64,000 bases of DNA from NCBI GenBank assembly GCA_030280995.1, contig JASXTE010000017.1, positions 18,742,498-18,806,497 of the forward strand. The letters are read 5' to 3'. This DNA comes from Hemileia vastatrix (lineage: Eukaryota; Basidiomycota; Pucciniomycetes; Pucciniales; Zaghouaniaceae). The notes under the pieces were generated by a model. It made no database searches and was not told the DNA's origin. It saw only the letters and a list, made by a program, of their open reading frames with translations. Below are positions 1 through 64,000 of this stretch, piece by piece (position 1 is the stretch's first letter; every line of letters begins with the position of its first letter). The position numbers were made by a program, and so were the translations under genes.

Positions 1-719
1 CATTATGCCTATGATGATAAAATAAGTAATATTAGTAATTTCTAGAGATAATTTTTAACAAAAAAACCAATATTAAAATCTAAACCATTAATATGGGAAT
101 AATGAGTTGATCTCCCTTTTGTTTAATTTGACTTCCAGCTCTGTTGGTGTGGCAAGGAACATATTTTACATGAATTATATAATTAAAAAAAACAAAGTAA
201 CATAACATATTTGGATATATCTCACCTTTTATCTTGATTTTTTTTATTTAAATATTTTAAATACCTGAATAAATCGATTTAATTATTACAAATTCAAGAA
301 AAACAAACTATAAAATGTCTTAAAATACAAATTATTATTAATTCAGTAACAGGAAAAACTCTTTGAGTCATCTTTATTACTAAATAAGCTTGATGAAAAT
401 GAATATATCTAATTTTAAAAAAATAAATATCTAAGTTTTGATGGAACTTAGATGGAACTCCTAATGCCATCCTGGTTCTGACTGTTGTTGAAGATAAGTT
501 AAACTGTAAGATTTTCTTTTATTTTTTTCCAATTTGATGTTTTATTTTTAAATTTAAATAAATGTATATTTCTTTAACAACAAGATTTATATTAAATAAT
601 ACATAAACTTCTGGAAATAAGTAAAACTATAGATAGCTTTAGAAAAATTTTAAATTCAACAAATGAGAATGTTTATTTTCACCCAGTATAATATGATACT
701 CTTTCATATGATAGATAAA
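1..719. other. AT-rich DNA, no gene seen
   Basis: No open frame of useful length, no recognisable repeat boundary and no RNA gene was seen. The stretch is dominated by A and T runs. It is the left flank of the solo LTR that starts at 720. Confidence 0.6.
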
Positions 720-1471
720 TGTCACGCGCCACGTGACACTCGAGACGAAATCAGCTCATTAAATCAATAACATCGAGTCCTAAATCTATACTCGAAGCGC
801 AGAAAGCAATTCTCCATAGCAACTGCGATTTCCTTTGTGTACTTACTATTTAACTGTGCTAGCCTAAACTCTAAATCTAAATTAGTCAATCTCCCAATAG
901 GGTGCCTTAGTCCTTTTCAATAAGCGACACACAGCGCTAGGTTCAACGAAATAGTACAGTAGTAGTTTTCATTAAAGTTTTGTTAATTAATTAAAAAGGG
1001 GTAAATTGAGCATGGACGGATATTTAGCGAAGAGGGTCTAAGTGTATGTTAGTAATGGTGCGATGGAAGGGAGGTCAATGCGAGGAGGAACAAAGGATAT
1101 AAAAGGGGTTGGGTATTTGGTTCGATATTCCTTAGAATTAAATTATAAAATCGTATTTACATTAATAGTGGTAAATCTTTAAAGAAAAATCATTGTTATT
1201 GTATCTTTCTCTTATTTTCTCAATATTCATTTCTAAATCCTAAATCTTTGATTATTGAGTTTCCAACCCTTCGTGAGATTTTAAGAATTACTATTACCTC
1301 TGAAACTAGTCTATAATTCTTCTCGAACGAACCTCGAACCTGTAGCTATTACTTCGAGTGACCTTCGAATCATTTCCTCGAATCATTCCTCTGTGCTTCG
1401 AAGAAGTTTATAAATCCCTCATCTCACTTTCAGGAACATCCTCGACCTTGTGCATAGGTTGTCCGGTGACA
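720..1471 (+). mobile_element. Solo LTR, family G (752 bp, TSD ATAAA)
   Basis: The segment begins TGTCACGCGCC and ends GGTGACA, so it has TG...CA ends with the short inverted repeat TGTCAC/GTGACA. The five bases before it (715-719) and after it (1472-1476) are both ATAAA, a target-site duplication. A TATA box (TATAAAA, 1098-1104) fits LTR promoter structure read on the plus strand. It is distinctly richer in G, C and CpG than its surroundings. No internal element remains, so it is read as a solo LTR left by LTR-LTR recombination. No second copy is in the window, so the family assignment rests on structure only. Confidence 0.75.
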
Positions 1472-1476
1472 ATAAA

Positions 1477-3470
1477 GAACAACGCAAAACTTAGTCTAAT
1501 AGATCTATCTTTTGTAATAAAATAAGTCCCATTTATGGTTTTTATTTAAACTAATCTGATATAGAATCATTCTTTTTTTAAATAAAAAACTATACAGCTC
1601 CTGCTGAGTATTAAGCTTTTTTTTAGATAATTAAGACAATTACTGTTTTAACTTGAAAAATGAAACATTTTTTTTATAAATTGAAATTTATATTATACAA
1701 AAATCTCTCAAAAATCTTTTTTCCTTCTAAATAGTTGAAATTCTTCTTGCTGGACTTAACTTCATTAAAAATATTATTATTCTAGTATTTCTATTTGATA
1801 AAGGAATTAACTAGGAGTATATATGTAGTCTTTTATGGTCAAAAGAATATCAAATATGGTTTATTGTATAGATTTACTTGTTGTAAAAATATAAATTTAC
1901 TTTTTTACTTAATAATTTTAGTATTTTACTACCATTAAGAATTAAAAATCTTTAAACTTTATTGTTTTACCTGAAAATGATGTGGAAATTTTAAGACGTG
2001 ATTAAAACTTTTGAAATATTTTGTCCCAGAAAGCAAGCATGTGCACTTTCAACTTTGTACTCTATATAAACTACAAAAGAAACATATTAAAATATAACAA
2101 ATAAAAATTTAAAATATTCTCTTGAATTTATATTAACCACAATATAATTCTTCTGATATATAACCTTTCTAAGGGAAGAGCTAAAAATATTGATCATTTG
2201 TATTTTAAACAAAATTTTACATTAAATTTATCTATAGAAAAACTGGTATAATTATGAAAAAAATCTCCTACTCAATATTCAGAAGAGTCACTGAACAATA
2301 ATGCAGCATAAAATTCCAACTTGAATCCCATATATACACATAAAAATAATTTGTACAATATTTTGTATGACCTATAGGAGAAAAATGTTATTGAAAAAAA
2401 TGGTATTCCCACAAAAATACAATTTCAAATTGAATTTTAAAAAATAGTTATTGGTTTATTATAATTTACATTTGAAAGCTTGAGATTATTTTTATGTTTA
2501 CTTTTATTTTGAAAAAAATTAACTTACTATTGATTCATTTTTTTCTTTAAATGAGATAAATTTACTACCCAAAGTAATCTTACAAAAAATAAATGAAAAA
2601 ATAAAAAAAAGTTTCAGAATTTCAGACATTCATTGTATTTAGTTAAGATATATTAAATATTTATTAAGTATTTTTGGAATCACTATAGCTATAAAAAGGT
2701 AGAATACATTTTCCTTTAAATTTAAATAATTTTGCTACATAAAAAAGGTGCAAAAAATGATTCAAGTTTACCACTTGAGGAAGTAAAATTTTTTGAATAT
2801 GCAAAATCAATTATTTATTATTTATTATTTATTAGTACAAAGAAACTATGAAAGTGCTTTATTGAGTTAAAAATTAATCAATAACACATGACTCAGGTTT
2901 TTTCTTTTTCCTTTTTAGTTTTGTGTGTGTTTTTTACTTAGTGCTAGATCTAAAAATTAAAAATCCTGATGTTTCAATGTGCTTCTCATATAATTCATTT
3001 AAGTTCAACAAATCATATTTTTCAATAGAAAAATTATAATATGAAATACAATAAAAATTCAGTTTATATGGTTTCTATTAAAATATTACTATTTTTAATT
3101 CTCAATGAACAAATTTTTGACCTTTAAAAGGTACATATTAGCTTTCATATGTTTTGAAATAGATTTTCTTAAAATACTAAATCAATTTAAAAATGATAGC
3201 TTTAGAATTAATAATCTATTTTTCTGTAATATTATTGATAAAATAAAATTGAAAAATTAGATAAAAAATTATTTAATGAAAAAGAAATTTTTTTTGAGAA
3301 TATTCTTAAACTTTACTTATTGTAATTTCTAATCAGAATTCATTGAAGTTTCGCAATTATTTCAGTAAAGATTCATACATCATTAATGAAGAGTGCAAGC
3401 TATTGTTAAAGCAGAGCACAGCATGAGTTGCATCTGACTTTCATCTGAGTTCTATCTGACTTCAAGTTGA
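1477..3470. other. AT-rich DNA, no gene seen
   Basis: About 2 kb of very AT-rich sequence with poly-A and poly-T runs and stops in every frame. I see no gene, tRNA or clear repeat boundary. Confidence 0.6.
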
Positions 3471-3488
3471 GGACTTGCTAGCAAGTCC
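3471..3488. repeat. Perfect 18-nt palindrome
   Basis: GGACTTGCTAGCAAGTCC reads the same on both strands and is followed by a run of C. Its core resembles the palindrome at 20582-20595 (ACCTGCTAGCAGGT) with paired changes that keep the symmetry. It may be the end of a MITE-like element, but no partner end was identified. Confidence 0.6.
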
Positions 3489-3522
3489 CCCCCAAATATT
3501 GTGTGGTTTATACTGGTATTCT

Positions 3523-4733
3523 TTACACATAGGATGTGCTGTCCTTTACTTTAAAAGGATTTTTCAAAATTTTAGCTACTTCAATTTCCAATCTTTGTAA
3601 CCTATCCTTTATTACAGGTACATGAGTCAAAGTATCATTCACATTTGAAAAAGACAATTTTACATGTCCCTCTATGGTAGCCATAATATTTTGAGAATGT
3701 TCTAATTTATCTTGTAAATTCTTAATCTCAGAGGTTAATTCTTTATTTTCATTTATTAATTCATTATTTGAATTTGCAATAATTTTTAATCTATTGGCTG
3801 TGGTACTCAATGATTTTGTAAGGTTTAATGATACACTTTATTTATTATTGTTTGACTCTGAGAATTCTTAAAATTTTTCAATTCTTAATAACAATTTGCT
3901 AATGATTTTTTATTCCATTGGATTTACTTTTCAAAAATATTCAATTTTTTCCATGTCCAACTCAGAAGACTCATCATCAGGCTTAAGATTCACTTCATTT
4001 GGATCCATTTTAATATGACCAGTACTATCCTGGTGATAAATAAAAATATGTACATTGTCATCATTTAAAGAAAAATTTAAAATTATATTTTTGAAAGAAT
4101 AAATTTTTAAATCTTTATCAATTATATCCAATAAATCTCTATCAATCTCATTACCTATAAGTAATTCATTTTTAGTTTCATATAATTGATCATGAGAAGA
4201 TGGATGACTTACCAAGGTCTTATTCCATTTCCCCTTCCTCTCCTTTACTTTCCCCTGTAAGGGTGACTTCTGGATCCCTGCTGTGGAGGGTTGTTGTAAT
4301 TATGGGAATACTAGTCCCACTTACATTTTCTGACTGTGATCTTTTGATCCTCTTCTTGGGCTGTAGGTGTTGCTGTTGCCACTGCAGAATTTTTTGATAA
4401 AGAAGTTGTTGGTTGAGCCTTTAGTCCCACTAGAGCTTGGTTGACTTCCATAAAACCTGTGTGGCTCTTTTTTCCAGATTGTTCATCTGGTCTACTATAT
4501 TTTTGAATCTTATTGTTAGTGTGTTTAGAAGAGTGGATAGGTAGTGAATTTGTTCTTGCAAAGTATTTTTTGTTTTCTTTATTGATACTTGTTTTAGAAG
4601 TCTTTCTCTTTCCTCCAGAGACATCTGTGGAGTGTTGCTGTTGGTGGGAGAATCCTGGCTCTACATTTGGACGTCCTGTAACAGGTCTTTCAGCTCTAGG
4701 TCTTAAGTTATAAGGTTTCTCCTTATTACTCAC
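3523..4733 (-). pseudogene. Decayed gag N-terminal region of a chromovirus-like element
   Basis: Read on the minus strand, three short open pieces lie in gag order. 4733-4311 is a basic, low-complexity N-terminus, with an overlapping frame at 4624-4430 that looks coiled-coil. 4215-3931 is acidic. 3810-3523 is a coiled coil containing LSFSNVNDTLTHVPVIKDRL, which resembles the LSFATINESLSSLPRMKTRL region of element A's gag. A splice-donor-like GGTAAGTCATCC on the minus strand near 4211 suggests an intron. I infer a related Ty3-type element inserted in the opposite orientation to element A. Protease, RT and integrase were not found to the left, so it is truncated. The similarity is modest and read by eye. 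Confidence 0.5.
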
Positions 4734-4739
4734 AATTTC

Positions 4740-5338
4740 ATTGTTGTTGTCATATATTTTTATGTGGAATTTAAATCAAAAATTAAAATATGAGATGTTA
4801 AAACTTCAAAATGGAGTTTTATCAGTATTAATTAACACTACCGAAGACAATTTAACTGCTTACTTGTAGGTATTAAGTAAATCTATAAAAGCCAAAAGTC
4901 AAATATGCTTTTATGTGGTCACTTGATTTAACTGGTCTACAATATGTAGCTGTGTTTTTATATTTAAAAAAGAAAATTTGTTGGTAATATTCTTTTTAAA
5001 TATTAAATGAGTTTTACAAAACAAGAAAAAGGGATTAAAAGTCCTTTTCAAAATAAATAATTAATCAGTTCTCATTATCTGGTTTATTATCTGCAAAGAT
5101 CACAAAATAAATTAGTGTATTGACAGACTCCCACTAAGAGCAATTTTTTGTTAAATTAGTGGTAAAATTGTTGATTCAATATAAAAATTTATTAAATAAC
5201 AGGGCTTCTTTTTCTGAAATACTTATATAAGTGACCCCAACATTTTTTAATCATCCAAATATTTCTATAAGGATTTTATTTGCTTGTAGCCTCTTTTTAA
5301 ATTTTTACTTACTGGAAGATAACCAACAGAATTGTTGA
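4740..5338. other. Non-coding; possible leader of the minus-strand gag remnant
   Basis: No coding sequence was seen. By position it would be the 5' leader between a minus-strand primer site (about 5340-5355) and the gag remnant at 4733-3523. This is inference. Confidence 0.3.
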
Positions 5339-5359
5339 GGAAAGGTCCCCAATTGTAAG
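5339..5359 (-). promoter_or_regulatory. Possible LTR end and primer-binding site, minus strand
   Basis: On the minus strand the order is ...CTTACA, then AT, then TGGGGACCTTTCC. This matches the layout LTR-end TACA, two bases, then TGG-initiated primer site seen in element C. No matching second LTR was found, so confidence is low. Confidence 0.3.
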
Positions 5360-6027
5360 GCTGAGATCAGGTCAAGTGACTTGAAATAGCTTGAATATTC
5401 AGTTTTCTAGAATATTTAAATGGTCTTATATGAATACTGTAGTAAAAATCCAATAAGTATTGTAATATAACTCAATATAAGGGTCTCAGTGATTTTAATC
5501 TCACTAATTATAAATGGGTTACAATATTATAGTTGTTAGAAATATAGATGTAATAATTCAGATACTAATCAAAAACCTTATAAGTACTTTTGATATATTT
5601 TGTAATTGTATTGATTATATATTTGATTGTAATGATAAAGAATGTTGAGAACAAGGCCAAAAAACCCCCTCCTTTTATACCCAATAATTCCTCCAATCAA
5701 CCCATTTATTTACCAGATCTATACACAGCTAATGACACCTCATTCCAGCTAATACACCTGTCCAATAACACAAAGACTAACCAAAAATATAATTAGAATA
5801 ATTTCACCTCCAAAAATCCTGTAGTAATAGGGATAATTCATCAAAAATTAAGAATAAGTAAGAAAGAGAGTGTATGTGTGTAATAACTTAAAATAAAAGA
5901 CTAAAAAGGGAAATAATAAGACTAAATATTACAAAATACTAAGAAGGACTAAAAGTAGAAATTTTGGGGCCAATTTTCACAATAAAGTACATGAAATCCC
6001 CATTCAAAAATAACCAATATTGACTGA
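5360..6027. other. No gene seen; left flank of element A
   Basis: AT-rich with a short weak open frame (5590-5796) that has no recognisable features. If the minus-strand LTR end near 5359 is real, part of this stretch would be that LTR, but I cannot place its other end. Confidence 0.4.
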
Positions 6028-6032
6028 GAAAC

Positions 6033-6829
6033 TGTCAGCCAGGCTACTAGACTTACCCGGTAAAATAATTAATTATTTTACTGAGTTGAAGCCACGCCTT
6101 TCTTCTTAATAGTAATTATTTATTTATTTACTTAAGTAGTACTTACAATTAACTAAAGTTAAGTACAATAAGTAGTATAAATAAATAATATAAATAAAAT
6201 GTCCCTTACAATTTTACTCCCTAACACCGTGCTCAAAAGTATATGTCAAAGGGAGTAAAATTAATAATAAATTTATAATATAAAAACTTTAAAACAATTA
6301 TATTACCTCAGTGAGAGATCTGTAATCCCGTGAAAGTAATGTAATTGATTATTTATTGTGTAATAATTGTGACAGTCCAAGGAATTCAAACTTTGATGCT
6401 AATAAATTTGATGCCCTTGTTGACGTACTAATATATTATTTTCTTATGTCATTTATGTACTCCTTTTTCTTGTCGTTCTTTTCTCTCACACTCACAGTAG
6501 ACGGTGCAAATTCCTTACATTTTATTTCCTCATATTTTGCCTATAAAAGGCCTCTGATTTTGTGCTTTTCAAACCATTCTTTTATTACCTTACTTTATTA
6601 TTAGTATTTACAACACAATACTTATTTTTATATTTTATCACATTAGTAGTTACAAGAGCGTAATTCTAATCAATAAATTATATCAATATTTAAAACCTAC
6701 CTCTTATATTTCAGTAACAAATCACTTAGATTAAGAAATACGTACAAATGTTTGAGAGTTCATTTAAATCCTTAAAATCCTCATAGAAACTTTGTACCAA
6801 ATCTTCTAGACCAAAAGCGTACCTTGACA
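6033..6829 (+). repeat. Element A 5' LTR
   Basis: Begins TGTCAGCCAGGC and ends CCTTGACA. A TATA box (TATAAAA, 6542-6548) sits about two thirds in. A perfect 22-nt palindrome with half-site GTAAAATAATT lies at 6060-6081. It has the same length as the 3' LTR and is related to the minus-strand solo LTRs at 15743 and 16902. Confidence 0.93.
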
Positions 6830-7893
6830 ATTGAGGGCTTTCCGAATTATTGACGGCGCAGCAATATTTGAGGCGTAATAGAGGGGACCATCGGTGTTCG
6901 AGTACTTGTAAAGGACGAGAAAGCAAGAAAACGACGAACGTCATATGTCACATGACAAAATTTTTTGCTGCAAATGGGAATCGAACCGCGCTCCAAAAAT
7001 TAAGTTCATATACTGACTAAACGTCATATATATCATGGTAATTATTATTATTACTATTTTTGGGTTACTCTTCACTCTTCATTTGCTACGTATTTCCTTT
7101 TACTCAGCACTCTGTAAGTGGCATTAATTTGCTCATTTTTCAGGGGGAGGTGTCTGGTAATTGGACTTTATTTTTATTATTATATATATTTTTATATTTT
7201 TTCTGGTAGACCATAATAGAGCAATAAGTGTACTTAGTCCCAGAGGTAATAAAATAATTATATTTTAATATTAATTATTATAATTTTTCAGTTGACATTT
7301 GTCCTGATTAATTTAATTGTTCAAGTTGACAAATTGTCCTGACAATATTATTTTTAATTAATATATAATTAATACTTAATTACTTCAGTTGACTTTGAGT
7401 CCTGGTAATTCAATAAATATTTTAATTAATAAAACTCATATTTAATTATTTCAGTTGACATTAAGTCCTGGTAATTAAGTTATCAAGCTTAATAAAATTT
7501 TAAAATAAAAATTTATATTTAATTACTTCAGTTGACATTAAGTCCTGGTAGTTAAGTTATCAGTTTAATAAAATTTTGTTAAATTAATAAAGTTACATAT
7601 TTGATTACTTCAGTTGACAATAAGTCCTGGTTATAAATTAGTTGATTTAAATCCTGAAAATAATTAATTAAAAATTATTAATAAAAATTCTAATTTATTT
7701 CTACAGTTGATTATAATATAATCCTGGTTTTAAATTTTTTTTATTAATAAATTAATTTTATTTAAGTTGATTTTTATCCTGAAAAAAGATTTTTTTTATT
7801 TTTTTTATTTTTATTTTTATTTTTAATAAAAAATCAAAAATAAAGACTAATTAATCTTATTGTCTCTTTTCTTCATTTCAGTAAAATCTTAAA
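6830..7893 (+). promoter_or_regulatory. Element A 5' leader with nine repeat units
   Basis: Non-coding stretch between the 5' LTR and the gag ATG at 7894. From 7292 to 7781 it holds nine related blocks with consensus TTGACATTAAGTCCTG, starting at 7292, 7326, 7389, 7455, 7532, 7614, 7642, 7707 and 7767, separated by AT-rich spacers. Most are preceded by TTCAG-like and four or five are followed by GTAATT-like bases, so they resemble 15-20-nt micro-exons. The leader ends with a final TTTCAG at 7876-7881, just before the ATG. A minus-strand match to a tRNA T-arm lies at 6976-6987. Confidence 0.75.
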
Positions 7894-8593
7894 ATGACTG
7901 ACCAAAGTGGTTCTGCTGCACGTGAAGAAGAACTAGACTTAATTGATTATGATGAGCCTACTTCTGTAAGTTCTCCTTTAACAAGAAGAATTTCTCAAAC
8001 TAATAAATCCTTGCCCCAAACAGGATGTAGAGATGGAAGAAGTAGAAATCCTAGTGGACACAACTAAGGATCAGAAGCCTATGATAAACCCACCAGAAGA
8101 GCTTCCAAAAGGCTTCAGGATAAAAAATATGCCATTGTCTCAGCAGGTAAAGAATTTGTCTACTCACATAAAGGAGTTAAGGACAGAAATATCGAGACTA
8201 AAGGTAAGGGTAGATGCTTTGGAAGAAAAGGTGAGAAGAACAGATACTTTTCTCCAAGAGAAGAAGAAACCTCTTCCTCCCAGGGATCAACAACAATTGG
8301 CTCCCCAGTCCCAAGAGAAGGTGGAAGTGTCCAAGTGGCAGTGGGACTGGCTAAACACTCAGTGCGACTACCTGGCTCAAAACCAGCATCAGTTACCTCA
8401 GGCAGGTCCATCAAGGCCCAACCAGGTCAACCCCACTCCTCCCCACCCTTATCAAGGAGGCAAAAGAAGAAGAAAGCCCAATATGGTGATACCCAGAAAA
8501 CCCTGGTACGTCCCTCTATTGATTCTCAAGTGCCTTTTCTTGTGGCTGACTCTGTTCCTTCAGGTAAATCTGGAAGGGAGGATGAAACCTTGA
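7894..8593 (+). CDS. Element A first frame (spliced gag leader protein)
   Basis: ATG at 7894 opens a 24-codon exon ending in ...DYDEPTS at 7965. A GTAAGT...AAACAG intron (7966-8023, 58 nt) follows, and splicing joins in frame to the 8033 reading frame that runs to a stop at 8593. Without splicing the first frame stops at 8065. The product, about 213 residues, has an acidic start and a coiled-coil stretch (residues about 60-95). It then turns proline- and glutamine-rich and ends with a basic then hydrophobic tail. It overlaps the larger gag-pol frame by roughly 260 nt in a different frame. How ribosomes or splicing reach the gag-pol frame is not settled. The role is inferred as an N-terminal gag segment. 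Confidence 0.6.
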
Positions 8594-11500
8594 GACCTAT
8601 AGAGGCTGGGAGTAGCAGACAAATCACTCATGTATCTAATCCTTTACTTTTAATTGCTACCTCAATGATTAATCCTGATATGGCTGTGATTGATGAAACT
8701 CTTGACCCTGAGTTCTATGAGAGTCTGGAAAGTTACTCAGTTTCCTTATTGAGAAACACTCCAGATGTAGCAAGAATTAATGATGAGCACTTGAGAGATA
8801 TTATTGCCAAGCAAAATCATATAATGAACAATATGCAATTGACTCAGAGATATAATAGTTTGTTAACTGATCAAGGTTATCAAGCATTAAGAAGTGAATC
8901 ACAGAGAGTCTCTGATGAATTGTCTCATTACAAAGCAACCCATGAAAAGAAAGTTGCTTTATGGCAAAATATAAAAAATGACTTGTCTAAACTAAAAGAT
9001 ACTGTATCTGCCTGTTTCCAGGAGGTAGAGATAGATAAGATAAATCTGAAAAGATTGAATGAACATTTGTCATCTTTTCAAAAAAAAAATCAGTTATCTT
9101 TTGCAACTATCAATGAGAGTTTATCTAGTCTTCCAAGAATGAAAACAAGACTAACCATTGAAGAAAAATTGAACTCATTGTTAAATGACCAAAAATATTC
9201 TGACATTTCTGTGAAGGAACATATAGTGCAGGATACTCAAATAGTACCTGTGGCTAGTTCATCTAAAGTAAAAATATCTCCAGAGATACCTGTTGATAAC
9301 ACTGAGTTTCCATCAAAAACTGATGATGCACCAGGATCTGCAACAGAAGGATTAAACAATGAGATTTCAGCCCAATTAGAGAAATTACAGCTGCTTCTTA
9401 CTCAGAAACAAGCTAGTAATAAGGAGACTCCTTCAAATCAAAAGAATTGGCCAAAACTTGACCAGTACCCAACATTTGATGGTGATTCTTCCTCTGATTG
9501 GCAACAATTTATTTGCAGAATTGATAACTTAAAAAATTCTTACAAACTCCCAGATGAGGAAATTGTGTCCAAGTTAATTTCTTTGTTCACTAATGTTGCC
9601 CTGATGTGGTATGAATCTGTTCTCCTGGATGGGAATGACTACTCATGGGAGGATTGGAAGAAATTAATTAAAGCACAATTTGGTGGCTCCAAGGTCAGAA
9701 TGGCTCAACAAAGGCAGTATGAGGAAACTAGATATAGCTCTTCTACTGATAAACCTATTGAGTTTTTAATGAAACTTGTAAAAATCTTAAGGGCAATGGA
9801 CCCAAATATGGAGTTTGATTTATGGAAGGACAGGATCCTCTATAAATTACCAATGTCTCTGAGAGACTTGATAGTGGCTAGGACTGAGCTCTCCAAAGAA
9901 CCCTCTTCTTTCATTAATACTTGCAATGAGATACTTCTAAACAATAAGTATGATGCCAGAAGATTCATTCCTAGGACCCCTTTGGAGAAACCCTCCACTT
10001 ACCAACAGAAACCTCTGGAAAAGGTTGGTAAACCTTCTGCCCCTGTTGCACCAAAGAAGTATGCAACAAACACTTGCTTCAAGTGCAACAAGCCTTGGAA
10101 GAAAGGCCATGTTTGTGACAAGAAGATAAATCTTGTAGAACAAACAGAGGAGCATGGTGATGACACAGTGGCACTGGATGATACATCAAGTGATTGTGCC
10201 AGCAATATTTCAGATGAATCTCAACAAGAAATCTTGATGCTGGAAGAGGATATCCATTATTTAAACACTATTGATATTGATAATAATGATTTATCTACAG
10301 TTGAAGATGCTGAGATCATAAAGAACATTGAGGATAGCTCAATTATTATTGCCCCTCTCAAGGCACCAGTCTTGATCAATGGAACCAGCATTGAAGTTGT
10401 TCTGGATTCAGGAGCTGGAGGAAGTGTAGTATCTGAAAGAGCACTTGCTTCAGTAGATCAAGACTATAAATCTAAACTGATGCCTATCACTTCTAAAAAT
10501 TGGAGAGGTTATGGCTCTGTTTTGTCCCCCATTGGTAAATACAAAGCCACAGTGTTTTTTAAATATAACCATGGTTTTGTAAGAGCTATTTGTGATTTTG
10601 TTGTCATGAAAAATGATAACTTGAGCAATTGGTTTATTGTAGGGAATGATATTTTAACCAAGTATGGCGTAAAATTGGATCCTTCAAACCAATGTTTCAC
10701 AATGGGGATGAATGGGAAGAGAAAATTTAAGATTTCCTCCCCTAAAAAATTATTAAAACCAGAATTGAACACATGTAATTCTGTGGTTCAATATAAAGGA
10801 AGATCTACAAAGGAAATGCATGCCCTTATGTCTGAAATTGACAATGCCTCTTTTGGAGAACAACTTTCTGGTGAGGATAAAGATTCCATCATTAACTTGA
10901 TAAAGTCTTTTTCTATGGCCTTTGCTCATGGGTCACATGAACTGGGATTAGTTAAAGAGGAAATTAAACTTTCATTGTCTTGCCCATTAACTGATATACC
11001 ACCTAGTTTAAAGAAGAAGCCTTATCCTGCTTCTCCCACAAAGAGTAAAGATATTGAAGACAGTATCTCTACCCTTTTAAAAATGAATATTATTGAAAAG
11101 GTAGTTGAAACACCTAAACATTGTGTTATCTCACCTGTCCAAATTTCTTATGAGAAAGATAAAGCCAGGTTATGTGGTGATTATAGAGCACTAAACACTT
11201 ATACTGTTGATGATATCTACCCTTTACCTAGAATTAGCTCTATACATGCTACTTTAAAGGGTGCTAAATATATCAGCTGTTTAGATGGTAACAAAGGATA
11301 TCACCAGGTACCTGTTGAGAAAAATTCTCAGAACTTTCTGATGATTGCCACTCATATGGGTATTTATAAGTATATTAGGATGCCATTTGGCCCTAAAAAT
11401 GCCCCTTCAGTTTTCCAAAAAGTAATGGATAAAACATTCCATCAAGAGATAATTGAAGGATGGCTGATAGTTTATATTGATGATATCATTATATTCTCAA

Positions 11501-11790
11501 AAACATTTGAGGACCATCTTAAACACCTGTGTAAAGTATTCCAGAAAATGGATGAAATAAATATGACACTTGCTTTAAAGAAATGTAAATTTGGTTTCCA
11601 TTCTTTAAAAGTTCTTGGTCATGTTGTTTCAGGCTTACAGATATGTGTTGACCATAACAAAGTGGCAGCCATACAACAGGTTAAGGCTCCTACAACAGTG
11701 AGAGAGCTCCAAAGTTTTTTGGGAATGTGTGATACTATAGACATTATATTAAAAATTACCAAGTCACAGCTTTACCCCTTACCCAATTAA
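8335..11790 (+). pseudogene. Element A gag-protease-reverse transcriptase
   Basis: The frame is open from 8068; the first ATG is at 8335 and may not be the true start. Domains in order, by residue from 8335: a coiled coil (about 130-270), a retrotransposon gag capsid domain (about 370-540, from NWPKLDQYPTFDG), a zinc knuckle CFKCNKPWKKGHVC (about 582) of the C-x2-C-x7-H-x-C type, an aspartic protease with LDSGAGG (about 689), and a Ty3-type RT with SCLDGNKGYHQ and catalytic YIDD (about 1047). It copies element RNA into DNA in virus-like particles. Near 11731 one base appears to be missing: the reading moves to the next frame, where the connection to RNase H continues. This copy is therefore broken. 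Confidence 0.9.
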
Positions 11791-12425
11791 CTAGAAAGGA
11801 TGTTGCTTTTGTCTGGAATAGTGAAAGACAAAGATTCTTTCACACTATGAAACACTGTTTGATGTCAGCACCAATTCTTGCTTCACCTGACTTTAATCAA
11901 CCATCTGTTTTGTACACTGATGCCAGTTTCATTGGTCTTGGTGCTGCCCTCCATAAAAAACAAGTGATAAATGATAAAGTTTCAGAAGTAGTAATTTGTT
12001 ATATTTCAAGAACCTTGAGAAATAGTGAATTGAAATATGGTGCTACTCAATTAGAGTGTTTAGCTGTAGTATGGGCTCTGGAAAAGCTTCATTATTACCT
12101 AGATGACCAGAAATTTGAACTTTTCACTGACTGCAGTGCAGTTAAATCCCTTTTAAACTTGAAAACACCTAACAGACATATGTTCAGATGGCAGTTGGCT
12201 GTTCATGATTACAGAGGGAGAATGACAATTATTCATAGGGCTGGTATTGTTCACTCAAATGTGGATATGTTATCTAGGTTACCTTTGCCAAATAATGACT
12301 CTAATCCTGAGTATGATCCTGAGGACAAAATTATTCATATACATGGGATATATGTGGTTGATATGGAGGAAGAGATATTACAGCTTATTCTGGAATCATA
12401 TGATAAGGACACCGACTTGAAATAG
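11791..12425 (+). pseudogene. Element A RNase H
   Basis: Continues pol in the shifted frame. LYTDASFIGLGAAL holds the first catalytic Asp, LECLAVVWALEKLHYYL the Glu and LFTDCSAVKSLL the next Asp, as in Ty3 RNase H, which removes the RNA strand after reverse transcription. A TAG at 12423-12425 stops the frame, and the same frame reopens at once, so a single nonsense change separates RNase H from integrase. Confidence 0.88.
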
Positions 12426-13913
12426 TTATGCACCATATTAAATGATCCAAAGAATTCTTCAATACAAGCATTAATTAAAAACCTTCCACCAAAGTACCAA
12501 AAAGCTTTGGAAAAAGGTAAATTTTCAATTGATGAAGGATATCTATATTATAGAAGAAAGTCGAGTAATGTTATTGTTATTCCTCCTTCTATGAAAGAAA
12601 TCATCTTGAAAATTTGTCATGATGACATATTAGCTGGACATTTTGATCTTGACAAAACAATGATCAGAATTAAGAACACTGCTTGGTGGGCTAATATGTC
12701 TGAAGACACAAAATTATATGTTGAATCTTGTGATTCTTGCCAAAAATCAAAAAGATTAACTGGTAAAAGAGCAGGATTAATGCAACATATTGAACCTCAT
12801 GATGCTCCATGGCAAATAATAAACATGGATTTTGCAACTGGATTACCTATTGCTGGTAAAGACAGTTATAACTCTTGTTGGGTTATTGTGGACAGATTCA
12901 CAAAAATGTGTAAATTTATCCCTACCCACAAGGATGTTTCCACTAAAGAATTAGCTTTCTTATGGTGGTCTCATATGTTTAATACTGCTGGTTTTCCTAA
13001 AGCCATAATCTCTGACAGAGACCCTAAATTTACTTCTGAATTTTGGATGTCTCTGATGGATGTTTGTGGTTGTGATCTGAAACTTTCTACTGCCCATCAC
13101 CCTCAGACTGATGGTTTAGCTGAAAGAATGATTCAGAATTTAGAGGACATGATAAGAAGATATTGTGCCTTTGGCCTTGAGTATAAAGATAATGACATAC
13201 TCACTAATGATTGGGTTACCTTACTTCCTGGGTTAGAATTTGCTTATAATAGCACTGTTCATTCTGTTACTCAAAGAAAGCCTTTTGAGCTCTGGCTTGG
13301 ATATGTTCCCAATACTCCTGCCCAAATTCTCAATAACAAAATACCTAAATTGGATATACATCCTGGTGTAAAATCTTTTCTTCAAATGCAACAACTATGT
13401 AGAAATCATGCTCAAAAATGTATTGAAAAATCATTTGAATATGAGAAGAAAAGATGGGACAAATCCCATAAAGAATACACTTTTAAAAAGGGTGATGAAG
13501 TGTTGATTTCTACAGTCCACTTCAACTTACAAGGTAATAACAAATTTAAAGATCCATTTTTTGGTCCATTTGTTGTCAGAAGAATGATTGGAGATAATGC
13601 AGTTGAGTTTATTCTGTATTCTCCATATGACAGAAAACATCCTGTTTTTCCAATATCTCTTTTGAAACCTTACACATCCAATAGTGATTTATTTCCAAAA
13701 AGGAGGGGAAGACCAAAGAAAACCCCAAATGAAATCACTGAAACAGCAGAAATTGAAAAAATTCTAAATGACAGAATAGTCACTGCTGAAAAAGGTACAG
13801 AATACTTATTGAGATTCAAGAATAAATCATCTGAATATGATTCTTGGATACCTGGGAAGGAGATATCTAATCTTCCTACTCTACTAAAAAAGTATAAAAA
13901 GAAAAAATCATAG
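12426..13913 (+). CDS. Element A integrase with chromodomain-like C-terminus
   Basis: Same frame as RNase H. The zinc-binding region shows HDDILAGH and CDSC (HHCC). The DDE core follows: first Asp in NMDFATGLP, second in SDRDPKF, and Glu in TDGLAERMIQN. The GPY/F-like module (GPFVVRRMIGDNAV) is followed by a basic linker RRGRPKK and then by EIEKILNDRIV with YLLRFKNKSSEYDSWIP, which looks like a chromodomain. In chromoviruses this domain targets insertion to particular chromatin. The frame ends with a lysine-rich tail and a TAG at 13911-13913. Apart from the upstream TAG this part looks undamaged. Confidence 0.9.
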   Translation, partial: LCTILNDPKNSSIQALIKNLPPKYQKALEKGKFSIDEGYLYYRRKSSNVIVIPPSMKEIILKICHDDILAGHFDLDKTMIRIKNTAWWANMSEDTKLYVESCDSCQKSKRLTGKRAGLMQHIEPHDAPWQIINMDFATGLPIAGKDSYNSCWVIVDRFTKMCKFIPTHKDVSTKELAFLWWSHMFNTAGFPKAIISDRDPKFTSEFWMSLMDVCGCDLKLSTAHHPQTDGLAERMIQNLEDMIRRYCAFGLEYKDNDILTNDWVTLLPGLEFAYNSTVHSVTQRKPFELWLGYVPNTPAQILNNKIPKLDIHPGVKSFLQMQQLCRNHAQKCIEKSFEYEKKRWDKSHKEYTFKKGDEVLISTVHFNLQGNNKFKDPFFGPFVVRRMIGDNAVEFILYSPYDRKHPVFPISLLKPYTSNSDLFPKRRGRPKKTPNEITETAEIEKILNDRIVTAEKGTEYLLRFKNKSSEYDSWIPGKEISNLPTLLKKYKKKKS

Positions 13914-13933
13914 CATTATTTTTTATTGTTTTT

Positions 13934-13947
13934 TTAGAGTGAGGGAG
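13934..13947 (+). promoter_or_regulatory. Element A polypurine tract
   Basis: The purine-rich AGAGTGAGGGAG lies directly against the 3' LTR, where plus-strand DNA synthesis would be primed. Confidence 0.8.
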
Positions 13948-14744
13948 TGTCAGCCAGGCTACTAGAATTACCCGGTAAAATAATTAATTATTTTACTGAG
14001 TTGAAGCCACACCTTTCTTCTTAATAATAATTATTTATTTATTTACTTAAGTAGTACTTACAATTAACTAAAGTTAAGTACAATAAGTAGTATAAATAAA
14101 TAATATAAATAAAATGTCCCTTACAATTTTACTCCCTAACACCATGCTCAAAAGTATATGTCAAAGGGAGTAAAATTAATAATAAATTTATAATATAAAA
14201 ACTTTAAAACAATTATATTACCTCAGTGAGAGATCTGTAATCCCGTGAAAGTAATGTAATTGATCATTTATTGTGTAATAATTGTGACAGTCCAAGGAAT
14301 TCAAACTTTGTTGCTAATAAATTTGATGCCCTTGTTGACGTACTAATTTATTATTTTCTTATGTCATTTATGTACTCCTTTTTCTTGTCATTCTTTTCTC
14401 TCACACTCACAGTAGACGGTGCAAATTCCTTACATTTTATTTCCTCATATTTTTCCTATAAAAGGCCTCTGATTTTGTGCTTTTCAAACAATTCTTTTAT
14501 TACCTTACTTTATTATTACTATTTACAACACAATACTTATTTTTATATTTTATCACATTAGTAGTTACAAGAGCGTAATTCTAATCAATAAATTATATCA
14601 ATATTTAAAACCTACCTCTTATATTTGAGTAACAAATCACTTAGATTAAGAAATACGTACAAATGTTTGAGAGTTCATTTAAATCCTTAAAATCCTCATA
14701 GAAACTTTGTACCAAATCTTCTAGACCAAAAGCGTACCTTGACA
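13948..14744 (+). repeat. Element A 3' LTR
   Basis: Same 797-bp length and ends as the 5' LTR, with about twelve substitutions by eye and no indels seen. The 22-nt palindrome is kept at 13975-13996. GAAAC follows immediately. Confidence 0.93.
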
Positions 14745-14749
14745 GAAAC

Positions 14750-15596
14750 CACTGAAAAACCCAAAAAAGGATGTGAGATGTGGGGTAACTACATGCAGTC
14801 CTTGGAAGGAACTTGCATGGGTAAATCCTTGGCTAATTTAGGAAAATTTAAGCGTGGTAGAGAATTAAAGGCTCAAAGCTTGAGGTTATTAATGAAATTA
14901 GGGCATATAATAAGGTCAATGCACCTATAATAAATTAAGACACCAAATAAGCGCCTGTTGTCTATTTTAGCATGTTTCTGCATAGTGCGCCTAGAATGTG
15001 GGGTAATTTTAGTATAAAAAATCTAACTTTGCTAAAAATTAAGCTACTCACACAGGTGTATTGCAAGAAGTGTATGGCCAGTACACAGAAGCAATTTCTG
15101 GCATAAAAACACCAAACTTGAAAAGTGTTATTTTATGCATTTGAGTAGCCAAATTAATAGTAATTTATAAGAAAAATTTATCTTTTAAGGCAAATTTTTG
15201 ATATGATTAAATTTATAGTGCATATATTCAACTTTTAAGTGATTTAAAGTCCATTTCTAGTTTTTTACATAAAACAATGAAAACAACAGCTTGAAGTCTA
15301 CTTAAAAATTATGTAGCCTTATTTTTAAGGCTCTTAAAATTACCCTAGCCAATTCCAACTTAATATTAAGTATATAAGACTTATAAATGGTGGATATATG
15401 CATGTATATACGTTTTTATAATGGCATATATTGTATTTTATCATAATTTTTACTTATGTATACAACTTGTGTAATTTTATTAATTGTTTGCATGTGTAGC
15501 CCATGTTAATAATTTATAAGTAGTTTTTACTCATTCCTGGGGATATCCACGCTGAAACCTTCCTCACTCTCAAATTGTGATAAGCTTCATCAAGCA
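14750..15596. other. No gene seen; between element A and the Harbinger relic
   Basis: AT-rich. A 63-codon frame starting at 14739 overlaps the LTR edge and is judged spurious. Terminal inverted repeats for the neighbouring Harbinger gene were sought here and not found. Confidence 0.5.
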
Positions 15597-15742
15597 ATGA
15601 CTTCCATAGCTCTTGATCTACTCTTGGACTTGGATTGCAATTCTGATTCTGATCTTGAAGAAGATTTTTTTTTATAAAAAATGGCCAGGAGCTTTTAACG
15701 TCTTCCAAGTAAGCCTTAAGTACTTCATACCATAAAGTACAC

Positions 15743-16534
15743 TATTGGGGGACTTGTTTTGGTCCAGAAGATTTTTGGTGGCAATTTACGGTTTTGGACG
15801 GTGGAGTTGGAATTCCCAAAGTCATTTACATATTTTTTATCTTATAATTTATTTTACTCAAATAAAAAGATGTAGAGTTTTATAAATATTATTATAATTA
15901 ATGATTTACAGTTAATTTAATGTAAATAATAAAAATAGAAATAATAGTAATAAGTAATTTATATAATAAATGTTTTGTAAAAATGGTAAGTAATGAATTA
16001 TGAAAAAAGCTCAAAAGAGAAGACCTTTCATAGGCAAAAGGAGAGAGATAACCCAAGGAGTTGATAACTATCCATAAGGGATTGTGAGAGAAAAACTATT
16101 CCAAAAATAAGAATGTGCACATAACAAAGGTATACAAAAATGATGCATCAATAAAAGGTATCACATTATTTGATATAGTTTTAGAGTTCCCTGGAGTTGT
16201 CACACTTAGTGTAAAACATTTAAAATTTTATATTAATAGAATTTTAAATTTCTTAATAAAGGAATTTGAATTTTTTAGTCTTTAGTAATTTAGCAAAATT
16301 TTACTCCTTTTCATCCTGTTATTGAGCACAGTGTTAGGGAGTAAAAATATAAGTGACATTATTATTAATTTTATATAATTACTAAATTTACTTATTGTAC
16401 TTAGTTATTTTATTGTAAGTAATACATAAGTAAATATTAAATAAATAATTAATAATAGGAATTAAAAAGGTGTGGCTTTATCTCAGTGAAATAATTAATT
16501 GTTTTACTGGATAAGTCTAGTTGCCTGGCTGACA
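15743..16534 (-). mobile_element. Solo LTR related to element A (TSD TACAC)
   Basis: On the minus strand it begins TGTCAGGCAACTAGAC, close to the element A LTR start. The AATTAATT palindrome region and the GTGTTAGGGAG block of the A LTR are recognisable in inverse orientation. TACAC flanks both sides (15738-15742 and 16535-16539). The left end has decayed to TATTGGGGGAC. Only one LTR is present, so it is a solo LTR, inserted in the 5' part of the Harbinger gene. Confidence 0.82.
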
Positions 16535-16901
16535 TACACCATCCAAATAATTTCTTAACCTATCTGTACCCAGTTTTAGAAAGTTGTTCAGGACTTCTCA
16601 GGAATGTTTCCTTAAATTACTTGAGCTTATTCAGGACCTTTCTATCTTTCACAATATCTCTCAAAAACTAGAATGTGATCATTCAATTCATTTTGCCATC
16701 ACACTATGTCATTTGGGTTCCAATGGTAATGGAGCTTCCTTGAAACATTTGGAAAATGTCTTTAATTTAGGGTATAGCTTTGCTTAAACTTATACAAAAT
16801 GATGCATTGCTGCTATCAACTCCTTAGAATCTAAACTTATAAGCTGGCCAACTAGAGAAGAACAACTTGAATCATCTCAGGTTATGCTAGCAGAGGGTTT
16901 C

Positions 16902-17729
16902 TGTCAGGGATTCCTTTGGGTCTAGAAGATTTCTATGGAGGTATAACCAAGTAGGTAGGAAAATTTGAAGACTTCAAGGTCAAGGTATGTATGAATTTAT
17001 ATTTTTAGGTTAATTACTCAATTAAAAGAGGTAAAATATTTTATACTTATTATTATAATCAATGTTTTAGAATCACATTGTTGTAAGTACTAAAAACAAT
17101 AATTAATATTAATAAATATTTTATTTAATTAATTATTTAATAAAAAAATAAGTAAGTAAAGGATGATCCAAAAAAACCAGAAAAGGGAGGCCTTAAATGG
17201 GCAAAAGAGAGTCAAAGTATGGAGTTAAATCTTATATACAAGTATATGAGAGAGAGAAAGAAATTTCCAGAAGAAATATTTCAAATTTTAAGATTGTTCT
17301 ATAAAGAAGGATTTAGAAACTTGTATTTACTGTATACATCAAAATAATTTGATTTATTTAAAAATTCTTGTAAATGTCATTTTTAAATAAGTAATTTGAT
17401 TTTTTTGTATATATTTATTTTATTTTAAATTTTTTTTAAATATTAAAATTATTTTAATATTAATTCGTGTTTTAATATTTGAATTTTAATTTTGTTTAAT
17501 CTGACATTGAGCACAATGTTAAGAAATAAAAATAAAATATATGGGACAATTAATATTAATCTTATTTTTTTTACTAAATTTACTTTTTTGTAACTAGTTA
17601 ATTTATTACAAGTATATTTAAAGTAAATATAATAAAATTAATAATAATTTATAAGAAATAAAAATGAGTGGCTTCATCTCAGGAAATAATTAATTATTTT
17701 ACTGGGTAAGTCTAGCAGCCTGGCTGAAA
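16902..17729 (-). mobile_element. Second solo LTR related to element A (TSD GTTTC)
   Basis: Left edge TGTCAGGGATTCC, right edge GCCTGGCTGAAA (ancestral ...GACA). GTTTC is duplicated at 16897-16901 and 17730-17734. Removing the LTR and one GTTTC joins ...LAEGF to PGCFGFVDGT of the transposase in frame, which fixes the insertion point exactly. It is a diverged relative of the solo LTR 370 bp to its left. Confidence 0.88.
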
Positions 17730-18387
17730 GTTTCCCAGGATGTTTTGGTTTTGTTGATGGTACTACTATTCCTTTGAGTCAGAAACATGCTCAAGGTGGA
17801 AATAATTACTTTGACCAAAAAAAGAGGTAGCTTATTTTTAATTCCACTCCTTCTTTCTCATACTAACACAAGAAACTATATCTTCTCTATAGATATTCAA
17901 TTTCTGTTCAGATTATATGTGATGTCAATAAAAAATATATATCTTTCTTTACTGGCTATCCTGGATCATGTAATGACTCCTATGTCTTTCAGAGAATGAA
18001 AATTACAAAAAAACATGAAAAATTCTTTGATGAAGATCAGTATCTTCTAGAAGATTCTTCTTATGTGAATTAAAAGTATGTACTTCCTGACTTTCAGGGA
18101 GCAGCATCTGAAGAAATTCAAAATTTCAAGTTCAACAATCATTTGGAACAGTCAAGAGTCCATATTGAACATTCTATTGGCATCTTGAATAGTCATTTTT
18201 CCAGTTTAAGGGAATAAAGAAGTCCTCTTAGAAATAAATCCAAAATGGAGGCAATGATCAACTGGATACTGTGCTGCACTATACTTCATAACCTGCTCGG
18301 GAACCTCAAAGATAAATGTCTAGATTTATATGAAGATGAAGAAGTTGAAACACCTCCCACTATATCCAACACTACTATCACTCAAAT

Positions 18388-19564
18388 TGTCAGCCTAAAT
18401 ATCCTTAGGACTGAGTATTTCTTATGCTTAAAATAAGATAACCTTAACTAGATTAAGCTTATATCTTAAAAATAAGGTTAAAATAATAATATATATTATT
18501 TTACTATATATATATATAATTATTATTCTATTATATAATTTATAATAGTTTAAATAGCTTATCCATTGACTAATAATACTTATTAAGGTGTTAATGGAGT
18601 CATAATATACTTATCTTAAGTGATATGAAGTAATTATTGACATACATAAGCTTATATGTATACATAAATCTCATATTCAGTGAAATATGCAGTATATTAT
18701 GTATATTTAGGTATATAAGTGGGTTTTAGCCCCTTAATAGCCTATAACCTTTGTTTTTCTGCTTATTTTAGGTCATGTGGACGAAATCAGTGGACTCACA
18801 ATGCCTATAGAAGCATAGACACCTATATCAGGCACATACACCCAGTTTGGACAACTCAAATTACTTTCTTGGATGGTTATTCACGGATTTATGGGTTAGA
18901 AGGATGTTTCTGGGTTAATGTGGATGCTTGTGGATGTGATTGGGGGCTTGGACATTTTATTTGTTTCCTTTATATGCTTTTAGTTTCATTAAATCTCTTT
19001 TTGATTATTTATTTTACCTGTTTCTTTAAGGTATCCGCTTTTATCTGGGTTTTCTATTTATGGTATGACTCTGTGTTATTATTAATAGTGATAGAGGGTC
19101 CTTACTGGAGGTCTGGGTGTTGAAACTTCTTGAAGTGGACGCCATGGGGAGGTGATGGGCCCTCACAGTGCTGTAATTGCCAGGGATAGCAGTGACATCA
19201 TCTGGATTGAAGGTCTGTGCACTCCAGTGGATTTGGGTATAAGTAAGGAGGGATTTTGACGGTTTATTATCATCATTCAATTACTACACTTCAAACAAAC
19301 ACTAAAATACAATTATTAGCATTCAGAAATATATTATAAAGCCCTTATAAATTGATATTATCTTTATATAAGCTATAACTATATTTTATTCTTCTATTTT
19401 CCACCACTAGCACGCATTTAAATCCAAGTATTGTGAGTTTTATTTGAGTATAACTATTCTATTAGTCTTCCCCTGAGGTTTAATCACTAAATCATTTGTT
19501 AATAAGTAGTAGGACCATAAAATAACACTATTATATCATACTTATATACTAGACTATACTGACA
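18388..19564 (+). mobile_element. Solo LTR, family B (1177 bp, TSD CAAAT)
   Basis: Begins TGTCAGCCTAAATATCC, ends ATACTGACA, and is flanked by CAAAT on both sides (18383-18387 and 19565-19569). It lies in the 3' coding end of the Harbinger transposase. A second copy, inverted, is at 42133-43308. A 134-codon frame at 18719-19123 lies inside it. The inverted copy keeps the DNA but its frame is not cleanly conserved, so I do not call it a gene. Confidence 0.88.
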
Positions 19565-19640
19565 CAAATCATTAGCATATGCACAGAAAATTCTTCTAAT
19601 AACACAGGCACATTGGGATATTTAGCAATTTATTCATAAA

Positions 19641-20581
19641 TTATTATGAAATTCACCTCTTTTTTATCTACTATTACTACCTTCTTTTGATTCACAAATC
19701 TTACTTCCCAATGGGATACACTCCATTTCTATTTAAATATTACTCCAACTTTTCTTGATACAACCCTTTTCATTTTTTTCATATTCTTCAGATGATCAAG
19801 TTGCATGTATTACTCTCTTAGTTTTGATATTTTATATTTGCATATTGACTTTTATTTTTAATTTTCAGTGAAAGTCCCTTTTCCCTGCCACTTTTGTTTT
19901 TGTTCACCACCTCAACATGAAATCGCATATTTTCAGCTATCACCTAATTTTTCAATCATTCTTCTTTTTTATCATCCCTCATATCTGTTTCCTCCTCTCT
20001 TCAAACATCACTCAAATAATTGGAAGTCACTTGTTTTCTCATCTCATCTCTCCAGGTAAGTCATTTATCTCATTTTTACCTATACGTTTACTAATTGTAA
20101 TTTTATTTTATTTTCTTATCTGTTTTTTTTCTTTTTTCTTTTTTTTGTAAGTGGTTTTTTTATCTTCTAGGTAAAATTAAACTTTTTTTTCTCTCTCCCT
20201 CTTTTCTAGCTTTTTTTCTTTTCATCCTACTCTTGGTCCCTCCTTGGTCTGGTCATTTTCCCCACTTTCACCCCTTTTTGGTGTGGACATATCCCCCTTT
20301 CCCCCCTTTACCATCTCTTTGGTTGCCTCCTTCCCCCCCTCCATGGCTTACTTTAACCCCCCTTTCCTCCCTCTTGGCCCCATCAATTGACCCCTCCTTG
20401 GCTGACTTTAACCCCCATAAAATACCCTCAAATACCCCCTTCAAAACCCCCTAAAACAACTTCAAATCCCCCCTCAAATACCACTACAACACCCTTAAAT
20501 CCCCACCTGAAAATCCCCCTCCTCAACCCGCTCTTTAGCAAACCCACTTCCCCTTGCTTCCATTACAAAAAAACACCTGAA
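19641..20581. other. Pyrimidine-rich, strand-biased DNA
   Basis: From about 19700 to 20570 the plus strand is dominated by C and T, then by runs of C with A (20280-20570). Overlapping frames here give only proline-, serine- and phenylalanine-rich peptides as expected of low complexity, and none is called. The cause of the bias is unknown. Confidence 0.55.
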
Positions 20582-20752
20582 ACCTGCTAGCAGGTGCCAA
20601 TCCCTCAATCCATTTGTGAAATAAGAATAACTTAGCATTGATTACACATGAGCTAGCATGCTCAGTGTTCAGTGTGCAGTCTTTCCAGAAGAATTATAGC
20701 TGAGCTAGAACTTAATCAAATCAAATATAGGGATTGGCACCTGTGATCAGGT
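20582..20752. mobile_element. MITE-like inverted-repeat element (171 bp)
   Basis: The first 24 bases (20582-20605) and the reverse complement of the last 24 (20729-20752) match at 21 positions and share CAGGTGCCAATCCCT. The left end is itself a 14-nt palindrome (ACCTGCTAGCAGGT). No coding capacity. No clear target-site duplication was found, so classification is provisional. Confidence 0.55.
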
Positions 20753-20887
20753 ACGCACATTTTTTTTCTGGTGTTCTTTTGTTAAAAAACAATTTCTTAC
20801 AATTTCTTGTTAACATAGGAAGAAAGGGGGGGTCCTGGGAATTTTGATATAGGTTTCTGAGGGGTTATTGGAGGGGTTTGGAGGCAG
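20753..20887. other. No gene seen
   Basis: Short spacer, T-rich then G-rich (GGAAAGGGGGGTCC region), up to the inverted LTR fragment. Confidence 0.5.
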
Positions 20888-21704
20888 TGTAGACAATCCT
20901 ATAGTACTAGCTATAGGCCTTGACCAAGGGAGTTGGAGTAAAACTGGAGAGAAAAACCCCTGTCCCTTTGTGAAATACCAGGTGAGATTTATTTGCTACA
21001 GCAAATTAGAGACTTTTAAAATACCCCTTCCAACACACTTCTTGACTTATTTACAAGTCAAGACAGTAGCCAATAGCAGACCACTGAGAACCAAAGAAGC
21101 AGAAAACCTGAAATGCAGAAAGACCCACAACAGAAAACCAAAACACTGTGCAATTGTTGCCCAGAAAATAGCAATAATACTTGATGCAGATTGCAAAGCA
21201 ACAGCAAAGAAATCAGTTTACAAAGTTGAGTTAAATGAAGAACTAACCTTGCAACAAACACAGCCAATTGTGGAAAAAAAAACATTGAAGACTGAGTGAG
21301 AAACAATGATATAATTACCAAATGGTTGTATGATAATTAAACTTGCCCCAAACTGTCTTATTCAGTATGTACACACAGACCACCATCTAAAAAATCCATG
21401 CACAGCAACGAATTTGGCGCTTTTGGAAGCCAAATTGAATAAAAACCCTTTAGAAGGGCTCCCCAGCCTTCTATAACCAAGGTGGGTGGGCTGCCCACCT
21501 TGAAGCAGCCAGACCTCCCTGAAGCCAGAAAACCACTAAAAACCCCCAATAAAGCCTAAAATACTACGAAAAATCCACCACAACTACTAAAACCCTTAAA
21601 ACACAAAATTAAGCTATGACACCATTGTGACATAAAATATAGAGCCAAATTAGCTCTACTTAATGGTACTAAGCACTTAACACTAATAATTAAGGTTAGC
21701 CTGT
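20888..21704 (-). mobile_element. Inverted LTR of element F type, interrupted by elements C and D
   Basis: From TGTAGACAATCCTATAG at 20888 to TTAGCCTGT at 21704 this is the reverse complement of element F's 5' LTR from its 3' end (60028) back to about 59213. About 36 further bases of the same LTR resume at 51308 (GTAAAACCC...TTAAACAGC), on the far side of elements C and D. This LTR was therefore the target of that insertion. A 143-codon plus-strand frame at 20868 lies inside it and is not called. Confidence 0.75.
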
Positions 21705-22951
21705 TGTGGTACGCGCCTTGCAGGTAGCATAATTTTAGACCAATCAACGCGCATAGTCCAGGAGGAAAAAAGGAAGTTAGCGCAGTAGGAATTGCTAAAA
21801 TATAATATGTATTTGTGTGTTTCAAAGAACAAAGGAAATGGAAGCGCAGAAAAGGATTAAGGGTCTGTGCCCTCGGATTTTGTAGCGAGATGTGCCGCAC
21901 AATGGGGAATTGTGTGTTATTTATTTAGGACCCTAAAGCACTAAACAATATGGATTTGGACTTTCAAATAGTTATGTGTTACACATTAAAGAAAGGAGAT
22001 ATGACTTTAGGACGATTCAAGTGCATAGTATACTGTACCGCGGCTAGTCAGGTAACTTACTGAAACAGGTAATAAGGAAGGCTAACTAGTTAAGCAAATT
22101 GTCAAAACTATGAATCTGGTATTAAAAAAAGGAGAGTGGGGACTTGATCGCGAAACTACCAAAGAGTCAAGGCAGCTAGGATTAGCATTAGAGTGGGTCA
22201 AAACTGAAAATAGCTCTGAAAAAAAAAAAAAAACAACAACAAAGGTAGAGTCAAAACAAATGCATATGTGGAGTATGAGTGAAACAAGTTAATACTAGCG
22301 TTAGTAATCATAGGGTATGTTTTAGGTGCCGTAGTTGTTACAAGCAGTGTACTTAGTTACTAAAAAATTAGCTATTGTTATACTAATATGGCGCTAGAGC
22401 CAGCGCTGAAGATCCACTAGCAAACTGTGTCTTGAGTACTGGAAAAATATAAAAGGGAGGACTATTTGATAGAGAAGGAGAGTAATATATATATAGATAG
22501 AGAGAAGAGAAATATATATATATAAGTAATATAGAATAGCAAATTAAAGATATTTTATGAGTCTTTTACCATTTGTGCGTCTGTGTGTGTCTTTCATATA
22601 GTATAGTGAAAGAGCGCAACATAGAGAGAATATATAGATTTAGTAGGAGTAGCTATTATTAGAGTTATTTTATTGCTATAATAAGGCATATTCAAAGAGA
22701 GCGCTTCAAGAGGGAGTAGCTGTAAATATTAGCGCTTATTAAGAATAGAAATATCCAGATAGTAATACTTGTTTTCCTGATCTCTAAGACTCATCTCTCA
22801 TCTTTTAAACTTTCTAATCAAATATTAGTGTTACACATTATTGCGCTGTCTTTAGAAATAAGAGTGGCAGGCGCTTCTTTTTAGAAATTGAAAAGGAGAA
22901 CCAACACATCTCGCATTGTGTCTACTGCTTAGTACTTTAGAACAGTCTACA
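21705..22951 (+). repeat. Element C 5' LTR
   Basis: TGTGGTACGCGCC to CAGTCTACA. It has a TATA box (TATAAAA, 22448-22454) and a TA/GA microsatellite around 22486-22530. The central and 3' parts are nearly identical to the 3' LTR, while the first 200 bases differ noticeably. Confidence 0.9.
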
Positions 22952-22953
22952 AT

Positions 22954-22970
22954 TGGTGTCCCAACAGTGG
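22954..22970 (+). promoter_or_regulatory. Element C primer-binding site
   Basis: TGGTGTCCCAACAGTGG starts two bases after the LTR, as expected for pairing with a tRNA 3' CCA end. The tRNA was not identified. D (TGGCGCCCAAC) and F (TGGAGCCCAAT) have similar sites. Confidence 0.75.
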
Positions 22971-23192
22971 CATAATTGTAACTAGTATTTTTGATTAGAT
23001 TGTTTGGTTTTTAGATTTTCGTCAAGAGGACGTAATAAAGCCGGCACTTCAGCGGAAGAGTCGTAGGGTCTACAACAAGTGGATCAATAAGCCGTTATCA
23101 GAAGATAGCGTAGGGCTGCATCGTGAATATAGTCAGGTTTAATTACCAAGTGTGTGCTTTTGTGATCTCTGTTTCGATTTTATATTTCGGGA

Positions 23193-23801
23193 ATGGATCC
23201 TACTGCAACTACATCTAGGGGATGTCAGGAGAGGGTTAAATCGCCCAATTCTTTGACATTGTTTCCAAAGACGGTAACTAAGATCATTAGGTGTAAAGAT
23301 GAAAGCTTGCGTTTTGCGGGAATTAATACCAAGAAGGTTTTACGCAGGTTTGAACAGGCAGCTGAAGTTCATGGAGCAACTGAATTTGATATGGTACGTC
23401 AAGTACTATTTTTTGTAACTAATGAGTGCAAAGACAATTTAGAGGATCTAAAAGGGCATGAAGAGCGAGATTGGCCAGCGCTAAAAGAACAGATGCTCAA
23501 GAGATGGCCAAAGGTTACCAAGGAAACTAGGTACACAATGAAGGACCTGAATATCTTGGTAAAAAGAGTTAAAGCTAAAGGGGGTGTTCAAGACCCTAAG
23601 GAATTTAAAAGTTTTAGGGAAGACTTTGACCGAATAGTAGAATATTTAGTTAGTAATAAAGACTTTAGTGATGCTAATGCGTCTTTACCTTGGTTTTGTG
23701 AAGCGTTAGTGCCAGAAGTTGTGACTGGGCAAAAAGGCGCTTGGATAACGAAGGAAAACTGGTTAAAAAAAGGGACGGAAATTATAAGTACCCTGGATTA
23801 G
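23193..23801 (+). CDS. Element C gag (capsid part)
   Basis: ATG at 23193 follows the primer site by 220 nt. The 202-residue product matches the gag region of element F and D in order and motif: a conserved start near FAGINTKKVLRRFEQAAEVHG, then DMVRQVLFFVTNE, then W-PALKEQMLKRWPK. It would assemble the particle that packages element RNA. The frame ends at a TAG (23799-23801), and the next frame starts 70 nt later in another phase. Whether this junction is a natural recoding site or damage cannot be told from one copy. Confidence 0.8.
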   Translation: MDPTATTSRGCQERVKSPNSLTLFPKTVTKIIRCKDESLRFAGINTKKVLRRFEQAAEVHGATEFDMVRQVLFFVTNECKDNLEDLKGHEERDWPALKEQMLKRWPKVTKETRYTMKDLNILVKRVKAKGGVQDPKEFKSFREDFDRIVEYLVSNKDFSDANASLPWFCEALVPEVVTGQKGAWITKENWLKKGTEIISTLD

Positions 23802-23871
23802 AAGAAGTAAAAATGGCGGTGTAAGCTTAAATTAAGTTGCGTTGAGTTGAGAGTCGCACAGTAGGGTTGCT

Positions 23872-25500
23872 TTGGATAATGAGGAGATGAATGAAGATGT
23901 GTCTGGTGCACAATTGCCCCCTCAGATGTCGTCACCTAAAGATAAAGTTTTCACTAAGGAGCCAGATTCAGTTATTTCAAGGATTGATGAGTTGGAGAAA
24001 AAGATAATTGAAGCAGCAAAGGGGAGAGAATTGTTTAGGCCCAAGAGTTCTCCTCAACCTTTGCATTTTTCTGCAATGGTGTGCTATTATTGTAATAATG
24101 AGGGGCATACTAGGATGAGGTGTAACGTGCTTCAAAGGGATAAAAAAGAAAAGGTAGTTTATGAGGACGGGACTACGCTTATGTTGGAAGACAGCACTAA
24201 GCTTGTTAAAGACAAGGATCAAGGGATGCGAGCCATGGTCATCGATCATATTAATAAAAAGTCTATGGAAGGCAGGTTGAACAAGGGTAAAGAGCCAGAA
24301 ATTAATGAAAAAGGCAAGGATACAAAGTCAGTCAATTTTGCAGTTACTTGCGCAGTGCTGGATTTTAAAGTAAAAGAGGGAGCAGTTGCAGCACCACTCA
24401 CAGCAGCGCCTTTGGAGATGTTCGCAGAAAAGCACAAGAAAATGGCCCCAACTACAGTTGCTAGGCCAAGAAGGGCTGGCGCTAGGTATGCCAATCCAGA
24501 GGATATGGAGGAAGTAGGGTATACTGCTAGAGAGAATACACCTACGCCTATGGAGGATGTTGAAATTAAGGGTATAGAACCAGGTGGTTATGGTGTGGAT
24601 CACCAGGTAGAAGATCAAACGGCAATGTTGGAGGAATCAGAGGTAGTACAGCAAAGAGCGGTACCTGCTGAAGGAATGCCTGGAGCAAGGCACAATACAC
24701 CAAAGAACCCACCTGGAAGAGCAAAAGCTGGTGCGAAGGGGACTCAACCTAAATGGAGAATGCAGTGTCTGGTTCACTCTGATGTTCCTAAAGCAGCCAA
24801 GGATTTAGTTGCGCAATGTTTGAAGACTACAGTCTCTGTTCCGTTGGGGATTCTGACAGCAGTAGCGCCGGATGTAGCGAATGGAATTGTGGATAAGTGT
24901 AGGAAGCAAAGGATTTCTAATTGCGCTGAGTTTGATGTTGAACAGCAGACATTTCAGCCAATTGTTGGAATACCTAGGGTGCCACATTATGCAGGACCCT
25001 TAGGGTATTTAACAATTACTGTAAATGGTAAGAAAATTAAAGTGTAAGTAGATACAGGTTCACAAATCAATGTGGTGTCAGTGGATGATGCAGTGGAGTT
25101 AGGTCTTCCTGTTAAAGATGGTGAAGGCACTGTCGCAGGAATTGGTGGAGGTAGGTTACCTGTTATAGGTGTAGCAGAATATGTACGCACTAGAGTTGCG
25201 GGAGCAATGAGGGATATACATTTTTATGTTCCAATGGGTGTAGTAAAACCAGTTTTAGGCACGCCATTTTTAATGGATTATTCTGCAACTATAGATTATA
25301 TTTTGAATAAGACTATTGGAATAAGGATTATGGGTGATGATGGTGCTCCAGTGACAGCGGTCTTAGTAGCGCCCAAGGATGGTGGCTGGGAAACTAAGTA
25401 CTCTGGAGCTGCGCGGTTAGAGAAAGAAAGAGAATTTTATGAGGAAGTCTCAGATGAAGAGATAGGGCGACCGCCAGGAAGGCGCCAACATTTTCATTAG
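23872..25500 (+). pseudogene. Element C zinc knuckle and aspartic protease
   Basis: The first 391 codons contain a canonical zinc knuckle CYYCNNEGHTRMRC (C-x2-C-x4-H-x4-C) at about residue 71 and a long low-complexity linker. The aspartic protease begins at ...GYLTITVNGKKIKV, is cut by an in-frame TAA (25045-25047), and resumes as VDTGSQINVVS with the catalytic Asp. A later PVLGTPFLMDYSA is the protease's C-terminal hydrophobic-Gly block. By comparison with F (SALVDSGSQ), the stop replaces a Leu codon, a one-base TTA to TAA change. The protease would mature the gag-pol polyprotein. Confidence 0.85.
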
Positions 25501-25829
25501 GGAATGGCATTTTAGGTGTTAGTATCTCCCAGAATGAGAGGAACCCAGATAGTGACCAGTCAGTCCAACAATAAGGGATACATAAAGCGGTACTTCATAG
25601 GTGTCTTGGGAATACTACTGTAGAATGTATTATACCTTAGCTTTTTAATTTCTTTGATTACAGATATTTTTATAGTTACATTAAAAAGAAAAGACAAAAA
25701 CAGGATTTAGGTGCAACCTGTAGTTATATTAAAAAGGGTTTTATTTTAATTAATGAAGAAATCAGAAAGAGCTGTTCTGCATCAAAGTATAAACCAGTAG
25801 CTGTTAAGGTTAAACCAGTTAATGTAGCA
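25501..25829 (+). promoter_or_regulatory. Element C gag-pol spacer with conserved stem-loop
   Basis: No gene. At 25525-25539 TCTC pairs with GAGA around CCAGAAT, followed by GAACCCAG, with a weaker outer stem (TATC with GATA, 25523-25526 and 25548-25551, partly overlapping). Elements D (35913-35949) and F (62557-62596) have a better-formed version at the same place between protease/gag and pol. Confidence 0.5.
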
Positions 25830-27200
25830 ATGCCTGATTTGAATCCTCCTTTGCAGAGGCCAGCGCTGTCTAGGAATCCTTATGATACCCCTTTAACAAA
25901 GTTTCCGCCTGATTTTGCGCCTACTGGTAAGATTACGATGGAAAGGCTTCAGATGTTTAATTTTGGACCAGAGGATTGGTTATCGCAGGAAGAAAAGAAG
26001 TTTTTGTTACACGTTATGGTTCTTAGGGAAAATGCTATTGCATTTTCAGAAGAGGAAAGAGGTTTGTTAAAACACTCTTATGGTAAACCTTATATTGTTC
26101 CAGTTATACCTCATGCGCCGTGGCAGAAAAAGGCTTTTCCAATACCAGCGGCCATAAGAGAAGAGTATACGGAATTAATTTGGGGAAGGTTAAAGTCTGG
26201 CTTGTATGAACAGTCTATTTCTAGTTATTCAAGTCCAGTGTTTTGCGTTGTTAAACATAATGGTAGATTAAGGGTTGTTCATGATCTTAGGAAAATTAAC
26301 AAGGTTACAGCAAAAGACGTGGGGATGCCACCAACACCAGAAGAGTTTGTGGATTCTTTTGCGGGACGTGCATGTTATGGATTAGGTGATATTATGGGAG
26401 GATACAATGAGCGCAAATTGGATGAATCATCCAGACCCATGACCACGTTTGAAACACCACTGGGGCGCTTAAGGTTGACAAGGTTACCACAAGGCGCAAC
26501 GAATTCTGTGGCGGTATACCAAGCACAGATGATGTGGATATTGCAGGATGAAATTCCAGAACATGTGAGAATTTTCATTGATGATGGCAGTATAAAAGGA
26601 CCAGCCAGTGATTACGATGGGGAAGTGTTAGAAGAGAATCCGCGTATTAGAAAGTTTGTTTGAGAATATGCGATTAATCTGGAAAGAGTGCTATTTAGGA
26701 TAGAGGAGGCAGGATTAACAATTTCTGGGTCCAAATTTGCTTGTTGTGTTCCAGCGCTAGATATAGTGGGACATGTGGTATGCAAGGAAGGGAGAATCGT
26801 TGCTGAGAAACAGAGGAATAAGGTACTTACGTGGCCAAGACCAAGAAATACTAAGGAAGTTAGAGGTTTTTTAGGCATCTGTACCCATGTAAGAATTTTT
26901 ATTCGAGATTTTGCCTTGTTGTCTTCACCTTTACGGCGCTTAATGAGAAAAGATGTTGTATGGGATTTGACGGAGGAATGTGAGGAGTCATTCAAGTTAT
27001 TGAAAAGGATTGTAGGGAAAGACATTCTTTTGAATAAATTGGAGTATGGACCAGGCGCTGGAAAAATTACTTTAGTGGTAGATTCTAGTGTGTCCGTGGT
27101 GGGCGCAGTTTTGATGCAGGAGGATGAGGAAGGTAATGATAGACCTGTCTTTATGAGTCTAAGACTTTTACCAAAGGGGAGTCCAGGTACTCTCAGTCCA
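25830..27200 (+). pseudogene. Element C reverse transcriptase
   Basis: The ATG at 25830 is only the first start; pol may begin upstream. Ty3-type RT motifs run from SSPVFCVVKHNGRLRVVHDLR through CYGLGDIMGGYNE and LPQGATNSVAVYQAQM to catalytic FIDDGSIKGP (26574-26603, residue about 249). A TGA at 26661-26663 interrupts the frame where D has a Trp codon (RFIWEYAI), so it is a TGG to TGA change. The frame continues through the thumb and connection (GRIVAEKQRNKVLTWPRP) and the first RNase H Asp (VVDSSVSVVGAVLMQ). A frameshift near 27160 moves it to the next frame. Confidence 0.88.
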
Positions 27201-27202
27201 AG

Positions 27203-27943
27203 TTGGAGTTATGTGGAGTAGCGAAGATTCTTAAGAAGCTACAAGGGATGCTTTGGGGGCAGCATTTTGAGCTGCAGGTTGATGCGCTATTGTTGGTACA
27301 AATGATTAGTAGCCCGAGTTTACCAGATGCGCCCATGACAAGGTGGGTAGCACAGATTAATTTGTTTTCTTTTGATTTAGTCCATAAACCGGGAAAATTG
27401 TTCACTATGCCGGATTCATTGTCAAGAAGACCGCTGTGTGAAGAAGACTCGGAAGTGGAGGAATTGGAAGAAGATAAGAAATGGGTAAATGGGATAGATT
27501 ATTGTTATGAAAGATTTAACAGTAACGTCCGCAATGAAAATAAACTAGCAGGCAGTATTGTCCGTGATGACAATAAACTAGTAATGTGGAAGGTCTGTAA
27601 AGACATAAAAATGGATATTGATGATGATGTTTGTAGCAAGGGTAGTCTGCAACTGGATTTAGGGGACGCTGAAGCTAATGTAGCGACAAGAAGTGCACAA
27701 GGCAAAGTAGTGGAAGAGTCAGATGATGAAGATGATTCAAGGGGAAGTCTAGACAGTAGTACTCATCTCGAAGAAGGGGAGTATTCTGAAGATGACACAT
27801 CTACTGATGAAGGAGTAGAGTTTTTAAGGTTATATTTGGAAGGTAGTAGTCGAAAAGATTTTTGCAATAAAAAGGGTTGGTGCAACATTAAGAAGCGTGC
27901 TAAAGCTTATATTATTAAAAATAGGAAGTTATGGAAGAATTGA
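27203..27943 (+). pseudogene. Element C RNase H C-terminus and acidic linker
   Basis: Continues RNase H in the shifted frame: LELCGVAKILKKL, then VDALLLVQMI, MTRWVAQINLFSFDLVHKPG and MPDSLSRRP, the usual end of Ty3 RNase H. A roughly 160-residue acidic, variable linker leads to integrase. In the linker DNA two copies of the hairpin motif lie back to back (27527-27579), encoding VRNENKLAG and VRDDNKLVM. A TGA at 27941-27943 ends the frame, which reopens immediately. Confidence 0.82.
27527..27580 (+). repeat. Two copies of the covarying hairpin motif (element C)
   Basis: The second copy has stem TATTGTC/GACAATA (27556-27562 with 27569-27575, seven pairs) around CGTGAT, with AACTA completing the ATAAACT tail. 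The first, at 27527-27546, has the loop CGCAAT and tail ATAAACT but only a weak stem. Confidence 0.65.
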
Positions 27944-29100
27944 GCTTTGTCCCCTCAGTTAGTTTTTCAAACTAGGGAAGGGAAGGAGAAGATACTCAGG
28001 GAGTTATATGAGAATTTAGGACATAGAGGTAAAGATGAGACGTATGGCAGAGTTAGGGAAAGATTCTGGTGGCCCAATATGAAAAATGAAGTAAGAGATT
28101 GGGTTAAATCTTGTCCTGAATTCAAGTGCAGGATTTACAGAAAGCCAAAAGAGAAAGGAAGAGCAACAGGCAAAGATACTGTTTTTGGTAGGGTCAGTTT
28201 AGATGCAGTTCATATAAAAGAAGGACACTTTAAATACTTGGTAGTAGCCAGGGATGATCTATCAGGATGGATTGAAGCAGTGCCATTGGTAAATCTCAAG
28301 GCAAGTAATGTAGCTGAATTTTTGAAGAAAGAATGGATTTACAGGTATGGGGTAATGAAGATGGTAACCATAGATGGTGGCACTGAATTTGCTGGAGAAT
28401 TCCAAGAGTTAGTAAAAGGTATTGGCGCAAAGTTACAAGTTGCAACACCATATTATCCTGAAGCAGAGGGAATGGTAGAAAGAGGGCATCAAGTTATAAA
28501 AGATGCGCTAGTTAAAATATGTGGAAATAGCGGGGCAAAATGGAAGAACTATTTGCCATTAGTTTTGTTTGCGGACAGGATTTTAGTTAAAAGGACAACA
28601 GGGTTTTCACTGTATGAACTGATGTTTGGTCAAAGGGAAATATATTACCTATTGATCTGGAGGCTGGATCATTTCTATGATGTGACTGGGATCAAGTGCG
28701 CTCTACTGAAGATTTAATTCTAGCGAGGGTAGCGCAGCTTGAAAGAAAGGACAAGTTTGTGGAGAAGGCATATGATAGAATGATGCAGATCCGTGACAAG
28801 TCAGTTAAATATTGGGATGAGCATTTAGCGCATAGGTTAAGGAAGCCATTGAACCCAGGAGATTTGGTTTTGGTTTATAATAGAAGTTTAGAAAGCCAAT
28901 TGGGCAATATGTTTTCTGACAGATGGAACGGTCCATATAGGATAAGAAAGCAGATAACTGGAGGGTCTTATTTACCGGAGGAATTGGATGGTACTGAGTG
29001 GAAGCAATGTGTGGCTGCAGATCAGATCAAAAGATTCTACCCAAGGGGTGTTCCAGTGATACAAGATAACCTCCGGAATGAGGAAAAACTACCAGAATAA
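27944..29100 (+). pseudogene. Element C integrase
   Basis: The zinc region reads LYENLGHRG...SCPEFKCR. One His and the second Cys of the HHCC motif are replaced (Tyr and Phe). The DDE core is visible: Asp in SLDAVHIKEG, Asp in TIDGGTEFAG, Glu in EAEGMVERGHQV. A frameshift near 28640 moves to the 28696 frame, which holds the C-terminal module with DLVLVYNRSLESQ, DRWNGPYRIRKQ and GGSYLPEELDG. The frame ends in LRNEEKLPE at a TAA (29098-29100), right on a copy of the hairpin motif. Integrase would insert the DNA copy and make the 5-bp duplication. Confidence 0.88.
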
Positions 29101-29123
29101 TACCTCCGGGAAGAGGTTAAACT
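29070..29123 (+). repeat. Two hairpin-motif copies at the end of element C pol
   Basis: CCTC-CGGAAT-GAGG then AAAAACT (29070-29090) and CCTC-CGGGAA-GAGG then TTAAACT (29103-29123), 33 nt apart. The first overlaps the last pol codons, the second is just past the stop. Confidence 0.75.
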
Positions 29124-29647
29124 AACAAGTTATGTTAAGTTTTGTTTTTTTAAGAGGACTCACAGGAGGCTTTTTGACACAGTTGTGACGGATAGAGGGC
29201 GCTAACTGGAAGTTAGGCGGACTATGGCTGAACATGCAACTGGAACAAGCGCTTAGATGAGGGTGAAGAGGAAAATGAAATCTTATATTTTCATTTTTCG
29301 AGGGGACATGACAAAATAGGTAATTGGATTAAAGGAGATGTGTATCATCAATTTATAGATGAGGCGCTCTACAGTTCAATTCTTATTTTACATGGTATAT
29401 TGCTGTATTGCAGTAAAGGCGGTAAAGTTTTACAATATGAAGGTTTATTTATGATTTTTTTTGGGTTTAAAGTCTTTTAAAGAAAGTAGAGGGAGCAAAG
29501 TTAGGCGCTCTAAAAGTATGGAAGACGGGTGTAATAAAATAGCGCCATGTCTAAAAAGATTATGTGAAGGCATAGCATGAAAAATATACGAAGACTATGT
29601 ACAGGGAGAATGGACAGAGGAGGCTCATAAGGAAAAGCGCTAGTGGG
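29124..29647 (+). other. Element C post-pol spacer
   Basis: No gene seen. Separates pol from the 3' end of the convergent antisense zinc-cluster gene. Contains several GCGC tetramers. Confidence 0.5.
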
Positions 29648-30735
29648 CTATTCAGTATCAGAGTGAAAGCTAATAGGATATCCTTTCCAGTCTTTAGGCA
29701 TGACAAAGCAACGGGCATTGGCGGGGAATCCAAGAATAGTTGATGAGCTGATTTTGTTCTTTAGCTGACCTATCATTTCTATATGGGTATAGCAAGCTTC
29801 ATGTTCAGTGTCAGAAAAAGCTGGTGCATTAGAGTAGGATAGAGACATAGCGTCATATATAAGACGAAGTCTGGAAAACATTTGCATGGAATGGACGAAG
29901 GGTAAAGGAATAGGAACCCATCCCAGGGAGATGGATTCATTGAAGCCTGAAAAAGAGTCAGCGGGTAAAGGAAGCATAAGTATAATAAAGGATACTTACT
30001 TGCTAATAAGTTTTGTGTGCGCGCTGATGGCAAAGTAATGGTAACCGCGTCAGGAGCAGCTGCAGTGGAGCCTGAGCGCATAGAAGCATTAGAGCTTGGA
30101 GTGGAAGAAGGTGTAGCGCTAGGCTGAATAGATATTTCGCACCTGGGAAAACTAGGAAGGAATGGAGATTCATAAGGAACATTATTATTAGTGGAAATAG
30201 TGGGAGTAGTGGTTGTAGCTATGGGAGCGCTACTAGTAGAGCTAGGTGGAAAGCGGATATAACCAGCAGGAAGAGGAGTATTCTGGTTTAAAGAGATGTT
30301 GCAAGTTTTGCGGTATCTAAAGCAATTGTCACAGGCAGGTCTAAAGGAGGCATACCCCCAAGGTTATGAAATGTACAATGGAAGTTGCGGCGTTTACAAA
30401 ACAAGCACGCTTGATCTTTTGGGACGGTACGATATTGAGTCATAATATTTGGATGAAAGAGATCTAGGTTATTAGAAGGGTTATTTATAAGATAACATGG
30501 CATTGTAGAGAAGTCACCATTGCGCCATGTTTGACTTGAGCGCCAGATGGTTTCTAAGAAGATAGGGAAAAGTTTTTGTCATAATGAAGGACCCAAGGAA
30601 AGGCAAATCTGTTTCAGTCAAGGGAAAGTCATATATTGCGAAGATCTGAAGATTACAAGAGAGCGCATGCATCTTTGATGCAGGGGAAGTATTTGCTGCT
30701 ATAGAAAGTAGCAACAATCTCAAGCATTTAGTAGA
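29648..30735 (-). pseudogene. Element C antisense gene 2: Zn(II)2Cys6-like protein
   Basis: Read on the minus strand. An N-terminal part (from about 30720) leads through SSQTWRNGDFSTMPCYL to DQACLFCKRRNFHC. After one frame change in a run of five Cs on the plus strand (30355-30359) it continues to PACDNCFRYRKTC. The spacing is C-x2-C-x6-C-x14-C-x2-C-x6-C, the pattern of fungal binuclear zinc-cluster DNA-binding domains. A Ser/Thr/Pro-rich stretch follows, then a GTAAGT...TTTCAG intron (29947-29999, 53 nt) and a last exon to TAG at 29648. At least one upstream frame change near 30580 is also needed. Element D has a homologue in the same place and orientation. A regulator of the element or of host genes is inference; some basic residues typical of the family are present. 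Confidence 0.65.
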
Positions 30736-30900
30736 AGGGTGCTGCTTAGAAATCAGATGATAATTTCTGAAGGCAACTCATCTCGCAGTTGTAGAATTTT
30801 CACAGGAAAATTAAGGGAACATAAAATAATAATATTAAAGTCTTTTTTTTTACAAGATAATATACAATTTACAGGTACTATATACAAGGAAGTTTTTTTT

Positions 30901-31946
30901 TTAGTATTCTGCGTCCTCAAAGATTGGAACGCAGAAAGCCCAGTATAAAACAGCCTCTTGCATGTATTGCTGCAAGGTGGTGACTAGCTGTTTTCTTTTG
31001 TCATACTCAGCGTGAGTATAGACCAGGACCGCCTCGAGAAATTTTTCGATGGCGACTATCATATTGTTCATACAACGCATGATTTCATTGTATGGTGCGC
31101 AGGCAACATGCTCTGCAAATTCCCAGTTTTGAGCCGCGGAGGGCTCTTCATCATTGGTGACCGGAGTAGTTTCGACGGGCCATTCGTCCAGGATGATCGT
31201 ATCAAAGACTGGCTGAATAATTGTCCAGTCAGGGATGGGTGTACGAGGAGTACACTCCGGAATATGAGCGGTATCCCAGAAGGGATCTTCTTCCAAGGCT
31301 GGAAGGAATAGAGGAACGTTTGGTGGTGGAGGCGTTTCAGCATAAGGTGTGCCTGGCCCATTCTGATAAAAAAAAAAAAAGGGGGGAAACGTTAGGATTA
31401 AGAAAGGAAGAAGTAGGAAAAGAAGACTTACGGTACTCTCCTCTGAAAAGAGAGATCTTGGGACAGAAGCAATGCTACTGGGTGTAGGTTTGCGGTAACC
31501 AACCTTGGTTTGTTTGTTACCAGGTGGGGTAACAGGAGCAGGCACCGGGCACTTGATGGTCATTTGACGCATCATGTTAGTAGTGGAGGCGTTAGGGTCC
31601 AGGCATGCAACGGTGGGTTGCTTATCGTAACTACACTTCTTTTTGCGAGTCTTGCAGTAATCACATGACTAAAACAAAAAAAAGGGAAAGAAAAGAAAGG
31701 TTAGTAACAACAAGGAAGGAAGGTGAAGATGACTTACAGTGAAGAAATTATTGCCACGACTGGTTTTTGAGAAATGACAAGGAGTTATGCCATTTCGATA
31801 CAGTGGGTGCTTCTTTTCCCACCCATCAGTGTAGTTACAGGGGCTGTTGATGAAGCAGCAGGGGGCTGAGTGCGCACGAACTGTCGAATTGCGTCCACGA
31901 CGTTGGCGGTAGTTTCAGTGGTAGGATTGGTACTTCTAGTATTCAT
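30901..31946 (-). pseudogene. Element C antisense gene 1: three-exon Cys-rich protein
   Basis: ATG at 31946 (minus), exons 31946-31738, 31668-31432 and 31362-30901, with two 69-nt GTAAGT...AG introns. Exon 1 needs one frame change around 31840-31860. Exon 2 opens with SCDYCKTRKKKCSY, a C-x2-C-x6-C half-cluster with basic residues as in Gal4-type factors, but no second half-cluster is evident. Exon 3 is acidic and proline-rich, then helical (FAEHVACAPYNEIMRCMNNM), ending DAEY. A CATAAATA box on the minus strand near 32024-32031, about 80 nt upstream and next to the 3' LTR, could be its promoter. Conserved splice sites suggest a real gene. Function is unknown. Confidence 0.6.
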
Positions 31947-32049
31947 TATATATAAAAAAAAAGGATGACAAATAAAAAGAGAAGAAGATGGAAGATGGAG
32001 GAAGAAAACGATGCAAGACGCAGGTATTTATGGGCTCCTGGGGACAGTT

Positions 32050-32065
32050 GCTAGTAGAGGGAGGA
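32050..32065 (+). promoter_or_regulatory. Element C polypurine tract
   Basis: AGTAGAGGGAGGA abuts the 3' LTR start TGTGG at 32066. Confidence 0.78.
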
Positions 32066-33299
32066 TGTGGTATGCGCCTCTCAGGTAGCATAATTTTAGA
32101 CCAATCAGTGTGCGTAATACAGGAAGAACAAAGGAAGTTAGCCCAGTAGGAAGTGCTAAAATATAATATGTATTTGTGTGTTTCAAAGAACAAAGGAAAT
32201 GGAAGCGCAGAAAAGGATTAAGGGTCTGTGCCCTCGAATTTTTGTAGCGAGATGTGCCGCACAATGGGGAGTTGTGTGTTATTGATCTATGACAGTAAAG
32301 CGCTAAACAATATGGATTTGGACTTTACAATAATTATGTGTTACACATTAAGAAAAGAGATATGACTTGAGGACAATTCAAGTGCATAGTATACTGTACC
32401 GCGGCTAGTTGGGTAACTTACTGAAACAGGTAAAGAGGGAGGCTAACTAGTTAAGCAAATTATCAAGACTATGAACCTAGCATTAAAGAAAAGAGAGTGG
32501 GAACTCGATCGCAAAACTACCCAAGAGTCAAGGCGGCTAGGTTCAGTGTTAGAGTAGGTCAAAACTGAAAATAGCGATGAAACAAAAAATAAAAGGTAGA
32601 GTCAAAAACGCATATGTGGAGTATGAGTGAAACAAGTTAATACTAGCGTTAGTAATCATAGGGTATGTTTTAGGTGCCATAGTTGTTACAAGCGGTGTAC
32701 TTAGTTACTAATAAATTAGCTATTGTTTTACTAATATGGCGCTAGAGCCAGTGCTGAAGATCCACAAGCAAACTGTGTCTTGAGTACTGGAAAAATATAA
32801 AAGGGAGGACTATTTGATAGAGAAGGAGAGTAATATATATATATAGAGAGAGAAGAGAAATATATATATATAAGTAATATAGAATAGCGAATTAAAGATA
32901 TTTTATGAGTCTTTTACCATTCGTGCGTCTGTGTGTGTATTTCATATAGTATAGTGAAAGAGCGCAACATAGAGAGAATATATAGATTTAGTAGGAGTAG
33001 CTATTATTAGAGTTATTTTATTGCTATAATAAGGCATATTCAAAGAGAGCGCTTCAAGAGGGAGTAGCTGTAAATATTAGCGCTTATTAAGAATAGAAAT
33101 ATCCAGATAGTAATACTTGTTTTCCTGATCTCTAAGACTCATCTCTCATCTTTTAAACTTTCTAATCAAATATTAGTGGTACACATTATTGCGCTGTCTT
33201 TAGAAATAAGAGTGGCAGGTTCTTCTTTTTAGAAATTGAAAAGGAGAACCAACCCATCTCTCATTGTGTCTACTGCTTAGTACTTTAGAACAGTCTACA
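32066..33299 (+). repeat. Element C 3' LTR
   Basis: TGTGGTATGCGCC to CAGTCTACA, 1234 bp, pairing with 21705-22951. The microsatellite at about 32828-32880 differs in repeat number. Several GCGC sites of the 5' LTR have become GTGT or GCCC here. Confidence 0.9.
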
Positions 33300-33303
33300 C
33301 CAT

Positions 33304-34406
33304 TGTGGCATTTTGAATCTTAGTATGGCTCTAAAAGTCTATTTGGAATGTTTATTGGGAATAGTACGGTGATCAGAAAAGCCAGATTAATTCAAAATAT
33401 TTTATTATTAAACAAAAATGAAGTTGAAAAAGTCAAGAAATGAATATTTGGACAGATTTATTAATTTTACAGGTCATATGATCTTTTACAGCTGCAAAAT
33501 TAAATTTAATGAAAGTCAAGAAGCTCAAGAACCTTTGGGAGTTTTTCCTGAACTTTTATTATTTTTCCTATATTTTTAATTGATTTTAAAAGATTTATTA
33601 AATTATTTATGTTTTTCAATAATTGCTTAACTTTGATGATTTTTAACAGGGTGAATAGAGCTGCGCAGACTACAAAAAATAGTTAGGAATGTTAAAAAGA
33701 GGTAGCTCTATCATTCTTAAATTTTCTAGATTTTTTATTATAGATTTAAGGTTCTAATTGAGTCTGGAGGTCCAGAAAAGTTCTGTACAAACTTCGTATG
33801 AGCTCCAGACAAACTCCAGACGAGCTTGGGAAGAGCTCTGGTTGTGCTCCAGAGGGAAAAAGGCCACGTGACTGGATATTATGCATATAAGGATGTAGAC
33901 TTGAAATTAGATAGGAAGGGGGACGCAATAGGGAACAGATTATAACAACCATTATTCATATTTTTCTTTTGTCAACAAAATAATTAATTATTTATCATAC
34001 CCTTACAAAATAACAATTTTACATAACACTTTAAATATTTTACTCAACAACTGTTAAAAATTAACATACAGGGTATCATTAGAAAGGTCTCAACTCCAGG
34101 GACTCATTTATAGTATCTGCTCTAAAAAATTATTAAAATCTAAAAACATTAAAACTTCATTCTTTAAAATATTTTATCTGGTGTAACTTTATTGTTGCAT
34201 TTCAGTTTTTTTGCACAGAAGAACAACTCAATCATCCTAACAAGCATTAATTAGACAGGGTTTCATTCTTTATTATTATCAATTAGAATTTTAAGCTTAT
34301 TGATCTAAAAAACTTACAAATCTATTTAGAGGGACAGGGTTTTCTCTGATTATCCAACTCCTTCAGATTCTGCTTACAGAAAGGCAACTGTAAGAGTCTA
34401 CCTACA
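33304..34406 (+). repeat. Element D 5' LTR
   Basis: TGTGGCATTTTG to CTACCTACA, 1103 bp. A TATA-like CATATAAGG lies near 33884. A cluster of CTCCAGA/AGCTCTGG palindromic units sits at about 33765-33860; the 3' LTR has one more unit. Confidence 0.88.
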
Positions 34407-34411
34407 TATTT

Positions 34412-34427
34412 TGGCGCCCAACTTGGG
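34412..34427 (+). promoter_or_regulatory. Element D primer-binding site
   Basis: TGGCGCCCAACTTGGG begins five bases after the LTR end, the usual place for tRNA-primed minus-strand synthesis. Confidence 0.75.
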
Positions 34428-34580
34428 ATTTGATTTCTCTAGACTTTAAAAGAAATTACTTGATACTTGGACTTTTAGCCTTCAAGAGGCTTTTTTTTTG
34501 GAACTCTTATTGATTTTATTATTTAGCCTGCAAGAGGATTGCTTATTTTAACGGTTTAAACGCTTACTTATGCTTTTAGG

Positions 34581-35777
34581 ATGTCTTCTGCTTCTGGATC
34601 TGGTTTGTCTCTTCCTATGATACCATCAGTTAGGATTGTTTCTTGGGTTGGGCCAAAGTTTTCTGAAAATTATTTAATGGGATTTTTACATAGGTATGAA
34701 ACTGCAGCTGCGATTGATGGTGCTTTACCTTTGGATACGGTTAAGCAGATTAGGTTCTTTATTGTGGAATGAGAGGTGGAAAAGGAGGTTATTTCTATAA
34801 ATGGTTATAAAGATCAAGATTGGGGAAAGCTGACGATGAATATGGAAAAAAGGTGGCCAAAGGATTATTCATTGGAGGATCTGAAGGATATAGCTAGGAA
34901 ATGAAAATCAAAAGGTGGTGTAGAATCTCTGGGTCAGTATCATTAGTTTATGGTTGAATTCCAGGCAGTTCTGGATTATTTGTTGGAGTATGAAATTTTA
35001 TTTCATGATAATGCAGCAAAGCATGTTTATTGGGGTGCTATGGGGGAAAAGGTTACGAAAGATGTTTTGATGGTGCTTATTAAAGCAAATTTAATAAAGG
35101 ATCTCCCAGATGGAGAAAATAAGATTCCTGGTATGGAGGTGCTAAAGAAGGTTATTTTGGAACATCTGGATACTCATAACTCTGTTGATCTGGACTCTGG
35201 AGAAGACACTGTGGTTGCTCAAGAGATAGAAGAGGATGGTGTAAAAGAACTAGTTTCTGTTGAAATTTTGGCTTCAGCCATTCCTGAAGATTTTGTTCAG
35301 CCTGAAGATATTTTTTTTGTTGACTATTCTGTTGGGAAAGAAGAGGTTTCTGAAGATGAAGATATTATTGTCACTGATGATGAAACTTTGGATGATGGGG
35401 ATAATTTTTTGTTGGATGATACGGAATCAGATTTAGAGGAATATTTACGTCAGGCTTTTTCTTCAAAAGCAAAGACTGTCTGCTATTCAGATGTGGATAT
35501 GGTTTATGAATCTGGTATATGTATGGTGGATTTGTTTCAATCTCAGGAAGAGATTTTTATGGAGGATATGGTTTTCCCTGCACCAATAGAGAGTGTAGTG
35601 CCATTGAATAATAGGGTGCATAAAGTGGATGCACTCATATTTTGGAAAAAGTTAGTTTATTTTTTATGTCAATTTGTAGGACAAATTCCGAGGATTTATT
35701 TTTGGGGTTTATGGAATCGGTGGATAAGCCCTTGGGGCAAAATTATGGGTTATCTCCTGGGGATATTAAGAATTTAA
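34581..35777 (+). pseudogene. Element D gag, no zinc knuckle or protease
   Basis: ATG at 34581. One frame continues to 35777 through three in-frame stops (TGA 34770, TGA 34902, TAG about 34945). The N-terminus (SVRIVSWVGPKFSENYLMGFLHRYETAAAIDG, then DTVKQIRFFI) matches the gag starts of C and F. The capsid part reaches GMEVLKKVILEHLDTHNS. Where C and F carry a zinc knuckle and protease, D has only an acidic stretch (IIVTDDETLDDGDNFLLDD) and a hydrophobic tail. D therefore seems to have lost protease and nucleic-acid binding, or its gag was rearranged. Confidence 0.78.
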
Positions 35778-35962
35778 TTCCTCCAAAATGAGGATAAACT
35801 ACCTAAAATTGGCTTAAATTTTCTTTTGTTATAATTTCTTCAATTTATACAGGATTCAAATTATTATGGAAACCCTCATTTTTTGGGGTAGCTGGGGCTG
35901 ATCACTCTAATGTTGCAATCTCTCCCCAGGATGAGATCACAGATTGCAATAGGTCAGTTCAC
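35778..35962 (+). promoter_or_regulatory. Element D gag-pol spacer: hairpin motif plus conserved stem-loop
   Basis: CCTC-CAAAAT-GAGG then ATAAACT (35780-35800) follows the gag stop. At 35913-35949, TTGCAATC pairs with GATTGCAA (eight pairs), enclosing TCTC/GAGA (35921-35924 with 35933-35936) and a TCACA bulge. Element F has a matching structure at 62557-62596 with a different but still complementary outer stem, and element C a weaker one. Confidence 0.65.
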
Positions 35963-37624
35963 ATGGAGATAATTCAAGTGGATTATCAATTATTTTCTGT
36001 TAATAATACGTTAAATTGTTATTATGTCTTCAAATTTTTGGTTTGTCTCACTTCTCTGTCAAGTTTTTCAATTACGTTCAAGAATGGATCAAGAGGGAAG
36101 ATGGGAAATATTATGTTGAATAAAAATTGGAATGGTTTATTTTCTGACCTCCAGCAAGAGGGTAAAATGCAATTATTTCATCAAAATTATATAAAAAATC
36201 TTAGTATAAATAAAACACTAGAAAATAATTTTTGTGATAATTCAATTCCGGTCCTCCAGCAAGAGGATAACCTGCCAGATTTTTTTACGGGTGATTTTAT
36301 GATGGATAAGGGAATTAAAGGTGTTGGAAAAGTTGTTGATAAACTAGACAAAGGAAAAGAGAGAAAGGTTAAATTTAATAAAAATATACAATATTATTCT
36401 ACTTATTTTGACTCTGATTCTGACAATGAAGAACACTCTATCAATAAAATTTTTAACGGCAATACAAAAATAAATATTTTACCTCAAGCTTATGTATATG
36501 TGGAGGCAGAAAAACATAAGAAGGTAGAAAACAAAATCGGACCAATTAATGAACCGCTACCCGCTGAATTAAATCCACCTTTGAGAAGACAAAGGCTAAA
36601 AAGAGATCTATATGAATGTCCCTTGGTGATGAATCTGCCTGAATTTTCTGAAACGTCAAGAATCACTTTTGATAGATTAGGTGTTGTTAATTTTGGACCT
36701 GATGGTTGGTTGTATGGAGAAGAGAGAAAGTTGTTGTTGGATGTGATGGTCAAGGGAGAGAAGGCCATTGCTTTTGTGGAAGAGGAAAGAAGTGTGTTGA
36801 AGCATTCCTATGGGGAGCCTTACAAGATTCCTGTAGTATGTCATGAACCATGGCAGCAAAAACCAATCCCAATTCCGGCTGCATTAAAAGAAGCTTATAT
36901 CAAAGTTATCAGAGAACAGATTTGCACTGGACTGTATGAGAAATCATCATCAAGTTATTCTAGTCCAGTATTTTGTGTCAAGAAACCAAATGGCAAACTT
37001 AGAGTAGTTCATGAACCTAGGGGATTAAATAGGGTAACAATAAAGGATGCTGGTATACCACCTAGTGCTGAGAAGTTTGTGGAAGCGTTTTCAGGGAGAG
37101 TGTGTTATGGTTTAAGAGATATTATGGGGGGATATGATGAGATAGAGTTGCATCCAGACTCTAGGACTCTCACTACTTTTGATACACCGCTAGGACAATT
37201 AAAATTGACAAGATTACCTCAAGGAGCAACAAATTTAGTTGCCATTTATCAAGCTCAGATGGCTTGGATTCTTCAAGATGAAATTCCTCAATATGCTGTA
37301 TTCTTTATTGACAATGGAGGAATTAAAGGACCTTCAACAGGTTATGATAATGAAGTATTGGAGGAGAACCCAGGGATACAAAGATTCATCTGGGAGTATG
37401 CAATTATGTTAGAGAGGATCTTGTTTAGAATTGAAGAAGCTGGTTTAACTATTTTGGGTTCAAAATTTTCATGTTGTGTGCCAGCTTTAGAGATTTTAGG
37501 TCATGTGGTATGTAGAGAGGGTAGAATTATGCCCAAGAAAAAAGTGAATAAAATTCAGTCCTGGCCAAGACCCAAGAATACGACCAATGTTAGGGGGTTT
37601 TTAGGCATATGTGTTTATGTTTAA
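35963..37624 (+). pseudogene. Element D reverse transcriptase with conserved leader
   Basis: The first 60 residues (MEIIQVDYQ..., then a hydrophobic stretch ending SSFSITF) match a frame at the same place in F (62610). Two hairpin-motif copies at 36148 and 36253 encode LQQEGKM and LQQEDNL. RT motifs: SSPVFCVKKPNGKLRVVHE, CYGLRDIMGGYDEI, LPQGATNLVAIYQAQM and FIDNGGIKGP. The second Asp of FIDD is Asn (AAT at 37323-37325), a one-base change expected to abolish polymerisation. A TAA at 37622 ends the frame, which continues beyond it. Confidence 0.87.
36148..36274 (+). repeat. Two hairpin-motif copies in element D pol leader
   Basis: CCTC-CAGCAA-GAGG then GTAAAAT (36148-36168), and TCCTC/GAGGA around CAGCAA then TAACCTG (36252-36274). 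Confidence 0.7.
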
Positions 37625-38594
37625 ATTTTAATCAAGGACTTTTCTTCATTGGAGGCTCCGTTTAGAAAGTTAACGAGAAAGGATGCAGACTGGGAGTGGT
37701 ATGAAGAATATGTGAAGGCGTTTGAGAGGTTGAAGAAGGTTGTGGGAAAAGATATTGTCCTGCACAAGTTAGATTATGGAAAAGATGCTGGTAGGATTTA
37801 TTTAGCAGTTGACTCAAGTCAGATTGCTGCTGGGGCGGTCTTGTCTCAAATGGATAAAGCTGGTTACATTATGCCAGTTAGGTATGAATCTGTGGTATTC
37901 ACCAAAGTCAAATCAAGATATTCTCAGCCAGCGTGGAACTGTGTGGAGTGGCAAAAATTTAAAGAAACTTCAAAATGTTTTGTGGGGCAAACAATTCAAA
38001 TTGAAAGTGGATGCAAAATCTTTAATTCAAATGATTAATTCCCCAAGTTTACCAAATGCACCTATGACTAGATGGGTAGCATTCATTCAAAATTTTTCTT
38101 TTGATTTAGTTCACAAGCCTGGAAAAACTTTTACTATGCCAGATGGTTTGTCAAGAAGACCACCCACTGAAGATAATTCAGACTCAGAAGAGTTCAATGA
38201 AGATATACCTATGATTAAAGCCAGCACTAAAGGAGCTGAAGACTTTCCATACCTCCCCTATGAGGTTAAACTGGCAGGACTTTTGTGTATAGATGATTTT
38301 GATGAAGACCTCCACCAAGAGGATAAACTGGAAAATTATTATTATGTTGATAAAATTGATGAAATTGGTGTAAATAAATTTTGTAAAAAAGAGGTAGAAG
38401 AAGATGAAAGTCTATATGTGGATGAGAATTATGTGATAGTATGGGATGGTAGTATATTGGTTAGTGGTGTATATGTTGAAAGTTTAGAAAATTTGGTAAA
38501 GCAGAGGTTGGAAGATGATGATGAAGAAGGAGATACTAAAAATGGTGGTAAAGAGGTTGATAAAAATTTGGTTCAAAAGAGATTTGAAGTTTAA
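37625..38594 (+). pseudogene. Element D RNase H and acidic linker
   Basis: Continues pol in the same frame to 38038: connection region, then AVDSSQIAAGAVLSQMDKAG with the first RNase H Asp. A frameshift near 37980 moves reading to the frame ending at 38594, which holds LKVDAKSLIQMI, MTRWVAFIQNFSFDLVHKPG and MPDGLSRRP. The linker after it is acidic and carries two hairpin motifs (38251 and 38309), encoding LPYEVKLAG and LHQEDKLEN. Confidence 0.82.
38251..38331 (+). repeat. Two hairpin-motif copies in element D linker
   Basis: ACCTC/GAGGT around CCCTAT then TAAACTGG (38251-38274), and CCTC/GAGG around CACCAA then ATAAACTGG (38309-38331). Confidence 0.75.
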
Positions 38595-38651
38595 AAATTT
38601 AAAGATGAAAATTTTCATTCGTTTATCGATCAAACTCAATCAAAGAATCTT

Positions 38652-40039
38652 ATGGCTCATGCAAATGCAGGTGATATAGGTGATAGGGAAGTGCCCTTGG
38701 ATGTTATTTTATTGAATTTTAAAGATGAGGTCTGGGAACAGACTGAGTTTTATTATGTTTTGGTAAAATATTTGTTGACTCTGAAAAGGCCAGAGGAATT
38801 TGATGATGATGACTGGAAGGCTATCAAAAGGAAGACCCCAGAATTTTATATATCTGGACAAAGATTGATGAAAAGGAGGTTTCCAAATCCTCAAGTAGTA
38901 GTTTCTCAAAATAAAGGGCAAGAGTTGGTTATGAAAGCACTGCATGAAGATCTTGGTCATAGGGGAATGAGCGAGACATATAGAAGAATTACTGATAGAT
39001 TTTGGTAGCCTGGTATGAAGATGGCTGTTAAGAAATGGGCTCAGTCATGTGAAGAATTTCAAAGAAGGATTTATCTAAGGCCAAAATTACCTGGACAGGC
39101 AACCGGTGAAAACACTCTTTTTGGTGGGGTTAGTTTGGATGCTGTTCATATAAAAGAGGGGATATATAAATATTTAATTGTAGCCAGAGATGATTTATCT
39201 GGTTGGGTAGAGGCAGCGCCTATTATTAATTTAAATTCCAAAAATTTGTCAGATTTCTTGTTATGGATTGGGTGTATAGATATGGGGTTATGAAATTGGT
39301 AATGGTTGATGGAGGACCTGAATTTGGGGCAGAATTTAGGGAAGCTATATCAAAGGTTGGATCAAATGTTAGGGTAGCAACCCCTTATTATCCTGAAGCT
39401 GAAGGAATGGTTGAGGGAGGGAATCAAGTTATAAAGGATGCATTAGTTAAAATGTGTGGAGCTAGTGCTGAAAAATGGAGGCACTATTTACCCTTAGTAT
39501 TATTTGCTGACAGAATCACTGCCAAAAGGACAACTGGATATTTACCCTACAAACTAGTTTTCGGACAAAAATCAGTTTTACCAGTTGATTTGGAAGCTGA
39601 ATCATATCTTGGAGTAGATTGGGACATAGTCAAGACTACTGAAGAGTTATTATGTGCAAGAATGATGCAGCTGAAGAAGAAAGAAGAATTCTTAGAAAAG
39701 GCATATTCTAGTATGATGAAAATCAGAAATCAGTCAGTAAGGTATTGGGATGAAAGATTAGCACACAGGCTCAGGAAACCTTTGAAGACTGGAGATATGG
39801 TTTTGGTGTATAATATAATTTTTGAAAGCCAGTGGGGGAAGATGTTTGCAGATAGGTGGAATGGACCGTATAAAGTCAGAGAACAGGTGTCTGGCGGTTC
39901 ATATGTTTTGGAAGAATTGGATGGAGTAGTTTTAAAGAAGAGGGTAGCGGCCAATCAAGTCAAACGGTTCTATCCTAGGGGCACCCGGAGTGCTGAAAGT
40001 TTACTCTGCAATGAGGATAAACTAAACAAAATAAAATAA
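38652..40039 (+). pseudogene. Element D integrase
   Basis: The zinc region reads ALHEDLGHRG then SCEEFQRR: both His and the first Cys are kept, but the second Cys is Phe, as in element C. A TAG at 39006 follows DRFW. The DDE core shows SLDAVHIKEG (Asp), VDGGPEFG (Asp) and EAEGMVEGGNQ (Glu). A frameshift near 39260 leads into the 39263 frame. The C-terminal module has DMVLVYNIIFESQ, DRWNGPYKVREQ and GGSYVLEELDG. The frame ends near a hairpin motif encoding LCNEDKL. Confidence 0.87.
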
Positions 40040-40184
40040 AATAATTCATTATCAAGTTTAACTCCGAAAATGAGGGTAAACTATTTCTAAAATTGTTTGA
40101 AGGTGAAACTTCGAAAGGAGAATAAACTACATAATCGATTAAATAAAATTTTGTCAAAGCTTAACTCCGGAATGAGGATAAACT
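40003..40184 (+). repeat. Four hairpin-motif copies after element D pol
   Basis: At 40004 (CTC-TGCAAT-GAG), 40062 (CTC-CGAAAAT-GAG, seven-base loop), 40107 (CTTC-GAAA-GGAG, short loop, one G-T pair) and 40165 (CTC-CGGAAT-GAG), each followed within four bases by TAAACT. They form a loose tandem series with spacing of 45-60 nt. Confidence 0.7.
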
Positions 40185-41297
40185 ACTTTCTTATTTACAA
40201 ATATTACTGTCATTTTACTATGGTATGGGAGACAAAACCGTTAACAAAATCTTACAACATTTATGAAGACAATTTTTTGAAAATTCTTAAAACTCTTAAA
40301 AGCTATAAAAATTAAGGAGAAGATCTATGTCGGAATGATAAATTTTTTTGGTAGAAGCGTTCACAGGGGAACCTTCTGAATTAAATATTGGCAGTTTTGG
40401 GGGTAATTGATGGGCTGGCTGCTCTATACACAATTACCTCACAATGTTCATTATTAATTTTTCCCTGTTTCTAGTTGAACCCTGGCTTTGCTTTTGATCT
40501 ATAAGAAGTCCGCTAAGACTATAAACTGGAACGTACAAAGAGACAATTCTCCCACTGCCAGATTCAAGATTCTTTTTTATTTTTATTTTTGTTATTTCTT
40601 TTATGTTAGATTTTTATATAATGAAATATATTTTTCTTTCATTTTAATTTTATAATACTATAAAATATTGTTAAGGGTGATTCTCACTGGTGGTCTTTAA
40701 TCATTTTTACAAATTGGAGGGAGCCCACCCAGTGATCATTATCATAAATTTTTATTTTTCTAAGTTTTCATTTATTAATTTTGTATTTTAAATTTCTCAA
40801 AATTGTGTAACCAGATCAAGTTGCACTTGGATGTAGGTATGATGTTGAGGATATGGCTCATCAATTGGCCAGGGGGCATCTTTTAAATTTTAAAATTTTA
40901 CATTTCATAAATTTTATATTTCAAATTTTTTTATCATTCTTTTTTAAAAAAAATTAAATTTAAAAAATTTTTTCATATCAATCTTTTATAAACTTTTATT
41001 ATTTTCATCATTTTTTAAAAAAAAAAACAAATAAAAAATAAATATATAAATAAAATAATAAAATAAAATAAAATAAAATAAAAAATAAGAAAAATAAAAT
41101 AAAATTTAAAATTAGAGTAGTTTTTTAATGTATACTTCTTTTTTATGTTTCATTTTATATTCCATTCAGGATGGCTAGTTAACCAGAAATAATCAAATTT
41201 AAGAAGAATTATCCTTGGAAGAAGCTCTATCTGAAGAATTTGGAGCTGATTTGACAGTTATCCAGAAAGCTGAATTGATTTGTTGGTATTGGGAAAT
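40185..41297 (+). other. Element D spacer, AT-rich
   Basis: No gene seen. Contains T-rich stretches and a degenerate AAAAT/AAATA tandem tract around 41015-41100. It separates pol from the antisense gene. Confidence 0.5.
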
Positions 41298-43480
41298 TCA
41301 AAGCCAGTTGGCTATTTTTAGTTGATCCCTCAAAATTTTCTCTCTGAACCATACCTCAGTTTGATCAGAAGGATGATAATGATGAAAATAAGTTAAAATA
41401 TTATTGAAATTAGGTAAAAGGTGATGTCCAACTAGATGAATAGGGACCTGGGGATAACTAGGACCAGGTAAAGGAAGCTCATACGCTGATGAATGAATGG
41501 GTGAAGCATTGGACACTGGAATTATGGAGCAAGAGTCAAGTTTATAAATATGATCTAATCAAGATAAAAGGGATACTAACTGCTATCAACATAGTCAAGA
41601 TCAAGCCTAAAAGTCTTACTGGGAATAGGAATTGGTGTTTTTAGAGATGTGAAAGGGTTGATAATTTTTGAAGGAGGTTTGGAATTTGAGCTGGGTCTTT
41701 TAGAGGATTTTTTGGAGGTAGGAGAAGAAGGAAGGCTGTTGGTTCTAGATCTTTTGGGCTTGTTAATTATAATGGGTCTAGGAGAATGGATAGAATATGA
41801 AGAGGAAATATCCAATAACAGTTTAATAAAAGGAGTTTTTCTCATGGCTCTTGGAGAAATTGGAGTCCAGGGAGGATTAGAAGCAAGCCTAGATTGAAGA
41901 GAAGGAGCAGCTGGACCCAGTGTGTTTTGGGCAGGAGAGAAGTTTAGATAGGCAGAAGGGATAAATGGAGTTGGATTGTTGGAAGTAGAAGTAATAGGAG
42001 GAGGAGTTGATTTTTTTAGAATGGGATTACAGAAGGAGGCAAAAGAGGTAGCAGGAATTGGCAGGGAACCATATTTGAAGCTGGAGCATTTTCATTTCTT
42101 AATGAAGCTGGCAGAACAAGCTCTGTTATAGGTGTCAGTGTATTTAGTATATAAGTATGATTTAATAGTATTTATTAATGGTCCTACTATTTAGTGATAA
42201 ATTATATAGTGATTAAACCTCAGGGGAAGACTAATAAAATAGTTATACCCAAATAAAACTCACAATACTTGGATTTAAATGCGTGCTAGTGGTGGAAAAA
42301 AGGTAAATAGAATATAGTTATAGCTTATATAATGATAATATAAATTTATAATGGCTTTATAATATACTTCTAAATGATAATAATTGTGCTATAATGTTTA
42401 TTTAAATTTTAGTAAGTAAGTGATGTCCAATAACCGCCAAAATCCTCCCTTACTTATACAAAAATCCACTGGAGTGCACAGATCATCAATCCAGATGATG
42501 TCACTGCTATCCCCGGCAATTACAGCACTTTGAGGGCCCATAACCTCCCCATGGCGTCCACTTCTAGAAGATTCAACACCTAGACCTCCAGTAAGGACCC
42601 TCCATCACAATTAATGATAACGCAGACCCATACCATAATTAGAAAATCCAGATAAAAGTGCATACCATAAGGAAACAGGTAAAATAACTAATCCGAAAGG
42701 AATAAAATGAAACCCAAAGCATATAAAGGAGACAAATTAAATGTCCAAGCCACCAATAGCATTCCCAAGCATCCATATTAACCCAGTAATCATATCCCAA
42801 CCCATAAAGCCGTGAAAATCCATCCAAGGAAGCAGATTAAGTTGTCCAAACTGGATATATGCGCCTGAAATAGGTGTATATGCTTGTGTAGGCATTGTGA
42901 GTCCACTGGATACGTCCATATGACCTAAAATAAGCATAAAAACAAAGGTTATAGGCTATTAAGAGGCTAAAATCCACTTATAGACCTAAATATACATAAT
43001 ATACTGCATATTTCACTGAATATGAGATTTATGTATACATATAAGCTTATGTATGTCAATAATTACTTAATATCACTTAAGATAAGTATATTATGACTCC
43101 ATTAACACCTTAATAAGTATTATTAGGTTATGGATAAGCTATTTAAACTACTATAGTTTATATAATAGTGTAATAATTATATATATATGTAATATAATCA
43201 TATATATTATTGTTTTAACCTTATATTTAAAATATAAGCTTAATATGCTTAAGGTTATATTATTTTAAGTATAAGAAATACTCAGTCCTAGAGATATCTA
43301 GGCTGAAAATAGGTGTGTTTCTTAGGTTTGAAGGTATAAACACATTCCTGATGGGTGAAACAGCATTAATTGCAAGCTTGATCAGGAGAAGCAACATAGC
43401 TGGATGGAGTCATCTTGATAGGATTAAAAAGTTGTATGGAAATGCTAGATAATGGCCTGAAAATTGGGAGAAAAGGAACT
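41298..43480 (-). pseudogene. Element D antisense gene: Zn(II)2Cys6-like protein, split by a solo LTR
   Basis: Homologue of element C antisense gene 2. On the minus strand, MTPSSYVASPDQAC followed by a stop and CCFTHQEC aligns with TQYRTVPKDQACLFCKRRNFHC (C-x2-C-x6-C). After the family B LTR is set aside, RACSASFIKK, a stop and KC align with PACDNCFRYRKTC; the second Cys has become Ser. Fourteen residues separate the two halves, exactly as in C. Then come a Pro/Ser/Lys-rich region (41845-41620), a possible GTAAGA...CCAG intron (41516-41619) and a last exon ending TGA at 41298. That exon resembles C's last exon (YPQVPIHLVGHHL against GWVPIPLPFVHSM). The two elements are well diverged elsewhere, so the gene predates their split. 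Confidence 0.62.
42133..43308 (-). mobile_element. Solo LTR, family B, inverted copy (TSD ATAGG)
   Basis: Reverse-complement match to 18388-19564 along its whole length (1176 against 1177 bp). ATAGG flanks both sides (42128-42132 and 43309-43313). It lies inside element D's antisense gene between the two zinc half-clusters, so it arrived after D. Confidence 0.88.
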
Positions 43481-43536
43481 GGTGGAAAGATATGGACTCT
43501 GGATGGAAAAAGGTGTTGGAATCGATCAAAAGTTTT

Positions 43537-43770
43537 GTCCACCATGACCTTAAACTGGAAAGTTTATCATTCTTTGGTCCCCTATGACCCTAAACTGGAA
43601 AATCACTCATTATTTATCCTCTATCCCATTAAACTAGCAATTCAATGGTTATTGGGACAATTTGAAAGGGATTTACAAGATGGGTCCCCCATGACCATAA
43701 ACTGGTATATTCTATGCAATTCTATGCACTCATTTAAATTTATCACTTTCCACCAAGACATCTAAACTGG
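43537..43770 (+). repeat. Hairpin-motif cluster with GTC/GAC stems (element D)
   Basis: GTC-CACCAT-GAC (43537-43548), GGTC-CCCTAT-GACC (43576-43589), GGTC-CCCCAT-GACC (43683-43696) and a weak TTC-CACCAA-GAC (43748), each followed closely by TAAACTGG. A further degenerate copy lies at about 43618. Relative to the CCTC/GAGG copies, both stem strands changed together. Confidence 0.78.
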
Positions 43771-44632
43771 TAATGCAAAATTTTTTGATGAAGGCTATTC
43801 AATTAACAATCAACAAATTATTTAATTTGTTACCGGTACTCAAATTTTAAAAAGAGGCATATGTTTAATTTGGAAAATGAAGTGGATAATATTGTGGAGG
43901 TGATGGATGATGAATGATAATTATGGTGCTAAAAATGGTGAAAATATGGTGATTATTATTATTTAAAAGATGAGTTATTAAAGGTGGTCTATTTGAATGT
44001 TGTGATGATAAAATTTTTGAAGGAGGATATGGTAGTTGGAAAAGTAGTATGCCTAGAATAGGATAAATGGTATGAAGCTTGGAGGACCTTATGGTGAGAA
44101 TTGGATCAAGTATTCGGCTCAATCAAAGAGAATGGAATCAGGAGTATTTGGATCATTTGATGAGAATGGAATCAAGTATTCAGCTCAGTAGGTGTGGAGC
44201 CTACACTCTTAATGCATATGAGTAGAGAATTGTATAGGGTAGTCTGAAGGGATTAAAACCTTGCTCTCAGTAGTTGGAAGCATCACAAGGCAAATAGATT
44301 TTATTTCAAAATGAAAAATTATGAAGAAATCAATTTAAAATAATTTAATATGAAGAAAAGATCAGCATTCATTTTTACTAAAGTACTAAACTATGAGATT
44401 AAAACAAATAATTTTGCTGAAATTTTTCTACATCATCATCAAAACTCTCAATCAACAATCTTCTCTTCATTAAATCTTCATGATTATTGGCAAGAGTGTC
44501 TTGGAAGTAGAAATAAGTTTATGTAGTTGGAGTGGGATGTTGAAGAAATGATGAAGAGATAAATATGGTGAAAATAAAAGTAGGATTATATATTGATCAA
44601 ACTTGAAAAATTCAAAGAATGAGGAAATTCAT
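43771..44632. other. Element D pre-LTR spacer
   Basis: No convincing gene. An 85-codon minus-strand frame (43865-44122) shows no recognisable motif, and the counterpart of element C antisense gene 1 was looked for here and not found. Confidence 0.5.
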
Positions 44633-44643
44633 TGGTGGAAGGA
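44633..44643 (+). promoter_or_regulatory. Element D polypurine tract
   Basis: GGTGGAAGGA lies immediately before the 3' LTR start. Confidence 0.7.
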
Positions 44644-45219
44644 TGTGGCATTTTGAATCTTAGTACGACTCTAAAAGTCTATTTTGAATGTTTATTGGGA
44701 ATAGTACGGTGATCGGTTTAAAATATTTTATTATTAAACAAAAATGAAGTTGACAAAGTCAAGAAATAAATATTTGGTCGGATTTATCAATTTCACAAGT
44801 CATATGATCTTTTACGGCAGCAAAATTAAATTTAATGAAAGTCAAGAAGCTCAAGAACCTTGGGGAATATTTCCTTAATTTTTACTATTTTTCATATATT
44901 TTTAATTGATTTTAAAAGATTTATTAAATTATTTACGTTTTTCAATAATTGCTTAATTTTGATGATTTTTTACAGGGTGAATAGAGCTGCGCAGACTACA
45001 AAAAATAGTTAGGAATGTTAAAGAGAAGTAGCTCTATCTTTTGTTCTTTTTTTAGATTTTTTATTATAGATTTAAGGTTCTAATTGAGTCCGGAGGTCCT
45101 GAAAAGCTCTGTACAAACTCCGGACGAGCTCCGGAAAAGCTCCATTCAAACTCCAGACGAGCTCTGGAAGAGCTCTGGTTGCGCTCCAGAGGGAAAATAG
45201 GCACATGACTGGATATTAT
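44644..45219 (+). repeat. Element D 3' LTR, left part
   Basis: Matches 33304 onward. It stops at ATTAT (45215-45219), where the copia element is inserted. The palindromic CTCCGGA/AGCTCC cluster (about 45088-45190) has an extra unit compared with the 5' LTR. Confidence 0.88.
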
Positions 45220-45906
45220 TGTTAGAATTGACGCAATGACTTTTCCTCCCTTTTTGTCTTCTCACCTTTTGTCACTTAGTAATTACACTCCTATTAGCAA
45301 TTCCTGCATAACTGTCCCTTGTATTTACACCCATCACGAAAATGTTTAGTAATAGCTTTTTCTGATAGATCACGCATTTGAGCGTATCTACTTTTCCCTG
45401 CTTACCACATTAATTAGAAATTAATCAACCCACTACATGTAACTAATCATCGCACCTGCAGTAGACATTGGTCTCTTGAGGTTAAATAGGGTCTATCGAC
45501 TACTATCTTTCCTCAGTTAACCAACGACTCCTGCAGGTGTGTATTTCTTATCTTTCTCTCCTCCTTCCCGTTATTTACTATCCTCTATCTCATGATCCTT
45601 AGGTATTTACTGCTTCGTACTCCCTTGAGCTCATTCACCTGCTTACTTGGGATTACTATTGCTGCCCTAAGGTACTTTTTACACTTTCCTTGTCTTATCC
45701 TATACAAACTGTCTAGTCCACTTGCAATATAACAGTTAACCAACGACTCCTGCAGGTATTTACTGCTTCATACTCCCTTGAGCTCATCCACCTGCTTACT
45801 TGGGATTACTATTGCTTCCCTAAGGTATTTACTGCTTCGTACTCCCTTGAGCTCATCCACCTGCTTACTTGGGATTACTATTGCTGCCCTAAGTCCTTGT
45901 CTTACA
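45220..45906 (+). repeat. Copia 5' LTR with internal 69-bp repeats
   Basis: Contains a 69-bp unit three times (45602-45670, 45755-45823, 45824-45892; the last two directly adjacent), beginning GGTATTTACTGCTTC. A shorter repeat, CAGTTAACCAACGACTCC, occurs twice. Confidence 0.92.
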
Positions 45907-45919
45907 GATTATGAGACCG
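45904..45919 (+). promoter_or_regulatory. Copia primer-binding site, tRNA-Met anticodon-arm type
   Basis: ACAGATTATGAGACCG spans the LTR edge. Its complement reads CGGTCTCATAATCTGT, which looks like the anticodon arm of a methionine tRNA (CAT anticodon). Several copia-class elements prime from an internal tRNA fragment instead of the CCA end. The match is from memory of tRNA-Met structure, not a search. Confidence 0.55.
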
Positions 45920-45973
45920 GTTGTGTACATTACTTTATTCCAGTCAATTGTTTTTCACTATCTCTACTCAATC

Positions 45974-46498
45974 ATGCAGAACTCCGACGTAAACCTTACT
46001 GGTGTTCCCGTCCTAGACAAGGACAACTATCAACTGTGGGCATTCCGAATGGAGAGCATATTCATGCAACAAAACCTCTATGATATTGTCATCAACAACG
46101 CTAAAACTCCCTCTGAGTCTGACCCAGATCACTCTCCGTTTAAATTACGCAAACAAAAAGCGACTGGCCTCATGACCCAGTTCATGAACCCTTACCATCT
46201 CATACTTTTTGTGACCGTTGCAAATAAAAATGACCCTCACCAACTATGGTCTGATCTTGAGTCCCATTATAAATCCTCGAGTGAAAATAACCAAATGCAA
46301 GTCTTTCAAAAATTTGCCCTAGTCTCCTACCCAGGAGACATTAATAAATATATTGAACTCATAAAAAAAATCGAAGCTGAATTAGTCGCCGTTAAAATTG
46401 AATTAAAGGAACACTTACTAGCCTCATACTTCCTTTATCGACTCCCCAAGGAATTCTCTTCACTTCGAGATGCTCTTCTCCATAATGCCCAAGCTTGA
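45974..46498 (+). CDS. Copia gag
   Basis: The likely start is the ATG at 45974 (MQNSDVNLTGVPVLDKDNYQ), which gives the usual copia gag opening, with DNYQLWAFRMESIF near residue 16; the frame is also open upstream to an ATG at 45911. The UBN2/gag-like core continues to YFLYRLPKEFSSLRDAL. A TGA at 46496-46498 follows ...HNAQA, where copia gags commonly have Trp, so TGG to TGA is likely. The frame continues on the far side. Gag forms the particle shell. Confidence 0.85.
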   Translation: MQNSDVNLTGVPVLDKDNYQLWAFRMESIFMQQNLYDIVINNAKTPSESDPDHSPFKLRKQKATGLMTQFMNPYHLILFVTVANKNDPHQLWSDLESHYKSSSENNQMQVFQKFALVSYPGDINKYIELIKKIEAELVAVKIELKEHLLASYFLYRLPKEFSSLRDALLHNAQA

Positions 46499-49291
46499 AA
46501 AGAATCCATCACAGTAAAAACCCTCATTGATTCTCTCGACAACCACAATTTGGAAAAAGTCATAACCCAGAATGACCAGCCTAAAGCTTTTCAAACCACC
46601 GAAAAACTAAACTACGAAATCTGTACTGGTGGTAAGCACAACCCCAAAACCAAACATCAGGAGTCCGAATGTTTTCAATTACATCCTCACCTAAGAAACA
46701 AAAGACCCAAAACCGCCAAAGCCAATATAGCTGTCGAAATAACACCGACTCCCCTTGACTTATCATCAGTCCAACCGACAATCTCTAAATGCCTCTCAAT
46801 TTTCGCTAGTGTCCCCAACAACATTTTTGTCTTGGACAGCGGTGCTACGCAACACATGTTCAATTCCATTGAACACTTCTGCTCATTTACCCCCTCTAAA
46901 TCATCTGTTGCATTCGGGGACGAAAGTACTGTACCCTCAGAAGGATTCGGAACAGTTATCCTTGGGTCACACAACCAGCGAACTCCCCTGGAAAACTGCC
47001 TCCTTGTAACTTCTCTAAAACTAAACCTCATTAGTCTCGGTGCACTACGAAAAAGACTCAAAAGCATGGAACTCACCATCAATGGAAACGACTTCTCTCT
47101 CATCACAAAGTCTGGATTCAGACTGAGAGGAGTGTTTGAGGATGATTTACTTGTTCTCAAAGATGTTTTCACTGGTGAGTCTCCCTCTGCTAATGTTTCT
47201 TTTCTTTCAGTTGCTAACTCCTCTGCCATTTGGCATAACAGACTAGGACACCCGGGAAAAACCGTAATGGACTATCTGCGGACTCATAAGCAGATCAAAC
47301 CTTCTGACTCTACTGATCCATTCTGTGAAAGCTGTGTCAAAGCAAAAAATCACTCCTTACCATTTCCCGGCTCCCTTCCTAAGGCATCAAGACCTCTTGA
47401 ATATATCCACTCCGACTTAAGCGGAAAGATCTTTCCCCCGTCCCTTGGCGGTAGTCTCTATTACTTTCAATTAACTGACTACTTTACGTCATATCGTTTC
47501 ATTTATATCCTTAAAAATAAGAGTGATACTTTCCAAACATTCCTACATTTCAAGAAAACTATTGAATTAGCACTAAATAAAAAAATTTGTCACTTAGTCA
47601 ATGATGGTGGAGGGGAATATTGCAATAAAGAGTTTAAAAATTATCTGATGAGTGAGGGAATACAAATGCATATTGCCGCTCCATATACTCCTAAACAGAA
47701 CCCTGTAGCTGAACGCGCTAACCGAACCACTACAGAGAAAGCCAAAGCATTATTATTTCACGCCAACCTACCCCCGGAACTCTGGGAAGAAGCTGTAACC
47801 ACAGCTGTATACTTGTACAATCGCACTCCCACTAAAACTCAACACATGAAGTCACCTTTTGAGCAATTGTATGGAACTCCCCCTAAACTTACTCACCTTC
47901 GAACCTTTGGATGTAGCGCTTATGCACTCATTCCAAAAAAATTGCGCAAAGGTAAATTTGACTCATCTTCACACCTGTATATCCTTGTGGGCTACGATGA
48001 GACACTGAGTTCCTACCGGCTACTTGACCCTAAAACCCATAACATCTCATATTCTCATGACGTTGTCTTCAATGAGGAAGAATTCCCTTATCTAAAAATC
48101 CGGCAGTCAACTGTTACAAATCAGCTTTTTCCTTTTCCTCCCCTAACAGAAGACAACCTCCTAACCACCGGGTTACCTCATGACTCCCCTGAACCTGACA
48201 GTAACGATGAGGCATCAATGTCAAACCCATCACCAGATGCTCCATCAGATGGGATCTCATCCAACTCAACTCCCAACTCCGAGTCTGAGGATGATGAAGA
48301 GGTTTTGGAACTCATTAGACCTAAGCGCATTCCAGTATGTGACAGGTTCACCCATGTTCCTGATGATGTTCCCCCGTTGCAGGAAATCTCCTCAGACATT
48401 AACCCAAATAACATCCTAAATTATCCTCGCACTCGCCGACCCCCTGACAGGTCACTCCTATCCACGACAACTCCACTTGCCGCTGAAGTACCCATACCTA
48501 GGAACTTCAATGAGGCAATCACTGGACTCGAGTCAGATGCCTGGTCCAATGCGATTAAGACCGAGTTAGAGAACATGGATACCCACTGTGTCTGGGAAGT
48601 TATAGAGAAGCCCACTGCAGTCAAAACCATCGGCGCGAAATGGGTCTTTACTGTCAAAGAAACCGAAGATGGAGGTATCGCAAAATTCAAGGCCCGTTTA
48701 TGTGCCCAAGGGTTCTTACAACAAGAAGGGATCGATTACTTCGAGACTTTTGCTCCAACCGGCCAACTCACCACCTTTCGCATCCTCCTAGCTCTTGCCA
48801 TCCAAAATAACTATAGTATGGAGCATATGGATGTAAAGGGGGCCTTTCTTCATGGGACGTTAGAGGAAGACGTGTATATGAGAATTCCCTCTGGTGTTGC
48901 AACACCTTCCTCGATCACCAACCCAATACTAAAATTGCGGAAATCCATCTATGGTCTCAAGCAGTCACCCCGATGTTGGTCAAAAGAAATCAACAACTTT
49001 TTCTCTGCCACTGATATGTTTCCCTCTAGTGCCGATCCTTGCTTATTTTTCTCAAAAAACACTGATAATCCTGTATTTGTTTACCTCCATGTGGACGATC
49101 TGGCTGTATTTGGTAAAGATCTAACCCAATTCAAAGGTAAAATCAAAGAAAGATTCAACATGGAATTTCTCGGCCCCCTCTCCTACTTCCTAGGTATGAA
49201 AATCACACACGACAGTCAACAAAGGACCATCAGCCTCTCTCAACCCTCATACATCGTAAATCTACTCAAAGAATACAATATGGCCTCTTGA
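46499..49291 (+). CDS. Copia gag C-terminus, protease, integrase and RT
   Basis: Same frame as gag. A zinc-binding segment CTGGKHNPKTKHQESEC is followed by the protease (VLDSGATQHMF), integrase zinc region (WHNRLGHPG...CESC), the DDE core (HSDLSGKIF, VNDGGGEY, NPVAERANRT) and the copia RT (MDVKGAFLHGTLEEDVYM, SIYGLKQSPRCW, catalytic LHVDDLAVFG). It stops at a TGA (49289-49291) inside the RT-RNase H connection, and the same frame reopens at once. All catalytic residues seen are intact, so apart from the two TGA codons this pol looks functional. Confidence 0.92.
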   Translation, partial: KESITVKTLIDSLDNHNLEKVITQNDQPKAFQTTEKLNYEICTGGKHNPKTKHQESECFQLHPHLRNKRPKTAKANIAVEITPTPLDLSSVQPTISKCLSIFASVPNNIFVLDSGATQHMFNSIEHFCSFTPSKSSVAFGDESTVPSEGFGTVILGSHNQRTPLENCLLVTSLKLNLISLGALRKRLKSMELTINGNDFSLITKSGFRLRGVFEDDLLVLKDVFTGESPSANVSFLSVANSSAIWHNRLGHPGKTVMDYLRTHKQIKPSDSTDPFCESCVKAKNHSLPFPGSLPKASRPLEYIHSDLSGKIFPPSLGGSLYYFQLTDYFTSYRFIYILKNKSDTFQTFLHFKKTIELALNKKICHLVNDGGGEYCNKEFKNYLMSEGIQMHIAAPYTPKQNPVAERANRTTTEKAKALLFHANLPPELWEEAVTTAVYLYNRTPTKTQHMKSPFEQLYGTPPKLTHLRTFGCSAYALIPKKLRKGKFDSSSHLYILVGYDETLSSYRLLDPKTHNISYSHDVVFNEEEFPYLKIRQSTVTNQLFPFPPLTEDNLLTTGLPHDSPEPDSNDEASMSNPSPDAPSDGISSNSTPNSESEDDEEVLELIRPKRIPVCDRFTHVPDDVPPLQEISSDINPNNILNYPRTRRPPDRSLLSTTTPLAAEVPIPRNFNEAITGLESDAWSNAIKTELENMDTHCVWEVIEKPTAVKTIGAKWVFTVKETEDGGIAKFKARLCAQGFLQQEGIDYFETFAPTGQLTTFRILLALAIQNNYSMEHMDVKGAFLHGTLEEDVYMRIPSGVATPSSITNPILKLRKSIYGLKQSPRCWSKEINNFFSATDMFPSSADPCLFFSKNTDNPVFVYLHVDDLAVFGKDLTQFKGKIKERFNMEFLGPLSYFLGMKITHDSQQRTISLSQPSYIVNLLKEYNMAS

Positions 49292-50110
49292 AAATCAGTG
49301 GCAACACCACTTCTTCCTCATGATCATCTTATCCCGGCTACTCCAGCAGAGATCCAAAATTTCAACAACCTCAAAATCAATTATCGACGAGCCATTGGGT
49401 CCCTCAATTACCTGGTACAATGTACTAGACCCGATCTGGCCTTCTCAGTGAGTCAACTATCCCAGCACCTCGAACAACCCGGGATCCCTCATTGGATAGC
49501 TTTCAAACACGTTCTTCGGTACCTAGCTGGAAGCAAAGATCTCTCTCTTACCTACTCACAACTGGACTCATCCCTCCATCCTCAAGGTCATTTCTCATGG
49601 TCAAATCCTACTGGTTTTGCCGACGCAGATTGGGCTGGATGTCCCAGTACCCGTAGATCCACCACAGGATATCTTTTCCTCCTAAACAGTGGTGCCATTT
49701 CATGGCAATCCAGAAAACAACCTACTGTTGCACTCTCTTCTTCAGAAGCTGAATATCGTTCTTGTACTACTGCTGGACAAGAAGCCATTTGGCTCAAACA
49801 TCTCTTCGAATCAATCAATATTCCAATCTCTTGCCCTCTGACCTTGTATGGAGATAACCAAGGCGCCATAGCACTCTCTCAAAATCCCATATTTCAAGCA
49901 AGAACAAAACACATCGAAGTACAATACCACTGGATTCGGGAACAAGTTCTACTTGGTAATATCGAAATTCCGTATACTCCGACCTCCTCAATGCTTGCCG
50001 ACTGCCTCACGAAATCTACTCCAGGAAAAACCCTTACGACATTCCTCAACTCTTGTGGATTACTGCTTCCCAAATCACAAGACAGGAGGGTGTTAGAATT
50101 GACGCAATGA
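49292..50110 (+). CDS. Copia RT-RNase H C-terminus
   Basis: In the same frame: RAIGSLNYLVQCTRPDLAFSV, then FADADWAGCPSTRRSTTGYLF, SSSEAEYRSCTTAGQEAIWL and LYGDNQGAIALS (catalytic Asp, Glu, Asp of RNase H), ending TSSMLADCLTKSTPGKTL. The frame runs 20 nt into the 3' LTR before its stop, as is common in copia elements. It degrades the RNA strand of the hybrid. Confidence 0.92.
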   Translation, partial: KSVATPLLPHDHLIPATPAEIQNFNNLKINYRRAIGSLNYLVQCTRPDLAFSVSQLSQHLEQPGIPHWIAFKHVLRYLAGSKDLSLTYSQLDSSLHPQGHFSWSNPTGFADADWAGCPSTRRSTTGYLFLLNSGAISWQSRKQPTVALSSSEAEYRSCTTAGQEAIWLKHLFESINIPISCPLTLYGDNQGAIALSQNPIFQARTKHIEVQYHWIREQVLLGNIEIPYTPTSSMLADCLTKSTPGKTLTTFLNSCGLLLPKSQDRRVLELTQ

Positions 50111-50777
50111 CTTTTCCTCCCTTTTTGTCTTCTCACCTTTTGTCACTTAGTAATTACACTCCTATTAGCAATTCCTGCATAACTGTCCCTTGTATTTACA
50201 CCCATCACAAAAATGTTTAGTAATAGCTTTTTCTGCTAGATCACGCATTTGAGCGTATCTACTTTTCCCTGCTTACCACATTAATTAGAAATTAATCAAC
50301 CCACTACATGTAACTAATCATCGCACCTGCAGTAGACATTGGTCTCTTGAGGTTAAATAGGGTCTATCGACTACTATCTTTCCTCAGTTAACCAACGACT
50401 CCTGCAGGTGTGTATTTCTTATCTTTCTCTCCTCCTTCCCGTTATTTACTATCCTCTATCTCATGATCCTTAGGTATTTACTGCTTCGTACTCCCTTGAG
50501 CTCATCCACCTGCTTACTTGGGATTACTATTGCTGCCCTAAGGTACTTTTTACACTTTCCTTGTCTTATCCTATACAAACTGTCTAGTCCACTTGCAATA
50601 TAACAGTTAACCAACGACTCCTGCAGGTATTTACTGCTTCGTACTCCCTTGAGCTCATCAACCTGCTTACTTGGGATTACTATTGCTGCCCTAAGGTATT
50701 TACTGCTTCGTACTCCCTTGAGCTCATCCACCTGCTTACTTGGGATTACTATTGCTGCCCTAAGTCCTTGTCTTACA
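50091..50777 (+). repeat. Copia 3' LTR
   Basis: Second 687-bp LTR, preceded by purine tract GACAGGAGGG (50081-50090). It carries the same three 69-bp internal repeats. ATTAT follows. Confidence 0.92.
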
Positions 50778-51307
50778 ATTATGAATATAAAGATGTAGAC
50801 TTGAAATTAGATAAGAAGTGGGACACAATAAAGAACAGATTATAACAAACATTATTCATATTTTTCTTTTGTCAACAAAATAATTAATTATTTGTAATAC
50901 CCTTATAAAATAACAATTTTACATAACACTTTAAATATTTTACTCAACAACTCTTAAACATTAACATACATGGCATCATTAGAAAGTTCTTAACTCCAGG
51001 GACTCATTTATAGTATCTGTTCTCAAAAATTGTTAAAATCTAAAAACATTAAAACTTAATTCTTTTAAAATATTGTATCTGGTGTAACTTTATTGTTGCA
51101 TTTCAGTTTTTTTGCACAGAAGAGCCGCTCAATCATCCTAACAAGAATTAATTAGACAGGGCTTCATTCTTTATTATTATCAAGTAGACTTTTAAGCTTA
51201 TTGATCTAAAAAACTCACAAATTCATTTAGAGGGACAGTGTTTTCTCTGATTATCCAACTCCTTCTGATTCTGCTTACAGCAAGGCAACTGTAAGAGTCT
51301 ACCTACA
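50778..51307 (+). repeat. Element D 3' LTR, right part
   Basis: Resumes at ATTAT with GAATATAAAGATGTAG, matching the 5' LTR at 33879 onward, and ends CTACCTACA. Confidence 0.88.
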
Positions 51308-51534
51308 CCGTAAAACCCAAAAAACAAAATTAAACAGCTATCTTTTAAAAATGAAAAATGTGGAAATGACCCTTTAAAACTTAGAATATGAAAGGGAGTT
51401 TTAGAAAATAAGACTCAATTTTATTTAGCAAGTAAATCTCACTTTATTTTTCTAAAGGAGCAGCGGATTTTCTCTCTGGTTTTTCTCCAAATACTTTGGT
51501 CAAGGCCTATAGCTAATAATATAGAATTTTCTAA
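51308..51534. repeat. Element F-type LTR pieces, rearranged
   Basis: The first 36 bases continue the inverted LTR broken at 21704. From about 51410 to 51534 a plus-strand copy of the F LTR's last 120 bases is recognisable (TCAAGGCCTATAGCTA...CTAACA). The DNA between them does not match the LTR, so the region has been rearranged. Confidence 0.55.
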
Positions 51535-53007
51535 CATGAGAAGCATCTTTTGCTCAGGAGCTGCAAGAAATTAGAATTCAAAAGGCATTTGTGGAGTCAC
51601 AATCATCATTTAATACTTTTATTCAACATCAATAAAAACGTGAGTAATTTCATACTTTAATTTTTATTTTATCTAAAACATTATTATTAATGATTTTTAG
51701 CACATCTTGATAGTAGGCAAGTTCCAGAAGATTCCCATATTAAATTCAAGGAAGAACAAGAGTTGGAAATGGCTAGTGCTTTAAGAAATGTCAACAAGAG
51801 GTTGGAGGATACTCATCAGACACAAAGAGCACATACCTCTTTAAGCTTCTCTATAGTTCCAGAATATTTTTAATCTCTCAATTATAGTGTAGAAGAAGGT
51901 TCTAAAACATAAGATGACAAGATGTTATTAAGTGATTAATAAGTGTAATTTAAATCATATGAACTTTCATGATATATTCAGATATCCCTTCTCATAAAAA
52001 ATTTTCTTTCCATTTAGATTTAGAGAAACTCTTCCAGGTGAATCTGCAGCAGGTAAGAAATAAAGATCCTAGCTAATAATTTAATATGGATTTTTTAAAT
52101 CTGAAACATTTAAGTTCATAATATTTACACAGACATAGATTCAGAAAATTCACAAAAGTAAAAAGCAACACGAATTGATTCCAGTGACAATCTCAGAAGA
52201 GATATATTGACTGCAGCCAAAGAAACAACTGAAAAGTATGATGAGATACCACATTCACAAACTGAACCTTTAAGTATGTGCATTTAATTTTTTTTTTCAA
52301 AGAATAAAGTAGACAAAAAGTTTCAAAATTTTTGTAGTATATTCTTCATCAATGAGCCATCTTTGTTAAAAGATAAGAATTTAAAGTCAGATATTGATGA
52401 GCTATATTATTTTTTCAAAGGAAAAATCAGCAGAAAAATGTTAAACAAGCCATGGAACACAATAAAATTCTTTCTGAACTTTTGAGTAACAAAGAAGGTT
52501 CTAGAGCCATTGTTTGATCTATTTTTGTTTTAATTCACCCAATGCTCTCATGCAGAATGGGTAAAGGTCATCAATGAATTGGTTAATTTCACCAATATTA
52601 TAAATTTAATATTTATATTTCATCACTTTCTGAAACTAATTGTAAGTCCTCAATTTTTGGATTTAAGTCAATTCACAAAACCATGGAACTTAACAAATCA
52701 AATTGCTTTTTCAAACCTTTCTGAGTTCAGTGAAAAATCATTGAAAGAAACTTATGGAGATTTGTTCAAAAATAAGACATCAAATCCAGAAGCCCACCTG
52801 TTTCATCTGTTAAGCCAATGTAAATTTTTCAGCCCTAATTCTAAACAGTACTGGCCAACCCTGATTGCCTCATCTTTTGAGTTAATGGAAAATGCAACAC
52901 ATCAGCCACCTCCACCTGAAATGATTGAGAATGATGATCCTATAACACAAATCCCTCTCTTATTTAATTCTCTCCACAAACTTATGAACAAGACACCACC
53001 AATTTAA
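51535..53007 (+). pseudogene. Unrecognised, possibly spliced gene relic
   Basis: Several exon-like blocks lie between GT- and AG-bounded AT-rich gaps: FAQELQEIRIQKAFVESQ (near 51546), a helical block ELEMASALRNVNKRLEDTHQ (near 51765), and a 142-codon frame at 52579-53007 with SLKETYGDLFKNKTSNPEAH and QYWPTLIASSFELMENATHQ. I do not recognise the family. Block ends often sit at plausible splice sites (for example GTGAGT at 51643), but stops prevent one continuous model. It could be a host gene relic or the gag of an unknown element. Confidence 0.3.
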
Positions 53008-54194
53008 AGTTCAGCAAGTGAAAAAAAGAAGTACAATTCCACAACCAACTCTATGACACCACATTTAAAATCTCAAAACATCATAATTAACTGTTTGAAG
53101 TAATACTTGAAATTGTATGCAAGATCACTGGCAAAACCAAAAACACGTTCAGAAAAGCATAGAGAAAAAACAAAGACAATGGAGAATCAATTCAGTCCAG
53201 ATCCAGAAATACAGAAGAAAGGTCACTGATACGAATTTATCAAATCTCAGTGCAACATACCTTTCAACCTTTTTTTATATTTTATAGATGAAGTAAGTGG
53301 TTTATTTGTATGTTCTCATGATCATAGGTTTCCAAGTATTAGTAATTGTTTAGAATTCATTAGTCAGGTTGATTGTATTTAAAAAAATAATTGTACATTT
53401 AATTTAGAAGAAGCTATATGGAAGAATCTCAATAGCTACATGATAGGTCTGTCTTAAAAATCATCAAAAATCCAGCAAACATGCAAGACTTCTGTATGCC
53501 ATCCCATTTTGAAATATCACATGCAATCACTGCAAATTTTTTGAATCTTTGGAAAATTGTGCAAACAGATACATCTTTTTTCAAACTAAAAATATTAAAG
53601 AATAAGAATTGATTATGTGTATATAAATAGATACTATACATAATATAATCAAGATTTAAATAGAAACTATAATATCAATATTCAATAATCATTGAAAGAC
53701 ATGAAAAATTTCAAAAAAATTTGAAAATTAACAAAAGTAAAATTAGAATAAGAATAAAGGTAGTAATGATGAACATGAGTAAAGTAAATGTGAGATATGT
53801 AAACGAAGGGGAGATAGATGGTAGAAGAAAGTGGATTATAAATGAATTGAATGAATTATAGGACTATTTGAAAGAAATTTAATATCTATATATCTTTGTA
53901 AAAATAAATATAGCTGAGGGAAAAATTGTAAAAACTAAAAAGAGGATGTAAAGAGTCAATAAAATTTAAAAACAACTTTAATACTTGTTTAAGTTCAATA
54001 TGCAATACTCTAGGGAAACAGAAGCTGAATACTTAATATTAATAAAGTATACAAAGATACAGTATGGAAAACATAATTTAGGCATAAAAAATATAATTGG
54101 ATAAACAAAAATTAAGAATAATATTGAATATAACCAAAAGAATAAAAACAGGGTACACCTCTTCATATATAAAGAAAAATTTGAATATGATTAA
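53008..54194. other. AT-rich DNA, no gene seen
   Basis: Short weak frames on both strands with no motif. Left flank of the hairpin array. Confidence 0.5.
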
Positions 54195-55830
54195 AAAAAG
54201 AGGTGTTCCCTGATTTATGTTCATTGATCAGGGTACACCTCATCAAATCTATTAGACATTGTAAATATTTTTAAAATGACAAAGGTGTACTCTGATCAAT
54301 GGCTGAAGATCAGGGTACACCACCATAAATTTTAATAACAATTTTAATATTACAAAAGAACACTGTGCACCCTGATCAATGGCTTTAGATCAGAGTAAAC
54401 CTCATGAAGTTTGAAATACTATTCAAATAATTTTAAAATAAAAAGGAACATTCCAATCTACAGCTTTAGGTTAGGGTACACATGCTCAAATTTAAATATC
54501 AATTTGAATACTATTGAAAATACACAAGATTAACATGACAAATGGCCTTAGATTATTCTAAATTATTAATCGTGGTCATTTATTCAAAGTTCTCATGAGA
54601 ATTTAAGACAAATACTTTTCCTTACATTTTTATTTCATGTTTCACTGATGTTTTTTGACCATATTCAAATTGCTATTAAAATTAAGGATTTTTACCCTGA
54701 TCTTTGAGTAAAGATCAGGGTACATCTTTCTTTTTTATTTTTAATAATTTTTATTCTTTAAATTTGATAAGGTGCACGCAGAAAAATAGCAATATATTAA
54801 GTTCCACCAGTGTACCTTTGATAATAGTTAAATTTCACCCTAAATTTAAGGTTTGGCACCCTATCTATGGCCAAAAATCAGGGTATCTTGTGTATGATTG
54901 TTATTCAAATATGAGAAGGTTTACTTGATCTAAAGCCATATATGAGGGGAAAAAATTGTTTTTGTGGGTATGTTTTTAATTGCAACTTTCAAACTATAAT
55001 TTCTCATCTATGGCTTTATGTCTGGTTGCAACCCAAATTTTTACAATTATTCATTTGGCTCTTGGAATTTACCAGATGGACTCTGATTTATGGTAAATGG
55101 TAAAGGTCCACTTCTTTATTTTTAATATGGTACATATAGAGCTTGAAATTGGAGCATGTGTACCATGACCGACAGCCATAGATCAGAGTCCTCACCTATA
55201 TTTTTCCATGTATAAAATTATTTTTTCAAATTTAAAAAGTGTACACTTATCTACAGCTGTGGGTCTGGGTCTATCAGTGTACTTTTGATAATTTCCAAAT
55301 AGTCATTCAAATTAATGGTTATAAACCCTGATTTACAGTCATTGACCAGGGTTCACTGTGTTCTTAATGACATTATTGACAATTTTCTTAAAATTTGAAG
55401 CAGTGTATCCTGATTGACAGCTGTGAAACAGAGTCCAAATCTTTTTTTTTGTATTTATTCATATTTTTTTTCAAATTCAAAGAGGTGTGCCCTGTTCTAT
55501 GTCTGTAGAGCAGGGTACGCCTCTTTAAATTTAAATTAAATTTTAAATTTTGTAAAAAAGGGTACACCTCTTCAATTTTAAATGAAATTTTGAATATAGT
55601 CAAAAAGACAAAGTTTTACTCTGATCTACCTCTGTAGATCAGGGTACACCACCTTTAAATTGAAGGAGTATTTTAACATTATCAAAAATACACTCTTGGA
55701 CACTGATCTATGGTTGTAGATTAGAGTACACCTCCTGAAATTGAAATAAATTTTCAAATTCATGAAGAAATACAGTTATGGAGCCTGATCTACAGCCATT
55801 GGTCATATTTCACATGCTCAAATTTCAAGA
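54195..55830. repeat. Satellite-like array of hairpin repeats
   Basis: About 17 degenerate units of roughly 70-130 bp. The conserved part is an inverted repeat: GGTGTACTCTGATC, ten bases, GATCAGGGTACACC (54283-54321) is the clearest. Others are GAGGTGT/ACACCTC at 54200-54242, CCTGATC/GATCAGG near 54695, and GAGGTGTGCCCTG/CAGGGTACGCCTC near 55483-55524. AT-rich spacers recur with AAATTTAAAT-like and ATTATCAAAAATAC-like runs. No coding capacity. Function unknown. Confidence 0.8.
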
Positions 55831-56479
55831 ACTATATTAACTATATCAAAAATACACACATTGTGGTACACATATTTTAGTAACACAGCAATTTCATAAT
55901 TTGCAGCAAATAAAAAATGGGGTGTTAGGAAGGATGGCTATGAAAGTTTAACAAAGGGGGTTTCAGAATGGCAGAAAAATTTTAGTCTCTCCGCACATTT
56001 TTTTAGCACAATATGTTAATATAGACCACATCAAGCAAAAACTTAAAAGGGGGCATATACTATTAAATTTATAAATTAAATATTATGAAATATTTTGCAA
56101 TAATAAGACTACATATATAGTAAATACAACTCACTTAAATACAAGAAGTACTAAACTAAATTGAAATCCCCTTTTTTATATAAAATTTTTGAGTGAGATG
56201 GTTAATTTTGTGTGTGTACTTTTTTCTTTTTGTGCATTTCATTACATAACAAAAGTATGTGACTATTGTATCATGTATTACACTATTCTCATATTTCTGT
56301 CTTTTATAGCTCATATTTCTATAACAAAGAGTCTGCCTTTTAAGTGGTCTTTCCTCTCTCATAACTATGCTAAAATGTAAATGGTTAATCACTTTCCTAC
56401 CTTTTCTTTTTTTTAAAGTTCCTTATGGCTTTATTTAATTAATTGTGTTTATCTTTTATCTTTCTGTGCCATCTTATTC
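55831..56479. other. AT-rich DNA, no gene seen
   Basis: Between the hairpin array and the inverted copia relic. A 78-codon minus-strand frame and its plus-strand shadow show no motif. Confidence 0.5.
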
Positions 56480-58830
56480 ATTTTACTTTTCCATCCATCA
56501 TGTTACTAATCCTTATGACAAGTTGTTTTTGAGAAATTGATTTCAAATCTCTTTCAGCTGATTCAGTTTCTTGTTCACCAATGTTAGTAATGCAATTGTT
56601 TAATCCAATATTATTCTGAGATACTGTATGGAAATAGGTGATATTTTCTCTGAAAATATTAACAGTGGGATGGAAGTGACAGTTTGTGAACAATTCCTTT
56701 GGACATCAGGTAAGAGTCTAGTCTCTTGTTTAAAAATTCTCAACCACTTCCAAAATGCAACTGTTTGGCCAATGTGTGGCATTTTTTTTGAGTCAGTTGA
56801 TGACTTCAATGATCCTTCCATATTTCTCACATCTCTGGTTCAATATGTGGAACTCAGTACAGGAGGTAGAGATTTATTTGATTGTATGGGTATACCAACC
56901 ATTATCATAAGTTAATTCTTCAAGTGGTCCTATGAGATCTGCTATAGGAAGTTAGAGCTTTTCAAGCAGTCAGTTGGTGGACAGGGTATGTGTTGATCTG
57001 GTGCTTATGGCTATTTGGAAGACTTTGCATGAAATTTCTTAGATGGGGAGGTCAGTTGGTGGACCTATTTCCATATCCAATTTTATCAGCCTTTGTATCT
57101 GTCTGAGGCTTGCATGCCCAAAAAGAGGGTGGTAGTAATATAAAAGATCCTCATCTTTATCAGAGAATTTTTTATAGTTTTTTATTACTGGGTGAGATAA
57201 TTTTATAATGGAAAGAGCTTCAGGATTGATGAGCTCTATTCTGTTATTTCAACTGTTTGATTAGGTGTCAGAGTGGGAGTGTTTTTTGGGTTTTCTGTTT
57301 TTGGAAAAGGAAGTAGCCATTGGCATATGGTTAATGTCACTTTTAGAATATATTCACCCTGAACTTATCTATATAAATTGTTCTGTTCATCAAAAGGAAT
57401 TTCAGCACCTGCTCAAATAAGAAACTCTGGAGAAATTAATGTACAATTTACCTTGTTTCAGTAGTAAAAATTCTTAATTAGAACTATCATCCCAGCCAGT
57501 ACAATGAAATGCAATTTCCCTTTACCTGTAATTGAACTTGGACCATTTTCAGTTACTACTTTCAAGGGTATATGTTTTTCAAGTTCAATAAAACTGACTA
57601 ACTCATTTGTCAATCCTGTTAGGTGATGTGCTGCTCCAATATAATATACAGGTTGACTGTCTGTTTGAGGTGTATTCAGGAAAATAATTTTTTTAAAAAT
57701 CTGCCTGTGACTGGAGAGCCTATGCACAAGGTCAAGGGTGTTCCTTAGTAAGAGATTTGCAAAGATGATTGAAGACTACTTCAAATAACGGAGAAATACT
57801 TTGGGGGAGTGATTCAAAGATAATTCAAAGATACATTCATACAGTTTTGAGATAATTTCAAGGTGAATAAAAACTTAATTTACAGTAACACTAAATATTC
57901 AGGCTAATCTCACATAGGGTTAAAACTTAATAATAAAAGGTTTTTAGTGGTTTAAGATTTTAAAAAGAAATTTAATACTAAGAAAGGTTGGAAAAAAAAT
58001 AGCCTTTTATAAATTTAACTACAATCACAAAAATATTAGAACTTAATTCTAAGGAATATCAAAACAAATTCACCAAATTAGACAGATAACTCCACCTTGC
58101 ATTGACCCCTATAATAAACCACCATTAATTAGTCACTGACCCTCCATTTTAGCCCACATATTCCTTAAAATTACTCCCAGTCCTACTCACAGACCTGTAA
58201 TTACCCTCAGACACACAATAACCAACACTGAAAATATATCATTGACCCTAGCACTAATAGATTGCACATTTGCTTAAAGTTGAAAAGTATAAGCAGATTA
58301 TTGACTAATTTAGATTTAAGGTTTTGATAGTGCAGTTGCTAGAGGGGTCGAATCAAGACACAAAAAAGGAAAAATAAGTTGCTATGTAGATGTTTCTTTC
58401 TGTGCTTTGATTATGGATTTGTGTACTGATTTATGTATTTAAAGATAGACCTTTACTTCAATTTTCACCTTTTTTGTGACAATTCCACAGCTGTTTTATG
58501 AGAATTTTCAAGTTAAATCATTTTTCAGATCAAGGTTCAGGCTTATATGGCCTAGGAGTATCTTTGATTTTTCCCCTTCTTGGATATATGGGACAATAGG
58601 AGTCCATTCTTGTGGTGTTTTATAGTTTCCATAATTGGAAAGTGGAGATTTCTCACTCATGATAGGTATTTGCTGATGAGTATTTTGAAAAAAAAATTTA
58701 AATTTTTTGGATGGCAGAATATATGGTGGATAAAATTGTGGCTGTAATCTTAAGCTTACCAAGTTGTTTGGTGGCAGGAAATTTAGTTGTTGTGGTGGAG
58801 GGGGGTATGGCCAATCTTTTCTCAATTTTT
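56480..58830 (-). pseudogene. Decayed Ty1/copia element, minus strand
   Basis: Minus-strand pieces in copia order. A proline-rich, gag-like frame lies at 58825-58508. The protease region at 57727-57458 reads PVYYIGAAHHLTGLTNELVSF and VVTENGPSSITGKGKLHF, with the catalytic DSGA worn to IGAA. The integrase zinc region near 57140-57040 reads YYYHPLFGHASLRQIQRL, followed by IADLIGPLEELTYDNGWY. Stops and frame changes are frequent. LTRs were not identified. It is unrelated in detail to the young copia at 45220. Confidence 0.65.
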
Positions 58831-59049
58831 AAGTGGAGTTGCATTTTCAACAATGCATCATGCTTTTTAGGTTTTTCAATGCTATTTTTGTGGTGGTTTA
58901 ATGGTCCTGGCTGTGGGGAGAAAGAATTGGCTAGTGCTGGTTTGTTGATCTTGACTGATAGTAGGAGTCAGGCTTGGAACCATGTACCCTTACTTTTTCC
59001 CATAATTTCAAGATAATTCTATTCATTTCAATACCTTTGAGGGGTACAC
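58831..59049. other. No gene seen; possible continuation of the copia relic
   Basis: Short spacer before the element F LTR. TACAC (59045-59049) directly precedes the proposed LTR start. Confidence 0.4.
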
Positions 59050-60028
59050 TGTACATGCGCTGTGCTCTTCCAACATTAGAAGAGGCCTATTTTGGTCTGT
59101 TTAGCGCTGTTTTGGTATGTCTTAATTGACATTGGTTGAATAATTGGGTGTTTTTCTGGTTTTATTCAGTGAATATTGGGACTATGGATAGCTGTTTAAT
59201 TTTTTTTTGTGTTTTACAGGCTAACCTTAAGTCTTAGGGAGAAGGGCTTAGTAATATTAGGTAGAGCTAATTTGGCTCTATGTTTTATGTCTCAATGTTT
59301 TCATAGCTTAATTTTGTGTTTTAAGGGTTTTAGTAGCTGTGGTGGATTTTTCTAAGTATTTTGGGCTTTGTTGGAGGTTTTTGGTGGTTTTCTGGCTTCA
59401 GGGAGGTCTGGCGACTTCTAGGCGGGCCGCCCGCCTAGGTTATAGAAGGTTGGGAAGTGCTTCTAGAGGGTTTTTATTCAATTTGGCTGCCAAAAGCACC
59501 AAATTTGTTTCTGTGCATGAATTTACTTAGATGGTGGTCTGCATGTACATACTGAATAAGACAGTTTTTGGGACAAATTTAATTATCATACAACTATCTG
59601 GAGGTGATATCCTTGTTTATCATTCAGTGTTCACTGTTTTTTGGCCTAAATTGGCTGTATTTTTTGTAAGGTTAGTTCTTCATTTAACTTAACTTTGGAA
59701 ACTGGTTTCTCTGGTGTAGCTTTGCAACCTGCATCAAGTATTATTGCTGTTTTCTGTGCAAAAGGTGCACAGTGTTTTGGTTTTCTGGTGTGGATCTTTC
59801 TGCATTTCAGGTTTCTGGTTCTTTGGTTCTCAGTGGTCTGCTATTGGCTACTATCTTGACTTTTTAAGAAGTCAAGAAGTGTGTTGGAAGGTATATAGTA
59901 CCAGTCTCTAAATTTCTGTAGAAATTAAATCTCACCTATTATTTCTCAAAGGGAATGGGTTTTTTCTCTCCAGTTTTAATCCAACTCCCTTGTCAAGGCC
60001 TATAGCTAGTACTATAGGATTGTCTACA
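59050..60028 (+). repeat. Element F 5' LTR
   Basis: The 3' end (GATTGTCTACA, 60028) is firm because a primer site follows. The start at TGTACATGCGC (59050) is proposed from its resemblance to the C LTR start and is less sure. An inverted copy of most of it is at 20888-21704. Confidence 0.7.
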
Positions 60029-60032
60029 TTTC

Positions 60033-60049
60033 TGGAGCCCAATGTAGGG
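60033..60049 (+). promoter_or_regulatory. Element F primer-binding site
   Basis: TGGAGCCCAATGTAGGG starts four bases after the LTR end. Confidence 0.75.
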
Positions 60050-60135
60050 TCAGGATTTGTTAGATTTTTGGATTTTCTTTTACTTTTGGACTCTCTTTGG
60101 TGGTTGGAGATTGTTTTTCTTGAATTTATTGTACC

Positions 60136-60873
60136 ATGTCTTCTGGACACTCTTTCATTAGTGGTGGTAGTGGCACTGTTGGTGCTGCTGAGGATGGTAA
60201 TCCTCCTGTTTTTATTAGGCCTTCTGTCAGGATCAAGTCATGGAAGAGGCCTATGTTTATGGGGGAGGATTTGAAGTTGTTTCTGGAGCTGTTTGAGGCG
60301 TCTGCAAATGTGGATTGTGCTTCTCACTTGGACATGGTGAAGCAAGTCATCTTATATATAGGTTACAGGGCTCTGGTGAAGTAGGTTGCTGCTATAGAGG
60401 TTTATAGGAGGAAGAATTGGAAAAATTTGTGTCTGCAGATGACAGACAGGTGCAGATCCAGATACTCTATGGTGGATCTCAATATGACTGCAAGTGAATG
60501 GAAATCTTATGGAGGGGTGGACAACCTCTATACTTATAGGAAGTTTCTGGATCAGTTGGAGCCAGTGGTGGATTATTTGGTGGATATGTAAGAGTTGGAG
60601 AGTACTGACTCTGCAAGAAATATTTTCTGGTCTGCTCTTGCCTGGAATGTTAGGATTGATGTGTTAAAGGAGTTGGCAAGAAAGGATAAGATGAAGATTC
60701 TTCCTAATGGTAATCTAAAATTGCCTGCTCTTTCTGTGGTGAAGGAGTTTGTAGAAGGACATCTGAAACTTTTGGCAGTGGATTCTTTCCAGGAATCTAG
60801 CAGCAAATATATTAGCAAGTCAGTTACGCTTTTGCTGAAGATGTGGAGAAATCTAGGAAGAAATAAAGTGTGA
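60136..60873 (+). pseudogene. Element F gag
   Basis: ATG at 60136. One frame passes through in-frame TAG (60382) and TAA (60588) to a TGA at 60871. The N-terminal PSVRIKSWKRPMFMGEDLKLFLELFE and DMVKQVILYI match C and D gag. RCRSRYSMVDLNMTASEWKSYGG corresponds to C's KETRYTMKDLNILVKR region. The last part, LARKDKMKILPNGNLKLPAL with VVKEFVEGHL, matches D's DLPDGENKIPGMEVLKKVILEHL. It is a capsid gene with two nonsense changes. Confidence 0.8.
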
Positions 60874-60890
60874 ACAAGGTGTAGGCTACT

Positions 60891-61259
60891 GTGAAGCCTA
60901 TAGAGGTTGACCCTGTGGTAGAGCAGTTGGCTGATCTGACAAAACAGCTACATATTTTTGTTCAGGAGGCTCAGAAGGCCAATAAGGCTCCTTGTCAGCC
61001 TAGAGTTTTTGATAGGAGGGTTGGTAGGAGTGATCCTTGGGTCTGCTCTTATTTCAGCAGGAAGGGCCACAAGTCCAATGATTTTTGGGCACTGAATAGG
61101 AATGTGTCTGAAGGGAAGGTGGAATTTGATGGGAAAGTGTTAAAGTACCCAGATGGTTCTTTTATAAAGCCTAATGATTTTCAGGCTCCAGTTGAATTGG
61201 GGAGGAGGAGACATAATTTCAACTCAAGGAGGCCAAGATTTAAAGAGTTGCCTAATTAA
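60891..61259 (+). pseudogene. Element F zinc-knuckle frame, knuckle degraded
   Basis: About 122 codons. At residue about 52, CSYFSRKGHKSNDF lines up with the element C knuckle CYYCNNEGHTRMRC; two of the three Cys are Phe, so zinc binding should be lost. EFDGKVLKYPDGSFIKP is a further conserved block of this element group, just before the basic tail. Confidence 0.72.
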
Positions 61260-61834
61260 AGATTCTTCTTCTGGTAAAGGTGAAGATGATGGTAAGGGAA
61301 AGGGAAAAGAGATATTTGAGTCTCATTTACATCTTCCTTTTTTGGTTTGAATATGTATTCTTGTGGTAGAACGTGAAGTGGGGAATGCTTGGCTAGTGTT
61401 TATGATGTGGAAGCAGGAAAGGTGGGAAGGCCTAAGAGCAGTTCTCAGGCTCAACCTAAGCCTAAGGCTTCAAAGGGGGATCCTAAGCTGAGTGCATCTA
61501 GGAAGAAATACAGCAAATAGGAGCTGTATAAAATGCAGAAGGGTATGGAAGATATGAGCCTCCCTAGTTTTGGAGCATTGGACATGAATGGTGAGCCAAT
61601 GCCTATGGATGTTGATTCTGACTCTGAGGAGAATGTCCCTTTGGCTTCATTTCCAAAGCCAGCTGGAGTAAGAGGTTCTGGTGAGGGATCTGGTTTGATT
61701 CCTCTTGATCATAAATCTGTTGGTGGTTCTGGTCCTCAAGAATCTTTGAAGACAAAAGTAGTGAAGCAAAGAGCTCACTTTTGGAGGCCAGTGGTCTCTG
61801 GCTAAGTTAATTTTATGGACTCTTCCTGGAAAGG
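61260..61834 (+). pseudogene. Element F gag-protease linker
   Basis: Low-complexity region with frame changes. The 61533-61805 frame is acidic and proline-rich (MPMDVDSDSEENVPLASFPKP), corresponding to the long linker of element C before its protease. Confidence 0.5.
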
Positions 61835-62395
61835 ATGAATAAGGGTCAGGTTTCCCTTACTTATGGGGAGTTGTATGATATCAGTCCTGGGTTAACTGAT
61901 AGGAAGAAAAAATTGTTGACCAGGAGAAGGGTTTCATCTGGGGAGGTAGAATACATTTGTGATCTTGCTAAAAAATTTGGTGAGGGGCTAGAAACTCATT
62001 TTGCTGCACCTCTGGGTTATGTCAACTTCACTTTGAATGGCAGGGAGGCTAGTGCATTGGTGGATTCAGGTTCTCAGATTAACCTGATTTCTTTGTTTGA
62101 GGCTACTCATATGGGCCTCCCCATCAAAACAGGTACTGGTGGGAATTCAAGAAGGATTGGTGGCCATGTCATTGAATTGGCTGAAAAATCTGAGTTTGTG
62201 AAGTTAGATGTTGGCAAAGCCTCAGGGAAGGTTCATTTTTACATTTCCAAAGGCACTGTAAAAGCTGTTTTGGGTGGGCCATTCTTGATGGATTTTCAAG
62301 CAAGGATTGTTTATCAGTTTGATGTGGCAATTATTTTGCAGTTGACTGGTGAAGATGAAAGGAGACTTCACATGAGGTTATTATCTCCTGGATAG
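61835..62395 (+). CDS. Element F aspartic protease
   Basis: 186 codons. An ISPGLTDRKKKLLTRRRV leader is followed by the retropepsin core GYVNFTLNGREASALVDSGSQINLIS (catalytic Asp near residue 77) and AVLGGPFLMDFQARI near residue 150, as in element C. No stop interrupts it. It would process the gag-pol polyprotein. It ends at a TAG (62393-62395), about 160 nt before the conserved stem-loop. Confidence 0.85.
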   Translation: MNKGQVSLTYGELYDISPGLTDRKKKLLTRRRVSSGEVEYICDLAKKFGEGLETHFAAPLGYVNFTLNGREASALVDSGSQINLISLFEATHMGLPIKTGTGGNSRRIGGHVIELAEKSEFVKLDVGKASGKVHFYISKGTVKAVLGGPFLMDFQARIVYQFDVAIILQLTGEDERRLHMRLLSPG

Positions 62396-62556
62396 GATGG
62401 TTGGGAGACCAGGCCTGGTTTGTCTTCAATGTGCCAATGCATGGACTGTTGTAGGAGAAGAAGAAAAGTGGGTGCCTCCCTGGTTTTTTGGAGTGTGGCT
62501 CAGGCTCTAGTGGGAGTAAGTCTTTTTTAGAGTGATGAGGACTGATCACCCAAGTG

Positions 62557-62596
62557 CTACAACCTCTCCCCAATAAGAGGAAATCCCAGTTTGTAG
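62557..62596 (+). promoter_or_regulatory. Element F conserved gag-pol stem-loop
   Basis: Outer stem CTACAA/TTGTAG (62557-62562 with 62591-62596) encloses inner stem CCTCT/AGAGG (62563-62567 with 62576-62580) and an eight-base loop CCCCAATA, then AAATCCCAG. It occupies the same place and has the same architecture as 35913-35949 in element D but a different outer stem sequence. Confidence 0.65.
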
Positions 62597-62609
62597 TAGG
62601 TCATCTCCC

Positions 62610-62864
62610 TTGGAGATATACCAAGTAGATTTTCAAATTTCTTTTTTTAATGTTTCTCTTCTCTGCAAGTATTCTTCATATATTTTATCAAGTATCTGTT
62701 CTCTCTCAAGATTTTCAATTATTTTTAATTCAAGTTCAAACAAGATGATTGGATATATATCTTTATTGAATGATATGCCAAAAAGCTGTGGAGTGGTAGA
62801 TTGGGGTCTAAAAGTAGGTCCTCCCAATAAGGCACCGCTAGGGTTTCCAATACACCTTTCTTAA
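62610..62864 (+). pseudogene. Element F pol leader, conserved with element D
   Basis: MEIYQVDFQISF..., then a hydrophobic and serine-rich stretch ending LSRFSIIF, aligns with the start of element D's RT frame (MEIIQVDYQLFS...SSFSITF). The frame then diverges. Why this hydrophobic leader is kept is unknown; it may be a short membrane-associated or structural peptide. Confidence 0.5.
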
Positions 62865-63360
62865 GTATTACCTTGTCCACTTCTGTGAGCATTGGGGAAA
62901 CCCCTGGTAACTTTTTTAGCATAGAAGAAGTCTCAAGAAAAGAAAAGAAAAATTTCAAGATAACTGAAGAAAATTAAGAAAAAAATCTGAAGATAATCAA
63001 GAAAGAAGAAAAGAATTATTTTTGTAAAGATAATCAAGATAAATTTTAAAACCTCTAGAATGAGGTTAAACTGCACAAAATTTTGAAGTAAGTAGATCAT
63101 CAAGATAAATTTTTGGGTTCTCCAGCATGAGGATAAACTGCACAATTTTAGAACATTTAATTAAGAAGATGAATCAAGATTTGAAGATTTAGAAGATCAA
63201 AGTGAGGATGAAGAAGTAGAATTGTGGAAAAGCTTTGAAGTGGTGAGATTGGGGTCTAAAAGTAAATCCTTCCAATTGTGCACTGCTAGGGTTTCTTCTA
63301 AAACTTTCAAAAACATTACCTTGGCTAAATATGTGAGCTATGAGGAAACCCTTGGTTTTT
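62795..63360 (+). repeat. Duplicated block with GGGTTTC/GAAACCC stems (element F)
   Basis: A block of about 110 bp (62795-62910) recurs at 63238-63360 (GGTCTAAAAGTA...GCTAGGGTTTC...CCTTGG). In each, an eight-pair stem closes a loop of about 47-49 bases: GGGTTTCC/GGAAACCC (62841-62848 with 62896-62903) and AGGGTTTC/GAAACCCT (63288-63295 with 63345-63352). Confidence 0.7.
63051..63140 (+). repeat. Two hairpin-motif copies in element F
   Basis: ACCTC/GAGGT around TAGAAT then TAAACTG (63051-63073), and TTCTC/GAGGA around CAGCAT then TAAACTG (63118-63140, one G-T pair). Confidence 0.72.
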
Positions 63361-64000
63361 GTTCCAGTTCTGGTGGTGAGGACCCCTCAAGTTGAAGGTG
63401 GAGCTGAAAAGTATAGGAAGGAAGCACAGAAGATTAGGCCTGTCAATGAACCTATGCCTGTAGGTTTGAATCCTCCTTTGAAGAGACCTCCTTTGTCAAG
63501 AGATCCTTATTGTACTCATCTCGTGAAGAATCCTCCAGATTTTGTCGAAATATCTAGGGTCACTGGAAAGGTTGAAAGTTGTTAATTTGGTCCTGATGGT
63601 TGGTTGTCTGATGAGGAAAAGAAGTTGTTGTTGCACGTTATTGTGCTCAGAGAGAAAGAGGTGGAATTTGTAGAAGAGGAAAGGGGTGTGTTGAAACACT
63701 CTTATGGGGAACCTTACTTGATTCATGTGGTTTGTCATGAACCTTGGCAAATCAAACCTATTCCATGTCCAGCTGTTATTAGGGATGATTTTTTAGAGAT
63801 TTTTAGGGAAAGAGTCAGGACTATTTTATACAAAATATCAAAATCTAGTTACTTAAGTCCAGTTTTCTGTGTAAAGAAGCAGAATGGAAAGCTGAGGGTG
63901 GAGCATGATCTTAGAGCCTTGAATAGAGTCACTATCAAGGATGCCGGAATGCTGCCAATCACAGAAAACTTTTTGGAAGATTTTTCTGGAAGGGTGTGTT
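63340..64000 (+). pseudogene. Element F reverse transcriptase, 5' part
   Basis: RPVNEPMPVGLNPPLKRPPLSRDPY matches the pol starts of C and D. A frame change near 63580 is needed at SRVTGK, after which FGPDGWLSDEEKKLLLHVIV, KHSYGEPYLIHVVCHEPW and SPVFCVKKQNGKLRVEHDLRALNRV (RT region 1) follow. The window ends at FSGRVC, before the FIDD motif. Confidence 0.83.

What the first reader, a model, noticed from the sequence alone, without database searches (positions are those of the whole stretch)
29648..43480. Antisense Zn(II)2Cys6-like gene carried between pol and 3' LTR in two diverged retrotransposons
Elements C (29648-30735) and D (41298-43480) encode, opposite to gag-pol, a protein with C-x2-C-x6-C-x14-C-x2-C-x6-C. 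The x14 gap is identical in both although the proteins are otherwise diverged and damaged. Fungal binuclear zinc clusters are sequence-specific transcription factors. A retrotransposon lineage carrying its own such regulator on the antisense strand would be an unusual mobile-element system, formally like antisense regulatory genes of some retroviruses. Presence in both elements argues for an old, selected cargo.
Basis: partly seen in the sequence, partly recalled or inferred. Interest (0 to 1): 0.87.

Follow-up and report, generated by a model that had tools for sequence, protein, structure and literature searches.

The report
Retrotransposons carrying two antisense zinc-cluster genes
A large family of jumping genes in a rust-like fungus carries, on the reverse strand, two small genes for proteins resembling fungal DNA-binding switches, and its ends carry repeated short DNA words of the kind such switches recognise, so the element may regulate itself.

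Summary
The antisense gene is real, and there are two. Each has an N-terminal C-x2-C-x6/7-C-x12/14-C-x2-C-x6-C cluster. Both window copies are broken: C has a 1-nt frameshift inside the x14 spacer; D has stops, a Cys-to-Ser change, a 1,173-bp insertion and a mostly deleted gene 2. Relatives are intact: in a young family 'E', 150 of 150 listed matches to gene 2 exon 1 are 98-100% identical without a stop. Families D and E, diverged beyond dS 1, show dN/dS of 0.05-0.25, against 0.08 for integrase. E gene 2 passes Pfam's Zn_clus cut-off; gene 1 does not. The basic half-cluster comes second, opposite to GAL4. D and E LTRs carry an 11-bp array of CCG/CGG units just upstream of CACGTG and a TATA-like box. 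Element C is studded with GCGC (63 sites, about five times expectation). Best reading: an element-encoded DNA-binding pair acting on its own LTR; binding and expression are not shown. Antisense extra genes are known; my searches found no zinc-cluster pair with matched arrays.

The parts
21705..22951 (+). 5' LTR of element C (begins TGTGG)
   Evidence: 93.2% identical to 32066-33299
32066..33299 (+). 3' LTR of element C
   Evidence: purine tract 32054-32065 directly before it (read)
23166..29100 (+). gag-pol region of element C in broken frames (protease, RT, RNase H, integrase)
   Evidence: Pfam on seven C pieces, (protease match below its curated cut-off)
29648..30503 (-). antisense gene 1 of C; exon 1 30503-30000, exon 2 29946-29648; 1-nt frameshift between the half-clusters
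29947..29999 (-). predicted intron of gene 1 (53 nt)
   Evidence: GT...CTGAC...CAG in most C-type copies listed
30375..30407 (-). first half-cluster C-x2-C-x6-C of gene 1, C
30301..30333 (-). second half-cluster C-x2-C-x6-C of gene 1, C
   Evidence: 150 genomic matches, the cap
32023..32033 (-). TATA-like CCATAAATACC upstream of gene 2
   Evidence: CCATAAATA[AC]C in 27 of 31 C-type loci
22391..22406 (.). two GCGC sites 12 bp apart, 42-57 bp upstream of the LTR TATAAAAG (22448)
   Evidence: of 12 copies with that TATA found, both sites in 5, one in 5, none in 2
33304..34406 (+). 5' LTR of element D
44644..51307 (+). 3' LTR of element D, split by a copia element at 45220-50777
41298..43413 (-). 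antisense gene 1 of D, broken; second half-cluster 42118-42086, C-terminal exon 41516-41298
42136..43308 (.). 1,173-bp insertion in gene 1 of D, flanked by 8-bp repeats ATAGGTGT
44402..44509 (-). gene 2 remnant of D (C-terminal tail; N-terminus deleted)
   Evidence: 78% over 36 aa to E gene 2
45118..45175 (+). 11-bp array, unit CTCCGGACGAG, in D 3' LTR; decayed counterpart about 33782-33865 in the 5' LTR just before CACGTG and TATAAG (33886)
43533..43770 (+). about 40-bp repeat units, TTTGGTCCACCATGACC.TAAACTGG, upstream of gene 1 of D
   Evidence: TRF 43533-43615, further units read; array also in E
40018..40184 (+). units like CTCC..AATGAGGATAAACT at the end of pol in D
   Evidence: word listing (not found by TRF); a 46-47-bp array in E

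Best explanation
A lineage of Ty3-like LTR retrotransposons in a rust-like fungus carries two antisense genes with predicted introns between pol and the 3' LTR. SHOWN by sequence: two conserved antisense frames under purifying selection between families, six-cysteine clusters, intron-like gaps with splice ends, family-specific short-motif arrays just upstream of the LTR TATA-like box. INFERRED: both proteins fold as Zn2Cys6-like DNA-binding domains; antisense transcription starts in the short stretch between the purine tract and gene 2; the proteins enter the nucleus, bind the element's own arrays (CCG/CGG units in D/E, GCGC in C) and set LTR transcription or counter silencing. Antisense placement would also explain why introns persist: splicing of an antisense transcript leaves the sense genomic RNA, the transposition template, uncut.
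For: Copies. Intact pair in E. D-versus-E dN/dS: g2 N 0.24 (3 copies), g2 C 0.05 (8), g1 N 0.25 (11), g1 C 0.10 (10); other frames hold stops and mostly pN/pS near or above 1; integrase 0.08, one comparison. C lineage at depth 0.22-0.45, five copies. Private versus shared changes in C-type copies, N:S 311:80 against 131:78 (stratified odds ratio 1.75, p 0.006). Zn_clus 23.2 bits over the cut-off of 21 for E gene 2; weak PPR1 match, E 0.0075. 11-bp arrays; 3,412 exact genomic hits of a 21-mer from the array, 0 for the reversed control. GCGC: 63 in C, 469 against 102 expected in 20 C-type loci, coding pieces 26 against a codon-shuffle mean of 10.4, maximum 19 of 500.
Against: No binding, expression or transcription-start data. 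Gene 1 below the Pfam cut-off; a C-type gene 2 exon 2 piece (L044) had no Pfam match at all. Both AlphaFold models are poor (pLDDT 57.3 and 53.5); the gene 1 model matches no zinc-cluster protein among the 50 of 66 rows shown. The link between protein and array is by position and by the known taste of the family for CGG (recalled), not tested. Within near C-type copies dN/dS does not single out the frame of gene 1. The minus-1 frame also gives low pN/pS, 0.45-0.65, as codon-phase mirroring would. Between the two E loci, gene 2 N-part has dN 0.032 and dS 0.020 (few changes). The private/shared contrast is weak for transitions alone (p 0.08).
Confidence: 0.6

Rival explanations
1. The antisense proteins are nuclear accessory factors of another kind (integration targeting, nuclear import or nucleic-acid chaperone), and the LTR arrays are enhancers for host transcription factors that the element recruits.
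For: Arrays of host sites in LTRs are common (recalled). CACGTG lies next to the array in D and E. No test links protein and array.
Against: Array core differs between lineages that also differ in the proteins (C: GCGC; D/E: CCG/CGG); GCGC also pervades coding sequence in all three codon phases taken together, odd for an enhancer.
Confidence: 0.25
2. Antisense RNA, not protein, is the functional product (double-stranded RNA control of the element).
For: Antisense promoters with possible RNA roles are known in other elements (review PMC7264820, parts 1 and 2 of 3 of the text read).
Against: Purifying selection on the amino-acid sequence between families; frames kept.
Confidence: 0.07
3. A captured host gene carried as a passenger without benefit to the element.
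For: Introns argue for capture from genomic DNA (inference); plant elements capture genes (PMC7264820).
Against: Both genes found in C, D and E lineages, and gene 2 exon 1 intact in 150 of 150 listed near-identical E matches; selection.
Confidence: 0.06

Closest known systems
[quoted passage not shown]
   Same: Position, orientation, retention across a lineage; gene23 has its own promoter and a nuclear product; Retand TRP28 predicted to bind DNA (PMC7264820 parts 1-2 of 3 read; PMC11963269 passages)
   Different: Other protein domains; no zinc cluster named in what I read; here two genes with predicted introns
Boty brtn (antisense gene in Botrytis Ty3 elements)
   Same: Fungal Ty3 element with an antisense extra gene (cited in PMC7264820; PMC8365987 and PMC4227169 passages; the original 2011 paper was not seen)
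   Different: Protein class of brtn unknown to me; Boty pol has a chromodomain (PMC4227169 passage), none matched in the seven C pieces scanned
GAL4-type Zn2Cys6 transcription factors (PF00172)
   Same: Six Cys in two halves; CDLCRVKKVKC close to GAL4 CDICRLKKLKC; CCG/CGG units as candidate targets (family taste recalled)
   Different: Basic half second instead of first; linker 12-14; encoded by a retrotransposon
VANDAL/VANC anti-silencing system of Arabidopsis
   Same: Element-encoded DNA-binding protein with targets that often form tandem repeats varying between related elements (PMC5735166, abstract and section headings seen)
   Different: VANDALs are DNA transposons and the protein is unrelated (recalled); binding was shown there, not here
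Antisense gene of HTLV (HBZ, name recalled)
   Same: Antisense promoter inside the 3' LTR (review PMC7264820); regulatory role (recalled)
   Different: bZIP-type protein of a retrovirus (recalled), not homologous

Membership tests
Zn2Cys6 binuclear cluster (PF00172) | Pfam score over the curated cut-off | tested here: inconclusive
   Met by E gene 2 (23.2 bits against 21). Not met by gene 1 (12.9 in E, 16.1 in a C-type copy) nor by window C gene 2 (16 bits); L044 gene 2 piece no match
Zn2Cys6 binuclear cluster (PF00172) | Six Cys with spacing C-x2-C-x6-C-x5..12-C-x2-C-x6..8-C (range recalled) | tested here: inconclusive
   Gene 2 of E (2 loci) and of D (1 of 3 stretches complete): x12, inside the range; gene 1: x14, and C-type gene 2: x7 and x14, outside
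Zn2Cys6 binuclear cluster (PF00172) | Basic recognition half comes first | tested here: not met
   Profile positions 1-15 align to the second half-cluster in E gene 1 and gene 2; in a C-type gene 1 the match spans both halves in the usual order (31-72 to 1-34), where both halves are basic. So 'works like' rather than plain member
Zn2Cys6 binuclear cluster (PF00172) | Fold: two short helix-loop halves around two zinc ions | tested here: inconclusive
   E gene 2 model: helices 11-16 and 34-39 after each C-x2-C but pLDDT 53.5; 9 of 9 Foldseek matches are zinc-cluster domains, best E 0.92; gene 1 model none in 50 rows shown
Zn2Cys6 binuclear cluster (PF00172) | Binds zinc and CGG-type triplets | not testable with these tools
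   Needs protein work
Antisense extra gene between pol and 3' LTR (aORF-3R) | Antisense frame in this place in most copies of a lineage | tested here: met
   Copies. Gene 2 then gene 1 in order in 20 of 20 C-type loci (L035 with only a gene 1 fragment); integrase match in 19 of these 20 (place not printed); LTR-gene 2-gene 1-pol in both E loci. Share of all copies not counted
Antisense extra gene between pol and 3' LTR (aORF-3R) | Antisense transcription from its own promoter | not testable with these tools
   Only a TATA-like box in 27 of 31 C-type loci
VANC-like anti-silencing system | Element protein binds its repeated motifs and lowers DNA methylation | not testable with these tools
   Only the anatomy is alike
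Ty3/gypsy (Metaviridae) element | Order protease-RT-RNase H-integrase between LTRs | tested here: met
   Element C, Pfam (protease below its curated cut-off), LTRs

The most novel reading that the evidence does not exclude
A self-contained regulatory or anti-silencing circuit inside an LTR retrotransposon: a pair of antisense-encoded, half-swapped zinc-cluster proteins that recognise family-specific site arrays (11-bp CCG/CGG units in D/E, pervasive GCGC in C), protein and sites diverging together between lineages, as in VANDAL/VANC but in a fungal retroelement.
Probability: 0.35. Interest if true: 0.92.

Novelty: new variant of a known kind. Interest (0 to 1): 0.76.

Why it matters
The role of antisense extra genes in LTR retrotransposons is an open question in the review read here (PMC7264820). 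This lineage offers a recognisable candidate DNA-binding domain, many intact copies and candidate target sites, so protein-site binding can be tested directly in vitro. If true, a fungal element carries its own transcription switch or anti-silencing factor, which could help explain how it multiplied in this 748-Mb genome.

Tried and rejected
Protein database searches with C-type gene 1 and gene 2 gave no relative; a viral-contig scan with gene 2 gave none. The third search, with D pol (120 of 169 hits listed), has unnamed metagenome proteins on top (63-68% identity over nearly all of the query in the first ten); among hits with an organism name the nearest are Austropuccinia psidii, Puccinia striiformis, Cronartium and Phenoliferia, with mushrooms further down and one mislabelled-looking bacterial bin. 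So the host is probably a rust or near kin; no name is available. AlphaFold models were too poor to carry weight. hhalign finds C and D/E gene 1 N-halves related (E 2.9e-5, probability 47.8%) but no homology between their C-terminal halves, and only weak support (E about 0.005) for gene 1 and gene 2 being paralogues, so tandem duplication is not claimed. Pairwise dN/dS within C-type copies (0.46-0.70) was set aside because other frames give similar values for gene 1; for gene 2 the true frame is the lowest of six in exons 1, 2 and 3, but by little. A count of the genome's own PF00172 genes was not obtained. Literature searches for zinc-cluster or fungal antisense cases (2 of 2, 20 of 171, 10 of 104 and 10 of 94 papers listed) showed none in the titles and abstract beginnings.
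Full report
WHERE IT IS. The best hits of D pol are unnamed metagenome proteins; among hits with an organism name the nearest are Austropuccinia psidii, Puccinia striiformis, Cronartium quercuum and Phenoliferia, so the host is most likely a rust or near kin. Element C has LTRs 21705-22951 and 32066-33299 (93.2% identical); element D has 33304-34406 and a 3' LTR split by a copia element. C shows protease (weak), RT, RNase H and integrase in this order.

Antisense frames with half-clusters are there, but neither window copy has the pattern in one frame. In C, 41 nt separate the third and fourth Cys codons; in D there are stops, a Cys-to-Ser change and a 1,173-bp insertion with an 8-bp flanking repeat. 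In relatives the pattern C-x2-C-x6-C-x14-C-x2-C-x6-C is in one open frame: C-type, D-type and E-type copies. Of 31 C-type rows, 28 are complete over the six positions and 22 of these keep all six Cys.

TWO GENES. Upstream of gene 1, next to the 3' LTR, a second antisense gene runs 31946-30898 in C. Its C-type cluster reads C-x2-C-x7-C-x14-C-x2-C-x6-C across an intron; the six Cys are kept in 29/30, 26/30, 22/29, 22/23, 23/27 and 27/28 rows. In E it is C-x2-C-x6-C-x12-C-x2-C-x6-C in one exon (L065, L066), and the one complete D-type stretch of three fetched reads the same (L069). D in the window keeps only the tail (44509-44402). Order in C and E: LTR, gene 2, gene 1, end of pol. Gaps with GT...AG ends and a branch-like CTAAC or CTGAC recur at the same three places in most C-type copies, the two in gene 2 varying in length by their T-runs; some copies have lost a splice dinucleotide.

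COPY NUMBER. E is therefore a recent expansion with this exon intact; the two E loci compared, L065 and L066, are 94.5% identical over 6.1 kb.

SELECTION. Between D and E: dN/dS 0.24 for gene 2 N-part (3 copies), 0.05 for its C-part (8), 0.25 for gene 1 N-part (11) and 0.10 for its C-part (10); the true frame has no stop in E, other frames carry stops and mostly pN/pS near or above 1, except the minus-1 frame at 0.45-0.65. dS is near saturation, so values are rough. Integrase of window D against L065 gives 0.08. In the C lineage, five distant copies give 0.22-0.32 for gene 2 exon 2 and 0.34-0.45 for exon 3, against 0.65 and 0.62 for near copies. In two-state columns of C-type rows, changes private to one copy are N:S 311:80 and changes shared by two or more are 131:78; split by type, p is 0.08 for transitions and 0.016 for transversions, combined odds ratio 1.75, p 0.006. 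Against: within near C-type copies the frame of gene 1 exon 1 is not singled out (0.92 against 0.58-0.86 in other frames), nor that of exon 2 (0.71 against 0.50-1.30), as expected if most differences arose after insertion; what marks the frame there is openness, 0.29 stops per row against 6-21 for exon 1. Between the two E loci gene 2 N-part has dN 0.032, dS 0.020.

WHAT THE PROTEINS ARE. E gene 2 passes Pfam's Zn_clus cut-off (23.2 against 21 bits), with profile positions 1-15 on the second half-cluster CDLCRVKKVKC; E gene 1 (12.9 bits, also on the second half) and a C-type gene 1 (16.1, spanning both halves) fall short. Among solved structures the best match of E gene 2 is PPR1 (E 0.0075), then GAL4, again on the second half. 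So in D/E the basic half stands second, the reverse of GAL4. AlphaFold models are poor. Foldseek matches of the gene 2 model are nine of nine zinc-cluster domains but none significant (best E 0.92); the gene 1 model finds none in the 50 of 66 rows shown. hhalign ties C gene 1 to D/E gene 1 (E 2.9e-5, probability 47.8%); the C-terminal halves of C and D/E show no homology.

SITE ARRAYS. L066 (E) holds an 11-bp array TCCGTACGGAC, 8.4 units, about LTR offset 443-535, followed by CACGTG (581) and a weak TATA-like TACTTAAG (595); L065 has a variant. D has an array at the corresponding place, CTCCGGACGAG, 5.3 units (3' LTR); in the 5' LTR its CCGG cores are gone, mostly as TG or CA, and CACGTG and TATAAG (33886) follow. 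The 21-mer CTCCGTACGGACTCCGTACGG occurs 3,412 times in the genome (several per array counted apart), its reversed control 0 times. On contig C2 below 23.56 Mb, the part that one search lists, 4 of the 8 gene 2 places have such a site within 1.2 kb (lists compared by eye). Two further kinds of unit are shared by D and E: about 40 bp (upstream of gene 1) and the CTCC..ATGAGGATAAACT units at the end of pol, a 46-47-bp array in E but in D found only as separate words. C instead carries GCGC: 63 sites, z about 20 over a dinucleotide model, 469 against 102 expected in 20 C-type loci, 0-2 in seven D-type loci, 7 and 5 against about 3 expected in the two E loci. In coding pieces 26 are seen against a codon-shuffle mean of 10.4 (maximum 19 of 500), while five control words are not raised. 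Gene 2 of C itself shows no excess (2 against 1.9). Two GCGC sites 12 bp apart lie just upstream of the LTR TATAAAAG; of 12 copies with that box found, 5 keep both, 5 one, 2 none. GCGC sites have lost their CpG less often than other CpGs (26% against 37% TG/CA), a modest difference.

HOW IT LIKELY WORKS. Shown: conserved antisense coding pair, clusters, intron-like gaps, arrays upstream of LTR TATA-like boxes. Inferred: an antisense transcript starts between the purine tract and gene 2 (TATA-like CCATAAATA[AC]C in 27 of 31 C-type loci); the proteins bind the element's arrays and tune LTR transcription or resist silencing. Antisense coding keeps introns safe from splicing of the sense genomic RNA (established logic of retrotransposition; inference here).

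KNOWN KIN. [quoted passage not shown] PMC11963269, PMC8365987 and PMC4227169, passages). VANC of Arabidopsis gives the closest working model (PMC5735166, abstract and section headings). A paper on rust transposons (PMC12210899) had none of my six terms in its main text. That I found no zinc-cluster pair in print rests on the listings only, most of them capped.

Noticed in passing
45220-50777: A copia element with 99% identical LTRs sits inside the 3' LTR of D, close to its TATA region.
   Followed up: partly
6033-14744: Element A, Ty3 with a chromodomain and 98.5% identical LTRs, has only about 35 bp between the last pol frame and the 3' LTR and so no room for antisense genes there.
   Followed up: partly
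42136-43308: 1,173-bp insertion with 8-bp flanking repeats ATAGGTGT; no clear terminal inverted repeat.
   Followed up: partly
29071-29123 and 63120: Relic units of the CTCC..ATGAGGATAAACT motif at the end of C pol (29071 read by eye) and near the window's end; in E the pol frame ends in residues LRNEDKL encoded by such a unit.
   Followed up: partly
45597-45906 and 50468-50777: Short tandem duplications of 69 bp in the copia LTRs.
   Followed up: no
18000-21704: CpG observed/expected is only 0.13 in flanking DNA against 0.52-0.78 in parts of C, suggesting strong CpG decay in this genome.
   Followed up: partly
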